In this document: positions 1 through 51,036 of the stretch, in pieces
Position numbering within the stretch: position 1 is the stretch's first letter
Layout of the letters: each line of letters starts with the position of its first letter
Notes under the pieces: generated by a model
Databases searched by the model: none
Seen by the model: the letters and a program-made list of their open reading frames with translations, nothing else
What the model was told of the DNA's origin: nothing
NCBI GenBank assembly: GCA_029263175.1
Contig: JAJCXZ010000067.1
Coordinates: 1-51,036, forward strand
Direction: 5' to 3'
Origin: Acidimicrobiales bacterium
Lineage (GTDB): Bacteria > Actinomycetota > Acidimicrobiia > Acidimicrobiales > Aldehydirespiratoraceae
DNA length: 51,036 nucleotides
Made by a program: the position numbers and the translations under genes

Positions 1-258
1 GACGATCCGAGCGTGCTCGCCGACATGGCCGCCGAGTTCGGGCTCCCGTCACCGGATGCAGAGCCCAGCCCGACGGTCCAGGCCGACTACGCCGTCGGCA
101 CGGCCAGAGGTGTCAGCGGTTCACCCCACTTCTGGATCAACGACCGCTACGACTTCTTCTGCCCGGCGCTCGATCTCGGCCGAGACGACGAGGGCAACCT
201 CACTGCCCAGTTCGACGCCGACGGTCTCGAGCAGTTCCTCGCCCGCATCGGTCAGTGA
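1..258 (+). CDS. DsbA-family (thioredoxin-fold) protein, C-terminal end, 5' truncated
   Basis: The reading frame is open from the first base of the window, so the gene begins upstream; only the last 85 residues are present. The segment GVSGSPHFWINDRYDFFCPAL carries the Gly-Val-x-Gly-(S/T)-Pro loop (cis-Pro strand) typical of DsbA/FrnE-like thioredoxin-fold oxidoreductases, followed by a short C-terminal helix. The N-terminal CxxC or Ser active site is outside the window, so redox activity cannot be judged. A disulfide oxidoreductase or a 2-hydroxychromene-2-carboxylate isomerase-like member of the same fold are both possible. The next gene is convergent. Confidence 0.7.
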   Translation, partial: DDPSVLADMAAEFGLPSPDAEPSPTVQADYAVGTARGVSGSPHFWINDRYDFFCPALDLGRDDEGNLTAQFDADGLEQFLARIGQ

Positions 259-296
259 ACGTCGCGGATGCGCGGAGACGTTGCCCAGCTCCTGAG

Positions 297-1550
297 CTAC
301 GCGCCCGCCAGCCCGTTGACGGTCGCCAGGAAGCGTTCGACCTCGGCACGCGAGTTGTAGTGGCTGGTTGACACCCGCACACAGCTATCGATGCCGAGCG
401 GCTCGAGCACACCGGCGGAGTAGTAGTCGGCCTTGCGAGCGTGGGTGCGTACGCCGTCGGCATTCAGCGCATCGACCGCCGATGGGCCATCGATTCCCTC
501 GATCGTGAACGAGATCATCCCCGACCGGTGCTCGCTCGTGTCGGGCCCGACCACCGTCACCGCATCAAGCTGTCCGAGCCCGAGCAGTCCCCCGGTCCCC
601 CACATCATGGCGTCGACCAGATCCTGCTCTTGACCACGAATCGCCGCGGCGGCCGCCTCGATCAGCTCCCGCGGCGAGCCGCCGGGAGAGACTTCGGCTC
701 CCAGCCACTCGAGATATCGCACCACTTCGGAGAAGGCGGCATAGGCCGACGTATCTCGAGTCCCGAGCTCCCACACGTTCTCCGGCGCACCGGCGAGCTG
801 GTCGTGCGGCACAGTCGCCAACCGATCCGATACCCACGCCACGCCGAAATTGTGGCGGGAGAACAGCTTGTAGCCGCTCACCACATAGCCGTCGATGTCG
901 TAGCGATCTATGTCGACTCGCCCGTGGGCGGCGTGCTGAATGCCGTCGACGATGATGAAGCACTCGGGCGCCACCCGACGGATCTCGGCCGCGATCGCTG
1001 CCACATCCACATGCATGCCGGTCACCGGACTCGCATGGATGATCGTGGCCACCGCCAGGTCGGGCGTGATTGCCGGCGCGTAGTGATCGACACCCACCAC
1101 TGTGGTCACCGGATCGAAGTCGACCTGCTCGTACGTCATCCCCGCAATCGGTGCCCACCGGCGACACGCCGAATAGGTCGCCGGGTGCTCGAGGTGACTC
1201 CCGATCACCGTTGATCCTCCCGACGCGAAAATCGCGTTGCGGATCAGTCGTCCGAGCAGTTCAGTGCCCGACTCGCCGATGAACACCTCACCGCTCGATG
1301 TGCCGAGCAGCAGCTTCATGTCGGCGCGACCCTGCTCGATGATCTCCATCATCGCCACCGAGGCCGCATTGGTGCGGCCCTGGTTGTCGGGGATCGCCAT
1401 CAACTCGGCTGTCCGCTCCACACATGCCTTCAGGGTGAGTGAACCTCCGGCATTCTCGAAAAACGCTCGGGGCCCCTGGAAGGGGCACGAGTCGACATGA
1501 TGGAAGCGGTCGCGGACAGCTTGAAGAAGCGCAGGATCGAAGCTCGGCAT
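297..1550 (-). CDS. Class V aminotransferase-fold PLP enzyme (cysteine desulfurase-like)
   Basis: A 417-residue fold-type I PLP enzyme. The cofactor-binding Asp and His lie in IIVDGIQHAAHG (D202, H206) and the Schiff-base lysine is K228 in VVSGYKLFSRHNFG; both motifs are typical of the cysteine desulfurase/isopenicillin-N-epimerase-like aminotransferase V family. I see no clear sulfur-accepting Cys loop near the C-terminus, so it need not be a desulfurase; kynureninase-like or epimerase-like chemistry is possible. The gene stands alone and diverges from the acyltransferase gene. An open frame from the other strand overlaps its first 54 bases, which is one reason I place the acyltransferase start further downstream. 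Confidence 0.75.
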   Translation of the reverse strand: MPSFDPALLQAVRDRFHHVDSCPFQGPRAFFENAGGSLTLKACVERTAELMAIPDNQGRTNAASVAMMEIIEQGRADMKLLLGTSSGEVFIGESGTELLGRLIRNAIFASGGSTVIGSHLEHPATYSACRRWAPIAGMTYEQVDFDPVTTVVGVDHYAPAITPDLAVATIIHASPVTGMHVDVAAIAAEIRRVAPECFIIVDGIQHAAHGRVDIDRYDIDGYVVSGYKLFSRHNFGVAWVSDRLATVPHDQLAGAPENVWELGTRDTSAYAAFSEVVRYLEWLGAEVSPGGSPRELIEAAAAAIRGQEQDLVDAMMWGTGGLLGLGQLDAVTVVGPDTSEHRSGMISFTIEGIDGPSAVDALNADGVRTHARKADYYSAGVLEPLGIDSCVRVSTSHYNSRAEVERFLATVNGLAGA

Positions 1551-1661
1551 CCGGTCATCCTGTCGGGGTCACGCGGTAGCCGCAACGACCGGCGCCCGCA
1601 GACGACCTTTACACTCGTGGACGACCGCATCCAAAGAGGGCATCGCATCCGTAGTACTGGC

Positions 1662-2666
1662 GTGGCCCATGGAACCCGACGTAGGCATGCGGCCCGACTG
1701 GCTGTCGCCGCGATGCTCTTCGTCATCGCCCCTGTCGCACTTGTACTGTCGCCGTTCATCGTTGCGGTGGCCGCGCTCGCCGACCTCGCCACGGATCGCT
1801 CACGGATGGCCAGAGGCCGGATCTCGGCGATGGCAATCAACTATCTGGTTCTCGAATGGATCGGCCTGCTCACCGCTTTCGGCCTGTGGATCGCCACCGG
1901 TTTCGGCCTGGCCACGCAACGGGGATGGTCCCAAGCTGCCCATGCCCGCATCCAGCGCTGGTGGGGCCACTCGCTCTTCACCGCAGCACAGCGATGGCTC
2001 CGACTCCGGATTCAGGTGGAGGGCCGCGCCGCCCTCGAAGGAGGCCAGGCAATCCTTGCGGCCCATCATGCGAGCTTCATCGATGCCCTCCTCCCGTCGG
2101 AACTCCTGCACCAGAACCCGCACGCACGCACCCGTCACGTGCTGAAGCGTGAACTCTCCTGGGATCCTTGTCTCGGCATCTTCGGTCATCGCCGGCCGAA
2201 CCACTTCATCGATCGACATCCGAAGTCGTCGGCGACCGAACTGACCAAACTCGAGCTGCTGGCCGCCACCTCGGACCCCGACGAGACCCTCGTCATCTTC
2301 CCCGAGGGCACGTTTCGGTCCGCCGTCGAACCCAACCGAATCATGGCGAAGCTCGCCCTCAGTGACCCGGACCGAGCGCGGCGCCTCGATCTCGACAACA
2401 CGCTGCCCCCGAGACCGGGCGGCCTTCTCGCGTTGATGCGTGGGGCACCCGAAGCCGACGTCATCTTTGTCGGCCATGTCGGCTTCGAACCGTTCGGCAC
2501 GGGGCGCGAGATCTTCGCGAACATCCCGTTTCAGAATCCGGTGACCTCCCGTATGTGGCGCGTGCCTCGCTCGATATTCGGCGAGGACCCTGCTGAACAA
2601 CTCATCGAGATCGACCGTCACTGGCAAGCCATGGACGACTGGATCGGCGTACAGAGCAGGAAGTGA
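1662..2666 (+). CDS. 1-acyl-glycerol-phosphate acyltransferase-like protein (PlsC family)
   Basis: This membrane acyltransferase would transfer an acyl group to lysophosphatidic acid or a related lipid at the inner membrane face. It shows the HX4D motif (AAHHASFIDALLP), the acceptor-binding FPEGTFRS motif, and two hydrophobic N-terminal segments (about residues 13-37 and 57-77). The frame stays open upstream to an ATG at 1497, but that region overlaps the divergent aminotransferase gene and is low-complexity and Arg-rich. I therefore prefer the GTG at 1662; an ATG at 1713 is another option. No good ribosome site helps decide. It stands alone, 81 bases before the fasciclin gene. Confidence 0.75.
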   Translation: MAHGTRRRHAARLAVAAMLFVIAPVALVLSPFIVAVAALADLATDRSRMARGRISAMAINYLVLEWIGLLTAFGLWIATGFGLATQRGWSQAAHARIQRWWGHSLFTAAQRWLRLRIQVEGRAALEGGQAILAAHHASFIDALLPSELLHQNPHARTRHVLKRELSWDPCLGIFGHRRPNHFIDRHPKSSATELTKLELLAATSDPDETLVIFPEGTFRSAVEPNRIMAKLALSDPDRARRLDLDNTLPPRPGGLLALMRGAPEADVIFVGHVGFEPFGTGREIFANIPFQNPVTSRMWRVPRSIFGEDPAEQLIEIDRHWQAMDDWIGVQSRK

Positions 2667-2747
2667 GCAAATCTCAGAATTTGTGCATCCATCGGTGGTC
2701 CCCACTGCGTAGCTCATTCAGACCTACCAACACTGGAGATACCCCCA

Positions 2748-3320
2748 ATGGAATCACGAATGATCAGAGTGCTCGCCGCTCTCCTTGCCCTTTCTCTCAT
2801 CGCCGCAGCATGTGGCGACGACGACCCGATCGAATCCTCAACGGCAGCTGCTGCTGACACCGCTGAAGACGATGTGGCTGAAGACGCCATGGACGAGCCC
2901 GGCACCATCGTCGACGTCGCCGTAGCCAACGGCAGCTTCACCACCCTCGTCGCCGCCGTCCAGGCCGCAGGCCTCGTCGAAACCCTTTCCGGCGACGGAC
3001 CGTTCACCGTCTTCGCCCCCACCGACGACGCCTTCGCAGCCCTCCTCGACGACCTCGGCATCACCGCCGAGGAACTCCTCGCCGACACCGACCTGCTCAC
3101 CGCCGTCCTCACCTACCACGTCATCGCCGGCGAAGTACCCGCCAGCACCGTCGTGACCATGGACGGACAAAGCGCAGCAACCGTCAACGGCGCCGAAGTC
3201 ACCATCACCGTCAACGGCGACGCCGTCCAGGTGAACGACGCCAACGTCATCATCGTCGACGTCGCCGCCTCCAACGGCATCATCCACGTCATCGACTCGG
3301 TCCTCCTGCCGCCGAGCTGA
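2748..3320 (+). CDS. Fasciclin (FAS1) domain lipoprotein
   Basis: A 190-residue secreted lipoprotein. The N-terminus has a lipoprotein signal with lipobox LIAAAC (Cys at about residue 23), then an acidic linker, then a single FAS1 domain from about residue 55 to the end with both conserved boxes: [13 protein letters not shown] (H1) and [13 protein letters not shown] (H2). FAS1 domains act in adhesion or cell-surface interactions. A GGAG at 2735-2738 sits 9 bases before the ATG and fixes the start. It is followed by a strong hairpin terminator and then an ECF sigma/RskA pair. This is the arrangement expected from the mycobacterial SigK-RskA system, which controls the FAS1 proteins MPT70 and MPT83. 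Confidence 0.9.
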
Positions 3321-3330
3321 TCGACCCCGC

Positions 3331-3366
3331 CGGGCCGAAGCTGGACCCTCCACCAGCTTCGGCCCG
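3331..3366 (+). terminator. Hairpin terminator after the fasciclin gene
   Basis: Perfect 14-bp inverted repeat (arms 3331-3344 and 3353-3366) with an 8-base loop, starting 10 bases after the fasciclin stop codon. No T-tract follows, as is usual in high-GC actinobacteria. It separates the fasciclin transcript from the sigma-factor gene. Confidence 0.8.
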
Positions 3367-3392
3367 GTAGCGGCCTACCCCGGACCGGATCC

Positions 3393-4001
3393 ATGACTGC
3401 GTGCGCCCTCGCCCCCTACGTCGCCGAGATGCCGACACAGCAGTACCCTCGTCTCGTGCCAACGGCAGAGACTCCGCTTACCGACGAGGTAGCAACACGG
3501 TTCGCCGACGGTGACAACATGGCGCTTCGTGAGGCGTACGACGCCCACGGTTCGCTCGTGTATTCGATCTGCCTTCGGAGCCTCCCAGAGGATCGGGCCA
3601 AGGACGTGACCCAGGAAGTCTTCGTCAGCGCCTGGAGAGCACGAGAGCGGTTCGATCCATCTCGAGGAAGCCTTGCCGGTTGGCTGGTTGGCATCACCAA
3701 GAACCGGATCATCGACAACGTCCGATCCGAGCAGCGCCACGCCAGCCGCCGATCCGAAGTCGAAGCGGCCGACCGACCGGTCGAGCCCGAGGTCGAGCGG
3801 ATCGCCGATCAGATGTTGGTGGCCGCCGCCCTGGAGACGGTTCCGGAGCGGAGCCGCAAGGTGATCAAGTTGGCCTACTTCGAAGGCCTCACCCACCCTG
3901 AAATTGCCCAGAGAACCGGTATGGCGCTGGGCACAGTCAAGAGCGACATTCGACGAGGGCTCGAGAAGGTCCGACGGCACATGGAGACGTCACATGTCTG
4001 A
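3393..4001 (+). CDS. ECF-type RNA polymerase sigma factor, SigK-like
   Basis: A sigma-70 family factor of up to 202 residues with region 2 (core binding and -10 recognition; AKDVTQEVFVSAWRARERFD, then GSLAGWLVGITKNRIID) and region 4 (-35 recognition; LTHPEIAQRTGMALGTVKSDIRRGLEKVR). Start choice is uncertain: ATG 3393, ATG 3429 and GTG 3456 are all in frame with weak ribosome sites. The later ones give 190 or 181 residues, closer to typical SigK length. Its end overlaps the next gene by 8 bases (ATGTCTGA), so sigma and anti-sigma are translationally coupled. The upstream fasciclin gene is its likely target by analogy with mycobacterial SigK. Confidence 0.88.
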   Translation: MTACALAPYVAEMPTQQYPRLVPTAETPLTDEVATRFADGDNMALREAYDAHGSLVYSICLRSLPEDRAKDVTQEVFVSAWRARERFDPSRGSLAGWLVGITKNRIIDNVRSEQRHASRRSEVEAADRPVEPEVERIADQMLVAAALETVPERSRKVIKLAYFEGLTHPEIAQRTGMALGTVKSDIRRGLEKVRRHMETSHV

Positions 4002-4665
4002 CGAGCTGACTCCCCACGGAGCCGCTGGATCCATTTCTGAACTCGAGGCGCGGCTTCGAGAGATGACCGCGGATGACCAGGTCCTGACCGTTCCTCCCGC
4101 AGATCTCTGGTCCGTAATCGAGGCCGAAGTCTTCGGCTCCTCGCGAACATCCGATGACGCACCTCTCGCCACCGTGGTTGATCTCGCCGATCGCCGTCGG
4201 CGCCGAACCATGGTGACCCTGGCCTCCGCCGCGGCCGCGGTGGTTGCCGTCGTCGGCATCATGGCCGTCACCGGGAGCGACTCACTGGGACCTGAAGTGG
4301 CCGTGGCCAACCTCGACTACGACCCTGCCGCCTTCGATGTGCTCGGCGCCGACGCCGACGCGGTCGTGTCGCTGCACGATGCCGACGGCACTTTCCGCTT
4401 GTCCGTTGACGAAAGCGAGCTGCCTGACGTCGACGCCGAAACTGCCGATCTGGAGCTATGGCTCATCCAACCCGATGCCGACGGTAATCCGGCAGATCTG
4501 GTATCGCTTGGACGCATCGACCCGTCGGCACCCGGCACCTTCGATGTTCCGGATGGCTTCGATCCAGAAGTGTTCTTCGTCGTCGACATCAGCGTTGAAC
4601 CCCGAGATGGAAACGCCGCTCATTCAGGCCGGTCGATCCTTCGCGGAGCCCTGACCAAGGCCTGA
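3994..4665 (+). CDS. RskA-type membrane anti-sigma factor
   Basis: A 223-residue single-pass membrane protein. An N-terminal cytoplasmic part (about 1-70, with acidic and Trp-containing helices, for example ADLWSVIEAEVFG) would bind the sigma factor. One transmembrane segment follows an Arg cluster (about residues 71-92). The extracytoplasmic C-terminal half resembles the anti-sigma-K domain (LELWLIQPDADGNPADLVSLGRI, then a strand-rich end). No zinc HxxxCxxC motif is present, as in RskA. I chose the ATG at 3994, which overlaps the sigma stop by 8 bases. Family knowledge says such proteins are inactivated by regulated proteolysis; the trigger here is unknown. Confidence 0.85.
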   Translation: MSDELTPHGAAGSISELEARLREMTADDQVLTVPPADLWSVIEAEVFGSSRTSDDAPLATVVDLADRRRRRTMVTLASAAAAVVAVVGIMAVTGSDSLGPEVAVANLDYDPAAFDVLGADADAVVSLHDADGTFRLSVDESELPDVDAETADLELWLIQPDADGNPADLVSLGRIDPSAPGTFDVPDGFDPEVFFVVDISVEPRDGNAAHSGRSILRGALTKA

Positions 4666-4681
4666 CCCTGGTCGTCGCGCA

Positions 4682-4951
4682 TCAGCGCAACTCGTCCTGG
4701 CAGTCCGCGGCACGCAGGCTGTGCTCGAGGTACGCGGCCCGGTCGGCATCAGAGAGTTCGTCGAGTCGGTCCTCCTCTGAGATCGACACCCGGTTGAACC
4801 ACGCGATGTGCTCGGTCGTGCAGTCGAAGTCGCTACACCCGCACGTTGCGTCGGCGTGCTGCTCGGCCTCCTCGAGCACCGAACCGCCACTGTCGCCACC
4901 ACAACTCGCCGCAAGGAACGCCGTTGCCACTATTGCCGCCTTGAATCTCAT
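4682..4951 (-). CDS. Small Cys-rich lipoprotein, unknown function
   Basis: An 89-residue protein with a lipoprotein signal peptide ending in lipobox LAASC (Cys17), followed by a Gly/Ser stretch and an acidic helical region. Besides the lipidated Cys there are four more cysteines (CGCSDFDC and one near the C-terminus), suggesting disulfides or metal binding outside the membrane. I do not recognise a family. It is convergent with the anti-sigma gene (16-base gap) and lies 81 bases downstream of trmL on the same strand. Confidence 0.65.
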   Translation of the reverse strand: MRFKAAIVATAFLAASCGGDSGGSVLEEAEQHADATCGCSDFDCTTEHIAWFNRVSISEEDRLDELSDADRAAYLEHSLRAADCQDELR

Positions 4952-5032
4952 GAACTCGACGGTAGAACTCAGCCGATGGCCAACCCGCCATGCCCCGCCG
5001 CAAACCCATTGCCTCGTGAGCAGCCGGCTGAC

Positions 5033-5545
5033 CTAGGAATCGAAGTCGGCGGTGAGCAGAGTCTCGCTGGTGAGCCCGTCGCTGTTTGGCCCAGCACCCT
5101 CGAACCCTCGTTGCCGCCACGCCTCGTAGACCACGATCGATACGGCATTGGCCAGATTGATGCTGCGATTGCCGGGACGCATCGGGATCGTCAGCATCTG
5201 CCCGGGAGGGATCGCCACCGTCGCCTCGTCGGTGAGGCCGGCACGTTCCGCACCGAAGACCAAGACATCGTCATCGTCGAACTCGACATCGACGTACGAC
5301 GTCGGTGATCGTGAGGAAAATCCGAACCATCGGCCGGGCAGGGCCGCTTGCGCCTCCGCAAGCGATGCGTGGACCGTCATCGACGCAGCCTCGTGGTAGT
5401 CGAGGCCACCCCGGCGCATGCGCGCGTCATCCAACACGAAGCCCAGTGGCTCGACGAGGTGCAGTGCGGCTCCCGTGTTCGCGCAGAGCCGAACGATGGC
5501 GCCCGTGTTGGGGGCGATCTCGGGATGAACGAGCAGCACATGCAC
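5033..5545 (-). CDS. trmL: tRNA (cytidine/uridine-34 2'-O)-methyltransferase
   Basis: A SpoU/TrmD-fold (SPOUT) methyltransferase that would methylate the ribose of wobble base 34 in certain leucine tRNAs using S-adenosylmethionine. Motifs are clear: PEIAPNTGAIVRLCANTG near the N-terminus (motif 1), VLVFGAERAGL (motif 2), and IPMRPGNRSINLANAVSIVVYEAW (motif 3, split here only for reading) forming the knot. The open frame extends upstream, but GTG at 5545 gives MHVLLVHPEIAPNTG, the normal TrmL start, and a 170-residue protein of typical length. It diverges from the alkylation-repair gene across 49 bases. Confidence 0.88.
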   Translation of the reverse strand: MHVLLVHPEIAPNTGAIVRLCANTGAALHLVEPLGFVLDDARMRRGGLDYHEAASMTVHASLAEAQAALPGRWFGFSSRSPTSYVDVEFDDDDVLVFGAERAGLTDEATVAIPPGQMLTIPMRPGNRSINLANAVSIVVYEAWRQRGFEGAGPNSDGLTSETLLTADFDS

Positions 5546-5594
5546 GCCGCGACCGTACCCAACCACGGCGCCGAAGGGTGAGTAGCTTGCCCTC

Positions 5595-6695
5595 ATGGCC
5601 GAGCTGCTGAAGAACCATTTCGACGAACCCCTGGTCGAGCTCTTCGCCACAGCAGCCCGCGCCACATACCCCGATTTCGACCGTGATTCTTTCACGCGCC
5701 GCACGTTGACCGCCTTCCCCGATCTCGAACTGAAGGATCGGATCAACCTGCTCGCCGATGCCCTTCGAGAGGGACTCCCGCAGGACTACCCCACCGCAGT
5801 TGGCCACGTGGTCGAGATGGCGCCGGAGATCCGCGGCCCATCCGGCATGGAGGGTTGGCCCTTGTGTTCGGTCGTCGAGCGCCACGGTGTGGACCACCCC
5901 ACCGACTCGCTCGCGGCAATGGAGCAGCTGACCCAGCACTTCTCGTGCGAGTTCGCCATTCGTCCCTTCCTCGAGCACCACCTGGATCAGACGCTCGCTG
6001 CCTGCCGGCGCTGGCTCACCCATCCCGAAGCGACGGTGCGCCGACTTCCGTCCGAGGGCACCCGCCCATACCTGCCGTGGGGGCCGAAGGTGAAATCGCT
6101 GATCGACGATCCCGAAATCGGGATCGCGCTCATCACCGAACTGCGCCATGACGTCGACGAGGTGGTCCGCCGCTCCGTCGCCAACCATCTCAATGACATC
6201 GCCCGCAACCATGGCGACCGGGTCGCCAAGATCGCCGCGGCCTGGGCGGCAGAGGCCGAGACCGATCCACAGATGATTCGCCACTCGCTGCGCGGTCTCG
6301 TCAAGAAGGGTCACCCCGGGGCCATGGCAGCGCTCGGCTTCACCACGAAAGCCGAAGTGGAGATCGCTGAGTTCTCCGTTTCGCCCGGTGAAATCTGCCT
6401 CGGAGAGACCGTCGATCTCACCGCCACCGTGACGTCGACCGCATCAACGGCTCAACGTCTCATCGTCGACTTCGTCATCCATCACGTGAACGCCAACGGT
6501 GCCACATCTCCAAAGGTCTTCAAGTGGACCACGATCGAGCTCGCCCCGGCGGAGACCGTGACCCTGAGCAAGCGCCGCAAGATCGCCACCGCATCGACGC
6601 GCCGCTACAACGCGGGCATCCACCAGGTCGATCTCCAGATCGCCGGCCAACCCCACGCCGAGTCGGCCTTCACCCTGACCAACAGCAGTTCCTAA
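5595..6695 (+). CDS. AlkC-like DNA alkylation repair glycosylase with C-terminal Ig-like domain
   Basis: A 366-residue protein. Residues 1-250 form an all-helical HEAT-like repeat array with the family hallmark VRRSVANHLNDIARNHGDRV; AlkC/AlkD-type enzymes excise 3-methyladenine and other alkylated bases. Residues about 255-366 are strand-rich and read as an Ig-like domain (VSPGEICLGETVDLTATV, and IHHVNANG before a series of strands). That layout is described for AlkC, where the Ig-like domain contacts the DNA. It is a single gene; its stop codon lies inside the bidirectional terminator hairpin shared with terC. Identity as AlkC rather than a related HEAT protein is an inference from length and domain order. 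Confidence 0.8.
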   Translation: MAELLKNHFDEPLVELFATAARATYPDFDRDSFTRRTLTAFPDLELKDRINLLADALREGLPQDYPTAVGHVVEMAPEIRGPSGMEGWPLCSVVERHGVDHPTDSLAAMEQLTQHFSCEFAIRPFLEHHLDQTLAACRRWLTHPEATVRRLPSEGTRPYLPWGPKVKSLIDDPEIGIALITELRHDVDEVVRRSVANHLNDIARNHGDRVAKIAAAWAAEAETDPQMIRHSLRGLVKKGHPGAMAALGFTTKAEVEIAEFSVSPGEICLGETVDLTATVTSTASTAQRLIVDFVIHHVNANGATSPKVFKWTTIELAPAETVTLSKRRKIATASTRRYNAGIHQVDLQIAGQPHAESAFTLTNSSS

Positions 6696-6728
6696 CGCAC
6701 ACTGGGGTCTGTCCCCAGTGTGCGTTAG
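6692..6728. terminator. Bidirectional terminator with both stop codons in the stem
   Basis: Perfect 16-bp inverted repeat (arms 6692-6707 and 6713-6728) with loop TCTGT. The TAA of the alkC-like gene (6693-6695) and the TAA of terC on the other strand (6725-6727) lie symmetrically inside the two arms. The core GGGGTCTGTCCCC resembles the hairpin at 26658-26694. Confidence 0.85.
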
Positions 6729-7693
6729 AGGCGGGCTTCCTGGCGGGTGCGGCGTTCGCTGAAGACGATGGCGGCAACCATGATCGCGAGGATGACGCCA
6801 AGGGACACGTAGGTGTCGAGGTGGTACCACTCGCTCGCCGCCATCTTGAGGCCGACGAACACGAGAATCCCGCCGAGGGCGTGGGACAGGTAGTGGAAGC
6901 GTTGCCGGGCGTCGGCGAGCAGGAAGTACATCGCGCGGAGACCGAGGATGGCGAAGGCATTCGATGCGAAGACCAGGTAGGGCTCATTGGAGACGGCGAG
7001 CACAGCCGGCACGGAGTCGACCGCGAAGATCACATCGGTCACTTCCACAACCACCAGCGCGGCCAGGAGCGGTGTGGCCATACGTACACCGCCCCGAACC
7101 GTCAGGAACTTGTGCCCGTCGTATTCATCACTCACGGGCATGATTCGCTTCAGCAGACTGAGCCCGGTCGCAGCCTCGTTCTCACCCTCGTCCTCACGGT
7201 GGCGGATGACGCGGAGACCCGTGACGACCAGGAAGACCCCGAACCCGACCAGCACGATCGAGAACCGTTCGATCAATGCCGACCCGATCAGGATGAACAC
7301 GAGGCGCAGCGTGAGCGCACCGAAGATGCCCCAGAACAACACCCGGTGCTGATAGCGCACCGGCACGGCCATCGTGGAGAAGAGGATCGACCAGACGAAG
7401 ACATTGTCGACACTGAGCGATTTCTCGATCAGGTAGCCCGAGATGTATTCGCCGAACGCGGCACCGCCGAAGCCGATCAGGATCACGACCCCGAAGATCA
7501 GCCCGCACGCCACCCAAGCCGCGGACTCGAGCGCCGCACTCCGGGCCGTCGGCTCGTGGTCATCACGATGCCGATAAAGATCGACGGCAAGCATGGCGAC
7601 AACCGCAACGGCCAGGCCGATCCACCATCGTGTGCCGACATCCAGGTCGACGAAGTTCTCGCGCGACGACTCCGCCGCCGGGACGCCGATCAC
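6725..7693 (-). CDS. TerC-family integral membrane protein
   Basis: A 322-residue polytopic membrane protein with about eight or nine hydrophobic segments. The two TerC metal-site motifs are present: SLSVDNVFVW and EVTDVIFAVDSVPA, both with acidic residues in the membrane. TerC/Alx proteins are linked to metal (Mn/Ca) export and membrane-protein metalation; many are misnamed tellurite resistance proteins. The GTG at 7693 overlaps the upstream GATase stop by four bases (GTGA), which fixes the start and couples it to the catabolic operon. A manganese or iron role beside a metal-dependent extradiol dioxygenase is conceivable but unproven. Confidence 0.85.
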   Translation of the reverse strand: MIGVPAAESSRENFVDLDVGTRWWIGLAVAVVAMLAVDLYRHRDDHEPTARSAALESAAWVACGLIFGVVILIGFGGAAFGEYISGYLIEKSLSVDNVFVWSILFSTMAVPVRYQHRVLFWGIFGALTLRLVFILIGSALIERFSIVLVGFGVFLVVTGLRVIRHREDEGENEAATGLSLLKRIMPVSDEYDGHKFLTVRGGVRMATPLLAALVVVEVTDVIFAVDSVPAVLAVSNEPYLVFASNAFAILGLRAMYFLLADARQRFHYLSHALGGILVFVGLKMAASEWYHLDTYVSLGVILAIMVAAIVFSERRTRQEARL

Positions 7694-8418
7694 GACGGAA
7701 CGGCAACGACCTCGTCGAGGAACCAGTCGACAAGCGCATGGCACTGCTTCTTGTTGCGCTCTTCGTGGAAGTGACCCTCGGCGACCATGTCGGCACGCTC
7801 GACCCCCCACTCGGCGAGGTACTCATCAGTGGCACCCTCGAGGAAGCCGGCCAGGTGCGGCACGTCGACTTCGGGATGGAACTGGGTTCCCACCGTGCGA
7901 CCCATGCGAAACAGCTGGGTGGCGTTGTCGGTGACCGCCAGGATCTCCGCCTCCGCCGGCGGATGGAAACGGTCGTGGTGCCATTCGAGCCATGGACCGG
8001 GGCCGACCGGGTTCTCGCGTCCGCCCACGGCCGACAACTCGTACCAGCCGATCTCGGTGACGGGAGCTGATTCGACAGAGCCGCCGAGTGCATCGGCGAG
8101 CAACTGACCACCGAAGCACACACCGAGCATCGGGATATCGGCCTCGTGGGCCTCACGCAGCAGTTCGAGCTCATCATGGATCCACGATGCGATCTCGTCT
8201 TTGTTGGTGAGCGACCGAACGGAGCCCATCGGAACGATCACGTCGTAATCGCGCCAGTTCTGCGGCCACGGCTGCGCGACGTCGGGTTGGCCGTACTCGA
8301 GCGTGATGACGTGCGTGTCGACCGCGTAGCCGCGCTTGCGTAGTGCCATCTCCACCTGGCCGCCGACGCCATCGGGTTCATGGGCGAGCACGAGTGCTCG
8401 GGGTTGGTGCTCGGTCAC
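7690..8418 (-). CDS. Class I glutamine amidotransferase-like hydrolase
   Basis: A 242-residue stand-alone GATase domain with an intact Cys-His-Glu triad: C101 in MLGVCFGGQLLADALGG, H181 and E183 in QFHPEVD. With no synthetase domain fused, it may hydrolyse gamma-glutamyl amides, like PuuD or the AtdA2/TdnT proteins of aniline pathways, rather than feed ammonia to a synthase. That reading gains weight from the GS-like ligase at 26739, since the two functions are normally paired. It overlaps the dioxygenase gene by four bases (ATGA) and terC by four (GTGA), so it sits in the middle of a coupled minus-strand operon. Confidence 0.85.
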   Translation of the reverse strand: MTEHQPRALVLAHEPDGVGGQVEMALRKRGYAVDTHVITLEYGQPDVAQPWPQNWRDYDVIVPMGSVRSLTNKDEIASWIHDELELLREAHEADIPMLGVCFGGQLLADALGGSVESAPVTEIGWYELSAVGGRENPVGPGPWLEWHHDRFHPPAEAEILAVTDNATQLFRMGRTVGTQFHPEVDVPHLAGFLEGATDEYLAEWGVERADMVAEGHFHEERNKKQCHALVDWFLDEVVAVPS

Positions 8419-9275
8419 ACGTCAAACCATACGTGAGCCTGGCCGGTTCCCGACACCGCTTCGTACTCACCGAATTGTGTTCCCTTGGCAGTGCAGGCCG
8501 CACCGCCGAGTGCGCCGACCATCGTGAGGTAGTGACCGAATCGACCCTCCGGTGCGTGCGTCATGTACTCCGGCACGAAGTCGAGGATGGCCGCGTGGTT
8601 GCCGTCCTTCATCCAGGCGATGACCTGACGGTCGGCGGCGCACGCTTCCGGTGTGCGGAGATGAAGGTCGGGATCAGAGGCTTCGTGATCACGAAACTGC
8701 CGCAACGGCCAGAACCGATGGCTGAGGCCGCCACTGGCCAGGATCACCACGCGACGGTCGACTTGGGCAACCGCCTCAGCGAGCAGTTCACCGAAGAGCA
8801 GGAAGTCGTCGGCCTCTCCGGTCTGCACGATGCCGGCGGAGATCCACGCCTCATCGCCCTGCAGGAACGGAAGCAGGTTGATCGTGGGATAGTTGACCGG
8901 CAGGTACGGGTCGTCGATCGGCGTGATCCACGTGTCGTCGCGGTCCTCGGACAGCGCGCCCCATGCCTCGGCCAGCTCGCGGTCGCCGCGCATGTCGAAG
9001 GGCATCTGACACATACCTCGCGGCAGTTCCTCCGAGGTGTACAAGCCGTGCCGACGGTCGGCCGACGAGACCACATGTTCGATCGTGGTGAACCAGTGCG
9101 AGTCGATCACCACGACAGTGTCGGCCTCGATGGGGCCCAACTTCTCGGCCCGCATGTCGTGCAGGCCCTGGAAGAGAGAGGTGTCCTTCCCCTCGTTCAA
9201 CTCCAACCGAACCTCGAGCGGAAGGACGAGCGGCGGCACGTGCGACACGACGGCCGCGCCAACGATCTCCCCCAT
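8415..9275 (-). CDS. Class III extradiol ring-cleavage dioxygenase (LigB fold)
   Basis: A 286-residue enzyme of the LigB/HpcB/MhpB superfamily, which opens catechol-type rings next to the two hydroxyls using Fe(II) and O2. Likely iron ligands are H12 (VVSHVPP) and H60 (VVVIDSHWFTT); GGLSHRFWP holds a further conserved His near the catalytic pocket. The C-terminal half includes EGRFGHYLTMVGALGGA, typical of the family. The substrate is not evident: 3,4-dihydroxyphenylacetate-like and protocatechuate-like rings are the usual choices. It lies 19 bases after the P450 gene and overlaps the GATase by four bases. The FAH, HpaE-like and HpaI-like genes at 37216-40370 could process its product. Confidence 0.85.
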   Translation of the reverse strand: MGEIVGAAVVSHVPPLVLPLEVRLELNEGKDTSLFQGLHDMRAEKLGPIEADTVVVIDSHWFTTIEHVVSSADRRHGLYTSEELPRGMCQMPFDMRGDRELAEAWGALSEDRDDTWITPIDDPYLPVNYPTINLLPFLQGDEAWISAGIVQTGEADDFLLFGELLAEAVAQVDRRVVILASGGLSHRFWPLRQFRDHEASDPDLHLRTPEACAADRQVIAWMKDGNHAAILDFVPEYMTHAPEGRFGHYLTMVGALGGAACTAKGTQFGEYEAVSGTGQAHVWFDV

Positions 9276-9294
9276 CAGACAGTCTCCCTTTCGC

Positions 9295-10563
9295 TCATGC
9301 GACGACTTTCACGGGCATGCGTTTGATGCCGGCGATGAAGTTGGACCGCAGATGATCGATCTCACCGTTCGGTTCGAGATGGTCGATGCGCTTCATCAGC
9401 TCTTCGAACACGAGACGGACCTCCATACGGGCGAGCCAGGCCCCGAGGCACAGGTGCGGGCCGTTGCGACCGAACGCCATGTGATCGTTGCGTTCACGAT
9501 CCATGTCGAATCGGAACGGATTGTCGAACCCGTCCTCGTCGTGATTGGCCGAGTTGAACCACATCGCGACCTTGTCGCCGGCCTTGATCTGCTTGCCGCG
9601 CATCTCGATGTCGGCGGTGGCGGTGCGGCGGAAGTGCATGGTGACCGAGCTGGTCCGCAGCACTTCTTCCACCGCCTTGTCCATCAACTCGGGGCGAGCG
9701 CGCAGGGTGTGCCAGAGCTCGGGATGATTCATCATGTTCCACACACCGTGGGTCATCGTGTAGCGGGTGGTGTCGTTGCCGGCCGCCACGAGCAGGGTGA
9801 AGAAGTTGTTGAACTCCAGGTCGGTCAACGGCACTCCGTCGACCGCCGGCTCGAGAAGCTGGCTGATGATGTCGTCCTTCGGACAGGCACGCCGATCACT
9901 CGCTTGCTCCTGAGCGAAGCGGAAGATCTCGATCGATGCCGGCGAACGGAATGGAACCATGCGGAACTCATCGGTGTCGACGAGGTCCACCGGAAAGTCG
10001 GTGAACTCCGGGTCGGTGTTACCGAGGAGGGCATCACCCCAATCGACGAGCTGACGGCCGTGCTCGTCACTGGTGCCGAGCAGGCGACCGAGCATGCGCA
10101 TCGGCAGCTCTTCGGCGATGTCGTGAACGAAGTCGAACTCGTCGGTCTGCAAGGCCTTCTCGACCACCTCGGCGGCGAGCTGACGGATCGGCTCCTCGAA
10201 GGTCTCGACGGTGCGACGGGTGAAGCCCTTGTTGACGAGACGGCGGTAGCGAGTGTGCTCCGGCGGGTCCATTTCCATCATCGTCTTGCGAGCCGCGGCC
10301 TCCTCTTCGTCCATGTCCTCGAGGCGGATGCCCTTCTCGGAGGTGAACGTGGCGACATCACGGCTGACCGCAAGCGCGTCGTGGTACTTCAGGATCGACC
10401 AGAAGCCGGTGCCGTCGGCCTCCTCGGTCCAATGGATCGGATCCTCGGCGCGCAGCCGAGCAAACGTCGCGTGAGGAACACCGTCGATGTATGCGTCGTG
10501 CGACGTGATGTCGGCATCGTCGGGGCCGAGGTTGGCGAGATAGTTGTCGGCGTAGGTGCTCAT
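9295..10563 (-). CDS. Cytochrome P450 (operon with ADC-family enzyme and dioxygenase)
   Basis: A 422-residue soluble bacterial P450. The heme Cys lies in FGRNGPHLCLGAWLAR, the ExxR motif in EEVLR, and the I-helix oxygen-activation stretch in VAAGNDTTRYT. The longer frame upstream is ignored: the ATG at 10563 overlaps the stop of the ADC-family gene by one base (TGATG). It would hydroxylate a substrate using electrons from a ferredoxin; none is encoded beside it, and the only ferredoxin in the window is at 29326. It resembles the other two P450s here (for example RMVPFRSPAS versus RLLPFGSPAS) but is the more divergent of the three. Confidence 0.92.
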   Translation of the reverse strand: MSTYADNYLANLGPDDADITSHDAYIDGVPHATFARLRAEDPIHWTEEADGTGFWSILKYHDALAVSRDVATFTSEKGIRLEDMDEEEAAARKTMMEMDPPEHTRYRRLVNKGFTRRTVETFEEPIRQLAAEVVEKALQTDEFDFVHDIAEELPMRMLGRLLGTSDEHGRQLVDWGDALLGNTDPEFTDFPVDLVDTDEFRMVPFRSPASIEIFRFAQEQASDRRACPKDDIISQLLEPAVDGVPLTDLEFNNFFTLLVAAGNDTTRYTMTHGVWNMMNHPELWHTLRARPELMDKAVEEVLRTSSVTMHFRRTATADIEMRGKQIKAGDKVAMWFNSANHDEDGFDNPFRFDMDRERNDHMAFGRNGPHLCLGAWLARMEVRLVFEELMKRIDHLEPNGEIDHLRSNFIAGIKRMPVKVVA

Positions 10564-11378
10564 CACTTCGCTGCCATCGGGTTGGGTGCGGCCCACACGG
10601 TGGTGCCACCGGCCATCGAGTTGCCGACCTGGCGGTAGAAGCCGCCGATCACTTCTTCCACCGGCAGGAGATGGAGCTCCTCGGTTGGGTTGTCGTGGAT
10701 GTCGAGCTCGGCATCGCCGGCGTAGACCGGACCGACCTCCACGTCGAAGCCGCCCATGGTGACGAGCTCGTCGAGAGAGTCACGCCCGTCCATCTCGATC
10801 GCCGGCATCTGGCGGGTGTGCAGCATGGGATGTCCATTGACGAAGCCGGCGGACTCGGTGGTGCCGGTGATGGTGAAGCGGGCATCGGCGATGCGCCGAC
10901 CCCACGTCGACACCGTTGCCCCAAAGCGACCACCCGGCTCGAGGCGGGGACCGGCCTTGCCATGGGTGATGTGGCGGGTCATCCAGATCTCACTCATCTT
11001 CTTCGGGTAGCCCTGCACCACACCACGGGCCATGGCGAAGTCCTTGTCGACCCAGATGTACGCGGCGCGGCTGTAGGTCCTGCCCTCGTACTTCAAACGG
11101 ACGACGAGGAAGACCTCTTTGTACTGCGAGCGGGCCGGGTCGAGGAGCTCCTCGAACGAGTCGGAGCAGCTCTGCCACTCGGCCCAGATCAGCGCACACG
11201 CGCCCGGGTCTTCATCGGCGAGCTGCATGCCATCGGGCAGGAGCGCCGCCACGTTGGCCGGATCGGTGCGGTACTCCACCGTGAGCATCTCACCGGAGTA
11301 GTGCCACGGCGGACCGGGCAGGATGCCGGCCACGCCCGTGGGCGTGCGCGGATACATGAACCCCTGAAGCTCAGCCAT
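10563..11378 (-). CDS. Acetoacetate decarboxylase (ADC)-family enzyme
   Basis: A 271-residue member of the ADC fold. The adjacent lysines K126-K127 in VVQGYPKKMSEIW match the Schiff-base Lys and its neighbour in acetoacetate decarboxylase, so imine chemistry (decarboxylation, hydration or aldol reactions) is likely. Acetoacetate itself is an unlikely substrate given the P450 and extradiol dioxygenase in the same operon; a 2- or 3-oxo acid from ring cleavage is more plausible. It is the first gene of the five-gene minus-strand operon, and its start lies 12 bases from the 20-bp operator at 11391-11410, so it is probably repressed by the MarR protein. Confidence 0.8.
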   Translation of the reverse strand: MAELQGFMYPRTPTGVAGILPGPPWHYSGEMLTVEYRTDPANVAALLPDGMQLADEDPGACALIWAEWQSCSDSFEELLDPARSQYKEVFLVVRLKYEGRTYSRAAYIWVDKDFAMARGVVQGYPKKMSEIWMTRHITHGKAGPRLEPGGRFGATVSTWGRRIADARFTITGTTESAGFVNGHPMLHTRQMPAIEMDGRDSLDELVTMGGFDVEVGPVYAGDAELDIHDNPTEELHLLPVEEVIGGFYRQVGNSMAGGTTVWAAPNPMAAK

Positions 11379-11390
11379 CCGGACACCCTA

Positions 11391-11410
11391 ATCGTTTGGT
11401 ACCGAATGAT
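11391..11410. promoter_or_regulatory. Predicted MarR operator, ADC-operon/amidase divergent gap
   Basis: ATCGTTTGGT/ACCGAATGAT: a 20-bp partial palindrome (16 of 20 positions symmetric, extending to 22 bp with flanking A and T). It matches the two sites beside the marR gene and the site before the ABC importer. It lies between the divergent ADC-family operon (start 11378) and the amidase (start 11469) and could control either or both. Confidence 0.7.
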
Positions 11411-11468
11411 TCAAGACGGGTTGACGGCGGGAGTGGAACACGGGGCGTAGCCCTAGGAGACTCGGTCG

Positions 11469-12887
11469 GTGACCGACTCTCGAAATCTTCCGACAGCCAT
11501 CGACTTGATGACGGCACTCGAACGCCGCGAAATCTCGGCCCGCGAGTTGCTCCGCGAACATCTCGATGCGGTGGCGGCCCACAATCCCGCGCTCAACGCC
11601 GTGGTCACGCTGGCCGCGGAGCGGGCGGCCGACGAAGCGGCGACCGTCGACGAACGGCGCGCCGCCGGCGATTCTCCCGGCCCACTGGCCGGTCTGCCGA
11701 TCACGATCAAGGACGCTCTGCAGACGGCCGGAATTCGATCCACGGGTGGTGCTCCCGAGCTCGCCGAGAACGTGCCGGACGTCGACGCGCCTGCGGTCGC
11801 GCGGTTGCGTGATGCCGGAGCGGTGGTTTTCGGCAAGACCAACCTCCCCTGCTGGTCGGGTGATGTACAGACATTCAACGACCTGTTCGGCACGACCAAC
11901 AATCCGTGGGACCTGACCCGCACTCCCGGCGGCTCCTCGGGCGGGGCCGCCGCGGCGGTGGCGACGGGCATGACGCCGTTCGAACTGGGCACCGACATCG
12001 GCGGATCGGTGCGCATCCCCGCATCGAACTGTGGCATCTACGGCCACAAGCCGACCTTCGGCGTCATTCCGACGCTCGGTTACCTCGATCATGCCGAAGG
12101 CGGTGACACGGAGGCCGACGTGAACGTCTTCGGACCGCTCACCAGATCGGTCGACGATCTCGAGATGGTCTTCGACCTTCTGGCCGGACCAACTGACCCT
12201 GCTGCTCGGGGTTGGAGCCTCGACCTGCCCCCTGCCGCCGCGACCGAACTCGGCGAGTTTCGAATCGCGGCCTGGCTCGACGATCCGTTCTGCCCGGTCG
12301 ATCCCCGCGTCCGCGCGGTTCACGAACGTGCGCTCGAACGGCTCGAAGCAGCCGGGGCAAAGATCGACCTCGCGCGACCGGAGTTCGATGCCGCCGAGAT
12401 GACCGCAGCCGGTGGACTGCTCATCAGCGCCGCCGCCTCGCCGGTGCTCAGCGCGGCCGAGACTGACGAGGATCAAGGCGACGACCGCCGACTGACGCAC
12501 ATCGAATGGCACCACCTCAACCGGATCCGCATCGCGGGTCGCCGCCAGTGGGCCTCGTTCTTCGAGGGTTACCACATCGTCCTCTGCCCGGTCCTGCCCG
12601 TGGCGCCGATCGTGCATCAGCAGCCGGCGCCGGGCGGCAGCAACTGGGCCGACCCGCTCACCGGCCACGACCGTCCCTACCGCGACCTCATCGGATGGAC
12701 CGCGCTGGTGGGGTCGGCCTACCTGCCCTCGACCGTCGCCCCGCTCGGCCTCACCGACACCGGCCTTCCGGTCGGCGGGCAGATCGTCGGATCGTTCCTG
12801 TCCGACCGCACCACGATCGCCTTTGCCCGCGCCATCGAAGAAGCAGTCGGCGGCTTCACCCCACCGCCGCACGGCACCCCTGACTAG
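11469..12887 (+). CDS. Amidase-signature family hydrolase
   Basis: A 472-residue amidase with the full Ser-Ser-Lys triad: K81 in GLPITIKDAL, the cis-Ser in TPGGSSGGAAAA (S156) and the nucleophile S180 in TDIGGSVRIPASNCG. It would hydrolyse a carboxamide to acid and ammonia. The GTG start has AGGAGA at 11455-11460, eight bases upstream. The neighbouring NicX/NicD-like genes suggest an amide from a pyridine pathway (maleamate, or the starting amide) as one candidate, though known maleamate amidases belong to another family. It ends convergent with the NicX-like gene; the two stop codons overlap in the palindrome CTAG. Confidence 0.88.
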   Translation: MTDSRNLPTAIDLMTALERREISARELLREHLDAVAAHNPALNAVVTLAAERAADEAATVDERRAAGDSPGPLAGLPITIKDALQTAGIRSTGGAPELAENVPDVDAPAVARLRDAGAVVFGKTNLPCWSGDVQTFNDLFGTTNNPWDLTRTPGGSSGGAAAAVATGMTPFELGTDIGGSVRIPASNCGIYGHKPTFGVIPTLGYLDHAEGGDTEADVNVFGPLTRSVDDLEMVFDLLAGPTDPAARGWSLDLPPAAATELGEFRIAAWLDDPFCPVDPRVRAVHERALERLEAAGAKIDLARPEFDAAEMTAAGGLLISAAASPVLSAAETDEDQGDDRRLTHIEWHHLNRIRIAGRRQWASFFEGYHIVLCPVLPVAPIVHQQPAPGGSNWADPLTGHDRPYRDLIGWTALVGSAYLPSTVAPLGLTDTGLPVGGQIVGSFLSDRTTIAFARAIEEAVGGFTPPPHGTPD

Positions 12888-13930
12888 GTCAGGTCGTCTC
12901 GCAACGACCCCGCATCAACGACGACCTCGCCGTCGAGGCTGACAGAACAGTTGCGCATCGGCAGATCGAAATGGCCACGACAGAAGCGGCCGGCGACCTC
13001 GTTGGCGCCGGTGGAAAAAACGACGTTGCCGGCGAACGCCCGCAACTCGGTGCCGTTGATGTCCGCCTTGTCCCACATGGCAAGCGACTCCCAGCGCGCA
13101 CCGGTATTCATGCCCCAACCGATGTGGCTCACGGCGTACGCATCCGGCTCACCAAAGGCGGCGAGGTAGGAGCGCATCAGTTCCGCGTCGTGGCCGTCGC
13201 CTTCGATTTCGGTGACATAGTCGTCGACGACCGTCAGCCTGATCGGCTCGCGGATGTACTCCTTGAAAGTGAGATTGATGTCGCCGGTGTCGAGCACAAC
13301 CGTGCCGTTGATGGTGCCCGCCGCCGGGAACGCCAGCACAAGCCCACCGGGCCAGTGGGCGATGCTGCCCGGCTCGGTGCACCAGCCGTAGGAGCCGGCG
13401 CGGAAAGCCCCCTCGAGATCGACGGTGAGATCAGTGCCGGCGGCCGAGGTGACCTGCATTATCGACGCCGCTTCGATGAGCGCGAGACCGTGGTCGACCC
13501 GGTCGGCGAGGGCCGGATCGTGGGGCCAGCGTTCGACGTTTTCGGGATGCTCGGCCGAGATCATCAGCACGCGAGCCGAGCCGCTCAGGATCTCCCCCAG
13601 CTCAGGCGCGTGAAGCAGACCCTCGGCCGTGCAGTCGACAACGAAGTCGGCCTCACGCAGCGCCGCGATCACCGCTCGATGGCCGGCGATCGCCTGCGAT
13701 GCACCGGTCGATCTGATCGGCAGCGGGCCGGGGTTGGCGGGTGTGGGCATTCGCACGTCGGCGACGGCGGCCCCACACATCTCCAGGGCGAGCCGCGCCG
13801 TCTGCACGATCCGCGCCGAACTGGCTGACTCCGACAACAGCACGGCCACCTCGCCGGCGCGGAGATTGCATGCCTCGAACTGCTCGGCGTAGCGCTTGAC
13901 CCAGCGCCACTCGGCGAGCGAGCCCGTCAT
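12884..13930 (-). CDS. NicX-like 2,5-dihydroxypyridine 5,6-dioxygenase
   Basis: A 348-residue protein of the family that includes NicX, a non-heme Fe(II) dioxygenase cutting 2,5-dihydroxypyridine to N-formylmaleamate. The metal set I recall for NicX (His265, His318, Asp320) has counterparts at the right spacing: H269 in YAVSHIGWGMNTG and H320-x-D322 in CRGHFDLPMRN. The family is distantly related to M29 aminopeptidases, the main alternative annotation. ATG 13930 overlaps the stop of the preceding gene by four bases (ATGA). It is the last gene of a three-gene operon that starts with a NicD-like hydrolase, the next enzyme of the same pathway, which supports the call. Confidence 0.75.
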   Translation of the reverse strand: MTGSLAEWRWVKRYAEQFEACNLRAGEVAVLLSESASSARIVQTARLALEMCGAAVADVRMPTPANPGPLPIRSTGASQAIAGHRAVIAALREADFVVDCTAEGLLHAPELGEILSGSARVLMISAEHPENVERWPHDPALADRVDHGLALIEAASIMQVTSAAGTDLTVDLEGAFRAGSYGWCTEPGSIAHWPGGLVLAFPAAGTINGTVVLDTGDINLTFKEYIREPIRLTVVDDYVTEIEGDGHDAELMRSYLAAFGEPDAYAVSHIGWGMNTGARWESLAMWDKADINGTELRAFAGNVVFSTGANEVAGRFCRGHFDLPMRNCSVSLDGEVVVDAGSLRDDLT

Positions 13931-15096
13931 GTTTCCCCATCCTCGTAGAGACCGGAACGGCTGAGCCGCTCGAGACAAACCTCGACACTCCAGGGGAGCA
14001 TCGTGGCACCGCAGCGAGCGTCACGGTAGGCACGCTCGATGAAGCTTGGACGCAACATAGAACGTCCACCGCACACGCGCACGGCGAGCGACGCCATCTG
14101 GGGCGCGCCCTCCATCGTCGTCACGAGCGAGCTCATGGCCCGGCGAACCTGCGCGGGCGACGGATCGAGCTGCACTTCGCCGAGCACCCGATACAGGAGG
14201 GCCTGCGCCTGTTCGTAGATGAGGTTCATCTCCGCCCAGCCCTGCTGCTTCATCGGGAGATCGCGACGGCCGCTCTTGGTGAGGTAGTCGGCGGTGAAGT
14301 CGAGGATCGCCCGCATCAACCCAACGTAGGAGAACGAGAGCGTCATGAAGAAGTACGGGAACCGGTCGGCCGACTGGTTGAAGTGGCCGGGCGGCAGCCA
14401 CTCCTGCTCGGCGGGTACGAAGACCTCGGTCATCACCATGTCGCGCGAGTCGGTGCCCCGCATTCCGAGTGGGTCCCATTCGCCGATGATCTCCACACCC
14501 TCTCCGCGGTGGGGCACACCGAGCATGCGCACGCGGTCGTCGCCTTCCACCATCGCCAACACGTTGTGGAAGTCCGCCGCGCCCGCCAGTGAGGCAAAGA
14601 TCTTTTTGCCCGAGACGCGATAACCGCCAGCCACCGGTGTCGCTCGGGTGGCGTATCCGGCAGTGGCGCTCGCCTGCGCTCCCTCGGAGAAGGGCTGGCT
14701 GTGGATGTGCTGCTCCTCGACGATCCCCTTCCATATGAGCCGCCGACGGGCATCGAGGAACTCCTGGGCTTCGGCGTCCATGTCGAGCTGGCCACCGATT
14801 TCCCCGACCAGCAAGGTGGTGGCCACGTGCATGTTGAACGTGAGCGCCGTGCTCGCGCAATGCCGACTGAGCTCTTCGGACGCCAATGCATAAGCCACGA
14901 AGTCGCCGCCGAGCCCCCCGGCCTCCTTCGGAATGCAGATGGCGAGGAGCCCAGCCGCCTTGAGGTCGTCCCAGTTCGCATACGGGAACGACGCCGATCG
15001 ATCGAGCTCCTCGGCCCGAGCCGCCATCGCCGGACCGATCTCGGCGACCTTGTCGATGATGGCGACTCGCTCGGGCGTGTGCAACGGACTACTCAT
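13927..15096 (-). CDS. Acyl-CoA dehydrogenase-fold flavoprotein, probably a monooxygenase
   Basis: A 389-residue protein with the acyl-CoA dehydrogenase fold (N-terminal helical domain, central beta domain, C-terminal helical domain). Where true dehydrogenases have the catalytic (Y)EGT stretch after RDAR, this protein reads CGATMLPWSVEV, so that base is missing. The typical FAD/substrate loop T-E-P-x-A-G-S is also absent. The same fold without the base is used by two-component flavin monooxygenases (HpaB/HsaA/DszC type), and ring hydroxylation just before a NicX-like dioxygenase would make sense. No flavin reductase is obvious in the operon. Start and stop overlap both neighbours (8 and 4 bases). 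Confidence 0.72.
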   Translation of the reverse strand: MSSPLHTPERVAIIDKVAEIGPAMAARAEELDRSASFPYANWDDLKAAGLLAICIPKEAGGLGGDFVAYALASEELSRHCASTALTFNMHVATTLLVGEIGGQLDMDAEAQEFLDARRRLIWKGIVEEQHIHSQPFSEGAQASATAGYATRATPVAGGYRVSGKKIFASLAGAADFHNVLAMVEGDDRVRMLGVPHRGEGVEIIGEWDPLGMRGTDSRDMVMTEVFVPAEQEWLPPGHFNQSADRFPYFFMTLSFSYVGLMRAILDFTADYLTKSGRRDLPMKQQGWAEMNLIYEQAQALLYRVLGEVQLDPSPAQVRRAMSSLVTTMEGAPQMASLAVRVCGGRSMLRPSFIERAYRDARCGATMLPWSVEVCLERLSRSGLYEDGET

Positions 15097-15910
15097 TGGC
15101 TCCTCTTTCGTTCAGGAATTCGACGACCAGTTTGTTGAAGCGGTCGGGATCCTCGGCCGGCGAAAGATGCCCGATGCCGTCGAGCACTTCGAATCGACTG
15201 TCGGCGAGGCCGTCGTGGAGCACTTGGGCATAGCTCGGCGGCGTCTCACGATCGAGCTCGCCCACGATGACGAGCGCAGGGTTCCGGATCTCTTGCAGCT
15301 GATCGCGGACGTCGTTCGTCGGAAGGCACTCGACCGCAGCGCGGAACCCTTCCGGGGAGATCTGGCTGAAGCAACCGATCGTCTCGTCACGAATCTGCCC
15401 AGTGAGTGCGACGGCCGTGACGGCATCGACGATCCGCTCGGCATCGTCAGCCGGGGTACCACCATTCTCCAGGGCTGCGAGACGGTCACGCATCCAGTCT
15501 TCGCGAGTGGTGCCGTCCATGCCAAAGGCGGGGCTGGTATCGGCGAGCACGAGTCGGCCTACACGTTCGGGGTGACCGATCGCAGCATGTAGCGCGTGCA
15601 TGCCCCCGAACGAGAGGCCGACGAAGTCAGCCGTCTCGGCGTCGATGACGTCGAGGAGGTCGACGAGACGAGCCGCGATGCCGGGAAAGTCGAGTGGGGC
15701 CAGGGGCTCGGCATCCCCGTAGCCCGGCATGTCCCAGGCAACACATCGGTAGTGCGCCGACAACGCTCGTAACTGCGGCCCCCACGCTGATCGGGTGCCG
15801 CCGAGGCCGTGAAGGAAGATCACCGGCGGACCCTCTCCGGCCTCACGCCACGAAAGCCCGTCCTGTCGATGGTCGCTCCACCCAACCGTGTCAGATGCAG
15901 CCTGCCCCAT
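15089..15910 (-). CDS. Alpha/beta hydrolase, NicD-like (N-formylmaleamate deformylase candidate)
   Basis: A 273-residue alpha/beta hydrolase with nucleophile S100 (GLSFGGMHAL), D124 (RLVLADTS), H248 (GIGHLSPAED) and oxyanion segment FLHGLGG. NicD of the nicotinate pathway has, as I recall, Ser101, Asp125 and His245, an almost identical spacing, and acts right after NicX. 3-Oxoadipate enol-lactonase and other C-C hydrolases look similar, so the substrate stays open; the NicX-like partner two genes downstream favours deformylase. It is the first gene of the minus-strand trio. A paralogue lies at 30995-31810. It diverges from the aminotransferase gene across 101 bases. Confidence 0.78.
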   Translation of the reverse strand: MGQAASDTVGWSDHRQDGLSWREAGEGPPVIFLHGLGGTRSAWGPQLRALSAHYRCVAWDMPGYGDAEPLAPLDFPGIAARLVDLLDVIDAETADFVGLSFGGMHALHAAIGHPERVGRLVLADTSPAFGMDGTTREDWMRDRLAALENGGTPADDAERIVDAVTAVALTGQIRDETIGCFSQISPEGFRAAVECLPTNDVRDQLQEIRNPALVIVGELDRETPPSYAQVLHDGLADSRFEVLDGIGHLSPAEDPDRFNKLVVEFLNERGANE

Positions 15911-16011
15911 CCCGGCGACTGTATCCCGACAGAAGAATCGCTACGATCCCGAAACCAGTTGTGACAACCTGAGCATCAAACCCACGCTCGACCCAAAGAA
16001 GGAACGCCGCC

Positions 16012-17238
16012 ATGCCTCCCGCACTACTCCACGCCTTCGCCAAGCCATCCCAAGACGCCTTTGTCACACTCGTGAGGGCCGAGGGCGTCCGCACGTGGGA
16101 CGACACCGGCAAGGAGTACATCGATGGGCTCGGCAGCCTTTGGTATTGCCAGGCGGGCCATGGACGCAGCGAGATCATCGATGCTGTCACTGAGCAGATG
16201 AAAGCCCTTGGCTCGTTCCACACCTTTGCCCCGCTCGGCAGCGACGTCTCCGACAAGGCCGCGGAGCGGATCATGTCGGTCTCGCCGTTCCCCGACGGTC
16301 GGGTATTTCTCACCTGCTCGGGTTCAGAGTCGATCGACACCGCGGTGAAGTTGCTACGCAAGATCCCGATTCTCAACAACGAACCGGACCGCCAGATCAT
16401 CCTCAAGCGCACCCGCGGCTATCACGGAGTGAACCTGGGCGGCACGTCGATGCAGGGCATCGCCGCGAACCGCGAAGGCTGGGGCGACCTGCTCCCCCAC
16501 GTCATCGAGGTCGATCCCGACGACATCGAATCCGCGGCACGGGTCTTCGCCGAGCACGGTCCGCGGATCGCCGGCGTCATCACCGAGCCGGTCCAAGGGG
16601 CCGGCGGGGTCTTCCCACCCCCGGACGGCTATCTCGAGGGTCTCCGCCGCCTGTGCGACGACAACGGCGCGCTTCTCGTGTTCGACGAGGTCATCACCGG
16701 TTTCGGCCGCACCGGCAACTGGTTCGCCACCGACACCTACGGGGTGACGCCGGATCTGATCACCTTCGCCAAGGGCGTCACCAGCGGCTACCAGCCGATG
16801 GGTGGCGTGCTCGTGAGCCGGGGCGTGTGTGATGTGCTCGAGGCCGACCCCGACTTCGTATTCATGCACGGCTACACCTACAGCGGCCACCCGGCAGCCT
16901 GCGCAGCAGCGATCGCCAACATCGACCTTCTCGAGCGCGACGGGCTCGTCGAGCGCGCCAACCAGATCGGTGAACGCTTGTCCGCCGGCCTCAACGCGCT
17001 GAAGGCCGACGGCCTCCTCGACGAGGTACGCGGCATCGGCGCCATCTGGGGCGCACAGCTGAGCGGCGACGACATCGCCAACCGCGGCATCGCCGTTCGC
17101 GATCGAATGGTCGAGCTCGGGGTTCTCTGCCGGGCCATCAATGGCACGCTTGCGTTCTGCCCACCGCTGATCATGAAAGATGCCGACCTCGACGAGATGG
17201 TCGACGTCCTCGCCCAGGCGGTACGCGAGAACTCCTAG
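16012..17238 (+). CDS. Class III (omega-amino acid type) aminotransferase
   Basis: A 408-residue PLP-dependent aminotransferase. The cofactor Asp is D225 in LLVFDEVITGFGRTG and the Schiff-base Lys is K254 in DLITFAKGVTSGYQPMGG; this is the omega-amino acid:pyruvate or diamine aminotransferase subgroup. It would move the terminal amino group of an amine or omega-amino acid to pyruvate or 2-oxoglutarate, giving an aldehyde or semialdehyde. It begins a plus-strand operon with an LLM oxidoreductase (6-base gap) and an SDR. The aldehyde dehydrogenases and amine-handling GS-like gene elsewhere in the window fit such a role, but the substrate is unknown. Confidence 0.88.
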   Translation: MPPALLHAFAKPSQDAFVTLVRAEGVRTWDDTGKEYIDGLGSLWYCQAGHGRSEIIDAVTEQMKALGSFHTFAPLGSDVSDKAAERIMSVSPFPDGRVFLTCSGSESIDTAVKLLRKIPILNNEPDRQIILKRTRGYHGVNLGGTSMQGIAANREGWGDLLPHVIEVDPDDIESAARVFAEHGPRIAGVITEPVQGAGGVFPPPDGYLEGLRRLCDDNGALLVFDEVITGFGRTGNWFATDTYGVTPDLITFAKGVTSGYQPMGGVLVSRGVCDVLEADPDFVFMHGYTYSGHPAACAAAIANIDLLERDGLVERANQIGERLSAGLNALKADGLLDEVRGIGAIWGAQLSGDDIANRGIAVRDRMVELGVLCRAINGTLAFCPPLIMKDADLDEMVDVLAQAVRENS

Positions 17239-17244
17239 CTCGCC

Positions 17245-18180
17245 ATGACCGCACCGCGGATCATGCTGATCCTCACGGAGAACGAGACCATCGTCGACCG
17301 TCAGGATCTGGAGACACTGATCGACTGGGCCGTCACGGCCGAGCGGTTGGGCGTCGACGGAATCATGCTGAGCGACCACCTGACGCTCGGACCGACGGCC
17401 GGCGACCAGGGGCGCATGGCGAACCCGCGGGCCTATGCAATGCCCGGCAACCAGGATCCCGCCACCCCGTGGCCGGACTCGCTGATGCTCTTCGCCGCCA
17501 TTGCGGCGCGCACCACGACGCTGCGTCTCTTCGGCGGCGCAATCATCGCCCCCCTTCGCCACCCCGTGCAGCTGGCCAAGCAACTCGCCACCCTCGATCT
17601 CCTCTCCCAGGGCCGCCTCATCGTCCAACCCACCGTGAGCTGGCACCAGGACGAATACGCGCACCTCGGTGTGCCATTTCACCAACGAGGCAAGCTGCTC
17701 GACGAGCACCTCGCCATCTGGAAGCTGCTCTGGACGCAAACGCCGGCGTCGTACCACTCCGACTTCTTCTCCTTCGATGACCTCTACATGGAACCGAAGC
17801 CGCATCGCCCCGGTGGCCCGCTCCTCTGGTTCGGCGGACAGACGCTTGGTGAGCCGATTGCCCGTCGCCTCGTCGAACACGGATCCGGATTCCATCCGCT
17901 CGGGGTGCCTGCACCCCCCGAGCTCGACATGATCCGCGAACGAATGACGGCGGCCGGCCGCGACTTCGACGAGCTCGAGAAGATCGGCGGCATTCGGGCG
18001 GTGTTCCCCGACGACAGCTCCCCGTCATCTCTCGAAGACGGACTCGCATCGATCCCGTCACAGATCGCTGACGGCTACACGACCTTCTGTGTGAAACCCA
18101 ACCAGTTCATCGACGACGCCCGCCACTTCGAGCCGTTCATGCGTGATCTCGTCGCTGCCTTCGCCGACATGTCAGTCTGA
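17245..18180 (+). CDS. LLM-class flavin/F420-dependent oxidoreductase
   Basis: A 311-residue TIM-barrel protein of the luciferase-like monooxygenase superfamily. Characteristic stretches are AERLGVDGIMLSDHL, LFGGAIIAPLRHPVQLAKQLATLDLLSQGR and the later LWFGGQT. Actinobacterial members often use F420 rather than FMN; the sequence alone does not decide which. A role as monooxygenase or F420-linked dehydrogenase in the same pathway as the aminotransferase six bases upstream and the SDR five bases downstream is likely. The ATG at 17245 is the only sensible start. Confidence 0.85.
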   Translation: MTAPRIMLILTENETIVDRQDLETLIDWAVTAERLGVDGIMLSDHLTLGPTAGDQGRMANPRAYAMPGNQDPATPWPDSLMLFAAIAARTTTLRLFGGAIIAPLRHPVQLAKQLATLDLLSQGRLIVQPTVSWHQDEYAHLGVPFHQRGKLLDEHLAIWKLLWTQTPASYHSDFFSFDDLYMEPKPHRPGGPLLWFGGQTLGEPIARRLVEHGSGFHPLGVPAPPELDMIRERMTAAGRDFDELEKIGGIRAVFPDDSSPSSLEDGLASIPSQIADGYTTFCVKPNQFIDDARHFEPFMRDLVAAFADMSV

Positions 18181-18184
18181 CAAG

Positions 18185-18925
18185 ATGACCGCTCGCGATC
18201 TTGTCGGCTACAGAGCCGTCGTCACCGGGGCCTCGGCAGGGATCGGGGCCGGCATCGCCGCACGGCTTCGAGCAGCCGGCGCTGACGTCATGTCCATCTC
18301 TCGATCCGGCGTGGCCGGCGACGGCGCCCACGGAATGGCCGCTGATCTCTCCGATCCCACCCAACTCGACGACGTCGTCGACCGTGCGCTCACCGAGCTG
18401 GGCGGCCTCGACATTCTCGTCAACAACGCAGGCCTGGCCGAATGGCGCGAACTCGACGAGATCGACCGCGACTACTTCGATCAGCTGATGGCCCTCAATG
18501 TCTGGGCGCCGCTCCGGCTGAGTCAACTCGCCCGACCCGCGCTGGCCGAATCGACCAACGCCTCGATCACGATGATCGGCTCCCTCGACGGCACCCGCCC
18601 GTCACCCGGCGCAGCCGTCTACGGCGCCACCAAGGCCGGGCTCGCCGCGATCACCACCACTCTCGCCAAGGAACTGGCCGGCGACGACATCCGGGTCAAT
18701 CAGGTCAACCCCGGCCTCATCGAGACACCAATGGCGGCCGATGCCGTCGCCCACGTCAGCGAAAGCGGGCGTCGGATCAACCTGGTCGGCCGCGTCGGCC
18801 AGCCGGACGAAATCGCGGGCCTCGTGCACTACCTCGTCTCACCGTCGGGCCGATTCGTCAACGCCGCCCAGATGCTTGTCGACGGCGGCGCCCTCGCCAT
18901 GGGCCCGTTCGACGATCTGACCTAG
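18185..18925 (+). CDS. Short-chain dehydrogenase/reductase
   Basis: A 246-residue SDR with the Rossmann nucleotide motif VVTGASAGIGAG, the NNAG motif (ILVNNAG), catalytic Ser (MIGSLDG) and YGATKAG (YxxxK). The C-terminus DGGALAMG is typical of classical SDRs. I start it at ATG 18185 rather than the longer frame, which would overlap the LLM gene. NAD(P)-linked oxidation of an alcohol or reduction of a ketone is expected. It is the last gene of the aminotransferase operon, and its TAG stop lies inside a short tandem repeat. Confidence 0.85.
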   Translation: MTARDLVGYRAVVTGASAGIGAGIAARLRAAGADVMSISRSGVAGDGAHGMAADLSDPTQLDDVVDRALTELGGLDILVNNAGLAEWRELDEIDRDYFDQLMALNVWAPLRLSQLARPALAESTNASITMIGSLDGTRPSPGAAVYGATKAGLAAITTTLAKELAGDDIRVNQVNPGLIETPMAADAVAHVSESGRRINLVGRVGQPDEIAGLVHYLVSPSGRFVNAAQMLVDGGALAMGPFDDLT

Positions 18926-18955
18926 CCGTCACCTTCTAGCCGTCACCTTCTAGCC
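18922..18955. repeat. 14-bp tandem repeat at the end of the SDR gene
   Basis: The unit CTAGCCGTCACCTT occurs twice head to tail (18922-18935 and 18936-18949) followed by CTAGCC. The first copy contains the SDR stop codon, so the repeat adds no residues. It may come from replication slippage; no function is evident. Confidence 0.6.
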
Positions 18956-19009
18956 AGTGGCTGAATTGTTTCCCTTGCCACCACTGACGAAACGTGAAAC
19001 TGTGTTTTT

Positions 19010-19015
19010 TATACA
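19010..19015 (+). promoter_or_regulatory. Candidate -10 element for the ABC importer operon
   Basis: TATACA lies in an unusually AT-rich stretch (about 18991-19020) in an otherwise GC-rich region, directly upstream of the operator at 19020-19039 and 69 bases before the binding-protein ATG. No convincing -35 box sits at normal spacing. If this is the promoter, the operator would overlap the transcription start. Confidence 0.4.
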
Positions 19016-19019
19016 AAAG

Positions 19020-19039
19020 ATCGTTTGTTCCCGAACGAT
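19020..19039. promoter_or_regulatory. Predicted MarR operator before the ABC importer operon
   Basis: ATCGTTTGTT/CCCGAACGAT: the outer six bases on each side are perfectly symmetric and match the arms of the site at 37127-37146, while the centre deviates. It lies between a candidate -10 element and the binding-protein gene (start 19084), a position suited to repression. Confidence 0.65.
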
Positions 19040-19083
19040 CACCCGGTCTAGCGTTCGCGGACCAATATCTGGAGGGATTCCCA

Positions 19084-20322
19084 ATGAAGTTCAAGTTCCT
19101 GATCGCGTTGCTCGCGGTCTTCAGTCTCGTTGCCGCAGCCTGCGGGGATGACGACGCCGACACCGGCGCCGGTGATTCCGGCGGCACCGAGTCCGGGGGC
19201 GACGGCGCCGGTCTCGACATCGACGCCATCCTCGCCGCAGACCTCGACGCCTGCGAAACCGCCCCAACCGGTGACCCGATCAAGGTCGGCATGGCGATGG
19301 ACTTCTCTGACGTCGTCGGCTTCGTCGACATCCCCGGCTCGAAGCTCGTCCCCTACATCGCGGAACTGGCGAACTGCAACGGCGGAATCAACGGCCGTCC
19401 GGTCGAAGTCCAGGTTGCCGAGGTCGGCGACGACGCCTCCCTCGCCGCTCAGGAGCTCCTCGACTGGGGCGCACACTTCCTGATCGGCCCGCCCTTCGCC
19501 GACTTCGCGCTGCCGATCCTTCAGGCCACTGAAGGAAACGTCCCGCTGTTCGTGGCCGCCTCGACCGAGCCGACGCTCGCCGACGCCTCGATCAACTCCT
19601 GGCTCGTGACGTTCGACGACAACCTGATGGCCGCGGCCGCCGCCCAGTGGGCGCTCGACAACGGCATCACCCGCGCCATCCTCTTCACCGAGGGTGAGGG
19701 GGTGCCGTACACCGGCGTCAACCCCGATGCCTTCAAGGCGCACTTCGAGGCCAACGGTGGCACAGTCGTCAGCGAGCAGACCTACGTCTGGGCCGCGGAC
19801 ACCGACTTCTCCGCTCAGGTCAACGAGATCGCCGGTATCTCCGAGAACAACGAGATCGTGTACTCGGCCGCCCTCGGCTTCCAGGTCACGGCCCTTCGGG
19901 GCCAGCTCGAAGGCCAGGGCCTCGACGGCCTGACCTACGCGGGCACCGACGCCCTCGATGCCACTGGCATCCAGTTCGAGGACAACAACGAAGGCATCGT
20001 CCACACCCCCCACGTGAGCATCGCGGCGGGCGACCGCAACGACGCCATGCTCGCCGGCTACGAAGCCGCCAAGGGTGAGGCACTCGAGAGCCGCGGCTTC
20101 ATGCCGCTCTACGTCGACTCCATGTTCCTGGGCATCCAGGCCATGCTCGACTGTGGCTGTGACGACCCGAGCCAGATCGGTGACGCCGTCGCCGCCATCT
20201 CCGGCTTCGAAGGTCTCTCCGGCACGATCACCTACGCGGGCACCAACGGCATTCCGCCGAAGGCAGTCCCGATCAACCAGATCGTTGGTGGCGAAGACAC
20301 GCTCGTCGACACCATCGGCTGA
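19084..20322 (+). CDS. Branched-chain amino acid-type ABC transporter substrate-binding lipoprotein
   Basis: A 412-residue periplasmic-binding-protein type I (Leu/Ile/Val-binding fold) receptor anchored by lipobox LVAAAC at about residue 20. Family features include KVGMAMDFSDVVGFVDIPG near the N-terminus and the NCNGGINGRPVEVQ segment. GGAGGG at 19071-19076 is 7 bases before the ATG and rules out the longer frame upstream. Such receptors in catabolic clusters often bind aromatic acids, amides or short-chain compounds rather than amino acids. It is the first gene of a seven-gene operon controlled by the predicted operator at 19020-19039. Confidence 0.92.
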   Translation: MKFKFLIALLAVFSLVAAACGDDDADTGAGDSGGTESGGDGAGLDIDAILAADLDACETAPTGDPIKVGMAMDFSDVVGFVDIPGSKLVPYIAELANCNGGINGRPVEVQVAEVGDDASLAAQELLDWGAHFLIGPPFADFALPILQATEGNVPLFVAASTEPTLADASINSWLVTFDDNLMAAAAAQWALDNGITRAILFTEGEGVPYTGVNPDAFKAHFEANGGTVVSEQTYVWAADTDFSAQVNEIAGISENNEIVYSAALGFQVTALRGQLEGQGLDGLTYAGTDALDATGIQFEDNNEGIVHTPHVSIAAGDRNDAMLAGYEAAKGEALESRGFMPLYVDSMFLGIQAMLDCGCDDPSQIGDAVAAISGFEGLSGTITYAGTNGIPPKAVPINQIVGGEDTLVDTIG

Positions 20323-20343
20323 GCTAGTTCAGGCTGAACAACC

Positions 20344-21054
20344 GTGCTCGAAGTTGCGGGACTCACAACCAAATACGGTGCGATCTCCGCACTTCGAGAT
20401 GCAACGCTGACCGTCGGGTCCGGTGAGGTCATTGGCCTCATCGGACCCAACGGGGCAGGCAAGACAACCTTGCTGAACTCAGTTGCCGGGCTGCTCGACC
20501 CGGCGGCGGGCAGCATCAGCTTCGACGGGGTCGACGTCACCGGCTCCTCGCCCGAGAAGCTCCTGCGCGCCGGGCTGGCGCTGGTCCCCGAGCACCGACG
20601 CATCTTCACCGACATGACGGTGGAGGAGAACCTCAAGATCGGCGGCATCACCCGATCCGCTGCCGATCGCGCGTCCGACCTCGACGAAATGGCCGAGCTC
20701 TTCCCGGTCCTGCGGGACAAGTGGACGACTGCCGCCGGCTTCTTGTCCGGCGGCGAGGCGCAACAGCTCGCCATCGCTCGCGCCCTCATGTCGCGTCCCA
20801 AGCTGCTCATGATGGACGAACCGTCGCTGGGGCTCGCACCGATTCTCGTCGACGTCGTCTTCAATCTGATCGCCACTCTCAGGGAGCAGGGCCGCACCCT
20901 GCTCGTCGTCGAGCAGAACGCCACCCGGATGCTGGCCGCTTCCGACCGGGCCTACGTGCTGCGCAGCGGCGAGATCGTCGCCACCGGCACCGGCACCGAA
21001 CTCAGCGGCCGCGACGACCTGTTCGACACCTTCGTCGGCGGCGCCGGGGCCTGA
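20344..21054 (+). CDS. ABC transporter ATPase, LivF type
   Basis: A 236-residue ATPase with Walker A GPNGAGKTT, signature FLSGGEAQQLAIARAL and Walker B LLMMDEPSLGLAP. The last motif (SLGLAP) marks the LivF rather than the LivG class. It starts with GTG 21 bases after the binding-protein gene; a 13-bp near palindrome (20327-20339) lies in that gap. LivF pairs with the ATPase domain fused to LivM downstream to power import. Confidence 0.9.
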   Translation: MLEVAGLTTKYGAISALRDATLTVGSGEVIGLIGPNGAGKTTLLNSVAGLLDPAAGSISFDGVDVTGSSPEKLLRAGLALVPEHRRIFTDMTVEENLKIGGITRSAADRASDLDEMAELFPVLRDKWTTAAGFLSGGEAQQLAIARALMSRPKLLMMDEPSLGLAPILVDVVFNLIATLREQGRTLLVVEQNATRMLAASDRAYVLRSGEIVATGTGTELSGRDDLFDTFVGGAGA

Positions 21055-21055
21055 C

Positions 21056-21943
21056 GTGATCGAACTTCTCCAGAACCTCATCGACGGACTGGGTCGAGGC
21101 AGCATCTACGCCCTCCTGGCCTTGGGCGTGGCCGTCATCTTCGGCGTCATGCACCTTCTCAATTTTGCCCACGGTGAGCTCATCACCGTTGGCGGCTACG
21201 CGGCCTACGCCGCGTCGAACCAGGGCTGGTCCTGGTACGTCATCACCCCGCTGATCATCGTCTGTGCAGTCGGCGCATCACTCCTCATCGAGCGCATCGC
21301 GTTCAGCCGGGTCCGTGGTGCCTCCGACTTCACCTTGTTGCTGACGTCGTTCGGCGTGCATTTCGTGGTGTCGGCGATCTTCCTCCTCTATGTCTCTGCA
21401 TCGGTGAAGACGTTCTCCCGACCAAGGTGGGTCACCAACACATACTCGGTGGGCTCGCTCAACATCGAAGTCTTCGACACCGTGGTGATCGTCGTCACGG
21501 TCATCACCTTGCTCGCCACCACGTGGCTCCTGCAGCGCACCATGTTCGGACTCGCCCTTCGCGGCGCCGCCGCCGATTTCGACACTGCTCGCCTCATGGG
21601 CGTGAAGTCCGACTCGGTCATCCGCGGCGCCTTTGCCCTGAGCGGCCTACTCGCCGGAATCGCCGGGGTGTTCTGGCTCATGCGCTCCGGTTCGACCACA
21701 CCCAGCGCCGGTATCGACCCGATGCTCAGCGGCGTGCTCGCCGCGCTGATCGGCGGCCTCGGCTCCCTCCGGGGCGCCGTGCTCGGTGGATTCGTGCTCG
21801 GGCTCGCCGAGGTGCTGCTCCGATCCCGCCTTCCCGACGGCATCGCCCCGCTCACCGACGGTGTCGTGTTCGTACTCATCGCCTTGCTCTTCATCTTCCG
21901 TCCCCAAGGCCTGATCACCGTGGCTCATGCGGAGCGTGTGTGA
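21056..21943 (+). CDS. ABC transporter permease, LivH type
   Basis: A 295-residue polytopic membrane protein. The N-terminal GRGSIYALLALGVAVIFGVMHLLNFAHG and the loop GSLRGAVLGGFVLGLAEVL are hallmarks of LivH permeases. It starts with GTG one base after the livF stop and ends overlapping the next gene by one base (TGATG), so the genes are coupled. With the LivM part of the next gene it forms the membrane channel. Confidence 0.9.
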   Translation: MIELLQNLIDGLGRGSIYALLALGVAVIFGVMHLLNFAHGELITVGGYAAYAASNQGWSWYVITPLIIVCAVGASLLIERIAFSRVRGASDFTLLLTSFGVHFVVSAIFLLYVSASVKTFSRPRWVTNTYSVGSLNIEVFDTVVIVVTVITLLATTWLLQRTMFGLALRGAAADFDTARLMGVKSDSVIRGAFALSGLLAGIAGVFWLMRSGSTTPSAGIDPMLSGVLAALIGGLGSLRGAVLGGFVLGLAEVLLRSRLPDGIAPLTDGVVFVLIALLFIFRPQGLITVAHAERV

Positions 21944-23805
21944 TGTTCCCCAAGTTCGACCGCGACATCGCGTTCCCGCTGCTCGGCAGCCTGATCCTCT
22001 TCGGCATGCTCGCGGGTGCGGGCGTCGTCTACCAGGCGCTGTTCGACGGCGGCGCCGCCGAGCGTCTCATCACGGTGATGCTGATCGATGCCATCATCGT
22101 GCTCGGCATCCAGGTCTACGTGGGCAACACCGGTGTCCTGTCCTTTGGCCATATCGGCTTCGGCGCCATCGCCGGCTACACCTTCGCCGTCCTCGCCATC
22201 ACCCCGGAGGAGAAGGCCAAGCGCATCCCGGACGCACCATTCGGTCTCGCCGACGTCGACATGAGCAGCACGCTGGCGATCATCATTGCCGTGGTCGTTG
22301 CGTGCCTCGCGGCGGTGATTCTCGGAATCGGTCTCGCCCGCTCCGGCGCTCAATCAGGCGCAGTGTCCGCCACCGTCATCACTCTGGCCCTGCTCTTCGT
22401 CACTCACGAGGTTTCCCGCAACTGGCCTGAGCTCACCGGCGGCGAACGAGTCGGCCTCTTCTTCCCGATCGGTGGGGCGCTCGACACTCGCGCACCGATC
22501 TATCTGGCGCTGCTCGGCTCCCTGATCGTTGCCCGCTTGTATGCGCAGAGTCGCAGTGGCCGCCTGGCTGTCGCCGCCCGCGAAGACAACCTGGCCGCCC
22601 GGGCCATGGGGGTCAATCCGCTTGTTCAGCAGATGGTGGCGCTGATCATCTCCGTTGCGATCGTGGCCGTCGGCGCAAGCCTGTCGGTCTACGAGGACGG
22701 CTCGCTGCTGCCGGAGAACTTCTTCTTCGACTTCACCTTGCTCACGCTCGTGATGCTGATCGTCGGCGGCCGCAACAGCGTCACCGGCGCGGTACTCGGT
22801 GTCGCCGTGATGACCGCGGGCCGCGAGCTTGCTCGCCGCCTCGGCCAGGACGGCTTCGAGATCTTGGGCATCGGCCTCGACGGCAAGCCCCTCGACTGGA
22901 TCTTCAGGGAGAACCTGCAGACCGTCTTCCTCGGCCTCTCCATGCTCGGCTTCATGATCTGGCGCCCCAAGGGGCTGCTTGACGACTGGGAGCTCGACGA
23001 GTGGCTCCGTTCCCGTGTACGCCGCAACCACCCCGATCCTCAGCCCGAGCCGCTTCCCGAGGTCGTGGCCGACACAACGTCGGTGCTCCACGCCGAGCAC
23101 ATAGACGTCAAGTTCGGCGGTTTCAAGGCGCTCGCCGATGCCGGCCTCCACGCCAACGGTGGGGAGGTCGTCGGCATCATCGGGCCCAACGGCGCCGGCA
23201 AGACCACCCTCGTCAATGTCATCACCGGGCTCGTGCAGCCCAGCGCCGGCGAGTTCTTCATCGACGGCGACGACGTCAGCAAGACGCAGACCTACGAGCT
23301 CGCTCGGCGGGGCATCGTCCGCACCTTCCAGAACCTGCGGCTGTTCGGTGCCCTCACGGTCCGCGAAAACGTCGAGGTCTCATCCCTCATCGCTCAGTCA
23401 CACCGCATCGGCCGCACGATCCCGGATATCGATGCCCTCATCGCCGAGGCGGGCCTGTGGGAACACCGGGACCGCCGCGCCAACGCGCTCGACTACGGCA
23501 ACTCTCGCCGTCTCGAACTGGCGCGGGCCGCCGCCCTCGCTCCCTCCTTCCTTCTTCTCGACGAACCGACCAGCGGCATGAGCAACAGCGAGTCACTCGA
23601 GATGATCGAACAGGTTCGCCACATGGCTGCCACCGTCGGCGCCGGCGTGATCGTCATCGACCACGACCTCGGCTTCATCACCGGCATTTCCGACCGCATC
23701 TACGCGTTCGACCAGGGCGCAGTGATCGCCGTCGGCACGCCCGAAGAAATCCAAGCCAACCATCGAGTCCAGGCCGCGTACCTCGGGTCGACAGCCGAGG
23801 CATGA
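21943..23805 (+). CDS. Fused LivM-type permease and LivG-type ATPase
   Basis: A 620-residue two-domain protein. Residues 1 to about 345 are a LivM permease with the motif VLSFGHIGFGAIAGYTFAV and several transmembrane segments. After a charged linker rich in Pro and Glu, residues about 385-620 are a LivG ATPase with Walker A GPNGAGKTT (about 414-422), the LivG-type signature LDYGNSRRLELARAAAL and Walker B FLLLDEPTSGM. In most bacteria these are separate genes. The fusion fixes a 1:1 ratio of the two subunits. It overlaps livH by one base and the GntR gene by four (ATGA). Confidence 0.9.
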   Translation: MFPKFDRDIAFPLLGSLILFGMLAGAGVVYQALFDGGAAERLITVMLIDAIIVLGIQVYVGNTGVLSFGHIGFGAIAGYTFAVLAITPEEKAKRIPDAPFGLADVDMSSTLAIIIAVVVACLAAVILGIGLARSGAQSGAVSATVITLALLFVTHEVSRNWPELTGGERVGLFFPIGGALDTRAPIYLALLGSLIVARLYAQSRSGRLAVAAREDNLAARAMGVNPLVQQMVALIISVAIVAVGASLSVYEDGSLLPENFFFDFTLLTLVMLIVGGRNSVTGAVLGVAVMTAGRELARRLGQDGFEILGIGLDGKPLDWIFRENLQTVFLGLSMLGFMIWRPKGLLDDWELDEWLRSRVRRNHPDPQPEPLPEVVADTTSVLHAEHIDVKFGGFKALADAGLHANGGEVVGIIGPNGAGKTTLVNVITGLVQPSAGEFFIDGDDVSKTQTYELARRGIVRTFQNLRLFGALTVRENVEVSSLIAQSHRIGRTIPDIDALIAEAGLWEHRDRRANALDYGNSRRLELARAAALAPSFLLLDEPTSGMSNSESLEMIEQVRHMAATVGAGVIVIDHDLGFITGISDRIYAFDQGAVIAVGTPEEIQANHRVQAAYLGSTAEA

Positions 23806-24521
23806 GCGACGCCGGCTCGTACCCGTCGGTCGCCGCGATCGCCCGCCGCCGCGGTGGACTCGCGGAGGAAGTCGTCGGCTACGTGCGCGACCTCATCCTC
23901 ACCGGCACCCTGAAACCCGGCTGGAAGATCGACCAGGACGCAATCGGCCGCGCCCTCGGGGTGAGCCGCTCACCGATCCGCGAGGCCCTGGTCGTGCTCG
24001 GCCAGGAGGGTCTCCTCGAGGTGACACCTCGGCGGGGCGCGTTCGTTGCCCGCCTCACGCCCGAAGACATCGTGGATCACTATGAGCTCGTCGGCCTCGT
24101 GTCCGGTCGGGCCGCCGCGATCGCCGCAGACACCCTCAAAGACGAGGATCGCGACGAACTCGAAACCATTCACGCCCGATTCGTCGCCGGCACCGGAGTC
24201 GACTACTCGGCGCTGAACAATGCGTTTCACCGCATCATCAACACCAGCGCACCCCGCCGCACCCGTTGGCTGCTCGGCCACCTCGGGCGCTCCGTGCCCG
24301 CCAACTACTACGAGTTCGCCAACGGCTGGGATGCCCGGGCGGTGCAGCATCACGAGGACATCCTCGATGCAATCCTGCAACGAGACGCCGAACGCGCTCG
24401 GCGGGCCATGGAAGACCATCTCCACGAGAGTGGGCTCGCCGCCGTGGACGCCCTGCGCACCCAGGGCTTCTGGGACGAGACCAGCCCTCCTGCCTCCCCC
24501 AACGAGAAAGGCCGCTCGTGA
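23802..24521 (+). CDS. GntR-family (FadR/FCD-type) transcriptional regulator
   Basis: A 239-residue regulator with an N-terminal winged helix (about 15-85; helix-turn-helix DAIGRALGVSRSPIREALVVL and wing LEVTPRRGAFVARL) and an all-helical FCD ligand domain (about 95-225). FCD members usually respond to carboxylic acids or their derivatives. The gene is buried in the transporter operon, overlapping livMG by four bases and the next gene by four (GTGA), so it likely senses the imported compound or an intermediate. Its binding site was not identified. GntR regulators also accompany P450 genes in mycobacterial cyclic-amine clusters. Confidence 0.88.
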   Translation: MSDAGSYPSVAAIARRRGGLAEEVVGYVRDLILTGTLKPGWKIDQDAIGRALGVSRSPIREALVVLGQEGLLEVTPRRGAFVARLTPEDIVDHYELVGLVSGRAAAIAADTLKDEDRDELETIHARFVAGTGVDYSALNNAFHRIINTSAPRRTRWLLGHLGRSVPANYYEFANGWDARAVQHHEDILDAILQRDAERARRAMEDHLHESGLAAVDALRTQGFWDETSPPASPNEKGRS

Positions 24522-25681
24522 GCAAGCCCTCCGACTTCGACGACATCCGAACCGAAGTTCGTCGCCTGTGTGACAAGTACGGCAACGAGTACTGGCGGGG
24601 TCTCGAGCCCGACAAGTATCCCACCGAGTTCGTGACCGAACTCACCACCCAGGGCTGGCTCGGTTCGCTCATCCCCGAGGAATACGGTGGTGGCGGGCTC
24701 AGCCTGGCCGGCGCTTCGGTCATCCTCGAAGAGATCTCGGCCAGCGGCGGCAACCCCTCGGCCTGCCACGCCCAGATGTACGTGATGGGAACCCTGCTGC
24801 GGCACGGCACCGAGAAACAGAAGCAGCACTACCTGCCCCAGGTCGCCGACGGCCGCAAGCGTCTTCAGGCCTTCGGCGTCACCGAACCCGCGGCGGGCTC
24901 CGAGACCACGGCCATCCGCACCCGCGCCGAACGCGACGGCGACATCTGGCGCATCAACGGCCAGAAGATCTGGACCAGCCGCGCCCTGCAGAGCGACCTC
25001 ATGATCCTGCTCGCCCGAACGTCGCCCGCCGATCAGGCCGAGGACCGTCTCGGCGGCCTTTCGGTGTTCATCCTCGAGATGCGTGATGACAGCGGTGAAC
25101 TGATCCCCGGTCTCACCATCACGCCGATCCCCACGATGATGAACCACAACACCAACGAGGTCTTCTTCGACGATGTGGAGATCCCCGCTGACGCCCTGAT
25201 CGGCACCGAGGGCAACGGATTCCGCCACATCCTCGACGGCATGAACGCCGAGCGCATCCTGATCGCCGGTGAGTGCGTCGGCGACGGCCGCTTCTTCCTC
25301 GAAAAGGCCAGCGCCTACGCCAACGAGCGCCAGGTCTTCGGCCGTCCCATCGGCATGAACCAGGGTGTGCAGTTCCCCCTGGCCAAGGCCTACGCCAACC
25401 TCGAGGCCGCGAATCTCATGCGGTGGAAGGCCGCCAACCTCTTCGACGCGGGCAAGTCGTGCGGTGCCGAGGCCAACATGGCGAAGATGCTCGCGTCCGA
25501 AGCATCGTGGGAAGCAGGCAACGCCGCGGTGCAGACCTTCGGTGGCTTCGGTTTCGCTGTCGAGTACGACATCGAGCGCAAGCTACGCGAGACCCGGCTC
25601 TACCAAGTCGCCCCGATCAACAACAACCTGGTGCTCGCGTTCGTTGCGCAGAAGTGCCTCGGCCTCCCGAAGTCCTACTGA
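24518..25681 (+). CDS. Acyl-CoA dehydrogenase
   Basis: A 387-residue flavoenzyme with a standard three-domain layout and the FAD/substrate loop FGVTEPAAGSETTAIRT. The usual C-terminal catalytic (Y)EGT stretch is replaced by QVAPINNNLV, but a Glu occurs in MNAERILIAGECVG, where isovaleryl-CoA and long-chain dehydrogenases carry their catalytic base, so activity is plausible. A branched short-chain acyl-CoA is a reasonable guess. The GTG at 24518 overlaps the GntR stop by four bases and sets the start. It is followed after 10 bases by the alcohol dehydrogenase. Confidence 0.85.
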   Translation: MSKPSDFDDIRTEVRRLCDKYGNEYWRGLEPDKYPTEFVTELTTQGWLGSLIPEEYGGGGLSLAGASVILEEISASGGNPSACHAQMYVMGTLLRHGTEKQKQHYLPQVADGRKRLQAFGVTEPAAGSETTAIRTRAERDGDIWRINGQKIWTSRALQSDLMILLARTSPADQAEDRLGGLSVFILEMRDDSGELIPGLTITPIPTMMNHNTNEVFFDDVEIPADALIGTEGNGFRHILDGMNAERILIAGECVGDGRFFLEKASAYANERQVFGRPIGMNQGVQFPLAKAYANLEAANLMRWKAANLFDAGKSCGAEANMAKMLASEASWEAGNAAVQTFGGFGFAVEYDIERKLRETRLYQVAPINNNLVLAFVAQKCLGLPKSY

Positions 25682-25691
25682 GGTGGCTGTC

Positions 25692-26660
25692 ATGCGCGCC
25701 GTCGTACTCCCCGCCGCCAACGAGCCCCTCGTCGTTGTCGACGACCATCCCGCCGCCGGCACCGGCCGTGACGGTGGCGAGATCATCGATGTCACCGCCT
25801 GCGGTGTCTGCCATTCCGACCTCCACGTCGTCGATGGCGACTTCCCCAGCCCCCTCCCGATCGTGCTCGGTCACGAGGTCACCGGTGTCCATGCCGAACT
25901 CGGACCCGTGATGCTCTACGCCCCTTGGGGATGCGGCAACTGCCAGCAGTGCACGGACGGCGAAGAGATGATTTGCGCCAACGCCACCGAAGCCGGTCTC
26001 TTCACCGACGGCGGCTACAGCGAACAGATGTGGGTCAAGGATCAGCGCTACCTCGCCCCGCTCGACGGACTCGACCCCATCGCCTCGGCGCCCCTCGCGT
26101 GTGGCGGCCTCACCGCCTACCGCGCCGTGCGCCACGGCCTCGACATCCTCCACCACGTCGGCGAGCGCGGTCGCGCACTCGTGATCGGCGCCGGAGGCCT
26201 CGGCCAATACGCCATCAGCTACCTCCGTCTGATGAGCGACGCCACAATCGTTGTCCTCGACCTGGCCGAGGACAAGCAGGGAGAGGCGATAGCGATCGGC
26301 GCCCACGAGGCCGTGGGCCCCGACGCCGAGATCGCACCGTGCGACGTCGTGATCGACTTCATCGGCGCCGACGTCACGCTCGCCACGGCGGCCGCCAACG
26401 TGGCCCGCAAGGGCAGCGTCATCGTCGTCGGTCTCGCCGGCGGCACCATCCCGTTCGGCCTCACCAGCGTGCAGCCCGAGGCCCGGTTCATGTCCAGTTT
26501 CTGGGGGACTCGCACCGAGATGGACGATCTCCTCGCTCTCGCCCGCCGCGAACCGTCGATCGTTCGCTCCGTCGAGACCCTTCCGCTCGCCGACGCCCAA
26601 TCGGCCCACGACCGTCTCCGCACCGGCCAGTTCACAAGCCGCCTCGTTCTCCTCCCATGA
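25692..26660 (+). CDS. Zinc-dependent alcohol dehydrogenase (MDR family)
   Basis: A 322-residue medium-chain dehydrogenase. Catalytic zinc residues are C37 (ACGVCHSDLH) and H61-E62 (VLGHEVTG); the structural zinc is held by C81, C84, C87 and C95 (CGNCQQCTDGEEMIC). The nucleotide motif is GAGGLGQYA. It would oxidise a primary or secondary alcohol to the aldehyde or ketone. An in-frame GTG at 25683 is an alternative start, but ATG 25692 has AGGTGG just upstream and gives the normal N-terminus. Its stop codon lies in the hairpin that ends the importer operon. Confidence 0.9.
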   Translation: MRAVVLPAANEPLVVVDDHPAAGTGRDGGEIIDVTACGVCHSDLHVVDGDFPSPLPIVLGHEVTGVHAELGPVMLYAPWGCGNCQQCTDGEEMICANATEAGLFTDGGYSEQMWVKDQRYLAPLDGLDPIASAPLACGGLTAYRAVRHGLDILHHVGERGRALVIGAGGLGQYAISYLRLMSDATIVVLDLAEDKQGEAIAIGAHEAVGPDAEIAPCDVVIDFIGADVTLATAAANVARKGSVIVVGLAGGTIPFGLTSVQPEARFMSSFWGTRTEMDDLLALARREPSIVRSVETLPLADAQSAHDRLRTGQFTSRLVLLP

Positions 26661-26694
26661 GATGAAACGGGGGTCTGACCCCCGTTTGATCTCA
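26658..26694. terminator. Hairpin terminator after the alcohol dehydrogenase gene
   Basis: Inverted repeat with 16-base arms (26658-26673 and 26679-26694; 15 of 16 paired, one G-G mismatch) and loop TCTGA. The TGA stop of the dehydrogenase (26658-26660) is the first codon of the left arm. The GGGGGTCTGACCCCC core resembles the hairpin at 6692-6728. Confidence 0.8.
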
Positions 26695-26738
26695 GCACCG
26701 ACCAATTGCTCACATCGATCCAGACCAGGTGAAACCCA

Positions 26739-28088
26739 ATGACCTCATCGACTCAACCACTGACCACTGACGAATTCCGTACGCAGTGCCGCGAGGCCGG
26801 TGTGCACACCGTGGAGGTCGCGACTCCTGACACGCAGGGACACCTGCGAGGCAAGCGCGTTCCCGTCGATCGCTTCTTCGAGACGACCATCACCGGCGGC
26901 TGCAACATCGCCGACGCCATGTTCGTCTTCGACATGCAAAACGATCTGCCCGACAACGAATTCGTCAACCCCGAGACCGGCTACCTCGACTGCAAACTGA
27001 TGCCCGATGTGAGCGCCGGTCGGATCCTCTCTCACCGTCCGGGCTACGCCATCGTGTTCGCCTCAGTGGAGGACCCACACGGCAACCCCCATCCGTTGTC
27101 GCCCCGCAACGTGCTGGCCGACCAGGTCGCCCGGCTCAACGACCAGGGCCTCGACCCCTTCGTGGCAACCGAGCTCGAGTTCTACCTGCTCACTCCCGAG
27201 TTTGAAGCCGTGCAGAACCACATCCAGTACAGCTCGCTGACCGACATGATCGAGCTCGAGCCGGTGCTCCACGACATGCGCGATGCGATCGCAGCAGCGG
27301 GCATCGAGGTCGAATCGTCGAACTATGAGTACGGCCCCGGTCAGGTCGAGATCAACTGCGGACCGGCCGACGCCATGCGCACCGCCGACAACACCGTCCT
27401 GTTCAAGTCGATCGTGAAGCAGATTGCCGTGCAGCACGGCTACCGGGCAACATTCATGCCGAAGCCATGGACGGAGCAGTCCGGCTCGGGCATGCACGTC
27501 CATACCTCACTCAACACCGATGGCTCCAACGCCTTCGCCAGCTCCCAGGGAGCACCCAACGAAATCATGGGCCATTGGCTCGGTGGCCTACTCGAGCACG
27601 CCCTTGCCATGACGCTCATCGGTGCGCCCACGCCGAACGGCGGGCGGCGAATCCGTCCCTACACCTTTGCCCCCACCCATATCCACTGGGGCCTCGACAA
27701 CCGCAGCGTGCTCGCCCGCTGCATCTGTGAAGGGGGCAGCCCCAACCGGGTCGAGTACCGCTCCGCCGGGGCCGATGCCCACCCGCACCTGATCATCGCG
27801 TCGATCTTGGCTGCCGGGGCCGACGGCGTAGAGCGCAAGCTGTCGATCCCGCCGATGAGCGAGGGCGACATGTACGGCAACCCCGGCGACAATGTCGCCA
27901 TCCCGACCGATCTCGCCGGCGCGCTGGCTGCGTTCGAGGGGTCGGCGCTGGCCGGAATGCTGGGGGAGGTCTTCTCCCGCAGCTACGCATCCATCGCCGC
28001 GGCCGAAATCCCCATGGCCGTCGAGAACAACCCTGACCCCGACGAGGTCAACAACTGGGAGCGCGAGCGCTTCATCGAGCACAGCTGA
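26739..28088 (+). CDS. Glutamine synthetase-like gamma-glutamyl-amine ligase
   Basis: A 449-residue GS-family ligase. Catalytic signatures are intact: ATELEFYLL (metal Glu pair), YGPGQVEINCGPADA (metal Glu), GSGMHVHTSL (metal His) and NRVEYRSAGADAHPHL (Glu/Arg of the ATP and glutamate site). Family members with this C-terminal motif (PuuA, IpuC, AtdA1/TdnQ, the GS-like protein of morpholine clusters) attach glutamate to an amine rather than make glutamine, and the P450/ferredoxin context supports this. It starts the nine-gene operon, with AGGTGA (26727-26732) six bases before the ATG, and overlaps the next gene by one base. Confidence 0.85.
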   Translation: MTSSTQPLTTDEFRTQCREAGVHTVEVATPDTQGHLRGKRVPVDRFFETTITGGCNIADAMFVFDMQNDLPDNEFVNPETGYLDCKLMPDVSAGRILSHRPGYAIVFASVEDPHGNPHPLSPRNVLADQVARLNDQGLDPFVATELEFYLLTPEFEAVQNHIQYSSLTDMIELEPVLHDMRDAIAAAGIEVESSNYEYGPGQVEINCGPADAMRTADNTVLFKSIVKQIAVQHGYRATFMPKPWTEQSGSGMHVHTSLNTDGSNAFASSQGAPNEIMGHWLGGLLEHALAMTLIGAPTPNGGRRIRPYTFAPTHIHWGLDNRSVLARCICEGGSPNRVEYRSAGADAHPHLIIASILAAGADGVERKLSIPPMSEGDMYGNPGDNVAIPTDLAGALAAFEGSALAGMLGEVFSRSYASIAAAEIPMAVENNPDPDEVNNWERERFIEHS

Positions 28089-29329
28089 TGCAAGCGCCGG
28101 ACATCACCACACCGTCGCTCTATCTCGATGGCATCCCGCACGATCGCTTTGCCGCGATCCGCGAGACCCCCGGGTTGACCTGGCATCCCTACGACGATCC
28201 ACTCTCCAAGGGAGGCGGCTTCTGGGCGGTTACCCGTCACCAGGACATCAAGGAGATGTCGAAGCGAGCCGACGTGTTCTCGTCCGCCATCGGACACTCG
28301 AACCTCTGGGACCTCGAGGCTGATGCACTCGAGGCTCGTCGCTCGATCATCGACAGCGACGCGCCCGACCACACGCGGCTCCGCCGTCTCGTGAGCAAAG
28401 CCTTCACCCCTCGCAACATTCGTGTATGGGAAGACACCACTCGTCAGATCACCGCCGAACTCCTCGACGAGTTCATCGCTGCTGGCGGCGGCGATTTTGT
28501 GAAGATGGTGGCGGCCCCTCTGCCGATCCGGGTGATCCTCACGATCCTGGGTGTGCCGATCGATGACGCTGACTTCCTCGTGGAGCTCAGCAACTACCTG
28601 GTCGAGGGAACCGGCGATGCACCCTCACTCCCCGACGATGCCTACGGCAACGAAACCCCGCTTCGACTCTTGCCCTTCGGCTCTCCGGCCAGCCACGCCC
28701 TGTACGAGTATGCCGAGAAGATCGGCGCGGAACGAAAGGCGGCACCGCAGGAGGACATCGTCACACAGCTCGTGTTGGCCGAGGAGGACGGCGACCGGCT
28801 CTCGGCCGCCGAGTATCGAAACTTCTTCCACGTACTCATCTTCGCCGGCAACGAAACCACTCGTACTGCGATGACGCATGGCGCCATCGCCTTTGCCGAG
28901 AACCCTGACCAGTGGGACCGCCTCATGGCCGACCGGACGCTTGTGGAGAAGGCCGTCGACGAGGTCATCCGGTGGGCCACACCAGTGCTGCACATGCGCC
29001 GCACCGCAGCCGAGGACACGGAGTTGGCCGGCACACAGATCGCCAAAGGCGACAAGGTCGTCATGTGGTATGCCGCCGCCAACCGTGACCCCGAAGTGTT
29101 CGACGACCCGTTCACCTTCGACATCGGTCGCGACGACAATCCACACTTCGCCTTCGGCGGCGGCGGACCCCACTTCTGCCTCGGCGCGTTCTTGGCCCGA
29201 ATGGAAATCCAGGTACTCCTCGAAGAGATGGTTGCTCGCGGGCTCGGCCTGAAGATGACCAAGACACCGGTCCACGCACCATCCAACTTCGTACACGGCG
29301 TCCTGTCCGTGGAAATGGAGCCACGATGA
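28088..29329 (+). CDS. Cytochrome P450 (coupled to GS-like ligase and ferredoxin)
   Basis: A 413-residue P450 with heme motif FGGGGPHFCLGAFLAR, ExxR in DEVIRW and I-helix IFAGNETTRTA. It overlaps the GS-like gene by one base (TGATG) and the ferredoxin by four (ATGA), so its immediate redox partner is clear. GS-like/P450/3Fe-4S ferredoxin sets are known from mycobacterial morpholine, piperidine and pyrrolidine degradation, where the P450 hydroxylates the carbon next to nitrogen and opens the ring. A similar reaction on an amine or gamma-glutamyl amide is my inference. It is closely related to the P450 at 31803 (shared DAYGN and RLLPF stretches). Confidence 0.92.
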   Translation: MQAPDITTPSLYLDGIPHDRFAAIRETPGLTWHPYDDPLSKGGGFWAVTRHQDIKEMSKRADVFSSAIGHSNLWDLEADALEARRSIIDSDAPDHTRLRRLVSKAFTPRNIRVWEDTTRQITAELLDEFIAAGGGDFVKMVAAPLPIRVILTILGVPIDDADFLVELSNYLVEGTGDAPSLPDDAYGNETPLRLLPFGSPASHALYEYAEKIGAERKAAPQEDIVTQLVLAEEDGDRLSAAEYRNFFHVLIFAGNETTRTAMTHGAIAFAENPDQWDRLMADRTLVEKAVDEVIRWATPVLHMRRTAAEDTELAGTQIAKGDKVVMWYAAANRDPEVFDDPFTFDIGRDDNPHFAFGGGGPHFCLGAFLARMEIQVLLEEMVARGLGLKMTKTPVHAPSNFVHGVLSVEMEPR

Positions 29330-29535
29330 GCAACGAGACCGTTCGTCTCACCCTCGATGCCGAGGCGTGCATCGGCGTGGGCCAGTGCGAACTCCTCGAA
29401 CCCAACGTGTTCCGGCTCGATGACGACGAGAACATTTCCGTCTTCGTCGGTGAACCTCAGCTCCCCCGCGACCGCGCCGAGATCGTGGTCGACAAGTGCC
29501 CGAGCGGCGCGATCCAAATCGCCGGAGCCCCCTGA
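29326..29535 (+). CDS. 3Fe-4S ferredoxin (P450 partner)
   Basis: A 69-residue ferredoxin with cluster ligands C15 and C21 (CIGVGQC, the middle Cys of a 4Fe-4S site replaced by Gly) and C58 in KCPSGAI. That is the usual pattern of actinobacterial 3Fe-4S ferredoxins serving P450s. The N-terminal VRLTLDAEACIG and acidic middle region fit the family. It sits between the P450 and the aldehyde dehydrogenase with four- and one-base overlaps. It is the only ferredoxin in the window, so it may serve all three P450s. A ferredoxin reductase must be encoded elsewhere. Confidence 0.93.
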   Translation: MSNETVRLTLDAEACIGVGQCELLEPNVFRLDDDENISVFVGEPQLPRDRAEIVVDKCPSGAIQIAGAP

Positions 29536-30995
29536 TGGAGGCGTACGACAACTGGATCAACGGCGGTTACGTCGCTCCCCCCAATGGCAGCCGAATGCAG
29601 ACCACCACTCCGTTCACCGGCGAGGTGTGGGCCGAGGTGGCCGACGATCCGGCCGCGGTTGACGTCGCCGTGGACGCGGCCCGCGCTGCCTTCAAGGGCG
29701 AGTGGAGCACGATGCCCGCCGCCGAGCGCGGTCGGCTGATGCGAAGACTCGGTGAGATTCTCACCCGTGACGCAGAGATGCTCGGCCAGCTGGAAAGCCG
29801 GGACAACGGCAAGATCATCCGGGAGACCGGCGCCCAGGCCAGGGGCCTCCAGAGCTACTTCGATTTCTTTGCCGGTCAAGCCGACAAGATCGGTGGCGAG
29901 AAGCTGCCCGATCCGGCCAGCAACTTCCTCGTCTACACCGAGAAGGTGCCCGTCGGCGTGGTCGGCGCCATCATCCCGTGGAACTCGCCGCTCTCCCTGC
30001 TGACGTGGAAACTCGCGCCGCTCTTGGCCGCCGGTTGCACAGCCGTGGTCAAGCCTTCCGACATCACCCCGGTCACGGCCCTACTCCTCGCCGAGCGGGC
30101 GACCGAGGCCGGATTCCCTCCCGGCGTGATCAACATCGTCACCGGTGGCGCCGAGGTCGGTGCCGCCATCAGCTCGCATTCGGGCATCGACAAGATCACC
30201 TTCACCGGTGGTGGAGCCACTGCCCGTCATGTTGCTCGTGCCGCGGCCGAGAATCTCACCCCGCTCGTCCTCGAACTCGGTGGCAAGTCGCCCCAGCTCG
30301 TGTTCGACGACGCCGATCTCGATGCGGCCACCAACGGCATCCTCGCGGGGATCTTCGCGGCCGGCGGCCAGACCTGTGTCGCCGGCTCCCGGGCCTACGT
30401 GCAGGAGGGCATCGCGGAGGAGATCATCAGCCGAGTCGTTGCTCGAGCCGAGACCATCAAGCTCGGCGATCCCGCCGATGTCGCCACCGAGATGGGCCCT
30501 GCTGCGTCGGACGCTCAGCGCGATCGCATCATCGCGATGATCGATCAGGCTCGAGCCGAAGGCGCCACCATCGCCGCCGGCGGTGTGGTCGACCCTGATC
30601 TCGGCGGACGCTTCGTGCGCCCCACCGTGATCACCGACGTCACCAATCAAACCACGATCGTGCGCGAGGAAGTCTTCGGACCGGTGCTCACCATCCAGAC
30701 GTTCACCGACGAAGCCGACGCGGTCGCCCTCGCCAACGATTCGGACTACGGCCTGGCTGCCGGTGTGTGGACCGTCGACGTGCGCCGGAGCCACCGCATG
30801 GCCCGCAAGCTCGACGTTGGCATGGTGTGGATCAACACCTATCGCAACGTCAGCCCGCTGGCGCCGTTCGGCGGCACGAAGCAGTCCGGATATGGCCGCG
30901 ACAACGGCCTGGAGGCGATCAACGAGTTCCTTGAAACCAAGACGATCTGGGTGGAGCTCGAAGGCGCCACCCGCGACCCATTCGTCATCGGCTGA
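29535..30995 (+). CDS. NAD(P)-dependent aldehyde dehydrogenase
   Basis: A 486-residue aldehyde dehydrogenase with N150 (IIPWNSPL), E247 (LELGGKSPQ) and nucleophile C281 (GGQTCVAGSR). It would oxidise an aldehyde, such as the product of P450-mediated N-dealkylation or ring opening, to a carboxylic acid. The frame extends 13 codons upstream, but ATG 29535 overlaps the ferredoxin stop by one base (TGATG) and is the likely start. It is followed directly by the alpha/beta hydrolase with the same one-base overlap. Confidence 0.92.
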   Translation: MEAYDNWINGGYVAPPNGSRMQTTTPFTGEVWAEVADDPAAVDVAVDAARAAFKGEWSTMPAAERGRLMRRLGEILTRDAEMLGQLESRDNGKIIRETGAQARGLQSYFDFFAGQADKIGGEKLPDPASNFLVYTEKVPVGVVGAIIPWNSPLSLLTWKLAPLLAAGCTAVVKPSDITPVTALLLAERATEAGFPPGVINIVTGGAEVGAAISSHSGIDKITFTGGGATARHVARAAAENLTPLVLELGGKSPQLVFDDADLDAATNGILAGIFAAGGQTCVAGSRAYVQEGIAEEIISRVVARAETIKLGDPADVATEMGPAASDAQRDRIIAMIDQARAEGATIAAGGVVDPDLGGRFVRPTVITDVTNQTTIVREEVFGPVLTIQTFTDEADAVALANDSDYGLAAGVWTVDVRRSHRMARKLDVGMVWINTYRNVSPLAPFGGTKQSGYGRDNGLEAINEFLETKTIWVELEGATRDPFVIG

Positions 30996-31810
30996 TGACG
31001 GACGCCGAACTCGTGCACGCTCGTTCTTCTTCTCGTGACGAGCATGCACGAGTTGAGCACCGTTTGGACTCGTTCAGCTGGGTTGAGCAGGGGGCCGGGC
31101 GTCCGGTCGTGTTCTTGCACCCGATTGTCGGCACCCGTCACTACTGGGATGCTCAGCTCTCCGGCCTCTCTGACCAGTTCCGATGCATAGCCCTCGACGC
31201 CCCCGGGTATGGCGGGCAGCCGAGCGACCCGATGACACCGGCGGAACACGGGGCGCGGGTCATCGAGTTTCTCGACGCGCTCGACATCCTGCAGGCCGAT
31301 CTGGTCGGCTTGTCGCTCGGCGGCATGCATGCGCTCTACGCACTCGCCGTCGCACCCGACCGGATCCGCCGCGCCGTACTTGCCGACACCAGTCTCGCCT
31401 TCGGCGCCGACCCAACCGAGTGGCTGGCCGACTGGCTCGGCCCCGTCAACAACGGCGGTACGCCAGTTGAACTCGCAGTCGGAGCCATCGACGCCATCGT
31501 TGCAAACCCCCTCTCCGACGACGTACGGAGCGCGCTTGGTGAGTCGTTCAGCCGGGTCACCGAGACCGCACTCCGGCAAGCATCCGCCACCATTGCCGAC
31601 CACAACGCGTCCGCCGTGGTGGCCGGCATCGCCAACCCATGTCTCGTCGTATGCGGCGAGCACGACGGCGAAACCCCGCTGCCCTACTCCGAGGCCCTTG
31701 CCGAAGCTCTCCCTCACAGCGAGCTTGTGGTGATTCCCGGGGCCGGCCACCTCAGTTCGATCGAGCACCCCGAGCCGTTCAACGAGATCACGAGGAACTT
31801 CCTTGCCTAG
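30995..31810 (+). CDS. Alpha/beta hydrolase (paralogue of the NicD-like protein)
   Basis: A 271-residue alpha/beta hydrolase with nucleophile S107 (GLSLGGMHALYAL), D131 (RAVLADTSLAFG) and a His in GAGHLSSIEHP. It aligns along its whole length with the hydrolase at 15089-15910 (shared ...NGGTP..., ADTS.AFG, G.GHLS). The oxyanion segment reads FLHPIVGT, with Pro in place of the common Gly after His. It may open a lactone, split a C-C bond or remove an amide or formyl group. An unusual hairpin lies inside its first 60 bases. The start is ATG 30995, overlapping the previous stop by one base. Confidence 0.82.
   Translation: MTDAELVHARSSSRDEHARVEHRLDSFSWVEQGAGRPVVFLHPIVGTRHYWDAQLSGLSDQFRCIALDAPGYGGQPSDPMTPAEHGARVIEFLDALDILQADLVGLSLGGMHALYALAVAPDRIRRAVLADTSLAFGADPTEWLADWLGPVNNGGTPVELAVGAIDAIVANPLSDDVRSALGESFSRVTETALRQASATIADHNASAVVAGIANPCLVVCGEHDGETPLPYSEALAEALPHSELVVIPGAGHLSSIEHPEPFNEITRNFLA
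31008..31054. repeat. Inverted repeat within the start of the hydrolase gene
   Basis: Arms 31008-31023 and 31039-31054 pair at 15 of 16 positions around a 15-base loop. The hairpin covers codons 5 to 20 of the hydrolase, just after its start. It could act as an intra-operon attenuator or RNA-stability element, or be an inserted dispersed repeat that lengthened the protein's N-terminus. Confidence 0.6.
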
Positions 31811-33056
31811 CCACACACCGCTCGTCGATGGCATCGACCTGACCGACCCCGCCGAATTCGCCAACGGCATACCCCACGCCGCGTTCGCTACGTTGCGCGA
31901 ACAGGATGGTTTGTCGTGGGTCGACGGCACCGACGAGCAAGCCGGTTTCTGGAACGTGACGCGGCACGCCGATGTCGTCGCCGTGTCCCGCGACACCGAG
32001 ACCTACTCTTCGGCCGTCGGCCACATTCAGATGTACGACATCGATGAAGATGCCCTTGATGCACGCGCCTCGATGATCGACATGGATCCACCGATCCACA
32101 CCCGGTTGCGCCGCCTAGTCAGCGCCGCGTTCACCCCTCGGCACGTGCAGTCGTACCAGGACGCCATCCGAGTTCGGGTGAACGAGGCTCTCGACAACCT
32201 CGAGGCAGAAGGCGGCGGAGAGTGGATGGACCTGGTCGCCAAGCCCATCCCGATCGGGGTCATCTGCGACATCCTCGGCGTGCCCGAGTCGGATCATGAC
32301 CACCTGATCGAGCTGTCCGATCATCTCGTGGCGGGCACGAGCAGCGAGCCACTTCCCGCCGATGCCTACGGCAACACCACAGAGCTTCGGTTGCTTCCGT
32401 TCAACAGTCCGGCCGCCCACGGCGTGAACGAATATGCACGTGACTTGGCCGAGTACCGACGCGACAGCCCAGGCGACGATCTCGTCACCAAGCTCCTCGA
32501 GGCGGAAGTCGACGGAGAGAAGCTGACCGAGTCGGAGTTCTCGAACTTCTTCCGGCTGATGATCTTCGCCGGCAATGAGACCACCCGATCATCGATCGGC
32601 CACCTGGCGCTCAATCTCGTGGACTTCCCCCAGGAATTCGACCGTGTGCGCGCCGATCCCGGACTGATCTCAACGGCGACCGAAGAAGTCATCCGCTACT
32701 CCTCGGCCATCCTCTACTTCCGCCGCACCGCCACCCGCGACTGTGTGCTCAACGGCACCGCAATCGCCAAAGGCGAGAAGGTCGTGATGTGGTACGCCGC
32801 CGCGAACTTCGACCCGGAGGTCTTCAATGAACCACTTCGCTTCGATGCGGGCCGACCCACTCCCCCGCCAAACGTGGCCTTCGGTGGTGGCGGCGCCCAC
32901 TTCTGTCTGGGTGCCTCACTCGCTCGCCTGGAGATCGCCATCCTGATCGAGGAGCTTCTCCGCCGAGAGATCCAGCTCGAGATTGTCGCTGACCCGATCT
33001 ACGTCGACTCGAACTTTGTGAACGGCCTCGAGTCCGTCCAGGTCCGTGTGAGATGA
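31803..33056 (+). CDS. Cytochrome P450 (second in the operon)
   Basis: A 417-residue P450 with heme motif FGGGGAHFCLGASLAR, ExxR in EEVIRY and I-helix IFAGNETTRSS. There is no ATG or GTG near the family's usual N-terminus; TTG at 31803 has GAGGA at 31792-31796, six bases upstream, and overlaps the hydrolase stop by 8 bases, so a TTG start is likely. It shares long stretches with the P450 at 28088, indicating tandem duplication followed by divergence within one operon. The two may hydroxylate successive intermediates. It overlaps the next gene by four bases. Confidence 0.9.
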   Translation: MPSHTPLVDGIDLTDPAEFANGIPHAAFATLREQDGLSWVDGTDEQAGFWNVTRHADVVAVSRDTETYSSAVGHIQMYDIDEDALDARASMIDMDPPIHTRLRRLVSAAFTPRHVQSYQDAIRVRVNEALDNLEAEGGGEWMDLVAKPIPIGVICDILGVPESDHDHLIELSDHLVAGTSSEPLPADAYGNTTELRLLPFNSPAAHGVNEYARDLAEYRRDSPGDDLVTKLLEAEVDGEKLTESEFSNFFRLMIFAGNETTRSSIGHLALNLVDFPQEFDRVRADPGLISTATEEVIRYSSAILYFRRTATRDCVLNGTAIAKGEKVVMWYAAANFDPEVFNEPLRFDAGRPTPPPNVAFGGGGAHFCLGASLARLEIAILIEELLRREIQLEIVADPIYVDSNFVNGLESVQVRVR

Positions 33057-34249
33057 CCGACCGATGGGGCGACGTCACCACTGGGGCAACCGAGTCACTG
33101 GCGGCATGGGATCACGCGTGGGAAGAGTTCCTCCACTTCCACGGTGATCCGATGGCCACCCTCGCGACCGCGAACCAGGACGACGATTCCTTTGTACTCG
33201 GTCCCGTTCTGTGCTCGCTGTACAACATTCTCTCCGGCAGTCCGCTCGACGCCCCGGCCGTCCAGGACGACTTCGCCCGAGCACAAGCCCGTGCCTCGAC
33301 CGACCGAGAGAGCGGTCATGCGGCGGCACTGAGCCTGGCCGCGGCGGGCAACTTCACGGCCGCCGCCGAAAGATGGGGCGATCTGGCCTCTGACGGCGAC
33401 TTCGCGGCCTACCGCTTCGCCCACGATCTCTACCTGCACGTGGGCGATGCCGAGGGACGCCTCGGTGCCAGCAACCGCTCGCGCCACCACTGGATCGACA
33501 AGCCCGGCGAGAGCTTCATCGACGGAATGCACGCGTTCACACTCGAGGAATCCGGCCGCTACAACGAGGCCGTGGCCTATGGCACCACCGCTCTCGACGC
33601 TGACCCGCTCGACCTGTGGGCTCGTCATGCGCTCGCCCACGTCTACGAACAAACCGACAACACCGATGCATCGATCGCCTTGCTACGCGACACCACCGAT
33701 GTCTGGGGAGCCCAGGATGGCCTCGCCGTCCATGTCTGGTGGCACCTGGCGCTTCGGCTGCTCGCCATCGGCGCGATCGCCGACGTCCTCCAGATCTTCG
33801 ACGAACAACTACCGAGCGTCACCACGCCCTTCCGCCTCTGTGATGCCACCAGCCTGCTGTGGCGCGCCGAACTCGCCGGTCACGATGTTGGTGACCGCTG
33901 GGATGCGATGGCGGACCGCTGGGATGACGTCGAGGCCCGACACACGTGTGGGTTCCTCGACCTTCATGCCGCCCTCGCATACATCCGTCGACCTGGCCAC
34001 GCGGGCGCCGCCCGCTGGTTCGATGGACTGGCGTCGCGCCCCGACGGTGGCGCCGAGGTCGACGACATATTCCGCAAGGTCGCGCGTCCGCTGATCGATG
34101 GACTCAGAGCGTACGCCGGCGGCGACACTCACGCCCTGACCCGCACGCTTGCCGATCTTGGCGACACGACTGCCCGCATCGGCGGCAGCGTCGCCCAACG
34201 CGAGATCATCACCCTGACCGCAACCCCCAGCATTGGAGCCCCCTCATGA
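33053..34249 (+). CDS. TTC38-like tetratricopeptide protein
   Basis: A 398-residue all-helical protein resembling the tetratricopeptide repeat protein 38 family. Recognisable segments are FAHDLYLHVGDAEGRLGASNRS, DGMHAFTLEESGRYNEAVAYG and DLWARHALAHVYEQTDN, with conserved His and Trp residues in a repeat array of roughly eight helices pairs. The biochemical role of this family is not established. Here it is translationally coupled to a P450 (ATGA overlap) and an acyl-CoA dehydrogenase-like gene (ATGA overlap), so a part in the same pathway is likely, perhaps as a scaffold or an enzyme of unknown type. Confidence 0.75.
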   Translation: MTDRWGDVTTGATESLAAWDHAWEEFLHFHGDPMATLATANQDDDSFVLGPVLCSLYNILSGSPLDAPAVQDDFARAQARASTDRESGHAAALSLAAAGNFTAAAERWGDLASDGDFAAYRFAHDLYLHVGDAEGRLGASNRSRHHWIDKPGESFIDGMHAFTLEESGRYNEAVAYGTTALDADPLDLWARHALAHVYEQTDNTDASIALLRDTTDVWGAQDGLAVHVWWHLALRLLAIGAIADVLQIFDEQLPSVTTPFRLCDATSLLWRAELAGHDVGDRWDAMADRWDDVEARHTCGFLDLHAALAYIRRPGHAGAARWFDGLASRPDGGAEVDDIFRKVARPLIDGLRAYAGGDTHALTRTLADLGDTTARIGGSVAQREIITLTATPSIGAPS

Positions 34250-35457
34250 CCTGGCAACTCACGGACGAGCAACTCGCCATTCAAGCCAAGGCTCGGGCCC
34301 TGGCCACCGAGGTCATCGGCCCCCGGGCAAAGGCCGTCGACGAGGCCGAGCAGTACCCATGGGAGAACGTCACTGCCCTCCAGGAGGCCGGCTTCACCGG
34401 CATGACCGTGCCCAAGGATTTCGGCGGGCCCGGTCATTCATTCCTCGACGCCGTACTGGTGGTCGAGGAGATGGCGAAGAAGTGCGGTGTCACCGGCCGC
34501 ATCGCGGTCGAGGCGAACATGGGCGCCATCTCCGCCGTCATGGCCTACGGCAGTGACGAGCAGAAGAAGATCGCCGCCGAACTCGTGCTCGCCGGCGACA
34601 AGCCGGCCATCTGCATCACCGAGCCAGGCGCCGGTTCGGCTGCGTCGCTGATGACGACACGAGCCGATCGTCGCGGCGACAAATACATCATCAACGGCAA
34701 AAAGCACTGGATCACCGGCGGCACCGTGAGCCGCATGCATCTCATCTTCGCTCGGGTGTTCGCCGAAGACGGCAGCGAGGAAGGCATCGGTGGGTTTCTT
34801 GCGTTCCGGGACGAAACCCCGGGTCTGCGGTTCGGGGACCGCGAACCAACCATGGGCCTCCGCGCGATCCCGGAGATGGAAGTCATTTTCGAGGACATGG
34901 AGGTCGCGGCCGACATGGTGGTGCTCCCACCGTCCGGGTTCCGCCGTGGCTTCGCCGACCTGATGAACGCCTACAACAGCCAACGAGTCGGAGCCGGAAC
35001 GGTTGGTCTCGGCATCGCTCAGGGCGCCTATGAACTCGCCCTCGACTACGCCCATGAACGGGAGCAGTTCGACCGCCCGATCGCCGAGTTCCAGGGCCTC
35101 CAGTGGATGCTCGCCGACATGTCGGTGAAGCTCGAGGCTGCTCGCAGTCTGACCTACCGGGCAGCGGAGTCACGCGGTGACGGTGGCTCACCGTTCCCCG
35201 ACGCAGCGCTCGCGGCGCAGGCCAAGATCTTCACGGCCGAGGCAGCCATAGAGATAGTCAGCGATGCCCTTCAGGTCTTCGGCGCTGCCGGCTACAGCCG
35301 CAACAACCCGCTGGAACGCATGTATCGCGACGTCCGCATGTTCACCATCGGCGGTGGCACGGCTCAGATCCTGCGCACGGTCGTGGCCAGCCGCATCCTC
35401 GACATGAAGCTCCCGCAGGGACGGGGCGGCTTCATTCCCAAGGATGCCAACGGGTGA
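34246..35457 (+). CDS. Acyl-CoA dehydrogenase-family protein
   Basis: A 403-residue acyl-CoA dehydrogenase-fold flavoprotein with ICITEPGAGSAASLMTT (FAD/substrate loop) and YRDVRMFTIGGGTAQILR near the C-terminus. The latter aligns with the usual YEGTxxIQR, but the catalytic Glu is replaced by Gly (GGGT), as in a subset of actinobacterial FadE proteins, so the base must lie elsewhere or the reaction differ (for example a desulfinase-like or other elimination). The CoA transferase directly downstream (GTGA overlap) suggests that its substrate is a CoA thioester. ATG 34246 overlaps the TPR gene by four bases. Confidence 0.85.
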   Translation: MTWQLTDEQLAIQAKARALATEVIGPRAKAVDEAEQYPWENVTALQEAGFTGMTVPKDFGGPGHSFLDAVLVVEEMAKKCGVTGRIAVEANMGAISAVMAYGSDEQKKIAAELVLAGDKPAICITEPGAGSAASLMTTRADRRGDKYIINGKKHWITGGTVSRMHLIFARVFAEDGSEEGIGGFLAFRDETPGLRFGDREPTMGLRAIPEMEVIFEDMEVAADMVVLPPSGFRRGFADLMNAYNSQRVGAGTVGLGIAQGAYELALDYAHEREQFDRPIAEFQGLQWMLADMSVKLEAARSLTYRAAESRGDGGSPFPDAALAAQAKIFTAEAAIEIVSDALQVFGAAGYSRNNPLERMYRDVRMFTIGGGTAQILRTVVASRILDMKLPQGRGGFIPKDANG

Positions 35458-36608
35458 CCGCTCCGCTCGAGGGTGTACTCGTCGTCTCTGTCGAGCAGGC
35501 GATTGCAGCGCCGTTCGCTTCGCGCCAGCTCGCCGACCTCGGGGCGCGAGTCCTCAAGATCGAGCGCCCCGGCTCAGGCGACTTTGCCCGCGACTACGAC
35601 GCTGCGGTCGACGGCACGTCGGCCTTCTTCGTGTGGGCGAACCGGGGGAAGGACAGCTTCGTTCTCGACCTGAAGGGCGGCGAGGACCGGGCCACGTTCG
35701 ATCAGTTGCTTGCGGGCGCCGACGTCTTCATTCAGAACCTCGCGCCTGGCGCAGCCGAACGAGCGGGCCTCCTCCCTCGCCAGGTGCGGGACCGCCATCC
35801 CGCCATCGTGGCGTGCGGCATCTCCGGATACGGCCTCGACGGGCCGCGCACCGACGACAAGGCCTATGATCTCGCCATCCAGGCAGAGGCGGGAGCGATG
35901 TCGCTCACCGGCTCGCCCGACGAGCCGAGCAAGATCGGGTTCTCGGTCGCAGACATCGCGTCCGGCATGTACGCATTGTCCTCGATCCTGGCCGCCCTCT
36001 TCCGGCGCACCAGGACGGGCGAAGGCGCCACCATCGAACTCTCCATGCTCGAGTGCCTGGCCGAGTGGACCGCAGCACCCACCTACGGCGCAGTCGGTCG
36101 AGGCGTGATCCCGAGACGAGCTGGTCATCGTCACGCCATGATTTCGCCCTACGGCGTCTATCCCCTCGCCGACGGGCGCGACATCCTCATCGCGGTCCAG
36201 AACCAGACCGAGTGGCACGCACTTTGCCGCCATGTCTTCCAGCAGCCAGAACTGGCGGACGAGCCTCGATTTGCCACCAACGAGGCCCGTATCGGCAATA
36301 TCGATGACTTCGAGCCGGTACTGCGAGCGGCGCTGGCCTCCGCAGAGCCCGACGAGATGTTAGCCCGCCTCACCTCGGCGCGAATCGCCCACAGCTCGGT
36401 CAACGATCCGCTGACGCTGTGGAACCACGAGCAGCTTCGAGCACGAGACCGCTTCGTGGAGACGACCCTTCCGACCGGAAGGGCGGAGACGTACAAGCCG
36501 CCGTTCAATATCGACGAGGCCGGCGAGGCCAAGCCCATCGTCCCCGCCCTGGGCGAACACGACCCCGATCTCGTGGCCGAGTTGTTGAAGCGAGCGACCG
36601 AACGCTGA
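35454..36608 (+). CDS. CaiB/BaiF (family III) CoA transferase
   Basis: A 384-residue CoA transferase. Family stretches include LEGVLVVSVEQAIAAPFASRQLADLGARV near the N-terminus, ANRGKDSFVLDLK, and EAGAMSLTG followed by IGFSVADIASGMYA, whose Asp is the probable catalytic carboxylate. It would move CoA from a donor such as succinyl-CoA to an organic acid, activating it for the acyl-CoA dehydrogenase encoded just upstream. The GTG start overlaps that gene's stop by four bases. It is the last gene of the nine-gene operon and converges on marR across 8 bases. Confidence 0.9.
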   Translation: MTAPLEGVLVVSVEQAIAAPFASRQLADLGARVLKIERPGSGDFARDYDAAVDGTSAFFVWANRGKDSFVLDLKGGEDRATFDQLLAGADVFIQNLAPGAAERAGLLPRQVRDRHPAIVACGISGYGLDGPRTDDKAYDLAIQAEAGAMSLTGSPDEPSKIGFSVADIASGMYALSSILAALFRRTRTGEGATIELSMLECLAEWTAAPTYGAVGRGVIPRRAGHRHAMISPYGVYPLADGRDILIAVQNQTEWHALCRHVFQQPELADEPRFATNEARIGNIDDFEPVLRAALASAEPDEMLARLTSARIAHSSVNDPLTLWNHEQLRARDRFVETTLPTGRAETYKPPFNIDEAGEAKPIVPALGEHDPDLVAELLKRATER

Positions 36609-36616
36609 CGACCAAT

Positions 36617-37117
36617 TCAGTCGGCGTTGTTGATGACGACGCGGAGGAGGCGGGCGAGCTCGTCCTTCTCGGGATCGCTGAGACCGCCGACCATTTCCGC
36701 CTCGAACTGGTTGAAAAGGGGGAAGACGTCTTCGATGGTGGCCAGACCGACATCGGTCAGAGAGACCACGACACGGCGGCGGTCGAACTCGACTCGGTCT
36801 CGGCGGACCAGATCCTGCTTCTCGAGTGTACTCAGAAGGCCGGTCAGCGTGCCCTTGGCAAGATCGCACTCGGCCGCCAGCTGCGCCGTTTCCATCTCGC
36901 CCCAGACCCACAGCACCCAGAGAGCGGTGAAGCCGCCCCATGACAGGTTCCGTTCAGCGAGTACGGTGCGCTCGGCTCGGCGGCGAACCGCGGCCGCGGC
37001 GCGATAGATGTTGGAAATCGCCTGCAGGGAGCGGAAGTCGAACGGTCGATCGCCGAGAGCAGCCTGAATGTCGCGTTCAGCGTCGAGCACGCTCTCGTCA
37101 GCTTCTGTGTCGCTCAC
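36617..37117 (-). CDS. MarR-family transcriptional regulator
   Basis: A 166-residue winged-helix regulator: dimerisation helices at both ends, HTH in METAQLAAECDLAKGTLTGLLSTLEKQDLV, and a wing in RDRVEFDRRRVVVSLTDVG. The frame continues upstream, but GTG 37117 gives a normal MarR length and leaves the 98-bp divergent gap free for two 20-bp operators (37127-37146 and 37172-37191), the first only 9 bases from this start. MarR proteins usually repress their own and the neighbouring gene until a phenolic or CoA-thioester ligand binds. Matching sites at 11391 and 19020 suggest a wider regulon. Confidence 0.88.
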   Translation of the reverse strand: MSDTEADESVLDAERDIQAALGDRPFDFRSLQAISNIYRAAAAVRRRAERTVLAERNLSWGGFTALWVLWVWGEMETAQLAAECDLAKGTLTGLLSTLEKQDLVRRDRVEFDRRRVVVSLTDVGLATIEDVFPLFNQFEAEMVGGLSDPEKDELARLLRVVINNAD

Positions 37118-37126
37118 CGTGACCCA

Positions 37127-37146
37127 ATCGTTCGGTCCCCAACGAT
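37127..37146. promoter_or_regulatory. Predicted MarR operator proximal to marR
   Basis: ATCGTTCGGT/CCCCAACGAT: the outer six bases of each arm are perfectly inverted. It begins 9 bases from the proposed marR start, so binding would block its transcription or early elongation (autoregulation). Confidence 0.7.
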
Positions 37147-37171
37147 AGGCGACACATCGATTCCGACAGGA

Positions 37172-37191
37172 ATCGTTCGGTGCCAAATCAT
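37172..37191. promoter_or_regulatory. Predicted MarR operator proximal to the FAH gene
   Basis: ATCGTTCGGT/GCCAAATCAT: the same left half as the marR-proximal site with a variant right half. It ends 24 bases before the FAH-family start, where it would overlap that gene's promoter. The two sites are 45 bases apart start to start, roughly four helical turns. Confidence 0.68.
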
Positions 37192-37215
37192 TTTCGGATC
37201 GACTACGTTGTACCG

Positions 37216-38097
37216 ATGACCGAGTACCGACGGATTCTGCTCGATGGCTACCCCTGCGAGGTCGTGCGCGACGGCGAGGAGCTCGTCGCCAATGACGGGC
37301 GCCGGGTCGCCATCACCGATGCCACCCACCTGTCACCGGTGGAGCCCACCAAGATCATCTGCATCCACCTCAACTACAACAGCCGCGTCGACGAGTTCAT
37401 GACCAAGCTGCCCGCGGCGCCGACCTACTTCCACAAGCCCATCACTGCGCTGTGCGGGCACGAAGCCGACGTCGTACGCCCCGAGGGTTGCGAGTGGCTC
37501 AACTACGAGGGCGAGATCGCCATCATCATCGGCAAGACCTGCCGCAACGTGTCACCTGAAGAAGCGGGTGACTACATCGCCGGCTACGCCGTGAGCAACG
37601 ACTACGGCTTGCACGACTTCCGCGACACCGATGCAGGCTCGATGCTTCGGGTCAAGGGCAGCGACACCCTGTGCCCCGTGGGTCCCGGAATCGTCACCGA
37701 CTGGGATTTCCGCGGCAAGCGCATCCAGACCATCGTCAACGGCGACGTGAAACAAGACGCCACCACCGACGAGATGCAGTGGGACATGCACTACATCGTC
37801 GCGGACATCGCCCGCACCATCACACTGGTGCCCGGTGACATTCTGCTCTCCGGCACGCCGGCCAACTCGCGCACCGTTTACCCGGGAGACGTCGTCACGG
37901 TGAAGGTCGAAGGTCTCGGTGAGCTCACCAACACGATCGTCACCGGCCCTACGCCGATCCGCACCGATGTCGGCGCTCAGGTGTCACGCTCCGAAGAGGT
38001 CATGTCGACGGCCCAAGGCGGCGATTGGGAGTTCCGCGGCATCCGCTCTCCCCTCGGCCCCGGCGCCGAGCACTACAAGAGCAAGCTCGATGATTGA
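37216..38097 (+). CDS. Fumarylacetoacetate hydrolase (FAH)-family enzyme, HpcE/HpaG-like
   Basis: A 293-residue FAH-fold enzyme. The divalent-metal residues E98 and E100 (NYEGEIAIIIG) and D129 (YAVSNDYG) are present, as is PGDILLSGTP. Members hydrolyse, decarboxylate or isomerise 2-oxo-hept-ene-dioates in homoprotocatechuate and other meta-cleavage routes, or hydrate related oxo acids. ATG 37216 is preferred over the longer frame because the latter would run through the operator. It overlaps the aldehyde dehydrogenase gene by 8 bases, and with it forms a two-gene operon ending at the hairpin at 39552. Confidence 0.85.
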   Translation: MTEYRRILLDGYPCEVVRDGEELVANDGRRVAITDATHLSPVEPTKIICIHLNYNSRVDEFMTKLPAAPTYFHKPITALCGHEADVVRPEGCEWLNYEGEIAIIIGKTCRNVSPEEAGDYIAGYAVSNDYGLHDFRDTDAGSMLRVKGSDTLCPVGPGIVTDWDFRGKRIQTIVNGDVKQDATTDEMQWDMHYIVADIARTITLVPGDILLSGTPANSRTVYPGDVVTVKVEGLGELTNTIVTGPTPIRTDVGAQVSRSEEVMSTAQGGDWEFRGIRSPLGPGAEHYKSKLDD

Positions 38098-39559
38098 CGA
38101 GTCACTCCTCGCTGACGTCGACGGAGTCTCTGTCCCCACCGGCCACCTCATCGGTGGCGCATGGGTGGGCTCGCCGACCACATTCGAGAGCCGTTCACCG
38201 CTGGGCTGGGACGACATGCTCCTCGCCAATGTCGCGCGCGGCGACGCAGTCACGGCCGATGCCGCCGTGGCGGCAGCGGTCGAGGGGTTCAAGACCTGGG
38301 GTCGCTACTCACCTGCTGAACGGGCCGAGGTCATGCATCGTCTGGCCGATCTGATCGAGGCCAGCAACGAGCAGATCGCTCACGTCGAGTGTCTCGACAT
38401 GGCATTCCTCGAAGAGTCGATGAGGCTCCGGCTGGTCGCCCGAGGCGCTATCAACTTTCGCCTCTACGCCGATCTGATCGTCGAGCACGAGGATCGCCGC
38501 TGGGACGCCAAGGACATGGACAACCATGTCATCCGTATGCCTGCCGGCCCTGCGGTGGTGATCACCCCGTGGAACGCCCCGTTCATGCTCTCCACCTGGA
38601 AGCTGGCCCCGGCATTGGCTGCGGGAAACAGCGTGATTCACAAGCCGGCCGAATGGTCACCGCTCACCGCCGCTCTTCTCGCCGAGCTTGCGATCGAGGC
38701 GGGCTTCCCGCCCGGCTCCTACAACCTCGTGCAGGGCATCGGCAGTGAGGTGGGCGCGGCACTGGTCGCCGACGATCGTGTCCGCCGCATCACGTTCACC
38801 GGCTCCGTCCCCACTGCTCGTCTGATCGGCAAGGCAGCGGCCGAGAACATCGTGCCGTTCACCGCTGAGCTCGGCGGGAAGAACCCGCTGATCGTCTTCG
38901 CCGACTCCGACATCGCGGCGGCCGCGAAGAAGGCGGCCTGGCAGTACGACGACTCCGGCCAGGTCTGCCTGTCCGGCACTCGACTGCTTGTCGAGCAATC
39001 GATTCGCGCCGAGTTCCTCGAGCGCTTTCATGCCGAAGCCGATGCCCTTGTCATCGGCGATTCACGCGATTCCGCCACCGACGTCGCCCCGATGGCTCAC
39101 CCTGTTCACCGCGACAAGGTCGACGGCTTCGTTCAGCGAGCTCGTGCCAACGGCGACACCATCGTTCGGGGTGGCAACAAGATGGTCGACTCGCTCCACT
39201 ACGAGCTCACGCTGATCGAGCCGAAGTCCAACGACAGCGAAGTGGTGCAGAACGAGATCTTCGGCCCTGTGCTCACGTTCCAGACTTTCGCCAACGAGGC
39301 CGAAGCGATCGAACTCGCCAACTCGACCCAGTACGGACTCAGCGCAATCGTCTACACCGGCTCACGTGAGCGAGCCGGGCGACTCGGTGCCGAGCTTCGC
39401 GCCGGTCTGATCTGGGTCAACACCTTCCTCGTTCGGGACCTGACCGCCCCCTTCGGCGGCTGCGGGATCTCCGGGATCGGTCGCGAGGGCGGCGACCACG
39501 CCCTCGATTTCCACGCCGATCTCAAGACCGTGATGATCCTCGACAACACCACTACGTAA
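38090..39559 (+). CDS. Aldehyde dehydrogenase, HpaE/semialdehyde dehydrogenase-like
   Basis: A 489-residue aldehyde dehydrogenase with N162 (ITPWNAPF), E260 (AELGGKNPL) and nucleophile C293 (SGQVCLSGTR). The pairing with an FAH-family gene, and an HpaI-type aldolase gene just beyond, recalls the homoprotocatechuate pathway, where HpaE oxidises 5-carboxymethyl-2-hydroxymuconate semialdehyde, the product of extradiol cleavage. The extradiol dioxygenase at 8415, under the same predicted operator, could supply such a semialdehyde. The frame extends upstream, but ATG 38090 gives the usual N-terminus and an 8-base overlap with the FAH gene. Confidence 0.9.
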   Translation: MIDESLLADVDGVSVPTGHLIGGAWVGSPTTFESRSPLGWDDMLLANVARGDAVTADAAVAAAVEGFKTWGRYSPAERAEVMHRLADLIEASNEQIAHVECLDMAFLEESMRLRLVARGAINFRLYADLIVEHEDRRWDAKDMDNHVIRMPAGPAVVITPWNAPFMLSTWKLAPALAAGNSVIHKPAEWSPLTAALLAELAIEAGFPPGSYNLVQGIGSEVGAALVADDRVRRITFTGSVPTARLIGKAAAENIVPFTAELGGKNPLIVFADSDIAAAAKKAAWQYDDSGQVCLSGTRLLVEQSIRAEFLERFHAEADALVIGDSRDSATDVAPMAHPVHRDKVDGFVQRARANGDTIVRGGNKMVDSLHYELTLIEPKSNDSEVVQNEIFGPVLTFQTFANEAEAIELANSTQYGLSAIVYTGSRERAGRLGAELRAGLIWVNTFLVRDLTAPFGGCGISGIGREGGDHALDFHADLKTVMILDNTTT

Positions 39560-39587
39560 CCCTGGGGCCAGTCCCAGAGTTGCGTAG
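39552..39587. terminator. Terminator between convergent ALDH and aldolase genes
   Basis: Inverted repeat with arms 39552-39566 and 39573-39587 (13 of 15 Watson-Crick pairs; of the other two positions one can wobble-pair on either strand's RNA) and a 6-base loop. The ALDH stop TAA (39557-39559) lies in the left arm, as in the other two stop-embedded hairpins. Confidence 0.7.
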
Positions 39588-39590
39588 CGT

Positions 39591-40370
39591 TCAGTAGAGC
39601 GAGCCGGCTCCGCCGTCACCGCTCTCGCCTTGCGCCTTCCTGAGTTCTTGCTTGGCGCCGATGCCAATCGCCAGCTGATCGGCGACCGCCGTCACCATCC
39701 GGAAGCCCTGCTCGAACCGCTTCGGCACGAGGCCGCCGGTGGCATGGCAGCCCGCCACGACACCGGCCTTCCCGCACTCATCGATGATGCGCTCGTAGGC
39801 AGCATCGAACGCGGCCTCACCGTCGTTGTTCCCCGGAGGCAGCCCCAGCGTGAGCGAAAGATCGGCAGGGCCGACATAGACCGCATCGATGCCATCGATC
39901 GACAGGATTTCCGGCAGCGCCTCAACCGCCTGTTTCGTTTCGATCATCGGGATGCAGGCGACGTTGTCGCGCGACCACTCGACATGGTTCCCTCGGCGAG
40001 GCGCCGCGACGGTCGGGCCGAAGCTCCGCGAGCCGGCGGGCGCATAGCGGCAGGCGTGAACCGCGGCCTCGGCCTCCTCAGGGCTGTTCACCATCGGAAT
40101 GATGACACCGTGGGCACCGGCGTCGAGCATCTTGCCGATGATGCCCGGCTCGTTCCAGGGCACACGAACGATCGGGGTCGTGTCGGCGTACTCGATGGCG
40201 CGGATCATCTCCACCGCCATCTGGTATTCGATGTTGCCGTGCTGCGTATCGACACACAGATAGTCGAAGCCGACGCGAGACATCACCTCGGCCGAGAATG
40301 TGGCCGGAATCGACAGCCAACCGCCGATCGCCCGGTCGCCGTCATTCCACTGCTGTCGAAGAGTTCGCAT
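39591..40370 (-). CDS. HpcH/HpaI-family class II aldolase
   Basis: A 259-residue metal-dependent aldolase. Signatures are the catalytic His H44 in VDTQHGNIEY, the metal Glu in CIPMIETKQAV and Asp in VYVGPADLSLTLG, plus VRVPW and IPMVNSPEEAEAAV. HpaI splits 4-hydroxy-2-oxoheptanedioate to pyruvate and succinic semialdehyde at the end of the homoprotocatechuate pathway; related enzymes cut 2-keto-3-deoxy sugar acids. ATG 40370 matches the family's N-terminus; the longer frame is ignored. It is convergent with the FAH/ALDH operon and diverges from the PLP decarboxylase across 62 bases. Confidence 0.87.
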   Translation of the reverse strand: MRTLRQQWNDGDRAIGGWLSIPATFSAEVMSRVGFDYLCVDTQHGNIEYQMAVEMIRAIEYADTTPIVRVPWNEPGIIGKMLDAGAHGVIIPMVNSPEEAEAAVHACRYAPAGSRSFGPTVAAPRRGNHVEWSRDNVACIPMIETKQAVEALPEILSIDGIDAVYVGPADLSLTLGLPPGNNDGEAAFDAAYERIIDECGKAGVVAGCHATGGLVPKRFEQGFRMVTAVADQLAIGIGAKQELRKAQGESGDGGAGSLY

Positions 40371-40432
40371 AGCCCGCAGGTATACCACCCGCCGTGCAAG
40401 GCTGGGAACACGACCCGAGAGAGCTGGCACCG

Positions 40433-41788
40433 ATGACCGAACACTTCTTCCCCGCTGACGAACTCCTGCTCTACTCAGTGATCGACTGGTCGTACGACCG
40501 AATCCTCGCGGGCGGCAACCCGATGACCGGCGCTCGACCGGCCAGCGATTTGGAAGCCGAGCTCGCCAATGCGATCAGCCCAGAAGGCATCGGCGGGCGA
40601 GCGGCACTGGAGCACTGGGCCGACACGATCATCCCGGCCACGCGGGCAATGGGCGACCCGATGAATCTCGCATACATCCCCGCCGCCCCCACCGCGGCAG
40701 CGCTCACCTTCGACCTCGCCGTCAGCTCGGCGCAGATCATGGGCGGCCACTGGGAAACCGGTGCCGGCGCCATCGCGGCGGAGAACCAGACGCTTCGATG
40801 GCTCGCTGAGCTCGCGGGCTTTCCCGCCGAAGCCGGGGGTGCGTTCGTCTCCGGTGGCACCGTCGGCAACCTGAGCGCGCTCGTCGCTGCCCGCCACGCC
40901 GCAGCCCAAAAGCGCGACACCCGACCAGCACGCTGGGCCATAGCCGCAAGCCGAGCCGTTCACTCTTCGATCGACAACGCCGCCCGCATCATGGATGTCG
41001 ACGTGCTCTGGGTCGATGGTGACGCCGAGGGTCGCATGTCTGGCGAAGCGCTCGAAGCCGCTTTTGCGGCCCACCCAGGGTTGGCCGACGGCGTCTTCGC
41101 CGTTGTCGCCAACGTCGGTGCCACGAACGCAGGAATCGTCGACCATCTCGACTCGGTGGCTGACTTCTGTGGGCGAAACGACGTGTGGCTCCACATCGAC
41201 GGCGCCTACGGACTGGCCGCAATGGCCTCCGCTCGAGTGCGCGCTCAGCTCACCGGACTGGAGCGAGCCGACAGCTTTGTCGTAGACCCCCACAAGTGGC
41301 TGTTCGCTCCGTACGACTGCTGCGCTCTCGTCTATCGGGACCCGGTGCAGTCGGCGTCGGCGCACTCGCAGCACGCGGGGTATCTCGAACAGGTTGATCG
41401 CGAAGCCTGGAACCCGTCAGATCACGCCATTCACCTGAGCCGGCGAGTACGAGGTTTGCCACTCTGGTTCTCGCTCGCCACCTACGGCACCGATCACTAC
41501 GCCGGCGCGATCGAGAAGGCACTCAGCACCACTCGCGAGGTTGTCGAGGGAATCCGCGCCAGCGACCATCTCGAACTCGTGATGGAGCCCGACCTGAGCG
41601 TGGTGCTCTTCCGCCGACCTGGTGGGTCAGAGGAACAGAAGACCGAGTGGTCCGAGGCGACCGCCGATCAAGGCATCGCGTTGATCGTGCCGACGCGCTG
41701 GCACGACGAGCTCATGTTCCGCATGTGCTTCGTGAATCCTCGTACCCGATCCGACCGAGTGCTCCTCGTCCTCGACACGATGGCCTGA
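40433..41788 (+). CDS. Group II PLP-dependent decarboxylase
   Basis: A 451-residue member of the glutamate/aromatic amino acid decarboxylase family. The ring-stacking His is H177 (SRAVHSSI), the cofactor Asp is D256 (WLHIDGAYG) and the Schiff-base Lys is K288 (VVDPHKWLFAPYDC). It would turn an amino acid into an amine; an aromatic L-amino acid is likely from the family, but substrate residues cannot be assigned safely. An in-frame GTG at 40394 would add 13 residues; I prefer ATG 40433. It is a single gene between the aldolase and the ABC efflux system. Confidence 0.85.
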   Translation: MTEHFFPADELLLYSVIDWSYDRILAGGNPMTGARPASDLEAELANAISPEGIGGRAALEHWADTIIPATRAMGDPMNLAYIPAAPTAAALTFDLAVSSAQIMGGHWETGAGAIAAENQTLRWLAELAGFPAEAGGAFVSGGTVGNLSALVAARHAAAQKRDTRPARWAIAASRAVHSSIDNAARIMDVDVLWVDGDAEGRMSGEALEAAFAAHPGLADGVFAVVANVGATNAGIVDHLDSVADFCGRNDVWLHIDGAYGLAAMASARVRAQLTGLERADSFVVDPHKWLFAPYDCCALVYRDPVQSASAHSQHAGYLEQVDREAWNPSDHAIHLSRRVRGLPLWFSLATYGTDHYAGAIEKALSTTREVVEGIRASDHLELVMEPDLSVVLFRRPGGSEEQKTEWSEATADQGIALIVPTRWHDELMFRMCFVNPRTRSDRVLLVLDTMA

Positions 41789-41798
41789 GCCAGCGTGC

Positions 41799-43001
41799 TC
41801 AGCCGGGGCGAACCGCCTCGGCCGGGTCCAATCGAGCAGCACGGGCTGCGGGATACAGGCCGGCCAGCCCACCGATGATGAGGGCGGCGGCAACGCCGAG
41901 TCCGAGCGCTTCGAGCGGCACGGAGACCACGGAGTCCTCTCGCTCGGCATAGCCGGCGGTGATCGCGGCGCCGAGGCCCACGCCCGCGATGCCGCCGAGC
42001 AGCGACAGCATCGCAGCCTCGACAACGAACTGCAGACGGATGTGTCGACGGGTGGCGCCGAGCGCTCGGCGGACACCGATCTCACTCTGGCGTTCGAGTA
42101 CGGAGATGACCATTACGTTGGCGATTCCGACACCGCCGACGAGGAGTGCCACCGCGCCGAGGCCGAGAAGCAGGCTCCGGAAACTCTCGCTGGTGACCTC
42201 GCGGGCCTCGATGGCATCGGACGGACGAGTGACCGTGACCTCGTCGGGAGCCTCGGGTCGGATGGTGTGGCCGATGATCGTGCGGACATCATCGATCCAT
42301 CCCTCGACGACATCGACATAGATCGTCTGGGGTTCGAGCTCTGCGTCGAAGAGCGTCTCGGCGATCGGGGCGCCGATGAAGGCGGTCCGATCGAAGCCCG
42401 GGGCGAGCTGGACCGGTTCGAGCACACCGATCACCTGGAAGTACGTGTCGGTCAGGTAGACGATTGGGGTCGAGTCGAGCGACCGAACGCCCAGGCGTTC
42501 CGCGGCAACCGAACCGAGAACGACGGAGGGGATCTCCGCCGAATGTTCATCAAGAAACATCCCCTGCGCCACCTCGCCGTTGACGGCGTCCAGCACATCG
42601 AGATCGGTGGCCATCACCGCGATCCCGCCCGTTTGGGCGGCGGGGATGAACTCCGTCCGCCGGACGGTGGCGTCGACCGTCGAGATCTGAGCGGCCATCT
42701 CGACCGGACCGATTCGTTCGATCATGTCGGCCGACTCGACCGGGAAGACGATCTCGGCGCCGGTGATGCTTTCGCCCTCGAGCACCTCGAGAAGGTTGGG
42801 ACCGAGCGCATTCAGCTCGGCTTGGACCTGTGCGTCCTCCGATGCGGTGATCCCGAGAACCGCGACCATGGCCGCGATTCCGATGGCGATCCCGAGCGCG
42901 GTGAGCAGTGTGCGGACCTTTCGCGCCCGTAACCCCAGTCCACCGACGCGCATGACGTCGGCGAGCCTCAGGAAGGAGAGCTCGTCGCGGCCGCGCCTCA
43001 C
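41799..43001 (-). CDS. MacB/FtsX-type ABC transporter permease
   Basis: A 400-residue permease: one transmembrane segment near the N-terminus (LLTALGIAIGIAAMVAVLGI), a large extracytoplasmic MacB_PCD-like domain (about 60-265), and three C-terminal segments in an FtsX domain (LGAVALLVGGVGIANVMVISVLERQSEIGVRRALGA region). The EIGVRRALGA coupling helix is the classic mark of MacB/LolC-like machines. It starts with GTG overlapping the ATPase stop by four bases (GTGA). It likely moves lipids, peptides or drugs across or out of the membrane by mechanotransmission. Confidence 0.88.
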   Translation of the reverse strand: MRRGRDELSFLRLADVMRVGGLGLRARKVRTLLTALGIAIGIAAMVAVLGITASEDAQVQAELNALGPNLLEVLEGESITGAEIVFPVESADMIERIGPVEMAAQISTVDATVRRTEFIPAAQTGGIAVMATDLDVLDAVNGEVAQGMFLDEHSAEIPSVVLGSVAAERLGVRSLDSTPIVYLTDTYFQVIGVLEPVQLAPGFDRTAFIGAPIAETLFDAELEPQTIYVDVVEGWIDDVRTIIGHTIRPEAPDEVTVTRPSDAIEAREVTSESFRSLLLGLGAVALLVGGVGIANVMVISVLERQSEIGVRRALGATRRHIRLQFVVEAAMLSLLGGIAGVGLGAAITAGYAEREDSVVSVPLEALGLGVAAALIIGGLAGLYPAARAARLDPAEAVRPG

Positions 43002-43723
43002 GACGATGCCAGCACGGTTTGTGCCCCGTCTTGGTGGGCACTGTCGTGTTCGACCTTGCCATCGAGCAACGAGACGGTACGCGGCAGCGAGGCCGCGAGG
43101 TCACGGTCATGGGTGATGACCACGATCGTCGAGCCTTGCTGGTTGAGCACCCGGAGCAACTCGACGATCTCGTCGGAGGTCTTGGAGTCCAGGTTGCCGG
43201 TCGGCTCGTCGGCCAGCACGATCGCCGGATCGCCGAGCAGCGCTCGGGCGATCGCCACGCGCTGGCGTTCGCCGCCAGAGAGCTGGTTGGGACGGTTCTG
43301 CAGGCGATGCCCGAGCCCGACCCGTTCAAGCATTTCGATGGCCTCGGTTCGGCGGTGTCGGCGAGAGACACCTTGGTAGAGCTGACCGGTGGCCACGTTC
43401 TCGATGTTGCCGATGCCGTCGATCAGGTGAAAATGCTGGAACACGAAGCCGATGCGCCGACCCCGCAATCCGGAGACACGGCGGTCGCTGAGTGTGGAGA
43501 GATCACGGCCCTGGACCAGCACGTTTCCCCGAGTCGGACGGTCGAGAGCACCCATCATGTTGAGCATGGTCGACTTGCCCGAGCCGCTGGGCCCGACGAT
43601 GGCCACGAGCTCACCGGCAGAGATGTCGAGGTCGATTCCGGCCAACGCCCGAATCGGCGGCGTGCCCGGGTACGACTTCTCGACCCCTCGGAGTTCGAGG
43701 ACGGCTTCGGTCCCCTCGGTCAC
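42998..43723 (-). CDS. MacB/LolD-type ABC transporter ATPase
   Basis: A 241-residue ATPase with Walker A GPSGSGKST, Q-loop FVFQHFHLI, signature QLSGGERQRVAIARAL and Walker B IVLADEPTGNLDS, typical of the LolD/MacB class. It overlaps the adaptor gene upstream and the permease gene downstream by four bases each (GTGA), so the ATPase, permease and adaptor are made together. Confidence 0.92.
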   Translation of the reverse strand: MTEGTEAVLELRGVEKSYPGTPPIRALAGIDLDISAGELVAIVGPSGSGKSTMLNMMGALDRPTRGNVLVQGRDLSTLSDRRVSGLRGRRIGFVFQHFHLIDGIGNIENVATGQLYQGVSRRHRRTEAIEMLERVGLGHRLQNRPNQLSGGERQRVAIARALLGDPAIVLADEPTGNLDSKTSDEIVELLRVLNQQGSTIVVITHDRDLAASLPRTVSLLDGKVEHDSAHQDGAQTVLASS

Positions 43724-44778
43724 GGAACGACGACCAGATCTCCCGGGACGAGATCCGCAGTGACCGACACGTCGTTCGACAAGAAGCTGCCGATCTCCAC
43801 CGCAATCAGTACCGGCATGCCGTCGATCACCTTCTCGACCGCGTAGCCACCCTCGGCGAGAGCGAGGAGCGCCGGGATCGGCACCACAACGGCATCGAGT
43901 TCGATGGCCTCATCGACGCTGATGACCACGGGACTCTCGTCAAACGCACTACCCGCACCCTCCAGCACGAGCTCGACATCGATCCACGACTGCGCCTGGG
44001 GCCCATCACCTGACGTGGTGACCACGTCGGCCACGAACGTCACGGTGGCGGTGACCTCCGACTCGTCGGGGAGTTCAACCGCAACCTGCTGGTCGACGGC
44101 CAAGAGGCCGGAGAGCTCAGGGTCGAGCTGCACGGAGACCAACCGGATTGTGTCGGTGTAGGAGATCACCGAGCCGCCGTTGATCTGCGCCCCGACCTGG
44201 CCCGTCACCTGGCTGATCCGGAACGTCTCCGTCCCGAAGACGATCAGGCCATCACCGATCGAGCCCCGGTCGAGCAAGCCGAAGTCCGCCTCGTACCAAT
44301 CCTCGATCGCGCCCTCCGTATACGACGTGAAGTCACCATCGACACTGGCGCTGTGAGGTTCCATGAAGCCGCGACCATCCAGATACTCCTCCAGCTGAAG
44401 GACATCGTTGCCTTCGTGACCGTCGCGCAGGGCGCGGTACGCAGGCACGTCTCCGGGGAGGTAGATGACCGGTTCGTCGTCGACCATGTACAGCACGTCG
44501 CCGGGTTCGATGATCGCGCCGGCCTCGGGCAGCCATGTGAGGACGCCGGACGCCCGATTCGGAAGGGCGACGGGATCGCCGAAACCGAGGGTGCCATCGA
44601 GCTCGGTCGTTTCGACAAGATCCTTGCGTTGGACCTCTGCCGTGGTGAAGGACGCGTCGACGGCCTCCGCCACGGCTTCGGTGTCGGCGTCCGCGTCGGA
44701 GTCGCTCAGGAAGAACGCACCACCGGCGACTGCAACGCCGAGAATCAGAATCGCCAGGACGGCGTTGCGACCCCTCAT
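43720..44778 (-). CDS. Periplasmic adaptor-like protein with peptidoglycan-binding domain
   Basis: A 352-residue protein with one N-terminal transmembrane anchor (about residues 6-24). A split lipoyl/beta-barrel HlyD-like fold (FTTAEVQRKDLVETTELDGTLGFG, and the C-terminal VPIPALLALAEGGYAVEKV) surrounds a peptidoglycan-binding-type insert (about residues 115-180; DVLQLEEYLDGRGF, EGAIEDWYEADFG). This layout is common in actinobacterial adaptors paired with MacB-type ABC systems; with no outer membrane, the adaptor probably links the transporter to the cell wall. Four-base overlaps on both sides. Confidence 0.85.
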   Translation of the reverse strand: MRGRNAVLAILILGVAVAGGAFFLSDSDADADTEAVAEAVDASFTTAEVQRKDLVETTELDGTLGFGDPVALPNRASGVLTWLPEAGAIIEPGDVLYMVDDEPVIYLPGDVPAYRALRDGHEGNDVLQLEEYLDGRGFMEPHSASVDGDFTSYTEGAIEDWYEADFGLLDRGSIGDGLIVFGTETFRISQVTGQVGAQINGGSVISYTDTIRLVSVQLDPELSGLLAVDQQVAVELPDESEVTATVTFVADVVTTSGDGPQAQSWIDVELVLEGAGSAFDESPVVISVDEAIELDAVVVPIPALLALAEGGYAVEKVIDGMPVLIAVEIGSFLSNDVSVTADLVPGDLVVVP

Positions 44779-45440
44779 GCGCCCGGGCCCCGGCCTGCGC
44801 CGCCGCCGGGTCCGGCCTCGATGCCGAGTTCGGTTGCGCAGGTCTGCGCGAGCTCGCGGAATGCCTCGACGTCGAGGTCGCCGGCCTGGAAGAGCTCACG
44901 GACCCCCGCAAATCCACCACCGTTGGGATCGGGATCCGGGAAGTCTTCCCAGCCCGGGTTCTGCCGGATGCACTCGGCCAGGGCGATCTGATCGTCGAGG
45001 CGCTCGGCCTCTTCCTCGGGGCTGAGTTCACCTTGCCCGCCGGCCACGCCCTCGAACTCGCCTCGGCATTCGTCGATCGTTTCGCGGAAATCGGCCGACT
45101 GGGGGTCGATGCCGAGCGCTTCGAAGTCGAGGTTGCGGAACGCCCCGGGGCCGTCCGCGCCCGGTTCCGGGTCGGGCCAGGACTCGATCCCGCTCTCGCG
45201 CATGCATGCCGCGAAGTCGAGTTGGGCGTCCTCGAACGTCCGCTCGGCCTCATCAATCTCATCAATCTCACCAGTGTCAGACGTGGTCGCGTCATCGCTC
45301 ACCTCCGCGGCATCGGCCAGCGATGCCAGCTCCGGGGCGGCGCTCTCCGATTCGCCGCCACATGCCGTGATGAGCAACGCCATCGCCAGGAGGAGGGCGA
45401 CGACGGCTGACCGGTAGTTGGATCCTGATGGTGGGGACAT
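44775..45440 (-). CDS. Acidic lipoprotein of the ABC efflux operon
   Basis: A 221-residue lipoprotein: signal peptide with lipobox LLITAC (Cys at about 27), a Ser/Ala/Asp-rich linker, then a domain with paired motifs FAACMRESGIESWPDP and LAECIRQNPGWEDFPDP, which look like an internal repeat, ending in a Gly-rich tail. Similar small proteins precede MacB-type adaptors in other actinobacteria, but I know of no defined function. It is the first gene of the four-gene minus-strand operon and overlaps the adaptor gene by four bases. Confidence 0.75.
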   Translation of the reverse strand: MSPPSGSNYRSAVVALLLAMALLITACGGESESAAPELASLADAAEVSDDATTSDTGEIDEIDEAERTFEDAQLDFAACMRESGIESWPDPEPGADGPGAFRNLDFEALGIDPQSADFRETIDECRGEFEGVAGGQGELSPEEEAERLDDQIALAECIRQNPGWEDFPDPDPNGGGFAGVRELFQAGDLDVEAFRELAQTCATELGIEAGPGGGAGRGPGA

Positions 45441-45523
45441 GCCATTACTCTCGTGCGCCTCGGTAAGAACAGCGCAAGAAGGGAGGGCAGGAACCAGCGT
45501 GCTTCTCGTAACGTCTGAGCTGC

Positions 45524-46045
45524 ATGCGTTGGATTCTCGGGCCGTTGCTCATCTTCTTCGCCATTGGCTGTGGCGGCGAGACGCAGGCCGGCGCGCGGGA
45601 CCGCGAACGCACGGTGGTGGTCGAGGTAACGACCATCGGCGATCGTTCGGTCGAAGACCTGACGATCACGGCCACCCTGGAGGAACCAGCGTTCGTCGAC
45701 GCCTTCTCCATCGACCTGAAGGGTCCTGAGGAGATCGATGGCGTGAGCGGCGACACCTGTGAAGAGGCCGCACAGAACGCTCAGCATTTCATCGACACGT
45801 TCGCCATGACCGCCGGAGAGTGCTACCCCGTGCAGCGCCAGATCACCCGAGAACTCGACCGGCAGACGGCAACGACGAACAGCGATGGGCGAGCTCTGTT
45901 CGCCCTTCTCGATGGCGACTACCGTCTATCCGGACACGTCGAAATCGTTGCCGGCGACGATGGTTGCCACTTTGCCGGTGTCGCTACCGTCGACCCCGCC
46001 GCCACGGAGGTCGCGCTCGTCCTCGACAGCAACACCTGCGAGTGA
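45524..46045 (+). CDS. Putative lipoprotein, unknown function
   Basis: A 173-residue protein with a short signal peptide and lipobox FAIGC (Cys16). The rest is strand-rich and acidic with four further cysteines (GDTCEEA, GECYPV, DGCHFAG and the penultimate residue), probably forming two disulfides. I do not recognise the family. It stands alone, diverging from the efflux operon across 83 bases and convergent with the next gene. Confidence 0.65.
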   Translation: MRWILGPLLIFFAIGCGGETQAGARDRERTVVVEVTTIGDRSVEDLTITATLEEPAFVDAFSIDLKGPEEIDGVSGDTCEEAAQNAQHFIDTFAMTAGECYPVQRQITRELDRQTATTNSDGRALFALLDGDYRLSGHVEIVAGDDGCHFAGVATVDPAATEVALVLDSNTCE

Positions 46046-46050
46046 CCTCG

Positions 46051-46665
46051 CTAGGACCAGGCGGATAGACCTTCGCCGGAGAGGTCGTCGAGGACGGGGC
46101 GATTGGCAATGCCCATCATCAGGGCTTCGCCGGTTCCCGTGATCTCTGCGCCCTCACCGAAGGACCAGTCCATGTCGGTGGCCTGGAGGCGCACGCCGTC
46201 GAGCGGGCGGCCGTCGACGAGAATCTTGGCCTTCTTGTTGGCGGTCAGGAAGTCAAGGGCGGTGCGCAGAACCACGGGATCCAGCTCACCATCGAGCCCG
46301 AGCGGGCGGCGCACGTCCTGGGTGTGAATGGCGACGTCGGACACGCTCAGCTCCTCGGGGAAGCCCGGAAGCGGAGCCGTCTTGGCACCCTTGGCCCGCA
46401 GCGACGTTCCGAGATCAGCGACCGTTCGACCCGATCGCTTGTTGACCATCGCCATTGACGCCTTGTCGAAGTTGAATCCGGCCTTCAGAATGTTGCCGAA
46501 CAGGGCAGGCCCGCTGGTCTCGACGAAGCCGGCTACGTGGGCGAGTACCTCATGTGCGCTCCACTCGGCACAAAACGTCGATTGACCAAGCTGCTCTGCT
46601 GAGCACCCGTCCATCATGTCGGCGAAATCGTGCCGCGCTTTGCTGGCTAGTTCCCACTGTCCCAT
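46051..46665 (-). CDS. Maleylpyruvate isomerase/DinB-like mycothiol-type enzyme
   Basis: A 204-residue helical-bundle protein with the metal-site pattern of mycothiol-dependent enzymes: CAEWSAHEVLAHVAGFV (His in the second helix) and DVAIHTQDVRRPLGLDG (the HxxD-like pair near the middle). The family includes maleylpyruvate isomerase and mycothiol S-transferases. A GAGAGGGA-type ribosome site precedes the ATG. A second, different member lies just upstream at 46698-47255. Confidence 0.8.
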   Translation of the reverse strand: MGQWELASKARHDFADMMDGCSAEQLGQSTFCAEWSAHEVLAHVAGFVETSGPALFGNILKAGFNFDKASMAMVNKRSGRTVADLGTSLRAKGAKTAPLPGFPEELSVSDVAIHTQDVRRPLGLDGELDPVVLRTALDFLTANKKAKILVDGRPLDGVRLQATDMDWSFGEGAEITGTGEALMMGIANRPVLDDLSGEGLSAWS

Positions 46666-46697
46666 TGGTGTTCCCTCTCGTCAGTTGGTAGTTCGAT

Positions 46698-47255
46698 CTA
46701 CGGCTTGCGGCCGAGATAGCCGAGGAGCTCAGCCACCTCTCCCGCCTCGGATCCGGTTTCGACCACGGCCCAGAAGTTGTCTCCCTCACGCGGCGCTTCG
46801 GGGATGACGTTTCGGGAGAACGCGAGGAGCCCCTGGCAGATCGCCGGGTCCAGGTCGTGGCTCTGGCCGGTGGCCTGGGCGATGTCCCAGCTGTGAACAT
46901 AGGCGTCGAGCATGTTGATCGAGATTCCGACCATCCCGGGGAACTCGTTCTCGCCGAGGCTGACCATCGACTCGAGCTCACCGCGAGCGGTCCAGTTCCT
47001 CACACAGTCCGCGGCCACGGCTGCGCATGTGGCGGCAGGGTCATCGCCGAGGTCGAAATCGGCGGGATCGCCGACCGGGCCGGTATTGGCGGCGCCACCG
47101 GCGAAGTTTGCCATCACGCCAACGGTGTGCTGGACCAGCTCGCGCACGTTCCACTTGGCGCACGGGGTTTCGTTCTCCCACTGGTCGGCGCCGATTCCCG
47201 CGACGGTGCGAGTCGTGTTCGCCAGTGCGGTTTCGAGGGTTGTCACTTCATCCAT
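46698..47255 (-). CDS. TIGR03086-type metal-binding (DinB-like) protein
   Basis: A 185-residue DinB-fold protein with TPCAKWNVRELVQHTVGVM and LDAYVHSWDIAQATG, the two His-containing motifs that bind the metal in this family of mycothiol-linked or related enzymes. A ribosome site (CAGGAG) lies 6-7 bases before the ATG. The 32-base gap to the next gene on the same strand suggests they are co-transcribed. Possible roles are isomerisation, thiol transfer or detoxification. Confidence 0.8.
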   Translation of the reverse strand: MDEVTTLETALANTTRTVAGIGADQWENETPCAKWNVRELVQHTVGVMANFAGGAANTGPVGDPADFDLGDDPAATCAAVAADCVRNWTARGELESMVSLGENEFPGMVGISINMLDAYVHSWDIAQATGQSHDLDPAICQGLLAFSRNVIPEAPREGDNFWAVVETGSEAGEVAELLGYLGRKP

Positions 47256-47399
47256 GGAGTTCTCCTGAGGTCTGTTGCCGATACGACGTACGGCCGGGCC
47301 GATTCTCGACAGGTGGCGGGAAAGAAGTCTCGCACTTCTGAACGGCGTTCGCTGATGGTCGCTTTCGACCGTGGCGAGCCACCGGCCTAGGGTCGGCTC

Positions 47400-48170
47400 A
47401 TGGCCGATGCATCACTCACCCGAACCGCACTCGTCACCGGCGGCGCCCGAGGGATCGGCGGCGCCGTCTGTCGGCGCCTCGCCGCCCAGGGCCGCAATGT
47501 CGCAATCGCCGATCTCCTCGTCTCGGAGGGTGAAGCGCTCGCTGCGCAGCTGCAGGCCGAGTACGGCATTCGGGCCGTCGCCCACCCGTGCGATGTGACC
47601 GACTCAGACCGAGTTCGTGCAGTGGTGGCGGCCGTCGAGGTCGAATTCGGCCAGGTCGACGTCCTTGTCAACGCGGCCGGTTTCGACCGCTTCGTCCGCT
47701 TCGTCGATACCGACGAGGAGTTCTGGGACATGATCATCGACATCAACTTCAAGGGCTCGCTACGCACCACCCACGCGGTCCTCCCGGGGATGATGGAGCG
47801 GGGCTGGGGACGCATCGTCAACCTGTCGAGTGATGCCGCCCGGGTCGGAAGCTCACTCGAGTCGGTCTACGCCGGGGCAAAGGCCGGCGTCATCGCCTTC
47901 ACGAAGACCGTCGCCCGCGAATCAGTGAAGCGGGGCGTCACGGCCAACATCGTGTGCCCTGGCCCGACCGACACGGATCTGATCCGCGAGATGGGCGAAG
48001 CGGGTGAGTTGCCCGCAAAGATCGTGGGAAGCCTGTCGAAGGCCGTACCGATCGGACGTATGGCCGAGCCCGACGAGATCGCCTACGGCGTCACCGTGTT
48101 CACCGCCGACGATGCGAACTACATCACCGGCCAGACGCTCTCCGTGAGTGGCGGCTTGACAATGGCCTGA
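47400..48170 (+). CDS. Short-chain dehydrogenase/reductase (3-hydroxyacyl-CoA dehydrogenase-like)
   Basis: A 256-residue classical SDR with VTGGARGIGGAVC (nucleotide motif), a VLVNAAGFD loop, catalytic Ser in IVNLSSDAARVG and YAGAKAGV (YxxxK). The region near ESVKRGVTANIVCPGPTDTDL is typical of FabG and 2-hydroxycyclohexanecarboxyl-CoA dehydrogenase-like enzymes. A crotonase gene (26-base gap) and an acyl-CoA ligase follow, so a beta-oxidation-like route for a cyclic or short acyl-CoA is plausible. Confidence 0.87.
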   Translation: MADASLTRTALVTGGARGIGGAVCRRLAAQGRNVAIADLLVSEGEALAAQLQAEYGIRAVAHPCDVTDSDRVRAVVAAVEVEFGQVDVLVNAAGFDRFVRFVDTDEEFWDMIIDINFKGSLRTTHAVLPGMMERGWGRIVNLSSDAARVGSSLESVYAGAKAGVIAFTKTVARESVKRGVTANIVCPGPTDTDLIREMGEAGELPAKIVGSLSKAVPIGRMAEPDEIAYGVTVFTADDANYITGQTLSVSGGLTMA

Positions 48171-48196
48171 ACGGAGCAGCCCGCTACGGTCTCGTC

Positions 48197-48997
48197 ATGG
48201 CTGACGACTGGTTCGAGAGACACGAGGGACTCCGCTTCGAGCGGCGCGAGAACGGCATCCTCTGGATGACCATCAATCGTCCGGAGGCTCTGAACGCGAC
48301 CAGCGCGGCCATGCACAAATCGCTGAGCCGGGTCTGGGATGACATCAACGATGACCCCGACACTCGGGTTGTCGTCGTGACGGGTGAGGGCGAGGCGTTC
48401 TCCGCCGGTGGGGACATCGACTGGATCAGCGGCTTCGTCGGCGATGCGGCGGAGATGCGCCAGATCATGCGCGAGGCAGGCGACGTCGTCTATCGGATGC
48501 TGCGGTGCGAGAAGATCATCATTTCCGCGATCAACGGGGTCGCTGTCGGGGCCGGGCTCGCGGTCGCACTGATGGCCGATATCAGCCTGATCGACGAAGA
48601 GGCGAGGTTCACCGACGGTCATCTCAAGATCGGTGTTGCCGCCGGCGACCATGCCGCCATCTGCTGGCCGCTGCTGTGCGGCATGGCGAAAGCGAAGTAC
48701 TACCTACTGACCGCAGACTTCATCGACGGAAAGACCGCGGACCAGATCGGGCTCGTGAGCAAAGCCGTCCCCGGCGACGAACTTCTCGCCGAAGCGCAAA
48801 AGGTCGCCACCAAGCTCGCCACCGGTCCCCAGCACGCCCTGCAGCTGACGAAGCGGGCGCTGAATCTCTGGATGGACCAAGCCGCCCCCATCTTCGATGC
48901 CAGTCTCGCATTCGAGATGCTGGGCTTCCTCGGACCCGAGGGCGCAGAGGGCGTTCGCTCGATGCAGGAAAAGCGTCGGCCCGACTTCACGAACTGA
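48197..48997 (+). CDS. Crotonase-family protein with atypical active site
   Basis: A 266-residue crotonase. The CoA-binding/oxyanion segments are intact (FSAGGDIDW and INGVAVGAGLAVAL). Both glutamates used by classical enoyl-CoA hydratase are absent: the GGGCEL position reads GAGLAV (Glu to Ala) and the QPE position reads DGH (Glu to His), followed by KIGVAAGDHAA with an Asp. Reactions other than hydration (isomerase, hydrolase, C-C cleavage) are therefore likely. It lies between an SDR and an acyl-CoA ligase gene, 8 bases before the latter. Confidence 0.85.
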   Translation: MADDWFERHEGLRFERRENGILWMTINRPEALNATSAAMHKSLSRVWDDINDDPDTRVVVVTGEGEAFSAGGDIDWISGFVGDAAEMRQIMREAGDVVYRMLRCEKIIISAINGVAVGAGLAVALMADISLIDEEARFTDGHLKIGVAAGDHAAICWPLLCGMAKAKYYLLTADFIDGKTADQIGLVSKAVPGDELLAEAQKVATKLATGPQHALQLTKRALNLWMDQAAPIFDASLAFEMLGFLGPEGAEGVRSMQEKRRPDFTN

Positions 48998-49004
48998 GTG
49001 ATCC

Positions 49005-50450
49005 ATGTCGAGCCGCGGCGACGACTTCCTCAGCCTGCTCGAGGGCTCCGATTCGGTCATCCATCTCGACGACGCGACGTTCAGCGGACCGGAGCTCGCG
49101 ACGCGGGGACGGGCAGGTGCCGCGCACCTTCGCTCGAAAGGGGTCGAACCGGGCGACCGCATCGCTCTTTGGATGGCGAACAGCGAGCGCTACCTGGTGG
49201 CCCTCGCCGCCTGCGCGGCCGGAGGATTCGTGGCCGTGTCGGTCAACACAAGGTTCGGCCCCACGGAAGCCGCCGATCTGATCACGCGGGCCGGCGCGGC
49301 GCTGACACTGGTCGATGAAACGACACCAGCCGAGCCGCCGGGTCGCACTATGCAGGCCGCAGAACTGCTCGCTGCCCCGACAAGCCCGACGGAGGGCGTC
49401 GGGACTGCCGACGACCACTTCCTGGTGTTCACGACGTCGGGCACCACGAGCCGACCGAAGATGGTCGTGCACACGCAGCGGTCGATTACCGCCCATGCCC
49501 ACGACATGGCCACCGGTGCAGGGATCACTGGCGACGACGTGGTTCTCGTCGCCATGCCGCTGTGTGGCGTCTTCGGTTTGTGCACGCTCACCAGCGCGTT
49601 GGCCGCCGGGAGCACGATCGTGATGCCCACCGGATTCGATGTCGCAAAGACCGCCGAGGTGATCCAGCGCGACCAGGTCACCATCACGCATGGAAGCGAC
49701 GACATGTTCCACCGGCTCCTCGACCATGGCGCCGACATGCGCTCATTGCGCTGGGCCGGCTACGGGCGTTTCAACACGAGCCTCGACGGCATCGTCGAGC
49801 GGGCAGACACGGCTGGGGCTCGACTCACGGGACTGTACGGGATGAGCGAGGTCCAAGCCCTGTTCTCGGTGAGAGACCCATCGGGCTCCGCGGCGCAGCG
49901 AACAAAGGCGGGCGGCACCATCACGGCCTCGGCGGCCAGGGCGCGGGTGGTCGACGGCGAGCTCCAACTGAGAGGCCCGAGTCTCTTCGCCGGCTACCTC
50001 GCCGAGGGCGGCGAGCATGTCGACCACGGCCTCACGGCCGAGAACTTCGACGGCGACTGGTTCCGCACCGGAGACCTCGCCGACCACGACCCGTCGGATC
50101 CCCGCGAGTTCACTTTTCTCACTCGAATGGGAGACGTCCTGCGGCTCGGAGGATTCCTTGTCGCCCCCGCCGAGATCGAAGCCGTGCTGATGGGCCTCGA
50201 CGGGGTACTCGAAGCACAGGTCGTGGCCCTCGATCGCCCGAGTGGTGCCCGGCCCGTCGCCTTCGTGATCAGCGATGCCGGCGAGATCGACGAAGCGAAC
50301 GCGATCGCCGTCTGTGGTGCCGCCCTCGCCCGCTACAAGGTGCCGATCGCCGTGCTCACGATCGATCGGTTCCCCACCACACCCAGCGCCAACGGCACCA
50401 AGATCCAGCGAGTCAGGCTCCGGGAAATCGCCGAGATCGCTCTAGCGTGA
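49005..50450 (+). CDS. AMP-forming acyl-CoA ligase (ANL superfamily)
   Basis: A 481-residue adenylate-forming enzyme: the phosphate-binding loop FTTSGTTSRPKMVVHT, the aromatic motif GLYGMSEVQ, WFRTGDLADHD, and a C-terminal domain with a possible catalytic lysine near the end (NGTKIQRV). It would activate a carboxylic acid to its CoA thioester via an acyl-AMP. Its substrate probably enters the SDR/crotonase route encoded upstream. The stop overlaps the next GTG by four bases, coupling it to a lipoprotein gene, an unusual partner. Confidence 0.9.
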   Translation: MSSRGDDFLSLLEGSDSVIHLDDATFSGPELATRGRAGAAHLRSKGVEPGDRIALWMANSERYLVALAACAAGGFVAVSVNTRFGPTEAADLITRAGAALTLVDETTPAEPPGRTMQAAELLAAPTSPTEGVGTADDHFLVFTTSGTTSRPKMVVHTQRSITAHAHDMATGAGITGDDVVLVAMPLCGVFGLCTLTSALAAGSTIVMPTGFDVAKTAEVIQRDQVTITHGSDDMFHRLLDHGADMRSLRWAGYGRFNTSLDGIVERADTAGARLTGLYGMSEVQALFSVRDPSGSAAQRTKAGGTITASAARARVVDGELQLRGPSLFAGYLAEGGEHVDHGLTAENFDGDWFRTGDLADHDPSDPREFTFLTRMGDVLRLGGFLVAPAEIEAVLMGLDGVLEAQVVALDRPSGARPVAFVISDAGEIDEANAIAVCGAALARYKVPIAVLTIDRFPTTPSANGTKIQRVRLREIAEIALA

Positions 50451-51036
50451 CAGGTGTGGCTGCACTTCGACCGCTCGCATTGCTGATGATCGTTGCCGTC
50501 CTGATCGGCGCCTGCGGAGGAAGTTCGGAGACTCCCATCGCGGCCGAGCCCGATGAGTCCTCCACGTCATCCAGCAGCACCACGATCGCCGTCGCCCCGA
50601 CGACGACGGCGATCGTCGAGAGCCCCAACACGACTACCGCGCCCACAACCACCACGTCGTCTCCCAATACCAGCGCACCGATCCCCGTGATCCGAGCCGA
50701 GGAGATCCCGGACCTCGTCGTCGAATGGGCGCAGGGCATCGGAGAGCCGCTCGATCTCGCCCGGCGAATCATCGGGTTCCCGATGGACATCCCGGTTCCA
50801 GCGGGGTCCGCTCCCTACGAAATGTCGGTCGATCTGGACGGGCGAGACACCGCCGCCGACTGGAACTGGGACTGGTCGTACAGCGTCGTTCTCGACGAAC
50901 CACTCGGCGACATCGATGCCGAACTTCCCGAGGGCGGCCCCGGCACGATCGCCACGATGATCACCTTCGACCCGGTGATGACCGGGTTCGGCTGGCGTAG
51001 CGTCGCCCAGGTCACGAGCGACCCCAGCAGTGGCGC
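50447..51036 (+). CDS. Putative lipoprotein, 3' truncated by window end
   Basis: The frame is open from GTG 50447 (overlapping the ligase stop, GTGA) to the end of the window, 196 codons; GTG 50456 is an alternative start. A hydrophobic signal (LALLMIVAVLIGAC) ends in a lipobox at LIGAC. A low-complexity Thr/Ser/Pro-rich linker follows, and then a folded part with DWNWDWSYSVVLDEP and TMITFDPVMTGFGWRS. I recognise no family. The linker suggests that the domain is held away from the membrane or within the cell wall. Confidence 0.7.
   Translation, partial: MTGVAALRPLALLMIVAVLIGACGGSSETPIAAEPDESSTSSSSTTIAVAPTTTAIVESPNTTTAPTTTTSSPNTSAPIPVIRAEEIPDLVVEWAQGIGEPLDLARRIIGFPMDIPVPAGSAPYEMSVDLDGRDTAADWNWDWSYSVVLDEPLGDIDAELPEGGPGTIATMITFDPVMTGFGWRSVAQVTSDPSSG

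Follow-up and report, generated by a model that had tools for sequence, protein, structure and literature searches.

A recurrent gene trio with a NicX-fold dioxygenase, a candidate module for opening a ring other than 2,5-dihydroxypyridine

A stretch of 51,036 nucleotides from an Acidimicrobiales bacterium (contig JAJCXZ010000067.1, hereafter the window) encodes on its minus strand an α/β hydrolase, an acyl-CoA-dehydrogenase-fold protein and a dioxygenase similar to NicX, the 2,5-dihydroxypyridine 5,6-dioxygenase of Pseudomonas putida KT2440 (7cn3, 7cup; excerpted text of PMC7910607). A first-pass annotation had recognised this trio and suggested that it opens 2,5-dihydroxypyridine and deformylates N-formylmaleamate. 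The question raised by the locus is whether the trio acts on this ring or on another one. In the current analysis the observation has been partly confirmed and its interpretation is partly supported; the best reading of the sequence comparisons is that the substrate would be other than 2,5-dihydroxypyridine. The features of the window are collected in Table 1.

Table 1. Features of the window considered in the analysis.
Feature	Position	Strand	Remarks
Class-I glutamine amidotransferase-like protein	7690..8418	-	Relatives near trio at 10/47 loci
LigB-type extradiol dioxygenase, HpaD-like	8415..9275	-	115 bits, cut-off 316
Cytochrome P450	9295..10596	-	Relatives near trio at 14/47 loci
Acetoacetate-decarboxylase-fold protein, MppR-like	10563..11378	-	208 bits, cut-off 380
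Amidase-signature amidase	11469..12887	+	Convergent with trio
NicX-fold Fe(II) dioxygenase, trio gene 3	12884..13930	-	All NicX Fe ligands present; Ser in place of Glu177, Val in place of Glu308
Acyl-CoA-dehydrogenase-fold protein, trio middle gene	13927..15096	-	Most probably the oxygenase component of a two-component flavin monooxygenase
α/β hydrolase, trio gene 1	15089..15910	-	Probable triad S100, D220, H248
Branched-chain-amino-acid-type ABC uptake genes (binding protein, ATPase, permease)	18994..21943	+	
Glutamine-synthetase-like ligase (second type, c10)	26739..28088	+	
hpa-like block: MarR regulator (-), HpaG-like, HpaE-like, HpaI-like (-), PLP decarboxylase	36617..41788	+	hpa matches below NCBIfam cut-offs

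The three open reading frames overlap, the middle gene and the hydrolase gene by 8 bases, and the start codon of the dioxygenase gene interlocks with the middle gene's stop codon as ATGA. A longer form of the dioxygenase frame with a TTG start spans 12884-13978, and its residues 1-18 have pLDDT below 50 in the model. On account of this and of the ATGA overlap, the ATG at 13930 is the most likely start. With this start the metal ligands proposed before (H269, H320 and D322) are correctly placed and correspond to H265, H318 and D320 of NicX.

The NicX-like nature of the dioxygenase is borne out by fold, alignment and model. Structure comparison with NicX gives a Z score of 42.9 (rmsd 2.3, 341 residues) and TM scores of 0.84-0.89, and no other fold spanning the whole model is present in the VIA-align table. 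NicX is also the sole significant sequence match in the PDB, with an identity of about 33%. All the four Fe ligands of NicX (H265, S302, H318 and D320) are kept in the window protein. Among 48 aligned rows of the trio clade, which include two identical pairs (L016 = L054, L022 = L055), H265 and S302 are invariant, H318 is found in 47 (the exception being a contig end) and D320 in 46 (one contig end and one Glu). R293, H105 and H189 of NicX are conserved as well.

The trio dioxygenases differ from NicX at the substrate-reading and gate residues. Glu177 of NicX reads the pyridine N-H and 2-OH, and the E177A variant retains 2.7% activity according to the excerpted text of PMC7910607. There NicX is described as defining its subtype of ring-cleaving dioxygenases, with no activity reported beyond 2,5-dihydroxypyridine. 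Position 177 is occupied by Ser (as in the window protein), Thr or Gly in 48/48 trio-clade rows and by Glu in 10/10 nic-context rows. The gate residue Glu308 follows the same pattern, being replaced in all 48 rows (Val in the window protein) and retained in all 10. Cys76 is replaced by Gly, but neither Cys76 nor H105 serves as a marker since the nic rows vary at both positions. The trio dioxygenases form a clade of their own (support 100/100), separate from the nic-context clade (97/93), with a sister relation between the two of only 90/68 that carries a long-branch warning. The tree was built without the duplicates L001 and L085, without L024 and L031, and without the distant or short L074-L076, L078 and L080-L082.

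The hydrolase had been described as NicD-like with S100, D124 and H248 as catalytic residues. S100 and H248 hold, and the α/β hydrolase fold with Ser and His in matching places is indeed shared with the N-formylmaleamate deformylase NicD/NdpF; D124 and the proposed kinship do not hold. D220 is present in 14/14 aligned hydrolases of the trio type and of the window (the window's own two included), three of which, from Hyphomicrobiales, lack D124. Conversely, the 8 proteins that occupy the position of NicD in nic clusters carry D124 but no acidic residue at 220. The catalytic acid is therefore most likely D220, as judged from the alignment, and D124 was rejected. Membership in NicD is also ruled out by the identity of 17-21% with NicD and NdpF and by the different acid residue; the oxyanion motif is HG and not PG. 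The nearest relatives of the trio hydrolase are PcaD and meta-cleavage-product hydrolases.

The middle protein has an acyl-CoA-dehydrogenase fold without the dehydrogenase base, as noted earlier: M-L-P-W stands where the usual Glu is expected. This is a weak sign, because aligned acyl-CoA-dehydrogenase-like proteins also lack the Glu, the entry 5gj7 (second in the Foldseek ranking) bears the name putative acyl-CoA dehydrogenase, and true dehydrogenases come close behind in that ranking. The proposal of a flavin monooxygenase-like partner is supported by sequence and fold matches. In the Foldseek ranking, eight of the top nine places go to monooxygenases or nitrososynthases, and in sequence 5gj7 and 5z8t (titled flavin-containing monooxygenase) match at 138 bits, the next at 77 bits. 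The best structure and sequence matches, which share this fold, are 5z8t, 5gj7, TdsC/DszC, the nitrososynthase 3mxl and the N-oxygenase KijD3, with identities of 20-29% in structural alignments. No paper naming 5gj7 or 5z8t was found in the open-access literature searched. Most probably the protein supplies the oxygenase component of a two-component flavin monooxygenase. Relatives of flavin reductases occur within 10 kb at 7/47 trio loci (the domain was checked in two); a Pfam scan of 37 window proteins gives no PF01613 match, and the three PF01613 copies in the genome are all on other contigs.

A search for the same trio in other actinobacteria has identified it in Acidimicrobiales and Kineosporia. 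Dioxygenase relatives are encoded at 41 loci, and since the partner genes accompany the dioxygenase gene, the recurrence of the trio is far beyond chance. Relatives are found in these two groups and also on plasmids of Hyphomicrobiales. The trio counts leave aside three Janibacter loci (34% identity, own clade), and the neighbourhood and strand or gap counts on 47 trio loci leave aside L054 and L055 (4 kb each). Within 10 kb a monooxygenase-like gene is found at 44/47 trio loci and a trio-type hydrolase gene at 39/47, as against 0/9 nic loci for each; both partners are near the dioxygenase gene at 38/47, while L125, counted among the 47, has neither. The monooxygenase gene lies on the same strand within 400 bases of the dioxygenase gene at 38/47 loci. 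The whole trio is contiguous on one strand at 23/47 with gaps up to 400 bases and at 26/47 with gaps up to 1300, and the genes are split or divergent at 12 of the 38 loci having both partners. The trio thus lies outside the nic clusters, as had been claimed, and is kept together there.

A glutamine-synthetase-like gene is found within 10 kb at 31/47 trio loci and at 0/9 nic loci. No such ligase occurs in this range at the other 16 trio loci, the window included, where the c10 ligase is 12.8 kb away; a pair of ligase (type c3) and hydrolase is encoded on another contig of the same genome. The c3 type, detected at E 1e-80 in 22/296 genomes of the class, is present in 6/6 genomes with a trio-clade dioxygenase, a comparison that ignores kinship (3/6 share a family) and includes one genome (G051) whose ligase is only 43% identical. 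The ligases of actinobacterial and Hyphomicrobiales trio loci share only 24-25% identity, and the pairing may therefore have arisen more than once. PuuD-like, putative gamma-glutamyl hydrolases are encoded at 10/47 loci. The PDB relatives of the ligases are mostly deposited as glutamine synthetases, with a few others such as one glutamate-methylamine ligase and a type III ligase, so they do not tie the ligases to a substrate. By described gene content these loci resemble the aniline pathway, in which AtdA1/AtdA2, a glutamine-synthetase-like ligase and a glutamine-amidotransferase-like protein beside oxygenase genes, provide a gamma-glutamylanilide route (excerpted text of PMC4539516). They differ from it in the P450, the flavin monooxygenase and the NicX-fold dioxygenase.

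Based on these comparisons, the trio is suggested to be a hydroxylate-cleave-hydrolyse module for a ring derived from an aromatic or heteroaromatic amine rather than for 2,5-dihydroxypyridine as such, a reading to which we give a probability of about one half. The middle protein would hydroxylate the ring, drawing its reduced flavin from a reductase encoded separately; the dioxygenase, whose fold and metal site are evident, would cleave the hydroxylated ring with O2; and the hydrolase, with a classical Ser-Asp-His set, would split the cleavage product. The nitrogen may be carried as a gamma-glutamyl conjugate made by the glutamine-synthetase-like enzyme, as the linkage of its gene suggests. 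In its logic the trio resembles the nic and HsaA-HsaC-HsaD modules, though it stands outside the nic system itself. Because an enzyme without Glu177 lacks the residue that reads the ring N-H, a more specific and tentative proposal, on balance unlikely, is that the dioxygenase has given up pyridines for a carbocyclic ring of the 2,5-dihydroxy (hydroquinone) type, and would open the ring of a gamma-glutamylated arylamine together with a PcaD-like hydrolase and a para-hydroxylase of acyl-CoA-dehydrogenase fold. If true, this would be a breakdown of aromatic amines common to Actinobacteria and Hyphomicrobiales plasmids in which the ring is opened without a Rieske or an extradiol dioxygenase. No module of this type is described in the titles and abstract starts of the open-access literature searched.

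The ring could also be another N-heterocycle, for example a substituted pyridine or a derivative of tryptophan or kynurenine, which we regard as possible though less than probable. NicX relatives of known substrate act on a pyridine, and a tryptophan-dioxygenase-like gene and a kynurenine-formamidase-like hydrolase are neighbours of the trio at L027, L029 and Shinella L045. However, the tryptophan-dioxygenase-like link is confined to 3/47 loci and in Shinella may belong to a separate operon, and the trio dioxygenases have lost the residue with which NicX contacts the ring N-H.

The variant nicotinate-type pathway, which would run through 2,5-dihydroxypyridine and its cleavage product N-formylmaleamate to a final deformylation, would account for the conserved NicX fold, Fe site, R293, H105 and H189, but is improbable, since Glu177 (like Glu308) is replaced throughout the trio clade, the hydrolase is not NicD, and NicD, NicF and NicC relatives are found within 10 kb at 0/47 trio loci. 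Relatives of NicE and NicB occur at 1/47 each, and nic loci have NicD at 8/9, NicE at 7/9 and NicF at 8/9. The reported absence of nicotinate hydroxylase, NicE and NicF holds within 10 kb in the window and very nearly so at the loci of the relatives; elsewhere in the genome, on other contigs, NicF and NicE have only weak relatives, those with the best E-values being 32% and 29% identical, respectively. It is very unlikely that the trio performs a biosynthetic or detoxifying oxidation instead of ring-opening catabolism: the nitrososynthases among the nearest structures of the middle protein would favour it, but uptake ABC, P450, LigB and hpa-like catabolic genes surround the trio. A peptidase of family M29, the name given in records to the Ensifer and Aminobacter relatives, is rejected for the dioxygenase, for the distantly common fold scores a Z of only 20.5 and TM of 0.47-0.59 and the sequence and Fe ligands are those of the NicX side. 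The outcome that the first-pass annotation had named as its own refutation, an M29 placement, is thus not observed.

Automatic names such as 'peptidase M29' and '2,5-dihydroxypyridine 5,6-dioxygenase' can therefore mislead both ways. A clade with the NicX Fe site, without the pyridine-reading residue and with recurring partners of its own makes it directly testable which further rings, if any, the fold can open; the carriers are uncultured Acidimicrobiales and named strains of Kineosporia and Shinella.

An origin of the substrate from tyramine, dopamine or homoprotocatechuate was considered, because the locus also carries the hpa-like genes and the PLP decarboxylase and because relatives of the ligase, P450, LigB and decarboxylase genes cluster in stretches of Acidimicrobiia without the trio, e.g. 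L122 and L123. It was not adopted, since in Kineosporia and Hyphomicrobiales the trio is accompanied by neither LigB nor P450. Homarine was considered too; no homarine gene cluster is among the literature matches listed, which settles nothing either way. In some relatives, L012 for one, the ABC uptake genes directly adjoin the dioxygenase gene, and a clustered relative of the amidase is found near the trio in L002, L025 and L026.

Three minus-strand open reading frames are present as the first-pass annotation described them, encoding in this order an alpha/beta hydrolase, a protein of acyl-CoA dehydrogenase fold (the middle protein) and a NicX-like dioxygenase. The hydrolase and middle genes share 8 bases, and ATG 13930 as the dioxygenase start gives an ATGA overlap with the middle gene. 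Residues 1-18 of the longer dioxygenase ORF have pLDDT below 50 in the model, in agreement with this start, which also recovers the dioxygenase residue numbers assigned earlier.

Open reading frames of the trio
Feature	Coordinates	Strand	Description
Hydrolase	15089-15910	-	ORF, first gene of trio
Acyl-CoA-dehydrogenase-fold protein	13927-15096	-	ORF, second gene of trio
NicX-like protein	12884-13978	-	ORF, third gene of trio

At E 0.001 neither Pfam nor NCBIfam has a family that matches the dioxygenase, and NicX is its sole significant sequence relative in the PDB (E 1.5e-53). Its AlphaFold2 model (mean pLDDT 84.5) gives TM 0.84-0.89 to NicX versus 0.47-0.59 to M29 aminopeptidases, and a second structural comparison gives Z 42.9 versus 20.5. 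Since both measures are higher for NicX, placement in the M29 clade, which by the first-pass annotation would refute its reading, is not supported.

In NicX, Fe is known to be bound by H265, S302, H318 and D320, R293 places D320 in position, and Glu177 forms bonds to the substrate atoms N1 and O1, the E177A variant retaining 2.7% activity (PMC7910607). In an alignment of 48 trio-clade and 10 nic-context rows (NicX numbering), H265, S302, R293, H189 and H105 are present in all 48 trio-clade rows, H318 in 47 and D320 in 46; the exceptions are L031, which stops at a contig end, and L024, with Glu in place of D320. Phe occupies position 105 in 8/10 nic-context rows and H105 is therefore no marker. 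Position 177 is Ser in 43 trio-clade rows, Thr in 4, Gly in 1 and Glu in none, and position 308 is Glu in 0/48; both are Glu in 10/10 nic-context rows. In the maximum-likelihood tree 46 trio rows form one clade (support 100/100), the 10 nic rows a separate clade (97/93) and Janibacter a third (100/99); the trio and nic clades join with support of only 90/68, and the tree program warns of long branches. As Glu177 reads the pyridine ring, 2,5-dihydroxypyridine is an unlikely substrate. On the boldest reading, given the same role of Glu177, the ring cleaved may instead be a carbocyclic 2,5-dihydroxy one.

Another NicX-like clade occurs in Acidimicrobiia genomes (L059-L073, up to 4 matches per genome), keeping H265, H318 and D320 and having S302 replaced by Ala, R293 by Glu and Glu177 by Gln in 15/15 rows. 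The Janibacter NicX-like protein (L040-L042) has Gln177 and Phe308 and lies inside a gene run; in L041 this run includes genes for a LigB dioxygenase, a CN_hydrolase and a maleate-isomerase-like protein of the Amdase family. On the Variovorax SRS16 plasmid (L094:1302-7442) a NicX relative with Glu177 adjoins a Rieske oxygenase, with an amidohydrolase-family gene next to it and also an isochorismatase-family gene.

Pfam assigns N-terminal, middle and C-terminal acyl-CoA-dehydrogenase domains to the middle protein. Its top PDB sequences are 5gj7 and 5z8t (138 bits; next 77), titled putative acyl-CoA dehydrogenase and flavin-containing monooxygenase respectively. Foldseek rows 1-9 are taken up by 5z8t, 5gj7, KijD3 (two entries), TdsC (four chains) and a single nitrososynthase. 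A putative isovaleryl-CoA dehydrogenase comes tenth, followed by further dehydrogenases at similar TM. A near-invariant M-L-P-W segment stands where classical dehydrogenases have Glu, a weak sign because other acyl-CoA-dehydrogenase-like proteins of the alignment also lack it. Genes related to flavin reductases are neighbours of the trio in loci L034, L036 and L037 (Kineosporia and a close relative) and in L043, L044, L045 and L087 (Hyphomicrobiales), with the PF01613 domain confirmed in L037 and L045. An orphan gene of a Dolichospermum plasmid (L086:9001-10248), with no annotated trio partners within 9 kb, encodes a protein 41% identical to the middle protein, with M-R-P-W at the corresponding site.

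The window hydrolase is 17-21% identical to eight proteins that occupy the deformylase position in nic clusters. Identity to Sphingobium NdpF is 52-69% for six of these eight and 29% for the Peribacillus protein. The probable acid residue, D220, is found in 14/14 aligned trio-type or window hydrolases and in none of the eight, which carry D124; the first residue of the oxyanion motif is His in the former group and Pro in the latter. The best NCBIfam matches are PcaD-type enol-lactonases, under cut-off. The Shinella hydrolase has an N-terminal Polyketide_cyc2 domain.

With a monooxygenase of acyl-CoA dehydrogenase fold, a dioxygenase for ring cleavage and an alpha/beta hydrolase in a row, the trio is reminiscent of HsaA, HsaC and HsaD of steroid catabolism. 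Gene overlap, predicted folds, the retained Fe site, the absence of Glu177 and the partner genes are shown; beyond these, the trio would carry out hydroxylation, ring cleavage and then hydrolysis of a presumed amine substrate.

Dioxygenase relatives have been identified in 41 loci; they occur on Ensifer, Aminobacter, Shinella and Sinorhizobium plasmids and in other genomes. At E 1e-60 a match occurs in 5/396 sampled genomes of the phylum, of which G486 (L125) shows no trio partner and one match is only 39% identical. Neighbours within 10 kb were counted in 47 trio loci, several of which stop at contig ends, versus 9 nic loci, from which the nic query proteins were themselves taken. The trio loci contain the monooxygenase-like gene (44), the hydrolase (39), any glutamine-synthetase-like ligase (31; type c3, 25), LigB (14), P450 (14), an acetoacetate-decarboxylase-fold (ADC-fold) protein (13), a binding protein (11), PuuD-like hydrolase (10), amidotransferase (10), flavin reductase (7) and tryptophan dioxygenase (3), with NicE and NicB once each and NicF, NicD and NicC in none. 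The nic loci contain NicF (8), NicD (8), NicE (7), NicC (5) and NicB (3), and no trio partners within 10 kb. Both partners are present in 38/47 trio loci; the trio forms a contiguous same-strand run in 23/47 (gaps up to 400 bases) or 26/47 (up to 1300 bases), and in the remaining 12/38 the genes are split by a LigB-P450-ADC block or partly divergent (for example L012, Kineosporia). Kynurenine-formamidase-like and tryptophan-dioxygenase-like genes lie beside the Shinella trio (L045:22800-26398), and Ensifer retains fragments related to the former (L043:22803-23383).

Of the 28 trio loci whose flanks extend 5 kb in each direction, 20 have a ligase, the others being the window's own locus, L004, L006, L007, L008, L014, L085 and L125. 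The c3 ligase occurs in 22/296 class genomes at E 1e-80, including every one of the 6 genomes that carry a trio-clade dioxygenase (E < 1e-120); the hypergeometric value of 8e-8 is uncorrected for kinship and presumes the same 296 genomes in both searches, as the genome identifiers indicate. By their coordinates, ligase and dioxygenase genes are neighbours in 4/6 genomes; the G051 ligase has only 43% identity and lies on a different contig. In the window's own genome the c3 ligase lies on another contig (C49; 68% identity) with P450 and PuuD-like hydrolase genes. Aniline catabolism via gamma-glutamylanilide is a precedent for ligase, amidotransferase and oxygenase together (PMC4539516). Similar ligase, P450, LigB and ADC-fold groups occur without the trio in L121, L122, L123 and L128.

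The window also encodes a MarR regulator, a PLP decarboxylase and proteins resembling HpaD, HpaG, HpaE and HpaI, each of these four under its NCBIfam cut-off, and is therefore probably a larger aromatic-degradation region with the trio as one module. The hpa-like meta-cleavage genes lie in two parts of it, 36617-41788 and 8415-9275.
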